64,000 nt of DNA. It comes from Podaxis mareebaensis (lineage: Eukaryota > Basidiomycota > Agaricomycetes > Agaricales > Agaricaceae). The notes under the pieces are model-generated. The model had not been told where the DNA came from. It saw only the letters and a program-made list of their open reading frames with translations, and did not search any database. The position numbers and the translations under genes were made by a program. Positions 1 through 64,000 of the stretch are shown piece by piece (position 1 is the first letter of the stretch; each line of letters starts with the position of its first letter). Where the stretch lies: positions 59,713-123,712 of the forward strand of contig JAEUWP010000282.1 of the NCBI GenBank assembly GCA_018524725.1. Reading direction: 5' to 3'.

Positions 1-2199
1 TCAAGAATTTGTGAACGACAGACGTAACTTCATCGGTAGGCTTTAGTACTTGGCCCAAGACTTAGACTCACGTTTGTTTGGAATGGCCTAGCCTCCCAGT
101 AGCATTGTTCCGTGGTTGTTTCTTCTAACCTCCTTTCTGTGTCTTTACACCTTTCCCTTACCATTACCATGTGTGTTCTGATGTGTACAAGATGCGTTGC
201 AATGATTCTTAAGCGGCTAAGCCAGAGCACAGAGCACTCAAATTCACTATTGAACTACGGACTTCATTTCGGGAGCTGTTCCACATGTCAAACATTTCAA
301 AGTTCCGAACTAAAACCCATTTCCACCACCAGTTGGTAGTAAACTCATCGATCTGCAATTCTGAGTGCGTTGTTCTTGATCCAAGGCCAAAACGACCTTA
401 TGAAAGAAATCAAAGGATCTATTATTACCGTCTTATCGATGTTCCATTACAGTCTCCAGCTTCTCGCCAAAGTCTCCTACTCATCAACAGCTTCAGCCTT
501 CTTCTTTGCCAACACCTTCATCCGTCGGACATAACTAAATCACCAAACTGTCAATTTCCGGAAAAACTCTGCAAGAATCACAAGTTGAACCCACTCTTCA
601 TATTGGCACCTAAGAAAGAAGTCCATGTGTTAAGAAATTGCCTTTGTGGGTTTAATGAATATCGAATAGAAGACGTACCGCTCATACTCGTGGCGCTCGT
701 GCTCACATTCCCAAGGAAGGTAGTAGTTCTTTTTCCGACAAACATTCAGCGGGATCAGGAGCCTGATTTCGGCATTCCGAGTCGCAACAGAAGGAATCCC
801 GTATAGTCACGAGCAAGGTATGCAGACCAGACAGTCGCCCATTCGTCCGACGAAACGTCAAGAGGCCCGTAACAAAACGTCCAGTATCAATGTCCCATAA
901 CGTATCCCGAGGCAGTCCATTCAGAAGTCCACCGTACAATGTAATGTCCACATTCATAGCACAAGCACGCCCGAGTTCCATTCCAAGTCCCAAAATTCCA
1001 AACATAACATGAGTACCGCACATTTCCGGGTAGGGTGTTTACAACTCACGCAGAGCAACCATCGCGCCAGTGCAGCGGAACCCTGTTCGCCTTGAGTTCT
1101 GTTTGAGATGCTGTTGTGGGAGACGCCATTCAGTCGGAAAGGGGAATAAAGGTTTTGGGGACGGAGTCGTTGGTGCGGTGGTGCTCGTGGTTGTTGCAGA
1201 CAGCGACAGCTCGTTCCGAGTTGAGAGCACGTGATCGAGACCTTTGGAACCCAATACACGCAAATAGCTCAGCAATAACTGAACAGTTGATAAGGACATA
1301 GCAGACCCTTTGAACGCACATCGAACTTCGAGGACTCCAGCTTCCAGAGGCCTAAACATTGTCTTTCACGGGCCCCCATCTAGACGCACAGGCCTACACC
1401 GAATCACTCGGTAAAGATCATTTTCATACGGTGCGCACAATCTTAAGTATCCGTTGGTATAGGCTAGAGTTTGAGTTTTTGAGCTAAACCGCTGGGTGAT
1501 ACACCACGCTTCTCTGGCAGGTCTAGGGACTCACTTCAATATAACATTAGCAGAAGAGCCGCCGCCATAATCTATTCAAGCCCCTGCTCGTTTCTCCCCC
1601 TTTTCTAAATTGAGCCTTGCGGATGCACTGATCCTTTAACCGCCGGGAATCTCCCTTCGATTACTTCGCGCCACCGCCCCTCACTTATTCTGAACAATTC
1701 GAAGGTATGATTTGTTCATGTAAGAGCACGACTGTCCTCTTGTCGCTCGCAACTCATATTAATGGCCCGAAGTGTTTCACAAGGACATCTTTCCAAGCAA
1801 GATCCAAGTGCGGGACTATGACCGACTTGCGCTATATGTGGGACACGTAATAGATTCCTTCGCGAACGGGAACACGCGAGACCTTGACACATAAGTATAA
1901 ACTCGATACACAAAGCATCGATCTCAGGGAGCCATGGAACCCGTCCTTCCATTTTGTCCTGTTTATTTCTGGGACTCTTGACAGGCCTTCAGTATAGGAT
2001 TCGCGGGAAATGCAATACACTGTAGACGTTTCACTCATAACTTCACATTCTCTCTCGACAAGTACAGTCTGCCACCAAACTGTCGCCCAGTCTTGTTTGC
2101 ATCACTGTGCCACTTCGGAAGGAACTAGGTTCTTCAACCGTGCCTTTAGCTCCTCGGTGTCGAATTCAGCCTAGAGGAGTTCCATATCATCAGCATTGA
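1..2199. other. No convincing gene
   Basis: Several short open frames occur on both strands, but none shows a recognisable domain or a believable exon chain. The best is on the minus strand from an ATG at 1299 to about 1039. It is followed after a possible GTGAGT donor by another open stretch (about 985 to 703), but I found no acceptor AG that would join them. It could be a decayed gene or an unrecognised one. No repeats or RNA genes were seen here. Confidence 0.5.
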
Positions 2200-4880
2200 T
2201 TATGCAACTTCATAAGGGACATACCATTCTACTCGGCATTTGCGAAAATATTGTTCCCAAGTCCGCACCCTCACAATGTTCAGCGACCCGCCCCACTCGT
2301 CCAGGGACCTGACCAAGCCCTCTCCTTCGGAAGTTAAGCCCAGCTTGTGTAACGTGCTATAACATTCAAATACAAATGCGAATGTGAACTCCAAATCTAC
2401 AGAGACAAGATACTCACACAATTATTCTCAGCCCTTCCTGCGCGCAGAGCGCACAGTGCATTGTCCTTACAGTCCCCAGGTGCACACACCTCCACATCTA
2501 CGCCTCTTGATTTGAACTCTAAGAACTTCTGAAACAGGCTATCATCCTGTTCGAATGCCTCCGTGACTTTATGCCAAAATGCGGGTGTTAATGGAGTGTT
2601 GGCTGGCCAGCCACCAGGAATGGCGGATCCGTAGACTTCGCGAGCCGAATAATATTGTTTCCATTGAGCTGTGAAATGTGACTGAGCGCAAGACTAAGGT
2701 CGCTGATTTCAAGTGGTCTCCTTACGACTGGTCTGGAATAAAGGGTCCGCCAGGTCACCTCCAAGTTTAAACATCAACGGAGTGAATGAGGTATGAACAC
2801 TGCGAAAAGCGCACTGATGAATACTCTGGCATCCATGATTTCATAGGTATCTGGATCCACGTCGTATACCTTAAAGGCAGGGTTGCCACCTATCCAAGTC
2901 CAGCCCGTCAGCCTGTTTTCCTGTATAAAGACTTGTGGAGCTCACTCCGAGGGGTCAAGGATGGCGCGATCCACATTGTGCTCACTGCGTTCTCCGCAGT
3001 GCGGTTGTCGTAGTTGGAATAAGAGATAGCGAATTCATCCTGGTTGACCATCAGAGGAAGTCACTGTCGAAGTTTAGTGCTGACTCACGCGGTGTGTGTG
3101 TCCGTAAAACTGTCCTGCAATGGTGTTCTTGTATCGCTGGACAATCTGGTCAAAGTAGTTTGACTGGATCGACTGGTTAGAGGTGACCACAACCAAAGTA
3201 GCGGAATTCTGCACCTGATCGTGCAACGCATCGCTCGTACTCGGTGGCATATGTGCAATGATCCATGCCCTCTCGCCGGCGTCTTCTGCGGCTTGAAGCT
3301 GCTCAGCAACGAAAGCAAGAATTCCGTTGGGATCTCGTCTGAGCGGTGGATTTGTGAATCGAACATCATGATTCTAGTAGATGATACGGACTGGAGATCA
3401 TCGCTGTCGAAGAGCCAAAAACTAGGAAGAGTAAGATATCGACCTCGTTCTTCCAAAGGAGACATTTACTTGGCTTTGTACCAATAGATGGTATTAATGG
3501 AGATGATACTGCGGGAAAGTGAATGATCGTGCAGTCAAGGACAGAGGGAAGACAAAGGAAAGGAAGCGTACCGAAGCTTAGTGCCGGGAGCGAGGACAGA
3601 GTAGCTTCCAGACATGTGTTGTACGGAATTCGTCGCAGATGCGTCAAGCCATTTCTTAAAACCAAGGTAAGCTCTTGATAGCATACTTGCTAGTAAGTTC
3701 AGCGAGACACACCGACCAGCCAGCAGCTTGGGTATCGAACACCCATTGTGAAGACGCTCCTGAGGTAGTGTTTCGAGGGAAGCTGTTTACCGGAGCTGCA
3801 TCGCTAGATGTTGATAGATACGTCGTATGCCAGGTGGAGGGAGAAAAGTCGTGGAAGGTACTAACTGGTTTCCTGTACTCGAAGCCCTCGTCACTTGTTC
3901 TGCCAAATACGAAGAGTCTTCTTACCAATCGCGGGAAAGACTGGTGCATCCATGAGCACTTCCATTTCATGATTGAACTGGGTTAATTCATCGGTAACAC
4001 CGGTGCGATTTACCAGCCAAATATCGGCTAACGATGCAAATAGTCAGTGGTTCCGTCTTCACATCTTCATGGAATTCACCTTCGATTACATCACCCGTGA
4101 AGATCGAAAAAGAGTTCTCTCGAATGGAAGCGGCATGGAGCATGCTTTGTACCAAACCAGTCGAGGTATCGCAGTTGTGGCTTCCCAAAGCTCCAGCAGC
4201 CATCTTGATGGGCTGACCAACTTCATCTGCGTAATTCCTGCAACAGATTGGTTTGGTGCATTGTACCTCCGCACCAGGCTATAAGATTCCTCGCCGGTAA
4301 ACGAGGCTGTTACAACTCGCAAGTCAGCCGAGACTTACTGTATATTGTCTGTCGATGTGGGCATCGCTGAAATGAACGACTTGGAACGGCTGACGGCCTT
4401 GACTTGTCCATTGCTTTGGGTTCGCAGGAGCGACGGGGAGCGGGAACTTAAACTCATTAACGTCAGGAGGTTGGCATAAACCAAACACTGCTTCACATAG
4501 TTTGGTAGATGTTTGCTTAAAGGGAGAAATGGATCGCAGGTCATGCGCAAGGATAGGGCCTTGTTGAGAAATAAGGCCCTCGCAGACGTCATCATCTTCC
4601 ACCTGTAAAATGGAAGCGGGGATATGTCCCATTAGTTCTCGAATTTGATTGTACCGCAAACATTACCCACACCGAGAGTCTTGCAAACAGCAATAATAGT
4701 TGAGGAGAACGCGGAATCACCCAGCTCTGCGAGTCCCTTAATAGGGACCAAGAGTGCATGACATGAACCACAATCCACGGCGTGGGTTATGGCATCCACT
4801 ATGTCATCGACAAGGCTTGCACTTGTTCCCCCACAAAAAGGCAGTGTAAGGGCGAGGGATAAAAACCAGGAATTGCGCAT
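2200..4880 (-). pseudogene. Acid sphingomyelinase-like phosphodiesterase, degenerate copy
   Basis: This is a multi-exon homologue of the fungal acid sphingomyelinases, secreted or vacuolar metallophosphoesterases that cleave sphingomyelin-type lipids. The first exon encodes a signal peptide and a saposin-B-like segment with paired cysteines (VDCGSCHALLVP, then DDDVCEGL after the first intron). Later exons carry DAHIDRQY (metal motif I), FTGDVIE, a HMPP segment and YGHTH. The start at 4880 is preferred over an ATG at 4931 because a TATA-like element lies at 4943-4948. Around 3900 the GNHE metal-binding motif, intact in the paralogue at 22789, cannot be rebuilt: the exon end reads IGK and the usual GT donor is missing. 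I infer loss of activity. The C-terminal exon chain is readable down to a TAA at 2200. The copy lies in inverted orientation to its paralogue about 18 kb away. An unusual splice could still rescue the motif. Confidence 0.7.
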
Positions 4881-4942
4881 AATCACAGGGTACTTTGAGG
4901 ATCCGGTAGGGATCTGGGATAGCGACATCAATTAAAGGTCTG

Positions 4943-4948
4943 CTTATA
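4943..4948 (-). promoter_or_regulatory. TATA-like element of the minus-strand sphingomyelinase copy
   Basis: TATAAG on the minus strand, about 63 bp before the preferred ATG at 4880. The paralogue has TATAAAA about 65 bp before its ATG, so the spacing is conserved and supports both start choices. Confidence 0.4.
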
Positions 4949-4949
4949 A

Positions 4950-7900
4950 GGGACCATAGTTCTAAGTTTGGGCCCAGACAAGTGTGTGCGGGAGTTGCTT
5001 CGAGTTCGTGGGCCTGAATGGGATGCAGAAATTATGTATTTTCGTCTTGTGAGCAGCTTCAAAGGCATTCCGTGTGATTATAATTCATTGACCACATGGT
5101 GCGAGTACCCACTGTGGGAACGAGGGCTGCAACATTATTCACGAACGACCAACAATTCAAGCGACCGGCCACTAGGGAATGGTCAAGGCCAAGTGGTCCG
5201 CGCTCCGGGACGAACTCGTGAGTCAAGAGTATACTTTTCAAATACCGATCACGTATGAGATTGATGACGGGAATGTATTCCTGTATGCCTGAAATGCTGG
5301 CATGAAAGTTTAAGGAATGTAGTACCAAAAGAAGCAGCAAGAGGCTGGTGGGGAAGGAAGTGGACCACATTGTCCATCCACTGGATCGAAAGGACTGTCC
5401 AAGGAGCGAACCGTTGGGAAGTGATTGTATGGGAAATGGAGATAGGGGATGTAAGTGGATCAAAATATGGTGCGTCTCAAAAGAGCAGAAAGCATCCTAT
5501 GTTACAGTGGGTTGCAGACGTGACGTCGTGCGGGGTTTTCAGGGCAGGTCAAGAACGGCTCGCACCTCAGTCAACCACATACACTCCTGTCCAGAAACCT
5601 CCGTGGACAGTATACGAGCATATCCTCGCTCCGTTGCTGCCAGAAATGTATCTATATGCGCGACAGGTTAGGGCGAGAGCGAGACTTGAGGCTGGCAATC
5701 ACCTCAGCCAGTTCAATTTCAATTACGTGCGAGGCCCTCGGAAGAAGGTCAGGTTAACTACAGCCACCCTCAAACAGTAATGATAACATGTGAAATGCGA
5801 CACCCGCTTGACTGTAACCGTCTAGCAGAGCCAGGGACGTCATAATGTGGCAAAGCCGACGAACGAGCATTCTCGCCGACATGTTCTCTCGGAGATCACG
5901 CATGCTAGTGAACGTTGAAAAGCGAAGAGTTTATGAGGACTTCAAAGATCGGCAACATTTTGGTGTTTGGTGATTCGCCCATCCTCCTTGCATAGACTAT
6001 AACCAGTACATCCAGAGTTGCGGGAGCTTCCCCTCAGCATTCTAGGCAGATCAAGATCGTTTTGCTGTGAGCCGTTCTCAAAATATCGCTCCGGAATGGT
6101 TAGAGCCCACACTACTTAGTTGAAAGTTGAGTTTAGCCAACTTTCTGTGCCATGACGCTAGTGATGGAGACATAGGCAATCTGAACCTTCTGCAGAGAGC
6201 GACGTATCACCACTCTCTTTAGACCTATCCACTTTATTGGAAGTGGGCTGACGTCGCGCTTTCACGTTACTCGGTATGGTTTCTTTTTCTATTTGACAAG
6301 TGTAGCAAAAAGCTACGATCATCGCGACAAACGCTAACTTCGTCGCGTGAGACATCCCTACAGGCAGCTAGAGTTGTTAATATTACTTCAGAGTCTCATA
6401 TCTTGAAAGTTGCATGACGATTATAGACTTACTCCCTACGCGTTAGGCTCGACAACATTCGCTCAACTGATACACATGCCGAGGATTTTGGGGTCATAGC
6501 TATCTGCTTCAAGAACCCTCGCATTCATTTCTGAGCCACTTACGACTTACACAACCCGATTCATGATTTGCACGATGTTCCGTAAAATCCAATTCCCGTC
6601 GCACTCCACGCCTCCACGTTTCCACTGTCCCAGGATGCCGGGACCTCACTCCACTTGTCTAGTACTCCCGGGATCTACCAGGGGCAGCTCTTCGACGCGC
6701 AGTAGTTCTTCATTGGATTACCTACCCGCCAAGTGATTGAACAAGTTAACAACATCTAACAGGTCCTGCCTACGGAGCCTACATCCTAGGTACAAGCGAG
6801 CACAGAAGACGTGACAGCGACCGCCAAGAATCGACACTCGCATCCGCGCAGATCATCCAGATCACACACGCCTACCCTCGCACACCTCGGCTGTGAACCG
6901 CTCGGCACGCCACATGCGCCTTAACATCTACATACTCCATAACGGTACCAACAACGTCATGAATAGGCACCAGCAGGGCCTCCCCCGTTTCAACCGATCA
7001 CCTCTAACCACGGACTCCGTCATGCATTAGCGATGCATATCAATCAACTATCACCCATACGGTTCATCCATCCGGTTCCCGCTCCACATTGCCTAATGAG
7101 AACTCCTTGCTTTGCTTTCGTCTCCACCTCCTTCCACTCGTTTCCACCATACGAATTCCTGAATATCTAAATTTTCAATGTTCAGGTCTTTTAATATGGA
7201 CGGCGTTGGACCTGTTGTGGTTTTTCGTTCATATGTGATGTAATCGGTGTACTCTGAGAACCTCCTTTTGGTCAAAGAAGTCAGCTTGGTGAGTCTAGAA
7301 ATCCGATGCCACGATCGTGGTGGGGCCGGGGGTTTTCCGAGGGAGAATGCGAAAGCAAGAGATGGCTTGTTTTGGATTGCGCTGATCGCTTCAAAAGAGG
7401 GGGCTGAGACCCAAAAAGTAGGTTAAATACATAAAGGAAAACGTGGCCATGAAACCGAACCCAACCTGAATGAACGAAACTGATGATACAGTGAATCTAC
7501 TGTGGATATGTGCCGTAGAAACCCAAGCGACTAAGAATGAAAGACCGTCGATTGTAGTAACCGTAATGCGAACAAAGCCAGAGAGAGGGAGGAGATGATA
7601 ACCATCAGAGTCAGGAGTCAGCAAACAAACTAGCCAGTGCAATAGGAGAGAGAAAAGACATATAGATACTTTATACCGGACAGAAAGGTAGAAGGGGTAA
7701 AGAGACAATGAGAATGATGACGAGGTTGGCAGTCAGCAAGTCCAACCGCATAGCACATGGGAATAGAGAAGAGGGACCGACGAGATGGATACAGGGAAAA
7801 GAGGAAAAAGGACAGGACAAAGAGAGAAAAAAACAATAGCAGAAATACACGATTACACGTACATTCAGGGACCACACTCCGCCCTCCAGTTTTCCATCCA

Positions 7901-8086
7901 GGTGTTGCCAATACCAATGCCAAAAACGAAATGCCTATCTACACCTCTAAGCCCAAAATTAGATGGAGTTACCCTCCCCATATGCTTGAAAGCTCCTGAT
8001 GTTTCATGAATAAATCGTGAATAAACGGTGCCTCAGTAAGGCATATAGCGTCAACGAACTGGTATAAGCCACCAACCCACTCCTTT
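4950..8086. other. Gene-poor stretch with weak open frames
   Basis: No recognisable gene. A plus-strand open frame ends with a TAA at 5778-5780. Its last 60 or so codons (after 5590, reading PPWTVYEHILAP onwards) look protein-like, with a basic C-terminus, and could be the final exon of an unknown gene. A 65-residue minus-strand frame at 6158-6355 begins with a hydrophobic leader (MSHATKLAFVAMIVAF) and could be a small secreted protein. Neither has family support. The stretch at 6560-7080 is C-rich and without coding signal. The part from 7391 to 8086 probably includes the 3' untranslated region of the RNA-binding protein gene. Confidence 0.35.
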
Positions 8087-10947
8087 TCATTCACCTCGTT
8101 TTTGTTGCTCTTTCCCTTTCAATTGGGTGGTGAGAGGACCAAATGAGACTGGCCATCCCGGGATTGCGTTCGGGAACACCCTGGACGTTGCAGTTGTACT
8201 CATAGGCTCGTCATGTCCCGAGCTAGTCGCTCGCGTCGGAGGATCTGAGTCGGGTTTATATGCATTCAGAAAGAGAGGTTTGGGCCCACCCGACATTGAG
8301 TGCGTGCGCGAGATGGTCTTCCTCCCCTCGCCAAGGATTCCGACTCCCAGGCCACTTCCGGTCCCGCTACCATTTGCACTCCCAATACCGGACCCAGAAT
8401 CAGTGCTGTTCGAAACAGCAAGACTAACGCTGGATCCCACAGCTCCCGACCTTCTCCCATCCCAATTAGTCCGTTCATCACCACTCTCCTCGCTATTATA
8501 CCACGACGTCGCCTCCGAAAACGTACTCGCTTTCGTCCCTGTCGAATCCTGCGATGTGCTCCTCCCAATCGCATCGTCCGTCTCACGACTCCCATCGGTC
8601 GACGGTGTACCCTCACCCGCTTCCTTCCCTGCGCCTGCACCATCTACCTCACCCGAATCCTGTTCCTCCGCAGCAGATTCATTCTCCTCCTCCAAAATCT
8701 CATTTGCTAACCCACTCGGTCCAAGCCCCGCTGAATGCTGTGACCCAGTCGGGAGATACACAGGATCAAAGTACCCTGTCGGTTCAACTCGTCCTGGTCC
8801 GGGCGGCGCGTAGAAGAATGCGCTTCCACCAACATTCCCTGCGTTCACGTTCCCACTCTGCCGGGTAGCTCCTGGCGAATGAATATGCACAGGTGCACCC
8901 ACAGCGGGGTTGATGAATGGGTTCGGATGATGATTCCCTGGACGTCCCCAGAATGTCCCTGGGGACATCGCGACCGTTGGGGAGAATGACGACGTCCCGT
9001 ACATGGGCATGTGTGCAGCGGGGGTATGTACGGAGGCTGTAGGTGATGCGGGTGCAGGTGCGGGGTGGAAGATGAATGGAGGCATGGAGGGTGTTATTGG
9101 CGGGAGTCCGTGGGGCGTCATTGGAACGATTTGTTGATGGGGAGAGTAGGTGGACGGATGATGGAGAGGGGAACCCATACTAGGATGTTGAATTGGCGAG
9201 ATAGCAACAGGCATACCGGGGTGATGGAGGGGCGATAATGTATGGGGTGGGAGAGAGAATGAGAGGGTTGGAGGTGGGAGTGAGATAGGTCCTGGGTGGT
9301 GTGGGTGTTGGCCCTGCGAAGGGGTTGTCGTCGTGGCGGTCGTGGTGTTATTCACAGTATTCGACTTTTGGGGCTGCGCCTGGGATTGGGATAGTTCAAC
9401 TTGGGGAGTGGCATTGTTCCATGTATCATTAGGCGCAGCAGCATTCGCTGATCCGCTACTGTTGAATATTGCCGATTTGCTAGCTTGCGGCGGCGATATA
9501 AGACCGGGTCTGGTCGAGATGGATGTTGAAGCGAGCTTAGTCGAAATCGAGTCTACATCGCTCAGTGATCGCGCATCGTTGTCTTGGAGCGATCGCGGTG
9601 GCGACTGTAGGAGCTGCGCTTGTGGCTGTGATCCACCCGGTGGATGGGCGTCCTGGGAGTGCAGAGGTTGTGAGAACACCGGCACTTTTGTTTGGTATAA
9701 ATCATAAGGCGATGATGGTCCAGAAGGAGGCAAGAATTCTGAGTGGTATCCTAATGGAAGGGTAATATGGTTGGGCCGCGTCGTCATCGTCGTAGTGAAC
9801 GATGGTTGGCCCATTGATGCTGACGACATCGCTTGGTGGAACGTCGCATGGGTCGGAGAAGCAGAGGGCTGGGTTAGATGTGAATATCGGTCGAAATGGA
9901 CCTTCAACGCACGTCCATTGTACTCATACCTGACGGAAAGGGAACAAGGGAAGACGGTGGTAAGGAAGCTCTGCGAACAAGTGTCACGACGGCTTACCCA
10001 TTAAACATTTTAACCGCCCGCTCAGCATCCTGCTCTGTAGCGAACACGACCGTCCCGAACCCGCGAGAGCGACCATCTGGACCAAGAGCAACGTCGGCGC
10101 GAATGATGGTGCCTGCCTGCCTGAACAGATCTTTGAGATCTTGCCACTGACAGTGGAAAGGAAGCTAACGGGATGTGTAAATGAGGCGTTTTCGCGGACT
10201 CGGATTGTTAGAGTATACGCACATTGCCAACGAAAAGGTTGCGACACGCAGAAGATGGCGCCGTGTTAGATGCCTCGGATCCAAAGATAGAGTTATAGTC
10301 GAGGTCATCAGCTAAAGCACGAACGCTCCGAGATGGGCTTGTAATATGTGTAGCTGAGGCCAATGGAGAGCTGAGGGGAACGGAGGAAGGCGCGGAGAAG
10401 GATTGGGGAGGGGGAAGTGAGTTCGGGACCGGAGCTGAAAGGGGACTATCGAAGTCTGGCGGCAACCTGTCTGGGCGAACCTCAAGTATTCTGGTCTGCC
10501 ACGAGTAGCCGTGGAACATATCAATAGCACGGCCAGCGTCCTCCGCAGTGGCAAGCAGCACTGTTCCATAGCCGCGGGATCTATTGTCTGGTCCGAGTGA
10601 AACGTCTGCACGCAGGACAGTGCCTGCACGACGGAAGAGGTCCTTGAGGTCTTGCCAGCGTACACGGTAAGGAAGCTGGGGAGATTTGTGAGCGAAAGGA
10701 GGAGGAAGATAAAGAAATATCGCACATTGCCTACGAAGAGCTGCGTTCTTGTGTCCTTGAGAGGTCCGGAGCGGCCGTCTGGGGTCTGCCTAGCAGAAGT
10801 GGCCATTTGGATGACTGCCTCGATGTCATCGTTGGTGGGCTGGGCTGGAGGAGACGGGGACTGGGGAAGAGCAGAAGTCGGACGAGAAACGAGGGGCTGG
10901 TGGAAATTTCTCCTGTAAGAGGGAGAGCTATTGTGAGTGTGATGCAT
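8087..10947 (-). CDS. Two-RRM RNA-binding protein
   Basis: Four exons can be read: 10947-10726, 10675-10223, 10164-9998 and 9929-8087, giving 894 codons. The three introns are 50, 58 and 68 nt with GT-AG borders. RRM1 begins with QLFVGN at the end of exon 1 and continues with LPYRVRWQDLKDLF and RGYGTVLLAT. RRM2 has NLFVGN, LPFHCQWQDLKDLF, RGFGTVVFAT and ends with GRALKVHFDR. In both domains the first intron falls directly after FVGN, which suggests internal duplication. The long C-terminal half is rich in Pro, Ser, His and Gly and looks disordered. The family (yeast Gbp2/Hrb1-like RRM proteins) acts in mRNA processing or export; that role is inferred here. The start at 10947 is the first ATG in frame; a further 5' exon is possible. 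Confidence 0.88.
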
Positions 10948-12898
10948 GAAGACAACTCACTGTTCGCAGTGAATCCATATATAGGCACCAATTGTCGAGA
11001 TTAAAAATTCCGCTTAACCCAAGCCCTGATTCCACTGACCTCTCCTCGCGGTCTCCAGAGCTTGCAGTATGGGAAACACGACAGAACCAGCCCCGGGATG
11101 AGTTCAGTAAACGTAATCAACAGTACCCGGACGATAGTGATGAGGCCCACTTCACTCCAATGCAGCGAGGACAGCGAGCAGGTGAGGGCGGCGAGCACGG
11201 CCAAGAGCACGGGTCAAATCCCACCACACCGAGCAACAAATCGGGTAATTAAACGCCACACCGCCTTTTCTCTCACACAAGCCCCGCCATCCCGCCTCCC
11301 GACCCGCACCCTTCTTACGTCCATGCCCTGCTCTCCGCTGCCCAAATCTCTCCCCATCGCTTGCCTCCGCTGCTTCCGGCCACGTCCTCTTATGACGTCA
11401 TTCTTTCCGTGGGAACTTTCCGCCTTCTTCCAACTCTCCTCATCTGTAGAAGCATGTCCGGCCGGTACGGCATGCAAGGCTGTAGATGCGGCGAGTCTCA
11501 TGCGGGCCTCGGCGATGCGAGTTGAAGGGCCGGAGGTTCAGTCGGCCGCTCCACATCGACTTGCCAGCTGATCATCGCTTCAGGCCACATCGCCCTGGCT
11601 CCTTCCGTCTTCGGCCCACCTTCCCATCAGCTAGCGTCATTCACCCTTCTTCATTAACGCCCGCTCTCATTGGCCGCCACCCTCCAACGCTAATTAACCG
11701 CGAGTCTAGACCCTCGATGACGACACCACTCCCTGTTTAGAGTGATTCTTCTCTTCTTCCCCTCGCTTCGATCCCAGGTGTCCTGGTCTCCCTCACTCAA
11801 AACATTCGCCTTGAGGCCCTCGTGTCCCTTGTTCTTCTCACTCTTTTCAATTTCATAGCCAATCGCATTGTAAATCATTCTGCCTTTGTTCCCGGGTTAG
11901 CTGTCAATCAACACTCCCGATACTGAATACCTCGAGCAGATGCATTTATACAAGCCCATCCGTTCGGCTCGCTGTAGCGTGATATCTTCTGAGTAAGGCG
12001 TAGTATTCGGACCAATCACCGAGCCACCAACCAGGGAGCAAATCTCTTCCGGTTTCCTCATCGGCGTTCTCTATACCTCAGCATTAAAAGTAACTTTACA
12101 CGACCCCCCTTTTTCAATGATCCTCCAGATCATGCCCAACGGTGACCTCATGCACTTACTTACCTGACAATTAATAACACCACAAAGTCTTGGCTAGCAA
12201 GTATGGTACTGGGCATGCTTGGGCATGACGGTCTTTGGTCCCCTGCAAGGCTTTCTTGTACAGTAAATGGCAGGTATTCCCCAAACAAAATTTTCCCATG
12301 TGGTGGAGCAACAGGAACGTTCCTTGTGCAACCCTTCTCGGGATCCGACATTCATCCATTTATCCTCTCCTCACTTTGTTTTCTGCAATTTCCACTCGAG
12401 GTTCAAACTTTGGAACCCGCTCCTCTTTCCATCTTTCATACTGCACTTCTGTCATCATCAGGTGGACGAAACGAAGCCTAGGCCCTTCTGATGGTCCCAC
12501 TTCATCAAGGGGTTCTGCATTTGCCGGAAGTCAGAGCTTCGTTGGCAATCAGCGACCTGTGATCCAGAACGCATCGCTCGACGCACATCCTTCAGTAGCC
12601 AACGTCAACCCAACGCTCCCCGATGGCCTAGCCACGCTATTTATAGCACTATATCGCGTCTGTCCAAGAATAGGCCAACATCCAATGTCTACGACTGACA
12701 GATAAAAGGCACCAGCTCGTTCTCGACCTAGCCTTTCAACTACCGAGTCGTTCCAGACTGAAAAGTCTGTCCCCGCAAGGTTAAACAGCATAGCAAACAC
12801 TAACCAAACGGTCTAGAATACCCGATGTCTCACAAGCTGTGTACTACTGATCATAGATGTGACGAATTGGAGACCCAACTCCCCTAAACCTAGTGTGG
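10948..12898. other. Intergenic stretch, promoter region of the RRM gene
   Basis: About 2 kb of pyrimidine-rich sequence with only short overlapping frames that lack domain signal. It presumably contains the promoter of the minus-strand RRM gene and upstream sequence of the alcohol dehydrogenase. A perfect CRE palindrome lies at 11393-11400. Nothing else can be supported. Confidence 0.5.
11393..11400. promoter_or_regulatory. CRE-like palindrome TGACGTCA
   Basis: This is a perfect match to the ATF/CREB bZIP consensus, about 450 bp upstream of the RRM gene start. A single 8-mer can occur by chance, so function is only suggested. Confidence 0.25.
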
Positions 12899-12904
12899 TA
12901 TAAA
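12899..12904 (+). promoter_or_regulatory. TATA box of the alcohol dehydrogenase gene
   Basis: TATAAA about 170 bp before the ATG at 13070. It overlaps an upstream in-frame ATG at 12893, which argues that the upstream ATG is not the start of translation. Confidence 0.5.
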
Positions 12905-13069
12905 ACTCCACCACCCTCAACGGATATATGGCCAATATTCCTCCGCCTTTCACTCAGATCTCCAACCAGCTCTAGTCCTTGGGTTCTACCTCGACTACAG
13001 CGTCGCTTCATATCTGCGGGACTTGCAACTACATCCCTCCTCAAACAACAACTCGCCTTCGACCTCGCG

Positions 13070-14540
13070 ATGTCTCAGAAAACATCCACCACCACACCTC
13101 ACCCGCAGGCCATCAAAATTCCTAAGACCCAAAGGGCTGCCATCGTACAGAAATCTGGCGGGGCTGTACAAGTTAAATCGGATGTACCCGTGAAACAACC
13201 CGAAGACCTCGAACCCGGTGAATGCCTTATTAAAATGCACTGTACTGGTGTCTGCCATACCGATTTGCACGCTGCAATGGGAGACTGGCCTGTCCCGCCC
13301 AAGACACCCCTGATTGGTGGACATGAAGGGGTCGGAGATATTGTGGCCATTGGGAATGATACAGTCAATAGCCCCGTGAAGATTGGAGACCGTGTTGGTG
13401 TGAAGTGGATCGCATATTCGTGGGTGTCGATTGATGACGTTGCTTGTGATGTGATTTCAAATGTGTTCTTTCTTTAGGTGTCTCCAGTGCGAACAGTGCA
13501 GGAACGCCCATGAGCAAAGCGAGTGGACTTGCTTTGTTATTATTCCGATCGGCTATCTAATGAACTACAGATTGTGAGCACGTCCGACTTAGCGGTTATA
13601 CTGTTGATGGCACCTTCCAGCAATACGTCGTAAGCACTCGCGTTCCACGGAATCTCGCGTATATATTCATGTGTCCAGGTGTCTTTCGTCAACTGCGTGA
13701 CCCCTATTCCTGATGGACTGGAGAGCGCCGCAGCTGCATCTCTGCTTTGTGCTGTGCGTTTTTCTTGTTGTGCCCTCCAAGGAAGTGCTCACATCAAACT
13801 AGGGTTTGACCGTATATCGTGCATTGAAATATAGCGAGACGAATCCAGGCGATTGGGTTGTACTTCCTGGCGCTGGTGGAGGTCTTGGCCATCTTGGTTG
13901 GTTTAATTTGGACTTCTAAACACGTTCCAACTCTGATGTTGGTTCCCAGCTGTTCAATACGCCAAATACATGGGTCGTCGAGTCATTGCTATCGGTGTGT
14001 CCACCGTCCCTACTTGACGTTATACGCTAACGCCTCGCTTGCAGATGGCGGTGAAGAGAAACGCAAGCTTTGCCTATCCCTAGGAGCCGATCACTGGATC
14101 GATTTTACCACTTGCCAGGATATCACAGCCGAGATTAAACGCGTCACAGACGGAAAGGGTGCACATGCAACTGTCGTCACTACGGCTTCGGTACGTTCTT
14201 CCGAGGTCTTGAGCCATATTTTCACCACATTAACGTTCCGTAGTCGAGTGGATATGCTCAGGCGATTGATTATCTCCGCGACAACGGTCGTTTGATGGCT
14301 GTTGGTTTGCCTGCGAAAGCCTCTCTCGACGCTAATATCTTCTTCACGGTGTTCAAGAGTATAACCATCCATGGCTCGTATGTCGGAAACCGTCAAGATG
14401 CGATCGAGTGTGTCAATATTGCAGCTACAGGAGCCGTGAAGGTTCACTACCAGCTCAAGCCGATCGATGATCTTGAGAGGGTCTATCACGATCTGGGTGA
14501 GGGTAAGATTGCTGGTCGTGTTGTCTTGGCTTTGCAATAA
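13070..14540 (+). CDS. Zinc-dependent alcohol dehydrogenase (NAD type)
   Basis: Eight exons join to 369 codons: 13070-13419, 13478-13518, 13571-13629, 13679-13753, 13803-13896, 13950-13994, 14045-14190 and 14244-14540. The product matches the tetrameric yeast-type alcohol dehydrogenases that interconvert ethanol and acetaldehyde. The catalytic zinc region is CTGVCHTDLH with GGHEGVGD and a later Cys in SLLCAG. The structural zinc site is C-LQ-C-EQ-C followed by seven residues and C. The Rossmann motif is GAGGGLGHL. The structural zinc site is complete only if intron 2 uses a GC donor (GCGAGT at 13519). Length is close to the family norm (about 350). The start at 13070 is chosen from the TATA position and homology of the N-terminus. 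A broken second copy is split between about 31780 and 52970. Confidence 0.9.
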
Positions 14541-14838
14541 ATGCGCAGATGATTGGATTTGGAGGATGGACCTTAACGTCTAATGACAGATTTCGAAATG
14601 TTTCGGCTGTCTGGATACAGTGTATTACCATGAAATGACCACATGATACATCTATTGAGAAAATCGTAAATCACCATATTTGCCGTTTTATGCTTTATGT
14701 ATTGGGCTTTCCTGTTTTGATCCATGAGGCGTCTCGGTTCCAGGGACGGCTGGGCCTGCGGCAACAATCTGCTTGTCACCACAACCTGTTCACCTCTCTC
14801 TCTTCTCTCTTCTCTGTCACCCACTGGCCGCACCTTCA

Positions 14839-16340
14839 ATGGGACAGTCCGTGTCTCCCGTTCCACAGGAACTCGTTGACATGATCATAGCCCATCTTTG
14901 GGATGACCCGGCAGCATTGTATTGCTGTGCCCTAGTGTCGACACGATTCCACTCCTTTGCACGAAAACTCCTCTATCGAAAACTTCTTATAGCTCCTCCC
15001 AAAGAGGCATACGCTTGCAATACCAAGGGATGGATTTCCTCTCCACATCTCCTCCTCGTTCTTTCCAAGCACCCGGAGTACGCCGAGTACATCCAGAACA
15101 TAAAAATCTTAAATGCGCCCAGGAGTCACGGTGAGAGACAGAGTTGGCTAGAATCGGATGAAACGCTAGAAAGAGTGCTACCACTCCTCACCAACTTGAC
15201 TCAGTTTGTAATGACTGGAATAACTCCCTTGTGCTGGACTGACTGGAAGGTGGTTTCGGACGGGTTGAAGAGGGCTGTGAAGCTGTTACTTAACGGCGGA
15301 ACGAGAGGAGACGGAAGTGATCTCACAATGGCGGGGTTACGTACGGTGGGACTAGAGAATATTCCTCTGCCGAGGGGGTTGATTAGGTGTTTGTTGAATG
15401 GAGGCGTGGAGGAGCTGTGGTTGCGTGGTATTGAGCTCGTGGAAGACAAGGAGTTTGGGGAGTTGTGCTTCCCTGGTGAAAGAGAGCCAGAAGAACCTGA
15501 TCCGGGAAAGGGCGATTCAACATTGAAACGACTGAAGAAATTGTGTTTAGATCTCCCTTGCGAACACCTGGAGGACTTTGCCCATTACCTTTACTCGACG
15601 AAACTGAGGGACAAACTCTCGCGTGTTCAACACCTCCATCTTACGCCTCGGCATTATGAAATTCGTGGCCAGGAGGTGTTTGCAAAATTAATAGAATGTT
15701 GTAAGGACTCCTTGGAAACACTCGAGTTTAGTCCCCTCAAGAATGGTACGTCCATCATATCTAGACTTGGTACTGGAGCTTACGATGATACTAGACCCGG
15801 TCAACTACACCTGTCTGACGAACCTATCGTATTTTGGAGCAACATATGACGTTATTATTCGAATCCACACCGATTACACCACGGGCGATCCGACGCCAAT
15901 TGTCCACAATCCTGCGAAATGGTTTGACAATACCCTGCTCAAGCTGGCGAAGAGCCCAAGTGCAAGCCGGACACTCACATTTATACGCATCCAACTTGGC
16001 CTTGCATTTGATACCTATCGGTCAAAACACAATGATGACGAAGACTTCCGACAAGGGGTCTCGTTGGCATTTTCAAGTTACAGAATATCGATCGGATCCT
16101 TACACAAGAAGGCAATTTCCCTGTTTTGCAGAACTTGACGGTGGACGTATGTCCATCTCCTAGACTTGATGGGAAGAGAATAGGCGAATTCATTGAAGGT
16201 TTACGCGACGTTTTTCCTAGGCTGCGACAGAGGGGGATGTTGGTTGTGCAAAGAGCACGTACGTCCTCTTGTTGCACTTGTATACCACAAGTTTCGCTGA
16301 TATCCTTCGTGATAGGGCACCCGGAATGTTTCAAGTTGTG
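14839..16340 (+). pseudogene. F-box-like/LRR protein, copy 1, frameshifted
   Basis: The first exon (14839 to about 15746) encodes an N-terminal F-box-like segment (VPQELVDMIIAHLWDD, then CALVSTRFH) followed by leucine-rich sequence. A 19 nt intron-like break (GTACGT to CTAG, ending 15765) leads into a second exon starting DLVLEL. Compared with the copy at 53666, one base is missing near 16083, so the frame leaves the conserved path and stops at 16138; conserved sequence resumes in another frame up to about 16260. F-box proteins recruit substrates to SCF ubiquitin ligases. That role is by family only. The 19 nt spacing is far too short for a normal fungal intron, so the two halves may instead be separated by a frameshift. 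Either way this copy is not intact as read. Confidence 0.65.
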
Positions 16341-16531
16341 AAGCTGAGCGGGAGCAGAATGTATTACTCAGAAAGTCCATTGGTATTGTATACGGGATCA
16401 AGAAACAAAATCCTTTCATGTCACAACTTATATTCGAATATCTTAACCGTTTGTTTTATGGGCTTTATCTTATGTCCGTAACTCTCTTTGCGTCTCTTCC
16501 CTTGGCTACTCCACAGGGAAAAAACATTATA

Positions 16532-16610
16532 GGAGTCGGCCCATCGATCGGAGGACCTTCTGTAAGCGTGAATGTTAGACAGATGCAATAACCAATTGTG
16601 CCATCGACCC
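16532..16610 (-). pseudogene. tRNA-Val(AAC) remnant
   Basis: On the minus strand the acceptor 5' half, D arm and anticodon arm with AAC are recognisable and match the tRNA at 22074, including an intron-like insert after the anticodon. The T arm has lost two bases and the TTCGA loop, and the acceptor 3' strand carries a mismatch. It sits between an F-box copy and a kinase remnant, the same arrangement as at 55937, so it travelled with the duplicated block. Confidence 0.7.
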
Positions 16611-16781
16611 GCCGAAGGGTGTAGCCTACAGCGCAATGAGATACTAGGCTTGGAGCTCAGTTGTGTGAGGATTCCATAACACAAGAAAAGCTACCGCAAA
16701 ACATATGTGTACATGAACATACAAGGAGTAATGGTCAACGAAACACTTGTGTCCATGCACCCGACATCGCACTGAGCTAAG

Positions 16782-17062
16782 CTACATCTTCCCCAACTCC
16801 GTCACTACGTCTTTCATCGACGGGCGAGAGCCAATGTCCCCGACCAGCGTAGTTGCATTAGGGTACGCCGGGCTCAGCGCGAGGCTTTGGCTGGGTATTC
16901 CTCATAAGAGTACGAATGGCAGCAGCATAAGATTTACATGCTCCGGGAACGGGCGCTTCCCTGTGATCAGTTTCAATATGGTCATGCCGAATGAGTGTGT
17001 ATCCGACTCATTCGAGGGTGCAGCACCCTCGACAACCTCCGGCGCCAACCAACGTTTTAATG
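16782..17062 (-). pseudogene. Kinase-like gene, 3' remnant
   Basis: The minus strand encodes RWLAPEVVEGAAPS and the following helix region of a kinase C-lobe, ending with GELGKM-like sequence before a TAG at 16782-16784. It is clearly related to the C-terminus of the gene at 56180, but internal deletions shift the frame within 60 codons. Everything upstream of the activation segment is absent. It is the third, truncated member of the kinase family in the window. Confidence 0.75.
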
Positions 17063-17337
17063 ATGGACTTTGAACTGTTTTGAGCTATTTGAATGGAGTG
17101 CATTACTACGAAATGGTCATATGATATATACAATCACTCTATTTTGAGAATAACGTTTCTCTTGCACTTAGTCGCGGTACTCAAGTATCTGCCGTTTTCT
17201 GTTCACATATTGGGCTTCTCTGTTTTGATCTCGAGGTGTCTCAGCTCCAGCGACGGCCAGGCCTGCGGCTTGGCACCACGCATCACGCACCTGTTTACCC
17301 CCTCCCGCTTTCTCTCACCGTGACTTCCGCGCCCTCA

Positions 17338-18870
17338 ATGGGACAGTCCATGTCTCCCGTTCCGCAAGAGCTTGTTGACATGATCACAACCTACCTCTGG
17401 GACGACCCAACAGCATTGTGCTACTGTGCCTTAGTGTCGACGCGATTCCACTTCTTGGCACAAAAACTCCTCTACCGGAAACTTGTTATAGGCCCACCCG
17501 GAGCGTTAGACACGACCCAGACGCGTATTACCTCCTCACATCTCCTCTTCGTTCTTTCCAAGCGTCCAGAGTACGCCAAGTACGTTCAGGACGTAAGTAT
17601 CATAGCCGAGTGTGACGACAAGGGTAAGAGTTGGTTGGAATCGGATGAAACACTGGAACGAATATTACCACGTCTCACCAACTTGGCTCAGTTTGCAATG
17701 GTTGGATGCATGGATTTCTATCACTAGATCGACTGGAAGGAAGTTTCAGATGGGTTGAAGAGGGCGGTGAAACTGTTACTCAATAGTGGCACGAGGGGGA
17801 TTGCGAAAGGAGACGAAAGTAGCCTCAGAATGGTAGGGTTACGTACGGTGAGACTGGAGAATATCACGCTTCCGACCGGGTTGATTAGGTGTTTGTTGAA
17901 TGGAAGAGGTGTGGAAAAGCTGGTGTTGGATGGGATTGACCTTGTGGAGGACGAGGTTGGGGAGTTGTTCTCTCCTGAGGACCGGGGGCAAGAAGAACCT
18001 AATGCAGGAGAGAGCGGTTCGACGTCGAGACCAATGAAGAAACTGTTACGTTTACATCTACTCAACGAGCAACTCGAGGACTTTGCTGATTATCTCTTCT
18101 CGATGAAACTGATGGACAAACTGTTGCACGTTCAACACCTTCATCTTACGGCTTGGAAAACTCGTAACCAGGATGTACTCGCGAAAATAATAGGATAGTG
18201 TAAGGACTCTTTGGAAAGACTCAAGTTTCATCCCGCCGACGATGGTACGTCTACAAAGTGCATCTTCAACCGGCACTCATGCACTCATCTCTGCACCTGG
18301 TACTGGAGCTTACGACGACACCAGACCAGTTCGACTATACCTGCCTGATGAACGTGTCTCATTTTGGCACGACATATTACGCCGATATTCAAATCTGCGA
18401 TGATACCGAGAATGGTCCCGGTTTTAGTAGTGGGAGGCCGTATATCTACAGCCCTGCGAGATGGTTTGACAATGCCTTACAAAAAATAGCGAAGAGCCCA
18501 AGTGCGAGTCGGACGCTCGCATTTATACACATCCAACTCGAGTTTGGATTCGAAATTTATCGCTCAAAATACAATGACGGCGAAGGCTTCCGAGAAGGGG
18601 CCTCGCTAGTATTTCCAGATTACAAGGATCTCGATCAGACTCTTACACAAGGCAGCTTCCCTGTTTTGCGAAACTTGACGGTGGATGTATTTCCAATCAC
18701 CAGTCTTGCTTGGGAGAGGATAGGGGACCTCATTGAGGATTTACGCAGCGTTTTTCCTAGGCTGCAGGAGAGGGGGATGCTAGCGGTACAACAATCGCGC
18801 ACGTCCTCTTACCACACTTGTTGTATACACCAGGTTTTGCTGACGTCCCTCCTGCTAGGCTTTTGCTCAT
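17338..18870 (+). pseudogene. F-box-like/LRR protein, copy 2, with stops
   Basis: It starts with the same VPQELVDMI segment as the other copies and follows them closely. A TAG at 17725-17727 replaces a position that is coding in copies 1 and 3, and a second TAG near 18196 again interrupts conserved sequence. Between and beyond these the frame stays open (17755-18198 and 18258-18881), which indicates recent inactivation. Upstream sequence shared with copies 1 and 3 (from about 17200) shows that the promoter was duplicated too. Confidence 0.7.
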
Positions 18871-19023
18871 CCTTCTCGTGATAGATCTACGGCTTTCGAA
18901 TGTTACTGGAGCTGAACGGAAACAGAATGCTGTTGGGTATTACTCGGAAAGTCCATTGGTATTGTACACGAAACCAAGAAATGAAGTCCTTTTATGCACA
19001 GCTCATGCTCGATGGCTTCCTGC

Positions 19024-21382
19024 TTAAGCCGCATTCTTCATACCCCGCAACTGGGCCTCCACCTCTTCCATCGTTGGGCGTGTCTCAGACGAACCCCAGC
19101 ATCGCCCCATCAGTGCCCACAGTTCATCCGTCAACCACCGCTCCACTGTCGGCCCAGTAGGGCGTTTCGGCTTGATGGGCGCCTTGGCCATGGCCCGAAT
19201 GACAGCCATATCCGTCCTGAATTCAATGAGAGGTCGCTTTTCGGTTATCAACTCCAGAATCGTCATGGCGAACGAGTAAGTATCCGATTGTTTGGATGGG
19301 GTTTCCCCTTCGATGATTTCGGGCGCCAGCCATCGTGCACTCCCCGAACTCTGAAGTGTTGTGGAGGCTGCCGTCTTGGTCACATCCTCGAGGGCTTTAG
19401 CCATACCAAAGTCGCTTATGCATGCTTCTCCCTTGGAACACGTTACTACTGGACGTTTGTTGTCGGGCTTTAGGAAGCTACACTCACAGAAGATTTAACG
19501 AGAACATTGCTCTGTTTAACATGAGCCATTACGGGGCTTCAGCATATAATTAGTGGACTCACGCATTTGACTTGTTAACAGCGTAAGCGTGCGACCTACT
19601 GTAGAAGGAACAGACCACTCACTGTTGCCATGAACGATGTCTTTTGAATGGAGATAGCTCACGCCTTCGGACGCTCCTCGCAACTGGTACGAGTGGAAGC
19701 CGATCAGTGCTCACGGATGGTTGAATGATACTCGAATATACTCACTAAATATATTCTATCGGCGTCCGGGTTGTTTTCAACGTACCTGAGGTCATGTTGG
19801 AAGAAGGCAAAAAGGAATGTTGTCTTCACTTACTCAAGGACATTACCGTTCTCGAGCCACGGGGATACCTAATATGAAGGGTTTGTTTCAGCCCGTGGTG
19901 GAAACTCGATCAATTCCTGACCATGTGTATTTGAGTCCCGATGTCCGTGACGATGCCATAAAATTGGAGTACGTGCTTGTTCTTGAGGTCCGACCAGATT
20001 TTAATCTCGCGGATGAAGTGCTATATCGCCGGTGATGAATTCCACTTCAACAAGATCTCAAGCCCAGTTTGACTCCTGCTAACCTTTTGTGCTCTCTTGT
20101 CATCCGCCTTTACGTTTCTGAGGGCTTTGAGAGCAACCTGGTGAGATGGATTCTGTGAGCGGAGATTCTAGCAGGGACGAAACTACTTGATATACCTCTT
20201 TTTGCCCGAGCCAATGGCCCCGCCAAATATCACTATAAGACCCCCCAGCGACCGCTAAATCACCTTCTTTCCTGATTTCTCCATTCAACTTCTTGACAGT
20301 GGGAGGAATACCCGTCAGGTCGTGTAGATTGAGGAGACCACGTTGCATCTCAAGGTACCGTTGGCTAGTGGATTCCCGATTCGGTGGCGGCGCTCGAGAT
20401 GTTGGGGTGACAGGTCGAGATTCGCCGTCATTGATCAGTAGTTGGCCTGAAGCCGTTCGAAGTTGTCGCATTTCTCGTAATTGCTGGAAGTGTGAATTTA
20501 GATTGCGCTTCTGCAAAGGGCGGGAAAGACAGGAAGCTGACCTCGTGCCCTTCCTGCATCATCTCAACAGCAATGTTTTCTCCAGCCCGATGAAGCTCGA
20601 CGACTTTCTTGAGCTCCTCCTGATTGGCAAGAATCTGTTGGAGAAGCTCCCGGCTTTCTGCATGATCCTGGATATACGATGTTCGGTTTTCATCTTGATC
20701 ACGTTTCTGCGAGATTTGATTTCTAGACGGTGCATTGAGGTGGATGTGTGGAATTAGCCTTCACTAAGTACGTACCTGATCTTCACAGATTCGGTCAGAG
20801 TAAGGACCATATGGGGGGAATGAAAGACTCACAGTGAAAGTTTGCAGTGTAATGTCAAGCTCCTGGCCGAGTTCTTCTATCCCTCTTTCTATGTCGCCTC
20901 TTCGCCCTGCAGACAGGGTTCGCAGATGAGATCAGCATCGCAGGGTCATCTGATGCACTCACACCATCGCATTGCTAGATTTAAACCAGCCCATTTCTGA
21001 GTACGATTCCGGATTTTTTCAAGGATCCTGCCCCCACTGTTATTCACACTGATACTTCAGCCCACCTGTAGGACTCACATGGTGACCTCATCGATCCGCT
21101 CCTGCAGTTTAGTTCCCTCTAGACCCTGAGCCTCCTCCTCAAGGGCAGCTGCCAGCTGTGTGCTCCTAAGCCCAAGCAACCTCGCGTGTCTCTGTGGTGC
21201 CTGGTAAGTAAAGACGAGATTGGAGAAGAAGAATCGCGTCCGCTCACCTTGTGTCTGGCGACATCTTCACAAGACTTCACTATCTCGTTGGCTAGACTCG
21301 CCGCAAATGGGACACCGGCCACTTGAGCACCGGTCTCGACAGCACTTAAGACCACCGATATGTTTTCCCGCACGTACTGCAT
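19024..21382 (-). CDS. Kinase-like protein with N-terminal helical domain and HGN catalytic loop
   Basis: This is a many-exon gene; I could follow most of it. The N-terminus (ATG at 21382) encodes a hydrophobic helical segment (VAGVPFAASLANEIVK) and then an amphipathic region (LRSTQLAAALEEE). A Gln/Glu-rich linker follows, then a tyrosine-kinase-like domain: GGSYSDIWRG (Gly loop), VALK (ATP lysine), REIKIW (alpha-C Glu), YLHSKDIVHGN (catalytic loop), SDFGMAK (DFG), RWLAPE, SDTYSF and a C-lobe ending at 19024. The catalytic Asp of HRD is Asn. The loop residues after HGN come from an 8 nt microexon at 19563-19570. The N-terminal part resembles the four-helix adaptor domains found on MLKL and many fungal NLR and kinase proteins; that is inference. 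A regulated pseudokinase is a reasonable hypothesis. Exon borders between 20100 and 21200 are only partly resolved. Confidence 0.75.
19563..19570 (-). other. 8 nt microexon in the kinase catalytic loop
   Basis: On the minus strand TCAAATGC lies between an AG (ACAAG) and a GT donor (GTGAGT). Joining it to the upstream exon ending CATGGCAACA and to AGCAATGTTCTC gives HGN-IKC-SNVLV, the normal spacing of a kinase catalytic loop. The paralogue has TCAAATGT at 56700-56707 in the same place. Confidence 0.7.
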
Positions 21383-22073
21383 GAAGGAGTTCAAGAGGTT
21401 GAAAAGGATTGAGAATGCTGTTCCTCTGGCGACGGATGGAGCTACACAATAATGTCGCCAATTGTGTTGTTTCCGATGGGGTAGTTCCGAGATGATCAAG
21501 ATGCCGTTGGGCGTCTAGCATGCCGGATCTGTAGAAGCACGTGAAGTAATGAGATTGACGCGGGGTTGATAGTGGAGAAGTGATGATTGAAGGAGTCTAC
21601 GGACATAAAATCAACACCAACATGAATCTTGAACTCAGGCACGCGAGTTTAGAGTGATGTTTGGAGTCTCCCTTGGAGAATCTCCAGTCTAGTCAATTTG
21701 ATTGGATTCATCCGACGTCGGTAGTTGAGAAGTATCCTAACGTGGCGAAAGCCATATTCAGGATGGAGAGCGACTGGACTGACACCGCTAGGCGGCATTT
21801 GTGTTGGCGCAAGAGGTTGATGATACTCTTCTAAGCACGTCTTGATCATTGGAGTGTATTTGGAACCCGACCAAATCATGTTCTCGCTGGCAGTAACAGG
21901 TGGCGAGATAGACCTTGAGGAGGGGAAAGTAATGTTGGTTGTAAGCGAGGGGGGCATAATAGCTGTGCCTTCGCCAAGTACACAAAAACCCAGGAAACGC
22001 GACAATTTGAATTCATTATGATCACCAATTGGGCATCGAGGGCCGCTCCGCAACAATGTCAATGCGGAAGTAT
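21383..22073. other. Intergenic, one unrecognised minus-strand frame
   Basis: A 137-codon minus-strand frame at 21649-22062 has no domain that I recognise and no supporting context. The rest contains no signal beyond the putative promoter of the kinase-like gene. Confidence 0.4.
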
Positions 22074-22157
22074 GGGTCGATGGCGTAGTTGGTTATCGCA
22101 TCTGTCTAACATGCTAAGGTGCACAGAAGGTCCTCAGTTCGAACCTGGGTCGACTCA
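22074..22157 (+). tRNA. tRNA-Val(AAC) with 10 nt intron
   Basis: A complete cloverleaf can be folded. The 7 bp acceptor stem is GGGTCGA with TCGACTC. A GCG/CGC D stem, a TCTGT/ACAGA anticodon stem and a CTCAG/CTGGG T stem with loop TTCGAAC complete it. The anticodon AAC is at 22108-22110 with U33 in place. A 10 nt insert (about 22112-22121) lies after position 37, the standard site of nuclear tRNA introns. The discriminator base is A at 22157. Three decayed relatives lie at 16532, 29572 and 55937. Confidence 0.9.
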
Positions 22158-22717
22158 TATGGTATTTGGTACTGTTCTTTTTAGTGGCGAACTATTCTCA
22201 GGATACGACTGCATCCTTGATCCTCGCCAACGCCGATCCCGGTCAATACCCGCGTCCGTCACCTATTCTCTCTCGAAATTAATTTCCCTCCTCGAATTTT
22301 TATCGCACGTGCCTCACCCCTCCATGAACTATCCCCCATTCATCTTCCAACATAACGTACCTAGCGCACAAACACCTCTGGTGTAGCATGTGGTCACGCC
22401 TCCTTTGGGAAAATCGCCAAGCGAAACCCGTTGATCGCCCAGCAAGGGTCGGAGAGAACGTTTTCGTCCGGGACTTGCGCTTTCTCGTTTTATGAAAGAT
22501 CCACCTGACCATCTCAGGCTGTTCACGGACTTCTTGTGATTTACAACGAGCTCAGGCCTGCCATTTTCAGAGACGTCGCGTCAGAGGATGTTTGTAAACG
22601 CCCTAGTAGGGCATGCCCAGACGGCCCACGTGTATATCCTGGCGCTTCGTAGCTTGTGCTCTTCGTTTGACATTCACAAGGCAACATCGCGTCCAACTGG
22701 GGTTCTAGCGCTTCTTG

Positions 22718-22724
22718 TATAAAA
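22718..22724 (+). promoter_or_regulatory. TATA box of the sphingomyelinase gene
   Basis: TATAAAA about 65 bp before the ATG at 22789. The paralogous gene has a similar element at the same distance. Confidence 0.5.
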
Positions 22725-22788
22725 CACAAGCCTTGGTGTTGACCTTTCCGTCTTCTTTAACTCGTAACTTGGGCCCTGGATATCGAAG

Positions 22789-25704
22789 ATGCGGTTCCGC
22801 TCACGTTGGCTTTTACCCCTCCTCGCGACCATACACCAAGGCCAAGTCGCACGCGCAAGTCTGGTGGATGACATCGTCGATGCGATTGTAGACGCTGTGG
22901 ATTGTCCTTCCTGCCACGCTTTGCTTGTTCCCTTGAAGGGGGTTGCGTTGCTCGGAGATGGGGCCTTCTCCTCGACGATCATTGCCGTTTGCAAAGTTCT
23001 CAATGTACGTCAACTCCCCAAGTCTAGCCCTCCCACTACAGCCCTCCCCATAATATTGCAGTGGTATTCACTGTGCAATGGTTCAGGTCGTTGATGATGA
23101 TGTCTGCGAAGGCCTTATCTCACAGCAAGGACCCGTCCTTGCACATGCCCTGCGTAATATCTCTCCCTTTGGCCAGACATCAACTAAGCTTTGCGAAGTC
23201 GTGACTGGGTTGTGTCAAGCCCCAGATGTTAACCAGTGGAATGTCCCTTTGCCTCCTGCGCCAACGAACCCGAAGGAGTGGGTCAGCCAAGGCAATAAAC
23301 CATTCAAAGTTGTTCATTTTGCGGATGTGCATATTGACCGAGAGTATACTGTAAGTGTCTCTGGTCTTCCAAGGGGAACTGGTTACTGATTGTGGCGTGT
23401 TGGTTTATGATAGCCTGGTGCGGAAGCTCAGTGCGCGAAGCCAATTTGCTGTCGAAGGTTTGCCGATCAAGACGGTTCAGCTGTTCAAGTTCCTGCTGGT
23501 GCTATTGCGAGCCGTAACTGTGATACTTCGACGGCATTAGCCCAGAGCATGTTGCGTGCTGTGGAGGCGCAACAGGGTAGCTTCTCGTTGTTCACTGGTG
23601 ATGTCATCGAAGGTACTTTGAAGTGTTATCCTTTTAGCATGGAGCTTGACTGACAGATTGGGGTGCTTTAGCTGCGGTCTGGCTCGTTAATCAGACTGGG
23701 ATCGTGAAGCAGCTTAACCAGTTCAATCAGGAGATGTCAACTATTTTGACTACCCCTGTGTATGGAAACATTGGGAATCAGTCCGTATTGGGTATCATCA
23801 TGGATCGGTGTTTGTGGCATACTGACATAAATGTATAGTGAGGTGGCTCCCCTTAATGATTTCCCTCGCAACACTACTACCAAGGGATCTGTTCAATGGG
23901 TCTTTGATACTCAGGCCGCTGGTTGGCAGGTATGTTATTCTCTCTCCTTTCTTTCCTCCGTGAGGATAGAGTTCACATATGTGACATAGCAATGGATTGG
24001 AACTGCTGCTGCTGATTCTATGAAGCATAACTCTGGAAGTTATACTCTTGTTGTCCCCGGGACCAGCCTCCGGTAAGTACCTCTATCCGTCATTCAATCT
24101 CGTGGTCTCAATAGTTACTCTCACTTAGCATCATCTCCATTAACACTATCTATTGGTACACAACCAAGTATGCCTCCCTCTCACCTCCTTACGTCCTGCC
24201 CTAATCTTGATATTTATAGCTTCTGGCTCTATGACAGTGATACCGTGCAGTATGTATTTAGATTCAAACACATCTCGCCCCACCCAAATCAACCCCGAAC
24301 TTGATGGAACTAATTTGGACGCTGGTGGTGTCTTGTTTCTTAAAATAGATACGATCCGAATGGTATCTTGGCCTTTTTGGCAGCGCAGCTCAAGGTCGCG
24401 GAGGATGCAGGACAGAGGGTGTGGATTATAGGCCATGTGCCGCCGGGCGGAAGGGATGCCATGCATGATCAGGTGTGTTCGCCGGTCTCTTCTTTTGGCT
24501 TCTTTTCTTATGCTTCTGCGCTACACGCGATATTGATGAGGACGCTGATACTGTTCGGCGGTAGAGTAATTACTTCGATCAAATCGTGAATCGGTATAAG
24601 AATACGATTGCGGCGCAGTTTTATGGGCATACGCACGTCGTGAGTGGTTGGATTTTGCCCGGCTTCTGTGCTTGAACGTTGTTTGATTGATGATTCTTTT
24701 GGTGTAGGATGAGTTTGCGATTTCATATTCGGATTATAAGAACCGTACTGCTGAGAATGCGGTGAACACGATGTGGATTGGGCCTTCTGTTGTTCCTCGC
24801 AGTGCGTATCCGTATACAAATTCGGCGTTTTCTTTCAGAGTGGGGTCGAGGCTGATGCGATTTTTGGTTGTGTAGGCAGCAACCCAGCGTTTAAGGTGTA
24901 CGAGGTGGATCCGGATACTTATGAGATTATGAACGCCAAGACCTTCATGAGTGCGCGAATAGTACTCTTTCGTGATATGAATCATTACTGAACTTCTGCC
25001 TCGGTGCAGGCGACTTGGCAGACCCCTCGTTCCAGACTTCTCGTAAGCACTCTCGCCTTCGGTCGGATGATCAAAGACTAAATTTCAACGTGGCTTGTTG
25101 GCTTTGAATGGAAATTCGGCTCAACAGCTGAATGGAAGCAGTACTACTCTACTCGAGAAGTCTTCGGAAGCGCTATCAATTGGCCGGCCACTAGTGCGCT
25201 TACGCCAGCGTTCTGGCATAAGGTAACGGAGGCATTCGAGAGGGATGATGTCTTGTTCAAAAAGTATCTGGAGTTTAAAAGGAGGGGATTCAATGTGGAG
25301 GCCTGTGCACCTGGAGAGTGTAAGACCGCTGCACTGTGTGCGCTGAGGGGTGGACGTGCCGAGGACAATTGCGTGAGTGGTCTTCGCTCGCGTTCGGGAA
25401 CATAGTTGGTTTGACGATTGTTGGGTTGGTGTAGCATGTCGCATCGGTAGGATTGAACTTCCGTAAGAGGGGGCTGGGCGTTCGTTCGGAGGGAGAGGAG
25501 TATGCACAAGTCGATATTGGAATGATTATCTCGCAATTTCCACACAAAATGGTACGTTATCTGCCGATTATTCATACAGTGGCTTGCCGCCGGCGGCGGT
25601 ATAAAACATAGCAATTGACCTTGTGTATTGTATAGACTGGCCTAGACAAGGAAGCAGTCAGGGCCAGGTTGAAGGCCATTGTGCCCTCCGAGGTCGCCCA
25701 ATGA
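22789..25704 (+). CDS. Acid sphingomyelinase-like phosphodiesterase (saposin B + metallophosphoesterase)
   Basis: The gene has many short introns. Exon 1 (22789-23004) encodes a signal peptide (MRFRSRWLLPLLATI) and the first saposin-B cysteines (CPSC). Exon 2 starts at 23087 with VVDDDVCEGL. The calcineurin-like domain carries FADVHIDREY, CDTS, FTGDVIE, then GNHE, which forms exactly across the intron 23781-23838. It continues with YDPNGILAF, IIGHVPPG and YGHTHVDEF. The C-terminal domain includes WKQYYSTREV and cysteine pairs near 25310-25370, and ends in VPSEVAQ at 25704. All splice joins I checked keep frame, so the gene looks functional. The family hydrolyses sphingomyelin or related phospholipids outside the cell or in acidic compartments; the substrate in this fungus is not determined. 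Confidence 0.88.
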
Positions 25705-26229
25705 ACCAAGAATGATGGGAAGGGGATAATTGATGAGCGCAGATGGAATAAGTAAAATAGACGGGCTTAGTCGGAAATTTGTGGTATCTACGTTGTATTG
25801 CTTGACAGATCTGACAGAGAGGTTCAGGAGTGGCGAAACGATGAGCAAGTGTGAAGGTAAGACATCAGGAGGAATTGCACTGCCGTGGCGATAGGATGAA
25901 GTGTATGACCCTGAAGAAATAGGCGCAACGTCAAAAGAAATTGACAGATGAAAGGAGTTTGGTCTGGCAAGTCAGGAGGAGCGCAGAGGAGGCAGGGGAT
26001 AAAACTGACACTAAGCTAGGAGTACCGACTACCTTCCATTGCCAAGGAGAGGAGAGGTCTGGAGGCGAGTTGGACGTACAGCGCAGGTCGTGGGAGTTGA
26101 TGCACATGGTACTTTGAGAGGGTAACGGAAGAGAAGCTTGGCATAAACCGGACCGAGGAGTCAAGTGGGGGGTATTTATAGATGACGACATATACATAAG
26201 CCAACGTAGGAATCTCCCACCACCGTCCG
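25705..26229. other. Intergenic region
   Basis: Sequence between the sphingomyelinase stop and the ATG at 26230. No gene, repeat or clear promoter element was seen. Confidence 0.5.
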
Positions 26230-28607
26230 ATGTCTGCCCGCCCACCTACCGACGTCTTCCGACCTTGTCTTCCCCTTGACCCCTTCGCTGCTGTCGACCC
26301 CGGCCCGTGGCGGCCCTCAATCAGCCCGCACGCTGACCCACCCAACGCCGTACTCGTCCTCGGAGAACCTACACTCAACGATCTCCACCCGATCCTCTTT
26401 AGCCAGTCCCTTGTCCAGTCGCTCATCGTCCTTGCAACCCATGCCCCGCCGTACATCCCCCAGACACCCTTGCCTGCTGTCCGCATTCTACGTTTATCTG
26501 CTCCACTCGCCCAGGACCCTGGCGCACTCCGGCTTGTCAGTCTCCTCGAGCGTGCCGATCGCGTTGTCCGCCGGTTCCGTGCAAGTGATAGAGAGTCGTC
26601 ACGCAAGCTTGTCCAGCTGGCAGAAAATGAGCTGACTGGAGAATTCGTAGTAGAGGAGCCGTATGCGCCTCCTTCCCTTCCGCCTTCGGACAAGCACCAA
26701 CCGGGTGAGGAACAAGACGTCATCAAACGATATCCATCCCCTGCCCCTTCTGTTACTTCGTCCATATCCTCGTCCTCTTCCACACTTTCAAACTCATCGT
26801 CGGCGTTTTCGGCAACCTCGCCTTCGTCACCCTTTTCAAGTCGCCGCCGCCGCCGCCGTTCCCGCGCTCCACCCTCGTCTTGCCCTCCCGCAGATCGTGC
26901 ATTTGATGCCATCATCAATTTCCTCCCCGGTTCTCTCCCAGACAAGGCACTCCTTAAACACGCCATCCTCGTGTCCACCCTCACTTCATCGTTCTTTGCT
27001 GCTCCTCCCGCTCCACTATCACCTCCCACTTCCTATTCCAACTCCAAAAGCCCCAAGAAACGACTCTCCATCTTCTCCAATCTCTCCTTCACTTCCTCTG
27101 ATGCACATTTCGCCAACCCTGCCAAGTCGGAGTCCTCAACGAAGAACCCCCGCCGGTTCTCGGCTCTCCTCCGCCGCCGACAGGATAATCATCCCAATGA
27201 ACTCGTGCATTCTGCTCCGTGCAGTCGTGATTCGCTCCTCATGACGAATGCAAGTCACCTCAAGGGCAAATTTAGATCACACCACCCCCAGACGCCCGAA
27301 ACACAACGGAAAGCACACCTCATTCATATCCTGCCGCTTCACGTGTACAATTCATCTCGGTCTGCCGGCGCCAATGAGAAGTCTAGGAAGCACCAACAGC
27401 ATCACCAGAAATCAAAACCGAAACTCGCGCAAAGTATTGAGCAATTTCTTTTGGCGTTTGGATACCCTCTTCAATCGATGTCCTTACTACCCTTGACCTC
27501 TGCTTCCGCGCCTGCGAGTAGAAGAATCAGCACTGTGAGCACGGCCTCGACATTTATGTCTGCGGCGTCCATTTCTGGGGATACCGTGGGACAGGAGAAG
27601 CCTGTTCCTTTTTTGTTACCCGCCGGCGTGCTTGGAAGCGTGCCTTGCGGAGGGAAGATGTCCATCGGTGAGATATTACTCATGGGGGGATTGGACGGAA
27701 ATGACGAGAACGGCGGAGGATTAAATGGGACTGAGGCGAGCATGGGAATGGGTGGAATGGGTGTGGGAGAAGGAAGGGTGTGGATTGCGAGTGCTGAAGA
27801 CGTCGTCTGGGACGACCCGGCGGGCTTGAGCATAAGTGGGTACCTATTTCCTCGTCTCCATTCTGAAGATTGATCTTGGGATTTGTTTCATTGTTTGCGT
27901 CAGGTAATGTGGCGGACTTCTCGCGCGATGATCCCCGGCACGCTGGCTCCTCGTCCGCGCGCCGTATCCATTCACCAGTTCCTGCGAATCCCATGTCTTC
28001 GGCTATGACGAACAGTTGGAGGTCTCCTTCGTCTCCCCCACCATCTGTACCTGCTGCCTCAGCTAAACCTCGAACTGCGTCACCCCCCGCACTGGGAATA
28101 GGAAACTCTGCCTCAAAGCCAACCACGACCGCGACGACGCCCCTAACTTCCGCACCTGTCTTCACAGAACCTGTACCCTCAAGACGGACACGGTCAAGAG
28201 GGACACCTCTCTACACCTCCGCCAACAAGAAAACCGAACAGGAAAAGCCAGAGCAACAGCAGTTGCCCACCCCTCCGGAGAGCTCATCAAGTCTGGAAGA
28301 TGAGACCGACGCTTCGTCACCTACTTCTCATCAGGGAGGTTCTGCATCCTTGTCGGACGATTTGTCTCCTGCGATGAATTTAAATATGCTCAGTCCGAGT
28401 ATGACAAACTCAGACATAAGTGCAAGCGAACATCATGAAGGGCTGAACGATACGAGTGGGTGCGTCCCTCATACTGGTGCAAAAGCCGTCGACGGTGTGA
28501 AGACTGGGAAGATGAAGGGGCTCAAAGGGCTGGGTTTGGGAAAGGCGTTAAAAGGGTTTGGGAGGTTGGTTAGTGGAGGCGGGGGCACTCGTGTGGAGAA
28601 AGCGTGA
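26230..28607 (+). CDS. Ser/Pro-rich protein of unknown function
   Basis: Exon 1 (26230-27835) and exon 2 (27904-28607) join through a 68 nt intron to 770 codons. The join completes an AGT codon and keeps frame; the alternative GTACCT donor would create a stop. The first 130 residues look folded (NAVLVLGEPTLNDLHPIL, then SLVQSLIVLATHAPPY). After that come Ser-rich tracts, an Arg cluster (SSRRRRRRSRAP) and a Gly/Met stretch (NGTEASMGMGGMGVGEG). The C-terminus is a short Lys/Gly/Leu repeat (KGLKGLGLGKALKGFG) that could form an amphipathic helix. I do not recognise the family. Strong codon bias toward C-ending codons in exon 1 supports real coding. Confidence 0.75.
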
Positions 28608-30151
28608 GCGGCCGAATTGCGAGTTAGGGTGGAGGTGGAGGAAGAGCACAAGAGGAACGCAAGTGTGCGTCAACCCAAACCCCAACCAAAAGTTACCCCC
28701 CGCCCTCTTGCCGAATGGTCTTTTCTTCTTGCTATTTTCTCCATCCCCGTTATCCCCAACCACCCAGCCTTATGGTGGTCTCAACTAGCGTTACGTGATT
28801 TGGAGCCGCATTTGATTGGTGGAGGTGTCGAACGTCAAACAGACTATAGACTATCTCTTTTTTTTTAACCTTTTCTCGCACTATCTGTTGTTGAACACTC
28901 CCCTCCCCCGAGTTATTTTTGGCTCTTATCTCCATCCCCATCTATCACTCTCCATGTTTAGCAACCTATATCTCTTCCTCCTTTTCTATCTGTGGAACTG
29001 TAAACGGCCATGTTCTTCCCTTGGGAAGTGTTCCTTATGCTTCCCCCTACTTCGTTTGAACGAGTCACGTTAAACATCCTGATTCCTTTTTATCTCTCTT
29101 TTCACTTATCACTCTTACCTACTTGCCGCCTGGACTTGACTCTCTGTATTCCTGCTCGCTCTCCTTCATTTTATTGTTTTATTCTTGGGTCGTAGCTTTG
29201 GACTCATCTTTCAACATTGCAGTAAGTTGTATTTTAGCAACGAGTACACCTAGCATTTCTCGACTATTTTTTCATTGTTTTATCTACTAATCCCTTGGGA
29301 TCCTTCTCTGCATCCTTCAGCATATGTAGCATTGCTAATTGTGCGCACCAGCATTATGACTTGTTCCCGTCGTTCCTTTCCTCTCTTTGCATTCCGTTTT
29401 CATTCGGAATATTAGGCTATCCGAGTTGACGAAAAATGAATGAAAGCTTTCAGTCAGAAACCGAGCTTCAGGTCTCAGATGTCCTAGCACGAGTGGTCAA
29501 AGGCATTGAATGGCAGGTATTGTTGAAGCCTGAGAACTTGTAAAAAGAAAAGAGCCTCGAGCATGAGATCATGAGTTGACCCAGGTTCGAACTGAGGACC
29601 TTCTGTGGACAAACCCACTACAAGGAGGGATGTTGGACAGATGCGATAACCAACTACCCCATCAACCCTTGTCATATGAAGTTGTAGGCGTTATCCCGGG
29701 CCGCCAGGCGACTCATGGGTCGAATATACTGGAGCTTGTTCGCCTTCAATCTTTACTCTCTTTTCCATGTTCCCTTCCCATGCTGGCCACAACTACGTTA
29801 TTCATGTCGCGTCACTGCGAAACCACTCAACACCTCCTGCCGAACTGCGACCTATATAATGGTGGCACTTGGACTTTGGGCTAGAGGTGCTGCACCGATA
29901 CCACCCCAACGCTTCGCGACGCCGCTTCCCAGCATTACGTCCCACATTGAAACCTTCTGCCATTCGCGACCCCAAATAATTAATTAGCCATGAACCAAAA
30001 ATAATCCAGGGGCCCTGACTACATTCATTTAATTCCCTAGTGTGTTGTCTGACCACCCACGCGATTCAACAACCCACACGAACACCGGGACACCTACGGA
30101 CTATCCTACATCCACTACACCTATATCTCCTTGCTATCGCTGGTATATCTC
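28608..30151. other. Intergenic, T-rich, with one tRNA-like sequence
   Basis: Pyrimidine-rich sequence with no supported protein gene. It holds a tRNA-Val-like sequence at 29572-29668. A TATATAA-like run near 29850 may belong to the F-box gene that follows, but its distance of 300 bp makes this uncertain. Confidence 0.45.
29572..29668 (-). pseudogene. tRNA-Val(AAC)-like sequence with 23 nt intron and altered U33
   Basis: The minus strand has paired acceptor ends (GGGTTGA with TCAACTC), an intact T arm, the same anticodon stem as the tRNA at 22074, AAC anticodon and a 23 nt insert after position 37. Two features argue against normal function: position 33, almost always U, is C, and the D stem has a G-G mismatch. 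It may be a recent pseudogene or a poorly expressed copy. Confidence 0.65.
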
Positions 30152-31588
30152 ATGGCCTCCGAAGCTTCTTTGTCAGACGTCGATCAGGCTCTCCGCATCG
30201 AAACGAGGCTTCGCCAGCTGGAAGTCGAACGTTCTAACCTCTTACGCCAGCTCAACGACTTCCGAGCCACGACGCGAGCTATCCCTCCCGAAATATTGTC
30301 CGAAATATTCGTATTAACCGCGGCACCACTTCGCATCGGAGCCGTTTGTTCGCTTTGGCGGGAGATCTCGTGGAGTACTCCGGAATTATGGACAACAATT
30401 CGGTGTGGTCCGACAGGACATGATCGGAAAATTATTACGAACAACTGCTTGTACCTCTTGCGCCTTTTCTTTAAGAATTCGGGGCAATTGAAGGTCGCAG
30501 TTGAACTCAATATGGACCAGTGGGACATGCCGCAGACTTCGGAGACGATACGCGAGCTTTTGACTATTGTCACGAAAAAGGAGCGGCATAGAATCAAGAC
30601 GCTGACACTCAAGTCTTCTGACACTTGGGACGCGAGACTATGGAAGGCGGTGTATCCATTCTTTTATACAACGTGCTTCCCTAATCTCGAGAATCTTCAC
30701 CTGTTGGGCGGCGGCGTTTGCCCCCTCCATGAGCAGGTTTTCAAGAATGCCCCACGGCTACGCGAGTTATCCCTCTCCGGTGCGCACGACTTGCGGTTAC
30801 CTAGGGACCAACCTTTCTGGAATCAAATTACGGTCCTCCGGTTGCAGAAGACGATGGCGATGTATTGTTTCGGCTTGCTTCAATTTCACCCATTGGGTCT
30901 CGAGGTCTTCGAATGCGTCGACCCAACACCGGAACCAAGAAGCTGGTTTATGAATCCAGAATCAATGGATATCATCGCACCTCTACATCTGACCAGCTTC
31001 GAGTGGACAGGGGAGCTCGGAAGTCTCGAGGCGTTCATGTGGAGATGCGTTCGATTACCCGCGGTTCGCAGACTTACATGGAACTGCCCACATCCCCTCA
31101 AAAAAGCCTTCACCCACATGCGTCACGATTTCTTTCGAAGCCTTTCGAAGCTGGAGTATTTGAAGATTCAGCAGTACCACAGTATCCACGAGCTACACGA
31201 TGTGTGGCAGTGTTTGGACTTACTTCGTGAACTGGAACTCGACGCGCGCAAGCTGGAGAAGGAAGGGGTTGATATCATGGACGTCCTAACTCTTGTTGAC
31301 GACCTCAATCGTCAAAATTTACTACCGAATTTGAAGGTCCTCCGGATCGATGTTTTGGTTGGGCATGGTATTTCTCGGATGCTTCGTTCGCGGCGAGATG
31401 GACCTTTGGTCATCGATGAAACTCGGTGTGCGAGTGGTAAGAAGGCGTATTTACGCCTTGAGAAAGCTGTGATACGTATGGAAGATCTCATGTACGAGCC
31501 CGGTGAACGAGAGGTTTTGGGGGAGTTGATATATGGAGGTTTGCAGTTAGATATGGTCATTGGGGACGAGAGGGCTAAATGGTTTTGA
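30152..31588 (+). CDS. F-box-like protein with leucine-rich C-terminus
   Basis: A single open exon of about 478 codons. The start at 30152 (MASEASLSDVDQALRIE) is preferred to the upstream ATG at 30131 because family members begin with this coiled-coil-like segment. It is followed by the F-box-like core IPPEILSEIFVL, then CSLWREISW and TPELWTTI, which is the Agaricomycete F-box-like signature. The remainder is leucine-rich and resembles the irregular LRRs of this family. The likely role is substrate recognition for an SCF ubiquitin ligase (by family). It is a different subfamily from the F-box genes at 14839, 17338 and 53666. Confidence 0.82.
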   Translation: MASEASLSDVDQALRIETRLRQLEVERSNLLRQLNDFRATTRAIPPEILSEIFVLTAAPLRIGAVCSLWREISWSTPELWTTIRCGPTGHDRKIITNNCLYLLRLFFKNSGQLKVAVELNMDQWDMPQTSETIRELLTIVTKKERHRIKTLTLKSSDTWDARLWKAVYPFFYTTCFPNLENLHLLGGGVCPLHEQVFKNAPRLRELSLSGAHDLRLPRDQPFWNQITVLRLQKTMAMYCFGLLQFHPLGLEVFECVDPTPEPRSWFMNPESMDIIAPLHLTSFEWTGELGSLEAFMWRCVRLPAVRRLTWNCPHPLKKAFTHMRHDFFRSLSKLEYLKIQQYHSIHELHDVWQCLDLLRELELDARKLEKEGVDIMDVLTLVDDLNRQNLLPNLKVLRIDVLVGHGISRMLRSRRDGPLVIDETRCASGKKAYLRLEKAVIRMEDLMYEPGEREVLGELIYGGLQLDMVIGDERAKWF

Positions 31589-31779
31589 CTCAGCTTTTGG
31601 CTTGTTGCCTATGGCATGTAGTTTTCTTCCGCGTTTTTATTACCCATGCAGCCTTCGCATGCAGTAGTTGGACTAGACTATTTGTTGGTTGATTTAATGA
31701 TAAATGGGTTTAGAGAGTTGATGCGACGAGGGCCACAATGAAATTACATTGCTACCGAAAGCGTCGAAGCAACGGCGCT

Positions 31780-31828
31780 TTGGCCGACGGCGGCGAAGAG
31801 AAGCATAGGTTCTGCCTACCCCTAGGAG
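31780..31828 (+). pseudogene. Alcohol dehydrogenase remnant, left part
   Basis: The last 49 bp before the inverted-repeat element match exon 7 of the alcohol dehydrogenase at 13070 (DGGEEK and CLPLG are still readable). Homology breaks at CCTAGGAG and resumes at 52511, on the far side of the nested insertion, with the next bases of the same exon. Confidence 0.7.
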
Positions 31829-31866
31829 TATGGAAAGCCGGAGTGACCAGCCTCAGCGGAGCGCCC
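31829..31866. repeat. Left terminal inverted repeat
   Basis: It pairs with 52474-52510, including the shared GGAGCGCCCA at its inner end. Confidence 0.8.
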
Positions 31867-33534
31867 AGAGCCGACTTCGGCATTGCGTACACAGGTGGTT
31901 TCACCAAATGCCAGGCTGCCGGATGATGGCAATACCAAATGTAGGCAATGGGACCTCGAACACTGCATACTTGAATAATTTCTCAATGACATCCTATTTT
32001 ACATAACAAGTACACAGTAAGCAAATAGGCATAAGTTGAGCAGGCGACATTGCCAACTCAAAGATTCAATTTCTTGGGGGGATGGTGAGTGTGCTGGGAT
32101 CACTGGAGTTCTAGTTTGGGAGCTTTGTCAGGCCCACTACTGCTCCTCCTCCTCTTCATTTTCTTTAACATTAGCTTGTTGGCAGGCTGGGGGATGTCAT
32201 CCCCAAAGCTATCCTTGCCTGGGTTGCTATCCAGGAGCTGACCTACCAGAGGAGTTGGGCATCACTCATTCCCACTGGTGTCATTACTAATATCTTCATC
32301 ATCTGGCTCATGCTCCAAAAGCATCCTTTCTACCTCTTCAAGAAAAATCTGCTTTTCTTTATATAATCTCCATGCCTTTGGCAGTCAAGGTGAAGTGACA
32401 AAGCCCATCCCACAGATTGAGAATTGAGTTGTGTGTATATTCTGTGAGTTTTGATAATTGAAGGTAATACTATGCCAAAGCTGTGGCTTCTAAATAATGA
32501 GAGTATTGGAAGCTACTTAGATGTACATACCATGTGAAGCAATGTGGAAATGGCCTCCATTATCCTTAGGCAAAGCTGACTTGTCAATTATGTGACTTGT
32601 ACACTAAGAGATTGAATATATATGTGGTTGATATTCATAGTAAGTGTAGCTATAGATTTGGTATGAATTGAGTCACAGAATATGCTCAACAGAAAAGGAA
32701 ACTCACTGGTAAAACAGTATGACAAGGATTAGATTTTTAACTATGAATCACCTGCCTCTTTATATAGGAGGGAGTTAGCAGATAGTGATGATAATTTGAA
32801 TAGTGAAGGGTTTTATTACATAGATGGGGTCAACAGCAGGTGTGGCTTAGGTATAGTGTACTCTCTGGCAATGCATTACACTGACTCAATATTATAGATC
32901 AATTGCATCACAATGCCCTGAATGACATTGAACTCATGGTTAACTTCTCTGATAACAAAGATGATAGTGACCTTTCAATTCCAGATTGGTGAATAGCACT
33001 TATAGACAAATATATATACTATTATTAATTGCCTGTTAGCCACCCTATCAGCTGTTGGCTACCTTGCAGTTCTCCTCTTTCTCTTGTACAGTCTCCCCAA
33101 ACTTGATATGTATATAGTACTTATACTAGAGAACATGATTGTACAAAAATATTTGGAGAAACTCTCTGTGTACTGTTAGAAAAAAGATTATAGTTCAAGA
33201 AGTGAGTTTCTGAGATAGTGATTTTACCATCAGTTTTATAGATCTTTTCTAATCCTATAAAGGTTCAAGTTTTTGGCATAGTTGTAGGAACCATACTAGA
33301 GAGTGTGTTTGCTCACTTCAGCCTGATATCTTTACAAAGACTCAAGGAATACCAGGATTAGTTTGAGGACTGATATATAAGCATGATAAGAGGTGTATGA
33401 TTTAGAACTCTACCTATATACATAAGTGCCTCTAATGTATGATACTTTATACACAGATCACTATAGCAAGAACATATTGAGACAATGTGTATCAATAAGA
33501 AAAGTCCCATCTGAGGAGTATAGACAGGGAGAAA

Positions 33535-35151
33535 AAGGTCTAAGATGCAATAAGAACTATCTTGCTCAACTAAATAAGTGTCAAAAAGGCAGCTGAAACA
33601 TTCAATATCCCTCAAACCACACTTTGAAACTGTCTTAAAGGAATGCTACTATCAAAGGAAGCCCAGGTCCACAAGAGACTACTCTCACCTGATTTTGAAT
33701 ATACCTTTATTAACTGGATTCAGTTTATAGCTATACTTGGTTACCCAGTATCAAAGAAATCTATCTGGCCAAAAGTCAAGCAACTTATTGGAAAGCTACC
33801 AGACTAAATATGGGTCATCCAGTTTCTCAAGTGACATTCAGAATTGAAGCTATATAAACCAGCTAGCTTGGATCTAAAGCATGTATGAGCATTCAATCAG
33901 CCTAGTATCAAAGAATACTTCAGCTTCTTAGAGAAAGTTCTGAAGGAGAAGAACATATCTTGAGAGAACATGTATAACATAGATGAAAAGGGAATACAGT
34001 TGGGGGGTGGGTGAAAGGGAGCAGGTGTCAAGTACTTATTCTCCTGAGAGGAGCATGCAAAGTATGTAATACACAATGGAAACTTCAAGCTGATTACAAT
34101 AATCAAGAGTTGTTGTGCAGATGGAATATCAATCATGCCAGGATTTGTATTTTTAGAGCAAAGTATTGACATTGATGGTAATAATATTGACCCTAATATC
34201 TGGTAAGTAAATAGTGTAGTTTAACAGAGAAGAGGCTACTTACAGGTTTAAAGCATTGCAATATCTTCAACAGGGTGGACAAATGATTTCCTGTGTACAC
34301 AGTGGTTTGAAAAATGCTTCATACCTCAGACAAAGGCAAAGGAACACCTAGACCACCCAATCTTACTCATTCTTGATGGCCATGGCTCTCATGTTACAGA
34401 TGAGATGATCAATCCTGCTGCTATATATAATATTGAGCTCCTCTGTCTTCTGGCACATACAATACATAAATTACAGCCTCTTAATGTCAGAATATTTAGG
34501 CCATTGCAATGAGCATGGGTGGAGAGATGTAACAAGTATGTGACAAGGATAGAAGTGAGGATGTAGAGATAGCATGTAATAGAAGAATACATAGCAGTAT
34601 GATAGACAGCATTTAAGAGTGATACTATATTAAAGGCCTGGGAGAAGTGTGGAATATGCTCTTTCAATCTAGACATTTTCAAAAGGGAAGATTTTACACT
34701 GAGTTTTAACACATTGATCCAGGTTGAGAAACCTGACTCATTTTCAACTGAACTGCTATCTGACTTTGACATCATTGAAGAGGTTATCTCAGAAGATGCT
34801 TGGGTTAATAATATTAATATACCTGAGCTTAATATTGAGAGTAGTGAGGATGAGGGATGTGAGAGTGAAGGATTAGAGGAAGCAGAAGAGGATAGGGACA
34901 AAGATATTAAACATGAGGCCATTACTGATAGTGATATGATAAGATCACTAATTAATAGCTACTTATCTCCTACACCTGCTACATTCACCTCCATGTCTAC
35001 CCCAGTTCCACCATGTGTTTTTGATAGACAATCAGTACTCCAAACCCTTGGCCCTTATGGCACTCCAATATGGATAAAAATAAAATGTCTTGCACAAACA
35101 TCTTTTATATATGAAAATAAGTTGCTGTGCAGAAAGTTATTTATTATGTAA
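33535..35151 (+). pseudogene. Pogo/Fot1-type transposase remnant
   Basis: The frame shows a Psq-type helix-turn-helix near 33590 (KKAAETFNIPQTTL), then DFEYTFINW and the catalytic region: NIDEKG near 33980, LDGHGSHVT near 34375 and LQPLNVRIFRPLQ near 34480. This is the DDE arrangement of Tc1/pogo transposases. The tail GICSFNLDIF leads into an open acidic C-terminus (34714-35151). Several TGA, TAG and TAA codons interrupt it. Those in recognisable motifs fit changes from CGA, CAG or TGG (for example the stop after IPQTTL, where family members have Arg). The element is inactive. Its terminal repeats were not found. Confidence 0.75.
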
Positions 35152-35232
35152 TTAGTATATATATTACTCTGTTAATGCCTTTCATTTTGCTTGTGTATAG
35201 GATTATTTGAGTGCATAAACTCATATATCCCC

Positions 35233-35277
35233 ATGTAAAAAGCTTTAAGTACTATGTGAGATAGTGTAGATCTCCTG
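35233..35277 (+). repeat. Unit of a roughly 46 bp tandem repeat, left of solo LTR 1
   Basis: It contains AAAAGCTTTAAGTACTATG and GATAGTGTAGATCTCCTG. Three more units follow at 36643-36780 on the other side of the solo LTR, so the LTR inserted into a pre-existing array. Confidence 0.65.
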
Positions 35278-36642
35278 TGTTATGAACCCTCTTAATACAC
35301 CTTGTCACAATATCATCTATAATGCCTTAATCTATGAGCTTGGACTTCCCAATGCCTCCCACTACACCACTCAGGATACAGGTATATCAACTGAAGACCC
35401 CATTCACTATTGCAATAAAGTTTTTATCAATTATTGCCTTTCCAGCTATACATCTTTATTCTTAGAAGACTGGCTGACATCTGGACCACTATTCTACTCC
35501 ACTGACCATATGATGACCAAAATCCTATGCATTACTTGGGAGAATGCTCCCTTCACTCATATCTTTGATCCCAATAGGTTATACATTCAAACCATCCATA
35601 ATAACTTCAATTCTGCCTGGACTTACAGTTGGAAGATGATTCCTTATACTGGAGAACCCATTATATTCCTCCACTCCTATATGATGTATCTGTCTAAAGT
35701 TGTTCCCTATATTATCAAATACAAAGTCATTCATAGACTTTACTTCTGTAAAGTAGAAGTCTACTGCCTTGACCCTAACTCCAACAAACCTCTGGCTATC
35801 CCTCCCCATCATTCACAGCTTCCTCCCCTCTACAGTATTGACTCTAATATCTCTGGCATCAATGAGTCAGAACCTGCTACAGATCCTCCTCTATATCCAC
35901 CTCCCTACATCACTACAGACATTTCCTCATCATCATTGCCATCATCCTCACTACACTGCAGCCCAATGTATGAGTCAGACTCTACAGACTCATCCCCCAT
36001 TAGAAACTTCACCATTCCCAGTTCTGCCTCATCTCCAAACTTATATTCCTCCAATTCTACTGATAGACACCTTCACCCTGATATGGGCTTGTAAGATATC
36101 TCTAGTAAATAGTTCTCTCTTATTTTTACTACTACAGACTCTTTATCTCATATTCTTGTATTCTGTCCAAACTCTGACTTGAACTATTTCCATATCTAGT
36201 TAGTTTCCTTTCTTGACTAGTTTCTATCTTTGTCTTAGTTTCTATTCTCATCTTGCTCTGCTCTGTAGTTATACTTCTATTAACTCTTAGACTTATAGCC
36301 TTACTTCATTATAGTTACCTTTTTAGGGTATTAGAAGTAAAGCTTAAATAGCTGCTCATATACTGGAAGTGCAAGCTTCTTATATTCTCAAATCTCAAGT
36401 TATTATTTACCTTTAACTTCTAATTGATATTAGTCCATGATTAGTGTGGTAGTAAATGTCTTATTGGTCATACTCTCAACTGATAGGCATTTGACCTCTT
36501 AAGTGTGCTTAACTGGACACTTATCTTGCTACCTTCTTATTGTGATCTTTCTTGCTAGATCCTAGCACCTCTGCAAACCATCTAGTGAGATAGCTACCCC
36601 CTAGCAAAGCTTAAGTGACTGGTGATAAGGACTAACCTAACA
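35278..36642 (+). mobile_element. Solo LTR 1 (CpG-free copy)
   Basis: It starts TGTTATGAACC and ends CCTAACA, 1365 bp, flanked by the 5 bp duplication TCCTG (35273-35277 and 36643-36647). Copies 2 and 3 share the ends and the full sequence. No internal retroelement region is attached. It carries the reading frame listed next. Confidence 0.88.
35282..36094 (+). CDS. LTR-encoded 270-residue reading frame
   Basis: The frame starts at the fifth base of the LTR and runs through 60 percent of it. Recognisable blocks shared with copies 2 and 3 include ITWENAPFTH, the Asp-Pro after it, IHNNF, WKMIPYTGEP and a Pro/Ser/Asp-rich C-terminus ending HLHPDMGL. No known domain was recognised. It stays open here even though every CpG in this copy has been lost. 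In a full-length element it could be the C-terminal part of a protein that begins in the internal region, because the frame is also open at the LTR's first bases (T-GTT-ATG). Expression is unknown. Confidence 0.55.
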   Translation: MNPLNTPCHNIIYNALIYELGLPNASHYTTQDTGISTEDPIHYCNKVFINYCLSSYTSLFLEDWLTSGPLFYSTDHMMTKILCITWENAPFTHIFDPNRLYIQTIHNNFNSAWTYSWKMIPYTGEPIIFLHSYMMYLSKVVPYIIKYKVIHRLYFCKVEVYCLDPNSNKPLAIPPHHSQLPPLYSIDSNISGINESEPATDPPLYPPPYITTDISSSSLPSSSLHCSPMYESDSTDSSPIRNFTIPSSASSPNLYSSNSTDRHLHPDMGL

Positions 36643-36780
36643 TCCTGTGCAAAAAGCTTTAAGTACTGTGCAAGATACTGTAGATCTCTCATACAAAAAA
36701 CTTTAAGTATCACACAAGATACTGTGGATCTCTCACACAAAAAACTTTAAGTACTATACAAGATACTGTAGATCTCCCAC
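36643..36780 (+). repeat. Tandem repeat of about 46 bp, three units
   Basis: The units contain AAAACTTTAAGTA, then CAAGATACTGT and GATCTC, with small variations. It continues the array at 35233. Confidence 0.65.
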
Positions 36781-36885
36781 ATGTATTATTGAGGTTTGTT
36801 CACAAAAAAAAAACATATATCTTAATTCCATTGTTTTTTTTCTCTTTACCTTCTACATCTGAGTCACTCTTTTTTGTTATCCCCA

Positions 36886-38294
36886 TGTCATCTGTCTCTA
36901 CTGATCAATCACCTGAACTGCCTCCATGTCATCAGAAAGAATCAAAGGCCAAAGCAGTATATATTAAATCCTCTGATGTTGAGAAAGAGGTGAGATTTCA
37001 TTATGCATTCAGAAAAATTGGCACTGACTTGAATTAGGTTGACTTCTTTGATAAATCTGACAATTCAATGAGTCTTCCAGCCCCAAGTCAAATTTGAGTA
37101 TACAAAGCTGGGACTATGAGTACTTCCACAGCCTATAAGAAAGCACAGAAAATTATCAACTCACTTGCCACTGCCACTTCCAATGCATGCTCACTTGCAA
37201 CAGATGAAGACCTGGAGCATACTCATAAAGAGACTAATGCTGGTCTGAAACATTATAGGAAATCATCAATAAAGACCATCACATCAGTTTCTACTCATCT
37301 AGGACTAGTAATACCTATCTCCAAGCCCAAGCCCAAGCCTAGGCTTGTTGTGAATTGCCTTATCATCCTGCTTCCTTTAAGGGCCTCTAGATTGACTTCC
37401 AAAGTTCATAATTCCAGTCATTTTAGAACCTCACACTTGACTGATATCAATTTCAAGTACACCAATAGCCTAGAGCATTATATCAGTGCAATCATCTTAC
37501 TCTCATTTAGTATTGATTGGATAATTATAGATTTTATTCTTATCTTATCCTTTTCTAATCTATCTCTATTCAAAATGAACATAAGAACACATTTTTGTAT
37601 CACAATGAAAGGCAATATTTTTTACATGATTATGCTAACCTGGACTCCCTTCTCAATCAACTCAAGAACTCACATCTTTGTAACCAGGATCTTAACATCA
37701 ACCACTTAGCTGATTGCAAGCTAGCAGTCATGATGGATTGCTTAGCTGGTAAACTATTAATAATTAACAAAACATAGTCAAATGAGGAGCTGACCACCTA
37801 TTTCATAGAGTTATTTCCTGAGGTTTTTATTTAGTATAAGCAGTGTATTGACCTATACATCAGCACTGCTAGTGAGTCTAGTGGTAGCCTATTTGAGAGG
37901 TGCCCTTAGTACCTCATTGACTCTAGATATAGGAAGTTTAATGTCATCTACTTTAAAGATATGAATACTCTAAATGGCAAGCAGGTCATCAAGTATATAT
38001 TGAAATAGAAAACAGGTGATGGAAAACAGAAGTTATTCCTTAGTAAGTCTCTTAATCTATCTTATTGATTATTTACTCAGTGCTTTTTCAGCTCTCAATG
38101 TACAGATTCCTGAACATCTTGAAGAATTTCTAGACCTAGATAATGGAGATTCAGACTCATTGTCTCAAGAGGTCATAGGCATCAAATATGAGATTATTGA
38201 GCTAAGCTCTGACATTGAGGATGATAGTAAGTCTTCCTATATTTGTTACTTCTCTATTGACATAGCTAATTACATATATCAGAACCCAATATAA
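36886..38294 (+). pseudogene. Unidentified repeat-encoded protein remnants
   Basis: Open frames at 36886-37037, 37116-37709, 37595-37777 and 38016-38294 lie in different frames on the same strand. Segments such as LNINHLADCKLAVMMDCLAG and the acidic EEFLDLDNGDSDSLSQE look protein-derived. I do not recognise the family. They sit inside the CpG-free block and are broken by stops, so I treat them as a dead transposon gene. Confidence 0.35.
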
Positions 38295-38809
38295 ATATAT
38301 ATGTCTGTCTACTATATAAGAAGCCCAGGCTTGTAGGAAATAATAGTGTGTTCCTTATTTTTTCTCAATTATTAACTAATAATTATTTAGTTAGTGTCTG
38401 AAAGTAAGATAGCAATCTCAACCCTCATTTCCAGTCCCTTAGTACCTAATATCTCCACTGCATCCTCAACTCCTGTTCTGGTCAAGCATACAGTAAGTCC
38501 TTTCTGGGTAACTGGAGATCTATTTGCATAGTTCTCATCATTGCTGATTATTAGCAACACATCTTCTGACCTCTTCACTGGACCTTCAATGAAGTAGCCT
38601 ATAGTTGACAATGATAACATTGATTTTCTGTTGTAATGAAGTCACCTGACATGGATATCATACTTATCTGCTCTTGATATCTTACTAGCCTTTATGGATA
38701 ATATACCTAAATATCTAGCTTACAGTCATTTTTACAAATATACTAGAACTTATCTAATAAATATACCATTAGTTTGTAAAACTATTTTATAACATCTCAC
38801 ATGGCCTCA

Positions 38810-39005
38810 ACTTTGTGTGTGGCTTTATAATATTTGTGTAGCTTCAATTTTGTGTATAGTTTTATGATATTTTGCACAGCTCTAATTTTGTATGTAGCTT
38901 TATAATGTTTTGCATAGCCTTAATTTGCATGTGGCTTTATAATATTTTGTATATGGCTTTATAATATTTTATATACAGCTTTATAATATTTGTATATAGG
39001 TCATA
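38810..39005. repeat. Degenerate AT-rich tandem repeat
   Basis: Five or six imperfect repetitions of GCTTTATAATATTTTGTATA-like sequence with unit length near 35 bp. No coding signal. Confidence 0.5.
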
Positions 39006-39280
39006 CCTGGTATATGGGCTGCAAATAAACTATATTATATAAACAATCTGATTATTATATAATGATATATCCAATTTCTGCATAGCAACTTGTTTTCATG
39101 TACAAAAGATGTTTCATGCAGGACATTTTATTTTTGTCCATGTTAGAGCACTATAGGCCCCAAAGGATCCTTAGTATTACCAAACAGACCTGTAACACAA
39201 CTTATTGAATACCTGAAGTGTTATGAACCAGCCTGGTACCTCCTGCCACAACGTCATTTATCATGCACTAGTCCACGAGC

Positions 39281-40095
39281 TGTTACGAATATTGCAGACT
39301 CCGAGACCACCGAGGAGACCGAAGAGCCCGAACAGCAGAATTACGAAGAATGGGATTTGATGAAGCACATGATGGTAAGCCTCTGGCAGGAAACCACAGA
39401 GTTGTGACAGACACTTGATTGGGAAATGTGCGAGAAGGTAGACGAAGCGTGTCGTTACCACGGAGTATACTTCCCATGCGATGACAACTTGTAATCAATC
39501 ACTGAACTTACTACTTCCTATTTCAGACACTCTTCTATATTAGGACAAGGTATCAGTTTCGTCTACTCTGTCATATTTATGTTCGCATCAGTTATGTTCG
39601 CTCACGCAGACTTTCACCCTATGACATATGCACTCCTCTTCCCTACTCCATATGCCCTATGCCCATCTGTCTTATGAATTCCTTTCTATATGCCCTCCTC
39701 TTATTCAACTTCTATGTTACTATTGATCTACTTCCTAAAGTAGTCATAGGACTTGTATATGTACACCGCCTGGACATGTAGATTAGCGAAGTCTAATCTT
39801 AACGCGTGTTACCTACTCTTGGGTCTTGAATAAGTCCAAGTCTAACATAGCATGTTAAGTCTACATCTCTTCGCCCTTGCGTGCAGCTTTTCCCTCCAAG
39901 GCTTCTCTTTAGCATCTTGTCCTACAGAGTGTGCAATCTATATGAGTTCGCTGCCTAGAGACAACGTGAACAGCCACCTGAGGTTAAACAGAGCAGCTCC
40001 TTCAGACCTGTATAGGACAAGGACCTCTGCTCGTCTCACTTACAAGGATAGGCTCTGACTTAGGTGTCGCTTAGCCAAAGAAGAACCTTGTAACA
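39281..40095 (+). repeat. Left LTR of the gypsy element
   Basis: Begins TGTTACGAAT and ends CTTGTAACA. It differs from the right LTR at 25 positions by my count, all transitions and no indels. Confidence 0.93.
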
Positions 40096-40394
40096 TCAAG
40101 ATTAGACTTCCCTTGTGTGCCAATCCCACGTTGTAACTTTTGCCCCAACTACCATTCTCAATTGCTTCGCGCTGTGCGTGTAGTCACCCCAAGGTTCTCA
40201 TTGCTTCACGCTGTGCCATTGGGACGTCATTGGTTCTCATTGCTTCACGCTGTGCCTAAACAACACCAAACCCCCCCTTCTTGACTGTAATTCGCCCACT
40301 CATTGTTTGGTGGTCTGACAAGGAAGTCTGTAATACACCCACTCAACGCTTGGTGGTCTGTCGGAAGAAAACCCTCTGACTGTAAATCGCGTCG

Positions 40395-42667
40395 ATGTCT
40401 GTCAAGGTGAAGTGTTCTCGATCATCAGAAATTGAAAGGCGTTCTCGATCAACAGAAATCGAACCCCATTCTCGATTAGCGGAAATTGACGAAAGTTCTT
40501 GATCACCTGAAATTGACGACCCTCAGCCATATGACCATTCTTCTATTTATTCTACCTTATCATCTTCCTGGAATTCCTCGCAGGACAATATTTCTATTTT
40601 CTCCTTAATTCCTCCCAGCCTTCGACACCTCGACCTCACACCTGATCAGATTCAAGAATTGATTCAAGCCCTCGTCGAGAGGAACCTTGAATGTCCTTCC
40701 ACTCCCCCACTCCCCTCACCATTTCAGGAGAAGCAGCCGCTTTATTGGAACAAGTTAGAGCTCAGGAATCTGACAGCAGTGATGAAACAGCCCGACGATC
40801 ACCGTCCCCAATCTCGCCAATCGTCTCTCCAGCTAGAACAAGACCTCTGAGAAGAGTCAGATCTCTTAACCTTGATGAAGTTGCCCCTTGGGAACTGTGA
40901 CTTACTGCCAATATTAGAGGAAGAAGAGAAGCAGCTAGAGAACGAAGACAACAAATGTTGACCACTGTCACTATCCCTCCCACTGTTGTACAACCACCTC
41001 AGCAACTCGCTCGACCTCCAAGTGCAGCCTCAATTCCACCCCTGTACCAGCAACAACCATCTCAACACCCTACTCCCACTCCCCAGCAGCAAGTTCAACC
41101 ACCCCCACAACTGCAACCACCAGTTCCTAGAACGGACTCCACAGCACCTGTCAATCAAGCCACCACCTTCGCATTTGGAAGCAATATCGTGCCCCTGAAC
41201 CAAAGATTCTTCCAACAACCCCTCTTCATTAACCCTGCAATTCCCGGACATCAAGCAACTGGAATTGTACAAGGAAATCAGGGAAACCTGTCTCAGACTG
41301 GAACAGCTCAGCCAACAAACCTGCCACAAGCAGGAAGCCCTCACCCACCTCCTGGACCACCTCCACCTGGATGACCACCTTCAGGACCAGGACAACCAGG
41401 CCTGAACCCACCACCAGGACCACCAGGAGTACCACCTCTGCCGCCACCAGGAGCACCACCCCCAGGACCTCCCGCACCAGGACAACCAGGAGCACCTCCA
41501 CCAGGTTTCAGTTTTCCCCAACAAGCACAAATGCCTGCTGCCCCTTCCACACCAAAGTATGAAGCACCACCCTTGTATGAAGGAGACCCATGGAAATACT
41601 TGGCATGGAAACAGCAGTGTGCCCTGTACATCATTGCCAACCAGCATAAGTTCCCTACCAACCATGATGCCATCATATTCATGCTCTACTACATTGGAGG
41701 AGCAGTGGAACCATGGAAAACAGAATACCTCCGCCAACATAACTTCAATGGAGTACTACATCTTGGAACATTCAACACATTCCAAGACAAGCTCGACAGA
41801 GTCTTCCTCCCTTACAACTACACTGAAGACGCTCTCCGACGACTCCACACTCTCAAGCAAAAACGAAGACCAGTGGACCAGTACATCTCTGAGTTCAAAG
41901 TCCTTGCAACCCAAACAGGGATGGTCAACCCACAAGAACTCATCTACAGGTTCAGAGAAGGACTGGACTTCGAAATTGGCCTCAAAACCATTGCCCTTAG
42001 ACCCAGACTGGACATTGACATCTGGTTCGAAGCAGCAAGAGCAGTGGAAGAACAACACTGCATGGAGAACAACTATTGAGCTAGCCATGCCCGAGAACGA
42101 ACCAATAGAGCTGTACCCCAACCGAAGAAGAAGGCATCCTACAATATGAATTGGTCACAAAGCCAGACATATAAAGATCCATACGCCATGGATGTGGATA
42201 ACTTGGCACTGGCACTCTCTGAAATCGTGCTTGAAGAAGACTATTCCTTGGAAGAAGAATCCAATGTGGAAGTCAATGAGGTTGAAGAAAATCAGGACCT
42301 CCTGGAGACATTTCTTCAGAACATCCTCACCCCAAAAATGCGTAATGACCTCAAGCAAGGGAAATGTTTCAACTGCAGACAAACAGGACATTTTGCTTGA
42401 GAATGTCTGAAGAAATCAAATCCGTCGCAATCAATGCAAAACCTACTGCGAAACACCCAAGCAAAGGTTTCCAAGCATAAGCCACCCGCACCCCCTAAAT
42501 TACCCCGTGACAAGGAGAAGCAACAGAAGCGAAAAGCAATGTTTGCCCGGATCAACGAGATAATTCAGGAAGCAGACGATGAAGAAGTCACTGAAATCTT
42601 CACTGAATTCTCAAACTCCACCAGTGCTCAAGCAAAGGAGATCCAGGATTTTGCCTCAGACAACTAG
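40395..42667 (+). pseudogene. Gag of the gypsy element
   Basis: A first frame from ATG 40395 (SSEIERRSRS-type repeats) shifts near 40740 into the main frame. This has a Pro/Gln/Gly-rich stretch (40955-41520) and a retrotransposon gag domain: YEGDPWKYLAWKQQC, then FLPYNYTEDALRRL and YRFREGL. It ends with a CCHC zinc knuckle (CFNC-x4-H-x4-C, 42365-42406) whose aromatic position is a TGA (42398-42400). Another TGA at 42077-42079 and one at 41372-41374 also interrupt the frame. Each stop lies one transition from Arg or Trp codons. Confidence 0.78.
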
Positions 42668-42669
42668 CT

Positions 42670-45600
42670 TCCACGTCTAGATCGTCTAAAGGAAAGAAAG
42701 ATGCACCAAAGGACAATTCTTTTTCCTCCCCTTTTCTATTCTCTAATGGACTGGTTTCTGATTCCTATCCCTGTCCAAAGGACGAAATTATGCCCCCTTC
42801 CTTTTCTCAGAATGAAGTACCCGTTTCTGAATTATGTTTAAAGACTCACCAATCCAACACCTTTTATTGCCCAACCACTGTGCATCTCTCTGAAAAATCT
42901 GTGGAAGACCTTGCACTGATAGACTCCAGAGCAGGACGAGATTTCATCGACCACCAGTTGGTTGAAAAATGGAGCCTGAAAACGTCACCATTGAAGAAGC
43001 CAATCAAAGTCAGGAATGCCGACGGAACCCTGAACAAAGATAAGCAAATCACTCATTTCATTACCCTTGATTTCACCATCTACGGAAAACAAATGAAGAT
43101 GGATTTGCAGGTGATTAATCTAGGACAACCTAGAATAATCTTGGGAATTCCTTGGCTCACTAGGTACAACCCCGACATTGACTGGTTGAAACGAACCCTC
43201 TCATGGAGACATTTGACAGAAAACACCACACTCTCTTTGATAATCGACGACACTCTCTCAGAAATATATGTGAATGAGCTTGAAGAAGATTTCTCCGAGG
43301 AAAACTTCACCGAGATAAATGCCAAGACCTCCTACTCTCAAATACTCGCTCAAACAGGAGAACAAAAGAAGGAGACCAATCCTGAGAAGATAGTTCCCCA
43401 GGAATTTCACGAATATCTCGACCTTTTCTCTCAAAAGAAAAGCGAGAGATTTCCTCCCGCCAGACAATGGGACCACTGGATTGAAACCAAAGAAAGCTTT
43501 ATACCAAAGGCTTTCCCCTCCTACAAGCTCTCCCTTGCTGAAGAAGAGGAGCTCAACAAATTTCTCAAAGAAAACCTTGCGAAAGGATATATCAGACCCT
43601 CGAAATCCCCTATGGCCTCACCATTTTTCTTCATCTCAAAGAAAGATGGAAAACTTAGGCCCTGTCAGGACTATCGCTACCTCAACGAGCATATGGTCAA
43701 AAACGGCTATCCTATTCCTTCAATCCAATCCATACTCAACAAGCTATGAGGCTCGAAATACTTCACCACTCTCGATGTCAGACTCGGCTACAACAATGTT
43801 CATATTGTTGAAGAAGACCAATGGAAAGGAGCATTCTGCACCCACCAAGGATTATTCGAACCCACAGTCATGTTTTTTGGAATGTGCAACAGTCCAGCAA
43901 CATTTCAAAACATGATGGATACCATCCTCACCCCTCTCATTGTGCAGAATAAAGTCATCATTTATATGGATGACATCCTTATCCACGCCCCTACCAAAGC
44001 CGAACTGTGAAAAACAACGAAAGAAGTATTCAAGATCTTATGGAAACACAACCTCTACCTCAAACCAGAGAAATGCGAATTCGAAAAGACGACTCTCACC
44101 TACCTCAGGTTCATCATCTCTCCAAACGAAGTCAAGATGGATCCCACCAAACTGAAAGGAATAGCAGACTGGCCTACACCCAAGACAGTCCGCAACGTAT
44201 GAAAATTCATCAGGTTCTGCAATTTCTATCGCAAATTCATCAAGCATTATGCCCACCTGTCCTTACCCCTTAACGCACTTCTAAAGAAGTCCAACACTCC
44301 TTTTAAATGGACAAAAGAAGCTGATGACGCATTTAGAAAATTAAAGCAACAGTTCCTGGAAGAACCTGTTCTAATTACCCCAGACCCCTCAAAACCATTT
44401 GAAATTCAAACTGATGTGTCCACTTACGCATCTGGAGCAGTTCTCCTCCAGAAAGACTCAAATGGTGTGCTACATCCATGCTTCTACTATTCAAAACCAT
44501 TCTCCCCAGCCAAATGGAATTACCACGTGTTGGAACAAGAATTCCTAGCCATCATCCATGCATTACAAGAATGGCGTCATTACATCGACGGATCACCTTA
44601 CAAAACAACAATATGGATGGATCATGACAACATTATTCATTGGGCCAAACCATCAAAGCTATCAAGACAAACCATTCGATGGTCTGCTGTGATCAGCGCC
44701 CATAAAATCAAGATTCACCATATTCCTGGATCTAAAAACTGCACCGCTGATGCTTTGTCCAGAAGACCAGACCACACCTCAACAAGCAAAGACATGGAAC
44801 TTGAAACAACGAAGGCAGCCATTCCACTAGAGAAGTTTCAGACTAGTGACTTTACCAATGCTAATGTGAATTTAGCTAATTCAGGAGAAAATGGCGAAAT
44901 CAACATCGTGGACCCCAATGTTGAGAATGAAGCCCAAAAAGGGAAGGATGGAACCATAGAACTGGATCAAGAAGGTCACATCCAACTCCCCATGGACTCC
45001 GTGCTTAAGAAGCGCTTATTGCAGCATGTACATGATGCACCAGCTGCAGGACACCCCAGAGTTGCTGAAACCCTCAGGAAACTTCAAGAATACATCACCT
45101 GGCCCAGCATTCGTGCCTACATCACGAACTACATGAAAGGATGCCCCACCTGCCAGCAGTACAAGATCAATAGACAACCCTTGAAGCCTCCCCTCCAACC
45201 GATTCCAGGTCCCCGATCATCCCGGCCTTTCGCCTAGATGTCCATGGACCTCATCACCAACCTCCCCGAATCCAACAGATATGATGCAATATTGTCCGTG
45301 GTGGACCACGGTCTCATGAAGGGGATAATCATAGTACCCACTTCCAAATCCACCACTGCCGATCAAATCGCAGACATCTTGATCAAGCATGTGTTCATTT
45401 GCACAGGAATACCTGATAAAATCATTTCGGACAGAGATCCCCAATTCATGGCCAAATTGATACAAGCTATGTTCAAGAAGCTGAACATCGATCACACCCC
45501 CTCGACCGCCTATCACCCTCAGTCGGACAGATCAACCGAACGATTTAATCAAGAAATCGAGATGTACCTATCAGCCTATTGTGCTCAAAATCCCCACACA

Positions 45601-46269
45601 TGGTCTGAACACCTCCCTTTAGTTGAATTCTCCCATAATTCCAGAACACACGCTAATCGCCAGCAAATGCCATTTGAACTTATGTATGGCCACCCCCTCA
45701 AAGCCTTCCCAACTGAGCTAGCACTGACGAACTCCCCATCGGCTGAAGAAAGAATGAACTGGATTATTAATATCCGAGAAGCAGCAAAAATAGCACATGA
45801 GACTTCGCACAAAATTATGACAGAACAGACACAAATGCACATGTTACCAAAAATAGAACCTGGCCAGAAAGTATGGCTCGACGCTTGAAACTTGCCCATT
45901 CAGGTCGCATCAAGGAAAATCGCTGCCCGTTGACTAGGCCCGTTCACTGTCATTAGGAAATGTGGAAATGTATCCTACGAGCTATCTCTTCCCAAGAGCT
46001 GGAAGATCCACAACATCTTTCACGTTCAATATCTCTATCCTGTCACCAAAAACGATGTTTATGGCAAACACTTCTCAAAACCCCCACCTGACCTCATCCA
46101 AGGAGAAGAAGAATGGGAAGTCGAAGCCATAGTGGTGCATCACTACACCAGAAGACGAGGTTTAGAGTTTCTAGTGCATTGGAAGGGATACCCCGATTCG
46201 GAATGAACCTGGCAAAATTCGACAGACCTGCACAATTCCAAGACCCTCCTCAATGCTTATAAACTATGA
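42670..46269 (+). pseudogene. Pol polyprotein of the gypsy element
   Basis: One frame runs from about 42670 to a TGA at 46267. Protease: IDSRAGRDF near 42920 (DSGA-like, Gly changed to Arg). Reverse transcriptase: SPFFFISKKDGKLRPC, then YMDDILIHA near 43965. RNase H: DVSTYASGAVLL near 44413. Integrase: HPRVAETLRKL, CPTCQQYK, SMDLITNLP, SDRDPQF and TERFNQE, giving the zinc-binding and DDE residues. Chromodomain: WEVEAIVVHH, LVHWKGYP near 46110-46205. Seven premature stops (43747, 44008, 44200, 45235, 45886, 45931, 46204) are six TGA and one TAG, each one transition from a sense codon that fits the context. Confidence 0.88.
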
Positions 46270-47317
46270 TACAACCTCCACTGAAGCTCAAGCTACTCGA
46301 ATGTCTTTCACTTCTAATGACACTATAACCACTGACTACCTAACCACTCCAACTTCGAACACCTCTTTTACTCGAGTGTCATCCCAAACTCTCATCTCAG
46401 TTCCACCTACTCCCCTCACCCACAAACTGACACCTTCCCCAGAAGATCGCCCCTCTACCCCCGAGTCCCTCCACTATGAAGAGCAACAAAGACAAGTCAC
46501 TGACATCACAGAAGTCAGGCGCCAAATATCCGAGGTGTTCCAACTACATGAAGCACAAAGCACCCAAAGGCGAACCCTTTCGTCTCATGCCTTACAAGAA
46601 GCAGGTGATGCCGCTCTTTCTGCCACAGTACGACTCGACTCTTTATACAAAGATGCCTTTTCCCAAGCAAGGACCACTCTTGAGTGTGGTAATCAATCAA
46701 CTGAAGTATTCGACTCTTTCAGGTCAACTTGGTTTAATGCAATACATTGCCAGCTCCATGCTAACAGACTGGCCGACAAAGTCAGTGCCTGCTTTACTCA
46801 GGTTATTGACTTGCCAGGACTTGATCAAGAAAGGCAATACCTCCGAGGCACCCACTGCATGGTTCTGCAAGTGTGAGAGGATGTATCTGCTTTTCTCCAC
46901 CCACAAATTGGACTTAGATCTGGCAATGTTACTTGCAACCCCTTGCCCCGATGGAACCAAGGAGCCACTTCAGTACCTGAGCAACTTCATGATGTGGATC
47001 GACAACACACCGAAACAAGAACTTCTGGAGATACAGAGCTTGCTATCACAGACAGCCCTATCCTCACCCTATCCGACCAACACGCCACCTGCTATCAATG
47101 TAGCAATGTGGGTCATAGGGCAGATCAATGCGACAGATACTATTGCCCCTTCTGCTGCCACTATGCCCCTGGACACTACCAGAAGTACTGTTTTCTCAAT
47201 CCCATCAGAACCGGCCCGCCATTCCACTATGCCAGAATCCTCGCCGACCAAGCCCAGCTCGCCATGGCCAGACTCACCGAACATGCCGTCATTACTGGGC
47301 AGCAGGATGGTGGATGA
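46253..47317 (+). pseudogene. Downstream frame A with zinc knuckle
   Basis: It starts at ATG 46253, overlapping the end of pol by 17 nt. It is Ser/Thr/Pro-rich at first, then helical (RRQISEVFQLHEAQ), and after a single TGA at 46874 continues to a cysteine-rich module: CYQCSNVGHRADQC followed by CPFCC and HYQKYC. The first part resembles a CCHC knuckle with altered spacing. A cysteine module after the integrase is unusual for gypsy elements. It overlaps frame B over about 840 bp. Confidence 0.55.
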
Positions 47318-47981
47318 GGAATTAGCGCTCCTGCAAACAATCGATCCCAAACTGCTCATTCCCCAACTCTCCCTGTACCAACTTCCTCCTCCTCTGCAGC
47401 TCGACCCCCATCGTCAGGAGACTTGAGATCTCCTCCGCCCATTCGTCTGTGCCGCAACCAACATCACACTCTCCTTCGGGCAGGCCTCACCACTGCCGAC
47501 AACATCTGAGGACCTAGATTTGCTGACGAATGCCATGACTGATCTCCTCCACGCCTCTCCTGTCACACCATCAATACCACCATCATCCCCAGAGCCTCCA
47601 ACTGATGCATTCGCCCTCGACGACGGTCAGCTTGATCAATCGAATGCGCCCTCCAAAGTGTCATGGACGACCCAGGAGAGGGAATGTATGAATATCCTTA
47701 CGATGATGAAAATGTTACTGGGAGTCATTGAGTCGAGTGAGGACACTCGACCTTATGAAGGGGATCATGTTACGAATATTGCAGACTCCGAGACCACTGA
47801 GGAGACCAAAGAGCCCAAACAGCAGAATTACGAAGAATGGGATTTGATGAAGCACATGATGGTAAGCCTCTGGCAGGAAACCACAGAGTTGCGACAGACA
47901 CTTGATTGGGAAATGTGCGAGAAGGTAGATGAAGTGTGTCATTACCATGGAGTATACTTCCCATGCGATGACAACTTGTGA
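46476..47981 (+). CDS. Downstream frame B, running into the right LTR
   Basis: The frame is open from 46476 to 47981 except for one TGA at 47424. It has hydrophobic and helical segments (LLSVVINQLKYSTLSGQLGL, then MYLLFSTHKLDLDLAMLLA), a Pro-rich middle and an acidic end. The last 71 codons lie inside the LTR (47768-47981) and include EEWDLMKHMMVSLWQETTEL. In the left LTR the same stretch has one TGA. It has no recognised domain; an envelope-like role is not supported because no signal peptide or clear membrane anchor is visible. Confidence 0.5.
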
Positions 47982-48582
47982 TCAATCACTGAACTTACTA
48001 CTTCCTATTTCAGACACTCTTCTATATTAGGACAAGGTATCAGTTTCGTCTACTCTGTCATATTTATGTTCACATCAGTTATGTTCGCTCACACAGACTT
48101 TCACCCTATGACATATGCACTCCTCTTCCCTACTCCATATGCCCTATGCCCATCTGTCTTATGAATTCCTTTCTATATGCCCTCCTCTTATTCAACTTCT
48201 ATGTTACTATTGATCTACTTCCTAAAGTAGTCATAGGACTTGTATATGTACGCCGCCTGGACATGTAGATTAGCAAAGTCTAATCTTAACGCATGTTACC
48301 TACTCTTGGGTCTTGAATAAGTCCAAGTCTAACATAGCGTGTTAAGTCTACATCTCTTCGCCCTTGTGTGCAGCTTTTCCCTCCAAGGCTTCTCTTTAGC
48401 ATCTTGTCCTATGGAGTGTGTGATCTATATGAGTTTGCTGCCTAGAGACAACGTGAACAGCCACCCGAGGTTAAACAGAGCAGCTCCTTCAGACCTGTAT
48501 AGGACAAGGACCTCTGCTTGTCTCACTTACAAGGATAGGCTCTGACTTAGGCATCGCTTAGCCAAAGAAGAACCTTGTAACA
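47768..48582 (+). repeat. Right LTR of the gypsy element
   Basis: 815 bp, the same length as the left LTR, TG...CA ends. It contains the C-terminal codons of downstream frame B. Confidence 0.93.
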
Positions 48583-48823
48583 CGAGCTTGGACTCCCCAA
48601 TGCCTCTCATTCTACCACCCAAGATACAGGTATACCAGCTGAAGACTCAACTCACTACCGCAACAAAGCTTTCACCAATCGTTGCCTTCCTGGCCACGCC
48701 TCTCTATTCTCTGAAGACTGGCCAATGCCTGGACCAATCTTCTATGAGACCAACTGCATGATGACTGAGATACTACGCATCACTTGGGAGAATGCTCCCT
48801 TCACCCACATCTTCGATCCCAAC

Positions 48824-50207
48824 TGTTAGGTTGGTCCTTATCACCAGTCGCCTAAGCTTTGCTAGGGGGCGGCTATCTCACTAGATGGTTCGCAGAGGTG
48901 CTAGGATCTAGCAAGAAGGATCACGGTAAGTAGGTGGCGAGGCAAGTGTCCAATTAAGCACACTCCAAGGTCGAACTTCTATCAGTTGAGAGTATGACCA
49001 GTAGAGAGTTTACTACCACACTGATCGTGAGCTAACGTCAATCCAGAGATAAAGCAAGAGCAATATTCTGAATTTGAGAATATAGGAAGCTTGTGCTTCC
49101 AGTACACGAGTGGCTATTTAAGCTTTACTTCTAAGGTCCAATTCCAGTAACTATGACAAAGTAATGCTATGAGTCTGAGAGTCAATAGAAGCATAGCTAC
49201 GGAGCGGAGTGAGACAAGAATAGAATGAGACAAGAATAGAAACTAGACAAAAGTAGAAACAGAGACAAGAAAGGAAACTAACTAGTTAAGGAAATCATAC
49301 AGAATAGAGTTTGGGCAGGATACAGGAGTCCAAGGCAGAATGTCTGTAGCAAGACAGAAGAGAAGCTATTTACTGGTTATACTATAAGTCCATATTGGGG
49401 TGGAGGTGTCTGTTAGAAGAGTCGGAAGAGTAAGAGTCAGGAGACGAGGCAGAACTAGGAATGGGGAAGTTGCCTGTTGAAGGCAATGAGTCAGGAGAAT
49501 CTTCATGGAGGAAGATAAGGCTGCGGTGCAGGGACGATGATGATGATGACGATACATCACCGGTGACATATGGCAGTGGATATGGAGGAGGATCGCCAAT
49601 GGGTTCTTCTGGATTCAATTCATCAATACCTGGAACATTGGAGTCAACACTGTGGAGGGGCGGAAGCTGAGTACGACAGGGAGGGATGGCCGGAGGTTTG
49701 TCGGAGTTAGGATTGACACGGTAGACTTCTACTTCTCAAAAGTAGAATCCGTGGGTGACTTTGTATTTGATAATATGCAGGACAACTTTGGGCGGGTACA
49801 TCATGTAGGGGTGAAGGAATACAATGGGTTCTCCGGTGTAAGGGATCATCTTCCAACCGTGGGCCCAGGTGGAGTCAAAGTTGTTATGGATCATTTGAAC
49901 ATATAACCCATCAGGATCGAAGACGTGAGTAAAGGGAGCATTCTCCCAAGTGATGCATAGTATTTCTGTCATCATACGGTTGGTCTCATAGAAGAGTGGT
50001 CCAGGCATTGGCCAATCTTCAGAGAATAGAGATGTGTGGCCAGGAAGGCAACGATTGGCGAAAGCTTCATTGCGGTAGTGAGTTGAGTCTTCAGCTGGTA
50101 TACCTGTATCTTGAGTGGTGGAGTGAGAGGCATTTGGAAGTCCAAGCTCGTGGACTAATGTGTGATAAATGATATTGTGGTGGGAGGTACCAGGCCGGTT
50201 CATAACA
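48824..50207 (-). mobile_element. Solo LTR 3, inserted into solo LTR 2
   Basis: 1384 bp in reverse orientation: TGTTATGAACC starts at 50207 and the CCTAACA end is at 48824. The target duplication CCAAC flanks it (48819-48823 and 50208-50212), and the host sequence is solo LTR 2. Its reading frame is open from 50203 to 49736 and again from 49618 to 49382, so it carries a stop or short frame break relative to the other copies. Confidence 0.9.
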
Positions 50208-51286
50208 CCAACAGGTTATACATTCAGACAATCCACAATAACTTTGACTCCACCTGGGCCCACAGTTGGAAGATGATCCCCTATGCCAGAGAACCCATTG
50301 TATTCCTCCATCCCTACATGATGTATCCACCCAAGGTCGTCCTGCATATTATTAAATATGAAGTTGCCCATGGATTCTCCTTTCAAGAAGTAGAAGTTTA
50401 TCGTGTCGATCCTAACTCTGACGAGCCTCTGGCCATTCCTCCCCATTGTACTCAGCTTCCGCCCCTCTGCAGCATCGACTCCAATGTTCCAGGCATCAAC
50501 GAGTCAAACTCAGAAGAACCCATCAACAATCCTCCTCCATACCCACTGCCATACATCACCACCAACATATCATCATTGTCATCATCCTCTCCACACCACA
50601 GCCTAATCTTCCTCCATGAAGATTCCCCTGACTCATTGCCTTCAGTAGGCAACTTCACTGTTCCAAGCTCTACATCATCTCCCAACTCAATCTCCTCCAA
50701 CTCCTCTGATGGACATCTTCACCCTGATATGGACTTGTAATATAACTAAGTGAATAGCTTCTCTTCTATCTCATTACAACGATTCATCCTGTGTTCCTGT
50801 ATTCCGCCTGAACTCTGCCTTGTACAATTTCCTTAGTTAGTTAGTTTCCTTTCTTATCTCTATTTCTATTCTCATCTTAGTCTATTCTTATCTTGCTCTG
50901 CTCTGTAGTTTTGCTCCTATTGACTCTCAGACTCATAGCCTTACTTCGTCATAGTTACTGGATTTGGACCTTAGAAGTAAAGCTTAAATAGCCACTCATG
51001 TACTGGAAGCGCAAGCTTCCTATATTCTTAAATTCAGAATATCGCTTTCGCTTTATCTCTGGATTGACATTAGTTCACGATCAGTGTGGTAGTAAACTCT
51101 CTATTGGTCATATCCTCGACTGATAGAAGTTCGACCTCTGAGTGTGCTTAATTGGACACTTGCCTCGCCACCTACTTACCATGATCCTTCTTGCTAGATC
51201 CTAGTGCCTCTATGAACCATCTAGTGAGATAGCTGCCCCCTAGCAAAGCTTAGGCAACCAGTGATAAGGACCAACCTAACATGAAG

Positions 51287-52131
51287 TCTCAATATCAACA
51301 ACAGCTTCCCAGTTCACTGGAGTCTCAAGAACTCAATAACCTGCTTCAACTAACACTATCTTACACCTCATGGATGCAACTTCAGAAGGAAATTGTGTCT
51401 CTTAAGGCATAAGTGGCTCAACTCCACAGCCAACAAAACCTGGCAAAAACACATGCAATTTTAATTGAAGCTGAATACACATTGCTCAAGTACTAGATTT
51501 ACCAAAAATCTCTTTGTTGCAAATGTCCAAAACTCAAGATATTCCACCAGCTTCTCACTGGTGCTGAGGCTCTCACTGAATGTGCTTGACAGAAGGAACT
51601 GGCAGCTGCCAAGGCTCAGGAGAAGGTAGTAAAAGAAGTCCAGCACACTATAGCTGCAGCTCAACATCAAGCTTGCTGTGCACAGGTAATGCATGCTGGC
51701 TTTTTATTTACTAAATTATTTTCCAGTATGTGCTGCAATGACCTACTTGAGATCACCCACTTGCTTTTACTCCCTGAAACTGGCAAGGTCTCTGAACTCC
51801 ATGAATCCATTTTATGACACTTTGATATGCATCCAGAGCTCAAGAACCTCCCTCACTATGCTCAACTCTTTCCTCATACTGCTATCCAAACCAGTGGCCC
51901 ATTCCCTTCCCTCCCAGCCAGTTCCACCACTGTCCAGGTGCAGCCTTGTAATAATATACTATATTTATCAACATTTTCCTCTCCTTACTATCCACCACCT
52001 TTTTAATAGTTACTAACCTAACATAATTTCCACTTCACTTATATTAAGCATCCATATACTACATTCTCACTAATATACATTGAGGTGTCTCTTCAGTCAT
52101 ATGCCTTGTGAGGTTTTTGAGACCATGATGC
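51287..52131 (+). pseudogene. CpG-free transposon remnant with coiled-coil coding
   Basis: A frame with stops encodes a Gln/Glu/Ala-rich C-terminus (LIEAEYTLLKY, HQLLTGAEALTECA, KELAAAKAQEKVVKEVQ). This resembles the coiled-coil tail of basidiomycete pogo-type transposases and could be part of a second such element. There is no CpG from 51168 to 52131. The part after 51690 has no clear coding signal. Confidence 0.4.
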
Positions 52132-52473
52132 CGATGCAGAGCCTCAACTCGGCTGTGAGACAGCCATGATGTTTGGGTGGCCAACTGATGGTTCAGTTGA
52201 CTTGTGCTCATCAGAACAGTTCCGACATAGTCATCCAGCAAGATAAAATCCCAAAAAATTCATAAACATTTACTGAAGACATTTCCGCATATGTATGTGA
52301 GATTTCAATGGAAAATACGCCATGACAGAGGAAGAGCGTGCACATCTGAAAAGTGGCCAAGTGGTGATCAATGAAGTATATCTACTCTCTCGTAATTCTG
52401 CATCAGATTCAGCATCAGGGTACCAGAGGTCCTGTTCGGCAGCATCGGTAACAACCGGCCGCAATTACAGTAG

Positions 52474-52510
52474 TGGGCGCTCCAGAGGCTGGTCACTCCG
52501 GCTTTCCATA
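52474..52510. repeat. Right terminal inverted repeat
   Basis: Inverted copy of 31829-31866, ending CTTTCCATA directly before the TAGGAG target duplication. Confidence 0.8.
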
Positions 52511-52970
52511 TAGGAGCGGATCACTGGATCGACTTTATCACTTGCCAGGACATCGCGACTGAGATTAAGTGCCTTACGGCGCAGGGGTGCACATGTGGCT
52601 GTCGTTACTACGGCTTCGGTACGTTCTCCCCAAGGTCTTGAGTCAGTATGTTCACTACATCAACGACTTGCAGTAGACTGGATATGCTCGGGTAATCAAT
52701 TGTCTTCGCGACAACGGACGTTCGGTGACCGTTGGCTTGCCCGCAGAGGTCTCTCTTGATGCTAGTATCTTCTTTATGGTGTCCAAGGGTATAACTGTCC
52801 ACGGCTCGTATATTGGGAACCATTAAGGTGCGATCGAGTGTGTCGATATTACGGCGACAGGTGTTGTGAAGGTTTACCACGAGCTCGTGCCGATCGATGA
52901 TCTTGAGAGGGCTTACTACAGCCTGGGTGAAGGTAGGATTGTTGCCCATGTTGTCTTGGCTTTGCAATAA
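52511..52970 (+). pseudogene. Alcohol dehydrogenase remnant, right part
   Basis: It resumes exon 7 of the dehydrogenase at the target duplication (GADHWIDF-type sequence), keeps the last intron position (GTACGT near 52620) and ends with the same ALQ stop at 52968-52970. A frameshift around 52585 and several substitutions show it is dead. With 31780-31828 it was one gene copy. Confidence 0.8.
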
Positions 52971-53189
52971 ATCTGGAAATCACCAGATTTGGATAATTGA
53001 CCTTGATGCTTAATCATAAATTTCAAACTGTTTCGAACTGCTCGAATGCAGTGTATTACTACGAATGACTAGATAGTATACGCAATCACTCTATTACGAG
53101 AACAACATTTCTCCTGCAGTCGGTCGCAGTATCTGCCATTTTATGTTCACGTACTGGGCTTCCCTGTTTTGATCCTTGAGGCCTTGAAG

Positions 53190-53547
53190 TAGCGAGCAGC
53201 AAATAACTCAGTCCATCTGGAAGGATAATAGACGACTATATTTACCAAGCGAGCAGTAAATAACTACAGAGTACGTTAGTATAAGTATATATCGTCGTTG
53301 TGTAAAGGGGTCTTACCTCATTCCGTCTGGAAGAATAAATAGTCGATTGAGGTGAGACAACGTCGACGCAAATATTTTATAGATAAGGAAAATGCCGGGC
53401 GGTAGGCGAGGGGTAGGCGAGCAAACAGCAATAGTAAACAGGAGATAGCCGAGTAAGGATAGCCCATCCTGAAACCGCCAAAAAAGGGAAGTCCGCGGGA
53501 ACTACGAGCCTCCAGTGACGACCGACTGGTATGCTCGACCCACCTTC
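53190..53547. repeat. Insertion of about 360 bp in the duplicated F-box promoter
   Basis: The promoter sequence shared by the three F-box copies (TTTTGATCC-TGAGGCGTCTC) is interrupted here after TTGAGG and resumes at ATGAGGCGTC. TGAGG on both sides may be a target duplication. The insert contains two related segments with GAGCAGCAAATAACT and GAGCAGTAAATAACT, and CCGTCTGGAAG-like sequence twice. The element type is not recognised. Confidence 0.5.
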
Positions 53548-53665
53548 GACATGAGGCGTCTCAGTCCCAGGGACGGCTGGGCCTGCGAGGACAATCCGCT
53601 TGTCACTATGCCCCTATCTACCTCTCTCTTCTCTCTTTCTCTCTCTCTCACTGGCCGCAACCTCA

Positions 53666-55160
53666 ATGGAACAGTCCGTGCCTCCCGTTCCGCAAGAACT
53701 TGTTGACATGATCATAACCCATCTTTGGGACGACCCAGCAGCATTGTACTGCTGTGCCCTAGTATCGACCCAGTTCCACCCCTGGGCACAAAAACTCCTC
53801 TACCGAAAACTTCTTATAGCTCCACTCCAAGAGGCATACACCGGCGATACCAAGAGATGGATTGCCTCCCCACATCTCCTCCTCGTTCTCTCCAAGCACC
53901 CAGAGTACGCCGAGTACATTCAGGATGCAGAGATCCTAAGTGGGCCCAGGATTGGCAATGAGACACGGAGCTGGCTGGAATCGGATGAAACGCTGGAAAG
54001 AGTGTTGCCACGTCTCACTAACTTGACTCAATTTGCGATGGTTGGAATACTTCCCAACGACTGGCTTAACTGGAAACAGGTTTCGGATGGGCTGAAGAGA
54101 ACTATGAGGCTGTGCCTCGACGGAAGTGGCCTCAGAATGGCGGAATTGCGTACGATGAGACTAGAGAATATCCCTCTGCCGACGGGGTTGATTAGATGTT
54201 TGTTGAATGGAAGAGGCGTGGAGGAGCTGTTGTTGAATGATATTAGGCTCGTGGAGGACGAAAAGTTTGGGGAGTTGTGCTCCCCTGGGGAAAGGGAGCC
54301 GGAGGAACCTAATTCGGGAAAGGGCAATTCGACATTGAGACAACTGAAGAAATTGTGTTTACATCTTTCCTGCGACCGCCTCGAGGACTTTTCTCTTTAT
54401 CTATTCTCGACGAAGCTGGCAGACAAACTCTCGCATGTTCAACACTTTCATCTTACGCCCAAGCATCATGGAATTCGTCACCAGGAGATATTCGCAAAAC
54501 TGATAGAACGGTGTAAGGACTCTTTGGTAAAACTCGAGTTTAACCCTCCCAAGGATGGTACGTCTATCATATCTTGACTTGGTACTGGAGCTTACGACGA
54601 CGCTAGACCAGCTCGACTACACTTGTCTGACGAACTTATCTTATTTTGGCGCAACATATGACATTTCTATTCAAATTGACACCGATTACACCGCAGACGG
54701 TCCGAGGCCGGCTGTCTACAATTCTGCGAAATGGTTTGGCAATACCCTGCTCAAACTAGCGAAGAGCCCAAGTGCGAACAGGACGCTCGCATTTATACGC
54801 ATCCAACTTGACTTTGCGTTCCGAACCTATCGTTCAAAATATAATGATGACGAAGAGTTCCGACAAGGGGCCTCGCTAGCATTTTCAGATTACAAGAATC
54901 TCGATCGGATCCTTACACAAGAGAGCAATTTCCCTGCTTTACAGAAATTGACGGTGGACATATGTCCAATCACTTACCTTGCTGTGAAGAGATTGGGCGA
55001 ATTCATTGAGGGTTTACGCGGCGCCTTTCCTAAGCTGCAGCAGAAGGGAATGCTGGTTGTGCAAAGAGCGCGTACGTCCCCTTGTCGCACTTGTGTACCC
55101 CAAGTTTCGCTGATATCGTTCGTGATAGCACGACAGCCACCGGGATGTTTGGGGAGCTGA
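53666..55160 (+). pseudogene. F-box-like/LRR protein, copy 3
   Basis: The first frame (53666-54577) starts MEQSVPPVPQELVDMI and is intact through the LRR part to a TGA at 54575. The second half (LVLELTTTLDQLDYTC onwards, to 55160) is open in another frame. In copy 1 the junction contains CTAG before GACTTGG; here it is CTTG. If the junction is a real intron the acceptor is lost; if it is a frameshift the protein ends early. This is the best preserved copy apart from that junction. Confidence 0.6.
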
Positions 55161-55936
55161 GCAGACACAGAATGTTGTCCGGTATTACTCAAGAGAGTCC
55201 ATTGGTATTGTACACGAAACCAAGAAACGATGTCCTTTTATGCCACAACTTATATTCGACGGCTTCCTGCCTAAACTACATTCTCACATCCTATAACTGG
55301 GTTGGGGATACCTAACAGCAGGAACGATCAGCTCCCGACCATGTACACCTAAGTCCCGATGTCAGTGATAATGTTATATAAGTTAAAGTATGTGCTTGTT
55401 CTTGAAGTCCGACCAGGCTTTCAATCTCGTGGATGAAGTGCTGCATCACGGTGATGAATTCCACCTCAACAGGATCTTAGGGGCCCGAGGTAATTGATCA
55501 ACGAACCTCGGAAAGAGACCCGTGGGCGTCACAAGTTGTATTGTGATTTGTTACTTGGACAACTTCCCTGGTGGTCCACAGCGAAAACATAGCGCCGCCA
55601 GCAATGGTGTAGATGAACGGAAAGTAGTATCTCAGGAGGGTCTGACAATTCGCTCGAAGAGGAACAGGGTTTCAAGTACCAATACACATCATACCAAGTA
55701 GCAGGGGCTGAAGAGGTGGTGAAGCTGGATAATGAACAAAACTTTGCAAGAAACGGAGAGAGTACTTCTACTGATTGGCGAAACGAACGGACACTCCACA
55801 TCGAACCACCATACGAGCTCACAGAGTTTATTGAACCAAATCCTGAACTGTTTTATTGCATAGGCTCTACCTTTATGTTTGTAACGGCTTCTTTGCGTCC
55901 TGTCCCTTGACCACTTCAAAGAGAAAAAAGTGTTAT

Positions 55937-55998
55937 CTAAGCTCGGACTGAGGACCTGTGAGCGGGATGTTAAGATAACCAACTACGCCGTCGACCTG
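55937..55998 (-). pseudogene. tRNA-Val remnant, shortened
   Basis: The D arm and part of the anticodon and T arms match the tRNA at 22074. The 5' half of the anticodon stem and the acceptor 3' strand are missing. It occupies the same place between F-box and kinase genes as the remnant at 16532, with matching flanks. Confidence 0.65.
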
Positions 55999-56179
55999 CC
56001 GGAAGATGCGGCTTATGGTGCAGGTGGCCCGAGAGACAGGAGACTTAGAGTCAGTTACTTATGTGAGGATTCCATGATGCACCAGAAACTATGACGAAAC
56101 ACATGTACACGAATACAAGGAGCAATGATCAACGAAGCACCTGTGCTCACGCAGCCGATGACGAGTGCACTGAGCCAAG

Positions 56180-58516
56180 CTACATCTTCCCCAACTCCAT
56201 CACCACGTCTTTCATCGTCGGACGCGAGCCAATGTCCCTCGACCAGCATCGCTGCATTAGAGCCCACAATGCATCCGTGAGCCAGCGCTGCACACCGGGC
56301 TCAGTGGGACGCTTTGGCTGGGTATTTCTCATAAGAGCACGAATGACAGCAGCGTCCGTTTTATGCTCCGGGAATGGATGTTTCCCTGTGATCAGTTCCA
56401 ATACGGCCATGCTAAATGAATAGGTATCCGACTCTTTCGAGGGTGCAGCTCCCTCGACGACCTCCGGCGCCAACCAACGTGTACCCCCGGTCCTCGCGAG
56501 CGTCGTGGAGGCAGGTGTTCTGGTCACGTCTTCCATGACTTTGGCCATGCCAAAGTCGCTAATACATGCGTCTCCCTGCCACAGCATTATTCAGTGTTCA
56601 TATCAACAAGCTTGGCCTGACTTACAGAATCAGAGACAAGAATATTAGTCTGTTTGACGTCAGTCACGGCTGTTTGCATCACACGACCCTTGCACTTACA
56701 CATTTGACTAGAATTTGGGTGAGCATTGAGAATGAAAGGAAGATATCGATCCTTACTATTTCCGTGGATGATATTTTGCGAATGCAGATACTTCAAACCC
56801 TCGGCCGTTCCTCGTATCTGGCGCCGTTATTGCCAAAACCTTCATACACCTCTATCAAGTATACTCACCAAGCGCATTTTATCAGCGTCAGGGTGCTTCC
56901 TCGTATACCTGAATGCTCGTGTTATAACAATATACACCAACCATAATCGCTATGCCTACTCAAGGACGTCGCCGTTTGCAAGCCACGGAGAGACCTAAAC
57001 AAGTTGTTTTATGCGCTGTCCCAAGCATTTGGCAGATCAGGTGCTTACTATGTGTATATGCGCGCCGAGATCAGTTACAATACCATAAAATTGAAGAATA
57101 TGTTGGTTGTCTAGTTTTGACCACACCTCAATCTCGCGGACGAAGCGCTGTCAATTGAACGCGTGAGCTTCACATACGACACCTTTATCATGATTGACCA
57201 ACCTTTTGTGCGTCCTTGTCATCAATCCTGACATTCCTCATACCCTTGAGAGCGACCTGTGCCCGTTGCATAAGTCGAGATAAGTCGTAAGATGTTGTTC
57301 TAAGAACCTTTTCTTCCTCGAGCCAAAGGCCCCGCCAAATATCACTGGAAGATCCTCCGGCAACTGCTAAGTCATCTAATCTCCTAACCTCGCCGTCCAA
57401 GACCTTGTCAGAAGGAAGGATAGCCGTCATGCGGTGTAACATGGCAAGGCCTCGTTGCATCTCGCGATATTGCTGTGCAGCAACCTGCTTGCTTGGAGTG
57501 GGCGAGGACAAAATTTGAGATATGGGTGCGGAGTCTGAGCGCTGCACCTCGGTGGCTGTCGCCCGGCCTGAATCCTGGAGCTCTAGTCGAATTTCTTTCA
57601 GAATCTATCGCAGCTAACATGAGTATAATGACAAGCGGATAAACCAACGGATGCAAGATTCACCTTTTGACCATTCACCATCAGCTCTCTGGCAACTGGC
57701 TGTCCGGCTTGATGCAAAGTAACTATCTTTTGCATTTCCACTTGGCTCTGGAAGATTTTAAGGAGAAGCTCCCGAGTTTCGGCATGTTGGTATTGGCCTT
57801 CCTCTCGTGCATCCTTTTGCTCCCGTTGAATCGCGATTTGATTTCTAAACAGTAGTTTTGAGGATGAGTATAAACTACGCACAAGTATCGCCAAACCTCA
57901 ACTTTATTTACTACATGTATCAGTTGACGGTTGAGTCGCGATGTACAAAGCGACTTACTTCAAAAGTTGTGATTGCGTTATCCAAGATTTGATGACATTT
58001 TTCGATCTCTCGCTCCATGTCAGCTCGACGAACTGCGTGGGTTATAAGCGAATGGAAGGAAGTTCCTACATGAAATACTTACACCATAGCGTCAAGGGAT
58101 TCTGGCTCCGCCACTTCTGAGTACATTTGAGTGTTTTCTTTAACACGCTGTCCTGCATATTAATACTGGGCGCTCTCGTCCCGAGTTTGCGATGACTTAC
58201 TCAACGACTTCGTCAATGCGCCCTTGTAATGCGGTGCCTTCCAAGCCTTGTGACTCTTCTTGAAGTACATTCGCTAACTGCGTGCTTTTCTCTCCAAGAG
58301 ATTTGGCAAGACCCTAGGGGGACAAGCCAAGGCAGGATAAAGACCCAAACTAGAGGGAAATAGTACCACACCCATACCCACCTTTTGTCTAGAGACGTCC
58401 TCACAAGACTTGACTATCTCAGAGGCAAGACTAGTTGCGAGTGGGAGTCCAACGATCGGGGCAGCTACCTGCGCGAGCCCGAGGGCAACCTGAATGTGTT
58501 GCAGCATACCAAGCAT
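56180..58516 (-). CDS. Kinase-like protein with N-terminal helical domain and HGN catalytic loop, second copy
   Basis: This is the paralogue of the gene at 19024. The ATG at 58516 begins MLGMLQHIQVALGL, followed by VGLPLATSLASEIVKSCEDV and, after an intron, LGEKSTQLANVLQEE. These give at least two amphipathic helices. A coiled-coil linker (REQKDAREEGQYQHAETREL) leads to the kinase-like domain: GGSSSDIWRG, VALKGM, REIEVW, YLHSQNIIHGN, then IKC-TNILV through the 8 nt microexon 56700-56707, SDFGMAK, RWLAPE and a C-lobe that ends at 56180. The catalytic Asp is Asn, as in the other copy. The ATP lysine, alpha-C Glu and DFG remain. Nucleotide binding without normal phosphotransfer is plausible. All junctions I tried keep frame, but the full exon chain needs transcript support. 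Confidence 0.77.
56700..56707 (-). other. 8 nt microexon in the kinase catalytic loop, second copy
   Basis: TCAAATGT on the minus strand, preceded by TTCTAG and followed by GTAAGT. Joined to the exon ending CACGGAAATA and to ACTAATATTCTT it gives HGN-IKC-TNIL. Only the last base differs from the microexon at 19563. Confidence 0.72.
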
Positions 58517-59302
58517 GAGGAAAGCGGGAATGAAGCGTGTATGCCTCGTGTGTGCTATGAGTGGTTTAAATAGACGCCATTTGTAACAGCTGGATATCGC
58601 CGGGAAAAAGACGCCAGAGTGCTTCGAGTGAATGATAGCACCCCGTAAAACAATATCTAGTACTGGGTGACTGCAAGAGATGTCTGAGTTGTGCTGAGGG
58701 AACCAAGCGTGAGGGCCAAGTATCCAAGTTACCGAGCGTTTGGCTGCCAGCTTGGAAAAGCCCCTCCAACTTTGGACTAATTCAGGAAAAGCATCGCTGG
58801 CGTAGTCATGAAGCTCAGGTTTCCTTCGGGTCAATTAGAAGGACAGGCTCGCTCGTAGTTGGCAACACTGAGCGTGGAGATACGAACCCTATTTCTTCGT
58901 ATTACATAAGCACATCCTGCCAGGTCCTTGGCCAGATCGAAAGCATATACGAAGTCAACTTCCTAAGCTCCAATGTAGGTAATGGCTGTAGCACAAGATT
59001 GCAAGTCCCGTGTCTGGAATTCAAAACACCATCAGGAATATGGTAGTAGTCTTGTATTTTTGCCTATATCACAACCTATTTGCTGAACAAATCAATTCAC
59101 TTTCGCTGTAATCCTGCCCCCAAACCTAACTGTGCTGGTCATGCGCTGCCGTCTCAACTATGCCCTGGCTGTATCTCACAGTGAAGTGTCTTGACCGGTT
59201 GAATGGTTTAGGTAGGAATGGTTCCATGAAACACTTCTACAGATATCTTCATGGTGCAAGTCCAATACGTTAGTGTTCATGATTGCCTTTATGTGGCAAC
59301 AC
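58517..59302. other. Intergenic region
   Basis: Promoter side of the kinase-like gene. Nothing further could be supported. Confidence 0.5.
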
Positions 59303-59552
59303 GAGGGATACACAGCTTCTACATCTCAATCCCCAAGTTGCATTGGGAACATGAGGGATACACAGCTTCTCCATCTCAATCCCCAAGTTGCATTGGGAAC
59401 ATGAGGGATACACAGCTTCTCCATCTCAATCCCCAAGTTGCATTGGGAACACGAGGGATACACAGCTTCTCCATCTCAATCCCCAAGTTGCATTGGGAAC
59501 ACGAGGGATACACAGCTTCTACATCTCAATCCCCAAGTTGTATCAGGAACAC
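59303..59552. repeat. 50 bp minisatellite, five units
   Basis: The unit starts GAGGGATACACAGCTTCT and ends CATTGGGAACA. Units are nearly identical; variable sites include CACGAGG/CATGAGG (a CpG transition) and TCTACATC/TCTCCATC. The last unit is diverged (TTGTATCAGGAAC). Confidence 0.9.
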
Positions 59553-60059
59553 TAGTATCATGTCACATCCAAGAAATACCACTGATGGCAAACACTGACA
59601 ATGCGTATGGTTTTAACAAAGGTGCCAATCACCAGCACTTGTGGATGTATGGGGTATAAATATCCAGAGCATTTTACAAGTGGTTTCTGCTCCACACCTC
59701 ACCCCTTCATCTCTCCATACCCATCCTACAGGTGTTTAAATCCACTCTTCTATCTCGTCCTGGGGAAGCTGGTGAGTCATCTATGTGACCTCCGAGTAGC
59801 CTTGGTACTACAAACCAAAGACCACATACTACCCTTGTGAAATTTCTGCATGTCCAGCAAAAAAAGTAATAATCCACTCAATATCAACTGTTCAACCAAA
59901 CTTACAGGACTGTGATCAGGTCTCAAGCATTGGGTGACAGCAGATCATATATCCACACATTTGACTTTGAGAGATTCAGTATGTATATACACAATTTGTT
60001 CATGAGTAATGTCTCATAGTATTTTCAGTCATTAGTCTTCTTGAACAAGAGAGGTCACA
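59553..60059. other. Repeat-flanking sequence without a gene
   Basis: No gene seen. CpG is absent from 59795 onward, so the transition into decayed repeat DNA lies here. Confidence 0.4.
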
Positions 60060-61352
60060 GGAGTTGAGGTCAATTCTGCTGCTTGATATCCTCCACTAGG
60101 ATGTCATCCTAACAGCTGTAAGGTGATTAGAGCCAGAATATCTGCATGGTTTACAGGTCCAGACTGCAACCACAATGTTTTCTGGCTCCTAGGCCCACCT
60201 GGTTCCAGCAAGTCCACACTTGTGCAAACTGTTGCCAAAGAAAGCAAGTTCAAAGGTCACATTGTTGCAGCCATCTTTTTCTCATGACTTAACAATCATG
60301 TTGAACCTTCTTGTGTTACTCTTACTCTTGTGCATCAACTCCTTGTCCAGCAGCTTGCATATAGGGAACTGATAGTCCAATGCCTCATCCATGACCCTAC
60401 TATCCTCAAGAAAGATGTTCCCTCCCAATTTAGGGAGCTTATTGTTGAACCATTCAGAATACTGCACATATGGCAAGCCTTTGAACATCCCTTGCTCATT
60501 ATCCTTGATGGGCTTGACCAGTGTGATGGAGAATGAATTCAATGTAACCTCATTGAACTCATCAGTGACTATGCTCAACCAAGAGAGGGCTCTCCTCTCC
60601 TATGGATGATATGCAGTCATCCAGAGTGGCACCTCAAATGGATGCTGTCACATATTGATTCAAGTATCAAATGCTGCCAATATGAACTGTCTGTAAGAGA
60701 CATGGAAGCTCAATATGACATATACAGCTTCCTTTGCACTGGATTTGATGACCTTCACTACTGCTATCCCAAAATCATTCCTAACAATTGGCTTGCAGAT
60801 GGTCATGTTCATCAACTTGCCAATCAACTTGCCAATGCAGTATTGGGCCATTTCTCCTTGGCTTCACATTTTCTTGAGTTTATTGGGATCAAAAAGTGTT
60901 GCAATCCAATGTCCCAACTGGACATCTGCCTCCAATTCATCAGGTGTCACTCTGTTTCCCACACAATCAACCCTCTTCACTTCCTCAATCTCCTGTATGG
61001 ACAAATTCTCACCAATAGTCCTCCCTGTGTCCATTCAACACTTCTGTGTATTCTTTGTCTCTGTATTCTCTGTCCAGGTCCTGAACTCACTGTCAGTGTA
61101 ATGTTTGATATTCTGGGTCTTGATCAGACCTCTTTTTACCACATTGTTGAGAGGATACACTTGGTTCTTCATATTCCTGCCACAGAACATGCTAGCAAGG
61201 AGTGCCTACATGTAAGGGCTGGGCCCTTACAGTCATATCATCAATTGTTCTGGATTATTTTAAGTCACTCATTGATAATTAATCATTTGTTTTTCTTGTT
61301 TGCCTTCAACCTTGATGGATTACTCAATCCATCAACAATACATTCCTTATAA
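60060..61352 (+). pseudogene. NACHT-domain NTPase (NLR-like) remnant
   Basis: One frame shows a NACHT NTPase: a degenerate Walker A (LGPPGSSKSTL, 60192-60218, where the family has GSGKST), AAIFFS, TLVHQLLVQQLA, Walker B (LLIILDGLDQC, 60494-60520), SDYAQPREG and CSHPEWHLK (family: SRPE). It continues with helical sequence to a stop at 61352. There are two internal TGA codons, near 60286 and 60535, both in places where Arg (CGA) is usual. There is no CpG at all from 59795 to 61656. Agaricomycetes carry many NACHT genes linked to non-self recognition; this copy is inactive. The N-terminal domain and any repeat domain are not recognisable. Confidence 0.72.
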
Positions 61353-61360
61353 TTTTGTTG

Positions 61361-64000
61361 TCAGCTGTCATTAGGACAGCTGACCTTATACCACTTGTCC
61401 TAGTACACCCAATAAATCAGGCTTATAGTACTTTGGCATGAATGTAAGGTCAAATGCTCTAAGTAAACCCAACAGGTTTACACTTTTTTACTATACCCTG
61501 CACTTGGGCACATACTAAGTGAATCCATTAAACACAATTATTGTGCTTAAAAGCCTAAAGCAAAAAACTCTCATCACCACTCACCCAAATGACCTCACAG
61601 TACAACCACCCCCCTGGGCACTACAACATGTCTGAAGACATGCAACTGCATTTTGACGTGATGATGCATGATGTGAGTGCACAAGATACACACACACCAC
61701 CTATGCCCCATCCCCCATCTATCCCCTCACCACACAACAACCCGACCTCACCAATCCCCATCACCATCCCTCCAACAGACACATTGACTCATGACTCATC
61801 CACTACTGGTGAGGAAGCTCCTCTGGAGCTTCCTCTTTTCCCTGAACTCGAAACAAGACATCCCCTTGCAGCACACCCTGTGTCACCCAACACAGCACAC
61901 TGGTCTGATGGTTCACAGTCTGAACTATTGATGCTGGAATTCTTGCCACCAACCCTTACTGATGTGGTCTCCCTAGAAGACCAAGTCAACTCGATATTTA
62001 CAGACTATGGTGTTATCAAATGCCAACACCAACACCAGATGTTGGTATATGCTGAAATGATTGTAGTGGAGTTGTACAGGGAAACTGACTTGCCAGTAGA
62101 AGTCAGTTCCAATCGATTCCACACCACTTATATCAAAGCTTTGCATGGCCTACCAAAAGGCCTGGGCCACAAAGGTCAAATGAACTGACCTTATGCCTAT
62201 GCACAATGTGTATAAAATACAACCCACTCAACATTACCTGGAATATGTCCTTGACTCTACCAATGATGGGATCACATTTGATCCCCTCCACACCAAGATC
62301 AACAAGGCAATCAAAAGGGCAGAGTGACATCCCATCCATAAACACCACTGTTGACACAATCAAAACAGTGACAATGGGCTGCCAGCAACCCCTCAACCTC
62401 CCCTATGCCACCCATCCCCCTCATCAACAGCACTATCAAATACCACCCAAGCCATGGTGCATTTACATGTGCCCAGGCAACCAGGGGAAACAGATCAAGC
62501 CTACAACAAGTGCCTCAGTGCACAACAATGGCACACACAAGGGTACAGCCTTAGAGCTGCACACTTCACTATCAAAGAATCTACCATCACAGATGGTGAA
62601 ACAATCCCAGGGAATGATACCTTCACAAACCAATTGCAATATCATGCCCCAACCACTGGGGCATCACAAACCTGACTGCCACCTTCTCTGTTAATGCAAC
62701 CTGACCCCTAGGGTCAGATTGCTACCATCAACTCACACTGGTCGCCTTGACTGCTCCCTATCCCTTCTCCCAAAGGGAAAGGACCAATGGGCATACCATC
62801 ACCAAGAACAACTGTGCAAGGTAGCAACTACCCTGCAATGAATCCTGAAACCATGAATTCACCATTGATTAAACTCATGATTGGTGGAAAGTCCCCAGTA
62901 GTATCAACATCAAATGTTAAAGCTGAATTACCCTCCACCACCAGCATTCCTATGAACATTGGCTCATTCCAGGCCTCAAGCACCCCATTCATATTGCCTA
63001 CAGCCAAATGAACCCCTCATGCTGATAAGTGGAGCAACCAGGTCGCCCTACAACAAATGCAAAATAAAGACATCCACACTCATGGGTCATCTCTGATAGA
63101 CAACCAATATATTAGGTTCAATGGGCATATACCCATTGAGGCCACCATGTTGGAACATGAGGAGCAAAAAGCAGCTACTTGTGTGTTCTTTGGAGGCCCT
63201 CTTAAGATGCCTCAAACATCTGACCCCCACAAAACAGTTAGGGTGGCCTCACTACCCCAACAATCATTACAACTGCATTCACAGGGACAAAGTTTGCCCC
63301 TGCTATGTAACCTAAACCCTCTCTGAAACCTCCCTCCAGTATGAGAGGAAGAAGAAGAAGATGAAGAAGAGGAGGAGTGAGAGGTGCATGACACCTCATG
63401 ACTCCCAACACCAAATCGAGGGACTCATCACTACTCCCTAGTTAGAGAAGCATGTGATGAGTCTGTAACTCTGGGGATCATACAATCCATCCAGAGTTAC
63501 AATAACCTTATGTATGATTGTTTACATCAAATGATTGACCAATACCTCATGCAACCAATTGAGTACCCTGAAGGTTATAAACCTTTGTTGAACAAGCTCC
63601 CCACAGAGAAGAGCTTGGAGCCATATGGTGGAAGTCACCAATTCAGAGACTTATTGTCATTTGTGACAAGTCTCTGTGCTGACTTTGCCATGAAGGGTCT
63701 AGGGGGACAGAACCCTGCCACAGACCATTTACATATCCTGACCCTCCAATACTATCTTGTTGGAGAGGCAAAAGAGATGTTTGTTTGCCATGTACTTATG
63801 TAAGGCCTTAGGCCTCACAGGAAAGTGTTGAGAGTCTTAGATCGTCGTGCCCAAGTGTGTAAGACCAGTTATATAGGTGCTGGCTACACAAATGTAGGGC
63901 AAGTTGATGAAAATAAAGACCTTAAGAAAAGAAAGCTACAAAAATGATGGCTACCTACAAGTCCATCACAACTGTGAGAAAACCTGACCTAAGCATTCCT
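61361..64000 (+). mobile_element. Partial LTR-retroelement-like sequence, continues beyond the window
   Basis: TGTCAGCTGTCATTAGGACA at 61361 looks like the start of an LTR. Downstream frames include 61589-62188 (Pro/Thr-rich, then SLEDQVNSIFTDYG) and 63510-63803 (LEPYGGSHQFRDLLSF, GLGGQNPATDHLHIL, LVGEAKEMF), which has the pattern of a retrotransposon gag capsid domain. The intermediate sequence 62206-63330 has broken frames. A purine-rich stretch at 63345-63385 encodes acidic residues on one strand. CpG is scarce. No pol sequence is reached before the window ends. Assignment as a gypsy-type gag is inference. Confidence 0.45.
63510..63803 (+). pseudogene. Gag-like segment
   Basis: 97 codons with the motif order YGGS, F-x-LL, GLGG, L-x-L-x-YYLVGEAKEMF typical of retrotransposon capsid domains. 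The usual Trp after GEAKE is Met. It ends with TAA shortly after, so it is probably broken. Confidence 0.5.

What the first reader, a model, noticed from the sequence alone, without database searches (positions are those of the whole stretch)
32047..39251. 7.2 kb without a single CpG
Line-by-line reading found no CG in this block, nor in 51168-52131 or 59795-61656, while neighbouring genes are rich in CG. C and G are both common in these blocks, so a rough independence estimate would predict of the order of 200 CpGs in the largest. All three blocks coincide with dead repeats or a dead NACHT gene. This fits near-complete loss of methylated CpG by deamination, or a CpG-directed RIP-like process, with sharp edges at the insertion boundaries.
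Basis: seen in the sequence. Interest (0 to 1): 0.75.

Follow-up and report, generated by a model that had tools for sequence, protein, structure and literature searches.

The report
CpG-stripped transposon in a mushroom-like fungus
A dead jumping gene in a fungal genome has lost every CG pair, most likely because a repeat-targeting mutation process changed its C's to T's: a known kind of genome defence, here in an unusually complete and datable form.

Summary
Blocks 1 and 2 are mainly two halves of one DNA transposon (31829-52510; 39-bp inverted ends, 6-bp target duplication), split by nested insertions including a Gypsy-type retrotransposon. Block 3 is a NACHT-gene relic plus the start of another repeat.

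Passive loss of methylated CpG does not explain block 1 well. A copy on contig C217 still has its CpGs; 58 of 58 aligned ones are gone from the window copy, yet the two differ by only 4 transversions in 2122 sites. The window copy's private changes are 67 C-to-T, 1 reverse, 1 transversion. CpG goes completely, then CpA > CpC > CpT. Flanks are normal; mutation tapers inside the element, so edges are not at the insertion boundaries. PF00145 genes found: two DNMT1-RFD-like, one DNMT5-like, one DNMT2-like, no RID-like one. Best reading: RIP-like, CpG-first hypermutation in an agaricomycete, a kind already reported (Ganoderma, Tricholoma). Block 3 could be passive decay.

The parts
31829..52510 (.). 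Host DNA transposon (about 7.3 kb net of nested insertions) holding block 1 and most of block 2; other copies or parts on C290, C15, C382, C217, C99 and, with partly different interiors, C277, C56, C126
   Evidence: Alignments; inverted ends; copies
31829..31867 (+). 5' terminal inverted repeat, CpG-bearing
   Evidence: 92% over a 39-column alignment to 52510-52474
52474..52510 (-). 3' terminal inverted repeat
31823..31828 (.). 6-bp target-site duplication, left copy (TAGGAG)
   Evidence: by the same reading C290 has TGGCAC and C277 ATATAG
52511..52516 (.). 6-bp target-site duplication, right copy (TAGGAG)
31829..32046 (.). Spared 5' end: CpG kept, nearly identical to the C290 copy
   Evidence: 99.5% over 31829-32044, 8 CpG in each; alignment
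32047..39251 (.). Block 1, 0 CpG
33547..33642 (+). HTH_psq remnant of a transposase, frame broken by stops
   Evidence: Pfam PF05225, E 4e-4, at its cut-off; 8 TGA, 6 TAA, 3 TAG in residues 496-950 of the frame
34255..34545 (+). DDE_1 transposase core remnant
   Evidence: Pfam PF03184, E 2e-13
35278..36642 (+). Nested 1365-bp repeat, 0 CpG here; the same insertion is in the C290 copy, absent from C15
39220..51278 (.). Nested insertion, taken as younger, only partly CpG-depleted (o/e 0.50 overall)
39281..48598 (+). Gypsy-type LTR retrotransposon (label from domain order); LTRs 39281-40112 and 47768-48598; CpG o/e 0.52
   Evidence: gag, protease, RT, RNase H, integrase zinc finger (plus strand only, two of three frames only to about 45280); LTRs differ by 28 transitions and 1 transversion
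51168..52131 (.). Block 2, 0 CpG: last 114 bp of a nested repeat, then the host transposon from 51279
52132..52510 (.). Spared 3' end, CpG kept
   Evidence: 52139-52511: 94.9% to C290, 12 CpG in each, 10 of them shared
59795..61656 (.). Block 3, 0 CpG: NACHT relic, then the start of another repeat at 61211
60135..60617 (+). NACHT/NPHP3_N remnant
   Evidence: Pfam PF24883 E 3e-18; PF05729 E 4e-4, below its cut-off
61211..63798 (.). Other dispersed repeat, nearly CpG-free
   Evidence: About 40 places (40 of 131 candidates scored); CpG counts

Best explanation
Block 1 and most of block 2 are a dead DNA transposon that a RIP-like hypermutation process has stripped of CpG. Inferred: the mutator recognises repeats (by homology or by the repressive chromatin on them), works through a cytosine methyltransferase and deamination, and acts in rounds, probably around the sexual cycle. 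With no RID-like gene found, a DNMT1-RFD-type enzyme is the candidate.
For: C217 copy versus window: 58 of 58 aligned CpG lost (27 CA, 19 TG, 12 TA), 4 transversions and 265 transitions in 2122 sites; CpA 112/339, CpC 27/201, CpT 21/277. Private changes (C-to-T / reverse / transversion): window 67/1/1 in 1698 columns; C290 62/1/2; C15 51/9/1; C382 37/10/0; C217 only 4 C-to-T with 3 transversions (Fisher p 0.002-0.006). Lower bounds on CpG loss per transversion about 600 (all transversions) or 1100 (window lineage only), against 154-252 in six chosen, partly depleted copies of the 1365-bp family. Edge taper: window/C290 transitions per 150 bp from the 5' end 0, 2, 3.3, 2.7, 6, 7.3, 12%; 10.7, 4, 2, 0% at the 3' end. 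One-kb flanks have CpG o/e 1.11 and 1.09 at the window, 0.94 and 0.98 at C290. LTR pair 28 transitions to 1 transversion: 19 at CpG, 8 at CpA, 1 at CpC. Control: four stretches of window gene duplicates, 67-81% identical, have transitions:transversions 202:76, 109:30, 262:121, 75:90 and keep CpG.
Against: Most CpG loss in window, C290 and C15 is shared by descent (TG-versus-CA conflicts 2 to 5 per pair against 35 to 39 agreements), and C382 agrees with the window more often than not (25:12), so complete stripping is shown for few independent events. In the 1365-bp family CpG retention falls with transversion divergence (Spearman -0.50, p 0.01, n 26), as a clock would give, and that family shows no clear edge taper. 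The taper is not universal: C126 has mutated ends and CpG-free flanks, and toward the 3' end the window/C290 rates run 4.7-6% before rising to 10.7% and then falling. The NACHT relic has no partner above 66% identity over more than 150 bp, so homology dependence is not shown. No strand-coherent runs were seen. No methylation data exist here.
Confidence: 0.7

Rival explanations
1. Passive decay: CpG methylation by DNMT1-RFD and DNMT5 silences the repeats, and 5-methylcytosine deaminates over time until no CpG is left.
For: The genome carries two DNMT1-RFD-like genes and a DNMT5-like gene; CpG loss tracks age in the 1365-bp family; block 3 shows TpG/CpA excess without TpA excess (TpA o/e 0.63), as CpG-only decay predicts, and its nearest relatives are old.
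Against: 58 of 58 CpG lost with 4 transversions in 2122 sites; 37/199 CpA and 15/128 CpC mutated privately in the window copy beside one transversion. A 2026 review gives basidiomycete non-CG methylation as 0.38-2.47% (PMC13297926, passages).
Confidence: 0.22
2. Classical RIP with a RID/Masc1 methyltransferase, as in Neurospora.
For: Directional C-to-T change confined to repeats.
Against: The PF00145 search gave 5 matches in 4 loci (7 candidates scored), read as two DNMT1-RFD-type genes, one DNMT5-like and one DNMT2-like; no further gene. CpG, not CpA, is preferred.
Confidence: 0.04
3. The element was CpG-poor by descent or selected against CpG, with no mutator at work.
For: CpG-free interiors sit at different target duplications with shared TG/CA states, so they seem to have moved as such.
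Against: The C217 copy has CpG at 61 sites where the mutated copies, as far as they align, have TG, CA or TA (one CC in C382); stops fill the transposase frame; CpG-free copies keep gaining C-to-T changes.
Confidence: 0.04

Closest known systems
CpG-preferring RIP-like mutation of transposons in Ganoderma sinense (PMC4457147; passages seen)
   Same: Agaricomycete; C:G to T:A more than 87% of point mutations in repeats; CpG preferred, CpA second; TEs methylated, mainly at CpG
   Different: Reported as genome-wide proportions; no copy-pair dating, CpG exhaustion or edge taper in the passages I saw
CpG hypermutation in Tricholoma matsutake (PMC6980582; passages)
   Same: CpG pattern in repeats, no rid/dim2, two masc2 copies
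CpG-biased hypermutation in Rhizoctonia solani AG8 (PMC4014442; passages)
   Same: C-to-T with 3' G bias; CpG mutations more frequent near repeats
   Different: Heterozygous SNPs spread over genes and repeats alike; here confined to the repeat, flanks normal
Neurospora RIP (RID-dependent)
   Same: Directional C-to-T in repeats
   Different: CpA-preferring and RID-dependent (PMC4352252 and PMC12543289 passages); here CpG first and no RID-like gene found
TpCpG hypermutation of Pucciniomycotina (Horns et al. 2012; paper not held; known here only through PMC4014442 and PMC6980582 passages)
   Same: CpG target in basidiomycete transposons
   Different: No TpCpG preference: 5' T is the least mutated in 8 partial copies

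Membership tests
RIP-like hypermutation | Strong excess of C-to-T (G-to-A) over other changes among repeat copies | tested here: met
   67 C-to-T, 1 reverse, 1 transversion private to the window copy
RIP-like hypermutation | Confined to repeats, single-copy neighbours spared | tested here: met
   Flank CpG o/e 1.11/1.09 (window), 0.94/0.98 (C290); shorter flanks 0.79/0.69 (C277), 0.83 (C15), 0.44 (C56, 192 bp); C126 flanks are CpG-free and were not tested for being repeats
RIP-like hypermutation | Dependence on a homologous partner | tested here: inconclusive
   Transposon is multi-copy, but the NACHT relic has no close partner
RIP-like hypermutation | Occurs premeiotically in the sexual cycle | not testable with these tools
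   Needs crosses
Classical RIP (Neurospora type) | RID/Masc1 methyltransferase present | tested here: not met
   a gene split into many exons could be missed, and classes were read from Pfam domains, not from a tree
Classical RIP (Neurospora type) | CpA preferred | tested here: not met
   CpG 58/58 sites lost, CpA 112/339 cytosines
Pucciniomycotina-type hypermutation | TpCpG preferred | tested here: not met
   C-to-T at CpG by 5' base in 8 partial copies of the 1365-bp repeat: A 123/254, C 64/152, G 62/184, T 112/352
Passive 5mC decay | Changes limited to CpG and in step with age | tested here: not met
   Not met for block 1; compatible for block 3 and partly for the 1365-bp family
Passive 5mC decay | Elements carry CpG methylation | not testable with these tools
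   No methylation data

The most novel reading that the evidence does not exclude
An active, RID-independent, burst-like mutator in Agaricomycotina (a subphylum where, as PMC6980582 says of Horns et al. 2012, RIP was reported not to exist) that first exhausts CpG and then works down CpA, CpC and CpT, driven by a DNMT1-RFD enzyme. Transposons survive it as corpses: their CpG-bearing ends are spared, so CpG-free interiors still jump and are mutated again.
Probability: 0.4. Interest if true: 0.65.

Novelty: new member of a known kind. Interest (0 to 1): 0.42.

Why it matters
Papers seen here disagree on whether CpG loss in basidiomycete transposons is RIP or decay of methylated CpG: one speaks of RIP, one favours methylcytosine deamination, others leave it open. 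This locus allows a direct test: a CpG-bearing and several mutated copies with almost no transversions between them, three stages in one window (partly depleted retrotransposon, CpG-stripped NACHT relic, CpG-stripped and CpA-eroded transposon), and a mutated zone that stops inside the element. The spared ends also bear on how mutated elements stay mobile.

Tried and rejected
Onygenales or Orbiliomycetes as source (first guesses from CpG-poor repeats) were dropped after the methyltransferase set and the DNMT5-like hits. Rhizoctonia was considered from genome size and the AG8 paper; the named fungal hits (Leucoagaricus 62%, Tulasnella 57%, Ceratobasidium 53%, best 120 of 596 listed, most unnamed) do not favour it. 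A first protein search with the F-box gene beside the block gave 2 hits and no name. The species remains unidentified.

A Pogo/Tc1 label for the host transposon was not adopted: DDE_1 and HTH_psq suggest it, but the 6-bp target duplication does not fit TA insertion (recalled). The superfamily is left open.

Strand-coherent mutation tracts were tested and not found. An edge taper was sought in the 1365-bp family and not found, apart from a lower last bin. Rows dropped: the 1365-bp alignment (27 rows) left out hits aligned over less than 1240 bp, the window's own locus L006, and L044, which repeats L029. The ratio 154-252 rests on 6 of the 26 non-reference rows, chosen as partly depleted. (114 pairs, 15547 transitions, 1618 transversions; 60 longest printed) uses overlapping, non-independent pairs and is only background. 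The 16 two-kb samples come from contigs already seen in earlier outputs, mostly long ones: 14 of 16 had CpG o/e 0.69-0.98, two had 0.29 and 0.11.
Full report
Observation. The three blocks are exactly CpG-free and are the three longest CpG-free runs in the window. Expected counts are 233.7, 39.3 and 76.2, and 500 shuffles of each never fell below 188, 26 and 59. TpG+CpA is in excess in all three. Stretches 1-31828 and 52512-59200 have CpG near expectation, with longest CpG-free runs of 119 and 139 bp.

Where it is. The window lies in a 36.95-Mb, 429-contig genome. Among the named relatives of its DNMT5-like protein are Leucoagaricus, Tulasnella and Ceratobasidium, besides algal, chytrid and slime-mould records (best 120 of 596 listed, most without a name), so the host is taken to be an agaricomycete; the species is not known. 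Its PF00145 matches fall in four loci: two with DNMT1-RFD matches and BAH matches below Pfam's cut-off (C109, C384), one whose only solved-structure match is Rad8 (7r76; that this is the Cryptococcus Dnmt5 structure is recalled), and one that I read as DNMT2-like without a further test. No RID-like fifth gene was found; an exon-split gene could have escaped.

Anatomy. Block 1 and most of block 2 belong to one DNA transposon, 31829-52510, with 39-bp inverted ends and a 6-bp target duplication, TAGGAG here, TGGCAC at C290 and ATATAG at C277. It holds HTH_psq and DDE_1 remnants; residues 496-950 of that frame contain 17 stops. A 1365-bp repeat sits at 35278-36642; the C290 copy has it at the same place and C15 lacks it. 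A 12-kb insertion at 39220-51278 contains a Gypsy-type retrotransposon and pieces of the same 1365-bp repeat. Block 3 is a NACHT/NPHP3_N relic (2 stops in the 365 codons examined) running into another dispersed repeat at 61211.

Hypermutation, not slow decay, for block 1. The C217 copy covers 36820-38947 and still has CpG. At its CpG sites the window copy has CA 27, TG 19, TA 12 and CG 0 of 58 aligned; C290 (59), C15 (61) and C382 (61, one of them CC) also keep none. The window and C217 differ by 265 transitions and only 4 transversions in 2122 sites. Of C217's other cytosines, the window has T at 112/339 CpA, 27/201 CpC and 21/277 CpT. Private changes give the same picture without taking C217 as the ancestor: window 67 C-to-T, 1 reverse, 1 transversion; C290 62, 1, 2; C15 51, 9, 1; C382 37, 10, 0; C217 4 C-to-T with 3 transversions (its 62 'reverse' columns are those where it alone keeps C or G). 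Mutation load is therefore copy-specific, not clock-like (Fisher p 0.002-0.006). The lower bound on CpG loss per transversion is about 600 with all transversions and about 1100 with those of the window lineage, against 154-252 in six partly depleted copies of the 1365-bp family.

Rounds and mobility. Window, C290 and C15 agree on TG versus CA at most informative former CpG sites (35:2, 39:2, 36:5); C382 agrees less (25:12 with the window). So most CpG was lost before the first three separated, and the CpG-free interior reached new sites (different target duplications at the window and C290). Afterwards each gained dozens more C-to-T changes, now at CpA, CpC and CpT.

Edges. The first 216 bases are 99.5% identical to C290 with 8 CpG in each, while 32047-35230 is 91.7% identical with 250 transitions and 6 transversions. 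Transitions rise over several hundred bp at the 5' end; at the 3' end they run 4.7-6%, peak at 10.7% and fall to 4, 2 and 0%. C277 and C56 keep some CpG in the same end region; C126 has lost all there and its flanks are CpG-free too. One-kb flanks are normal at the window (o/e 1.11, 1.09) and C290 (0.94, 0.98); shorter flanks give 0.79/0.69 at C277, 0.83 at C15 and 0.44 (192 bp) at C56. The taper may reflect the mutator, the chromatin, or survival of copies whose ends still work; divergence gained after the copies separated also tapers, which argues for one of the first two (inference).

Stages and contrary results. The nested retrotransposon is partly depleted (CpG o/e 0.52) with LTRs differing by 28 transitions to 1 transversion. 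Block 3 shows CpG loss without TpA excess, and its nearest relatives, at C255, are old (66% and 64%; 74 and 66 transversions), so passive decay would suffice there. In the 27-row alignment of the 1365-bp family copies carry from 0 to 59 CpG; retention falls with transversions (rho -0.50, n 26) and there is no clear edge taper. Four stretches of window gene duplicates at 67-81% identity keep CpG, with transitions:transversions 202:76, 109:30, 262:121 and 75:90.

Literature (passages only). CpG-preferring C-to-T change in repeats is described in Ganoderma sinense and Tricholoma matsutake; CpG-biased SNPs, not limited to repeats, in Rhizoctonia solani AG8 and Heterobasidion parviporum; PMC4352252 links CpG signatures to Masc2-like genes. 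Searches listed no paper that I recognised, from titles and abstract starts, as dating complete CpG loss with copy pairs in Agaricomycotina; most subscription journals are not held.

Verdict. A real and extreme case of a known kind of process; the useful part is that it separates bursts from decay and shows CpG-free interiors at new sites between spared ends.

Noticed in passing
window 14081-19470 and 52511-57463: Duplicated gene blocks (67-81% identical in pieces) lie on both sides of the transposon region and keep normal CpG; the right-hand duplicate begins exactly where the transposon ends (52511).
   Followed up: partly
window 59294-59555: Tandem repeat with a 50-bp unit just left of the NACHT relic, in the low-CpG margin of block 3.
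   Followed up: no
window 22073-22158 and 29571-29668: tRNA-Val gene with a 79% inverted relative at 29668-29571 that the tRNA scan did not call.
   Followed up: no
L010 (C382:124365-129567): 5203 bases without one CpG, including sequence beyond the matched element.
   Followed up: partly
window 61211-63798: Dispersed repeat with about 40 scored places in the genome, nearly CpG-free here; its kind was not identified (no Pfam match in the three forward frames).
   Followed up: no
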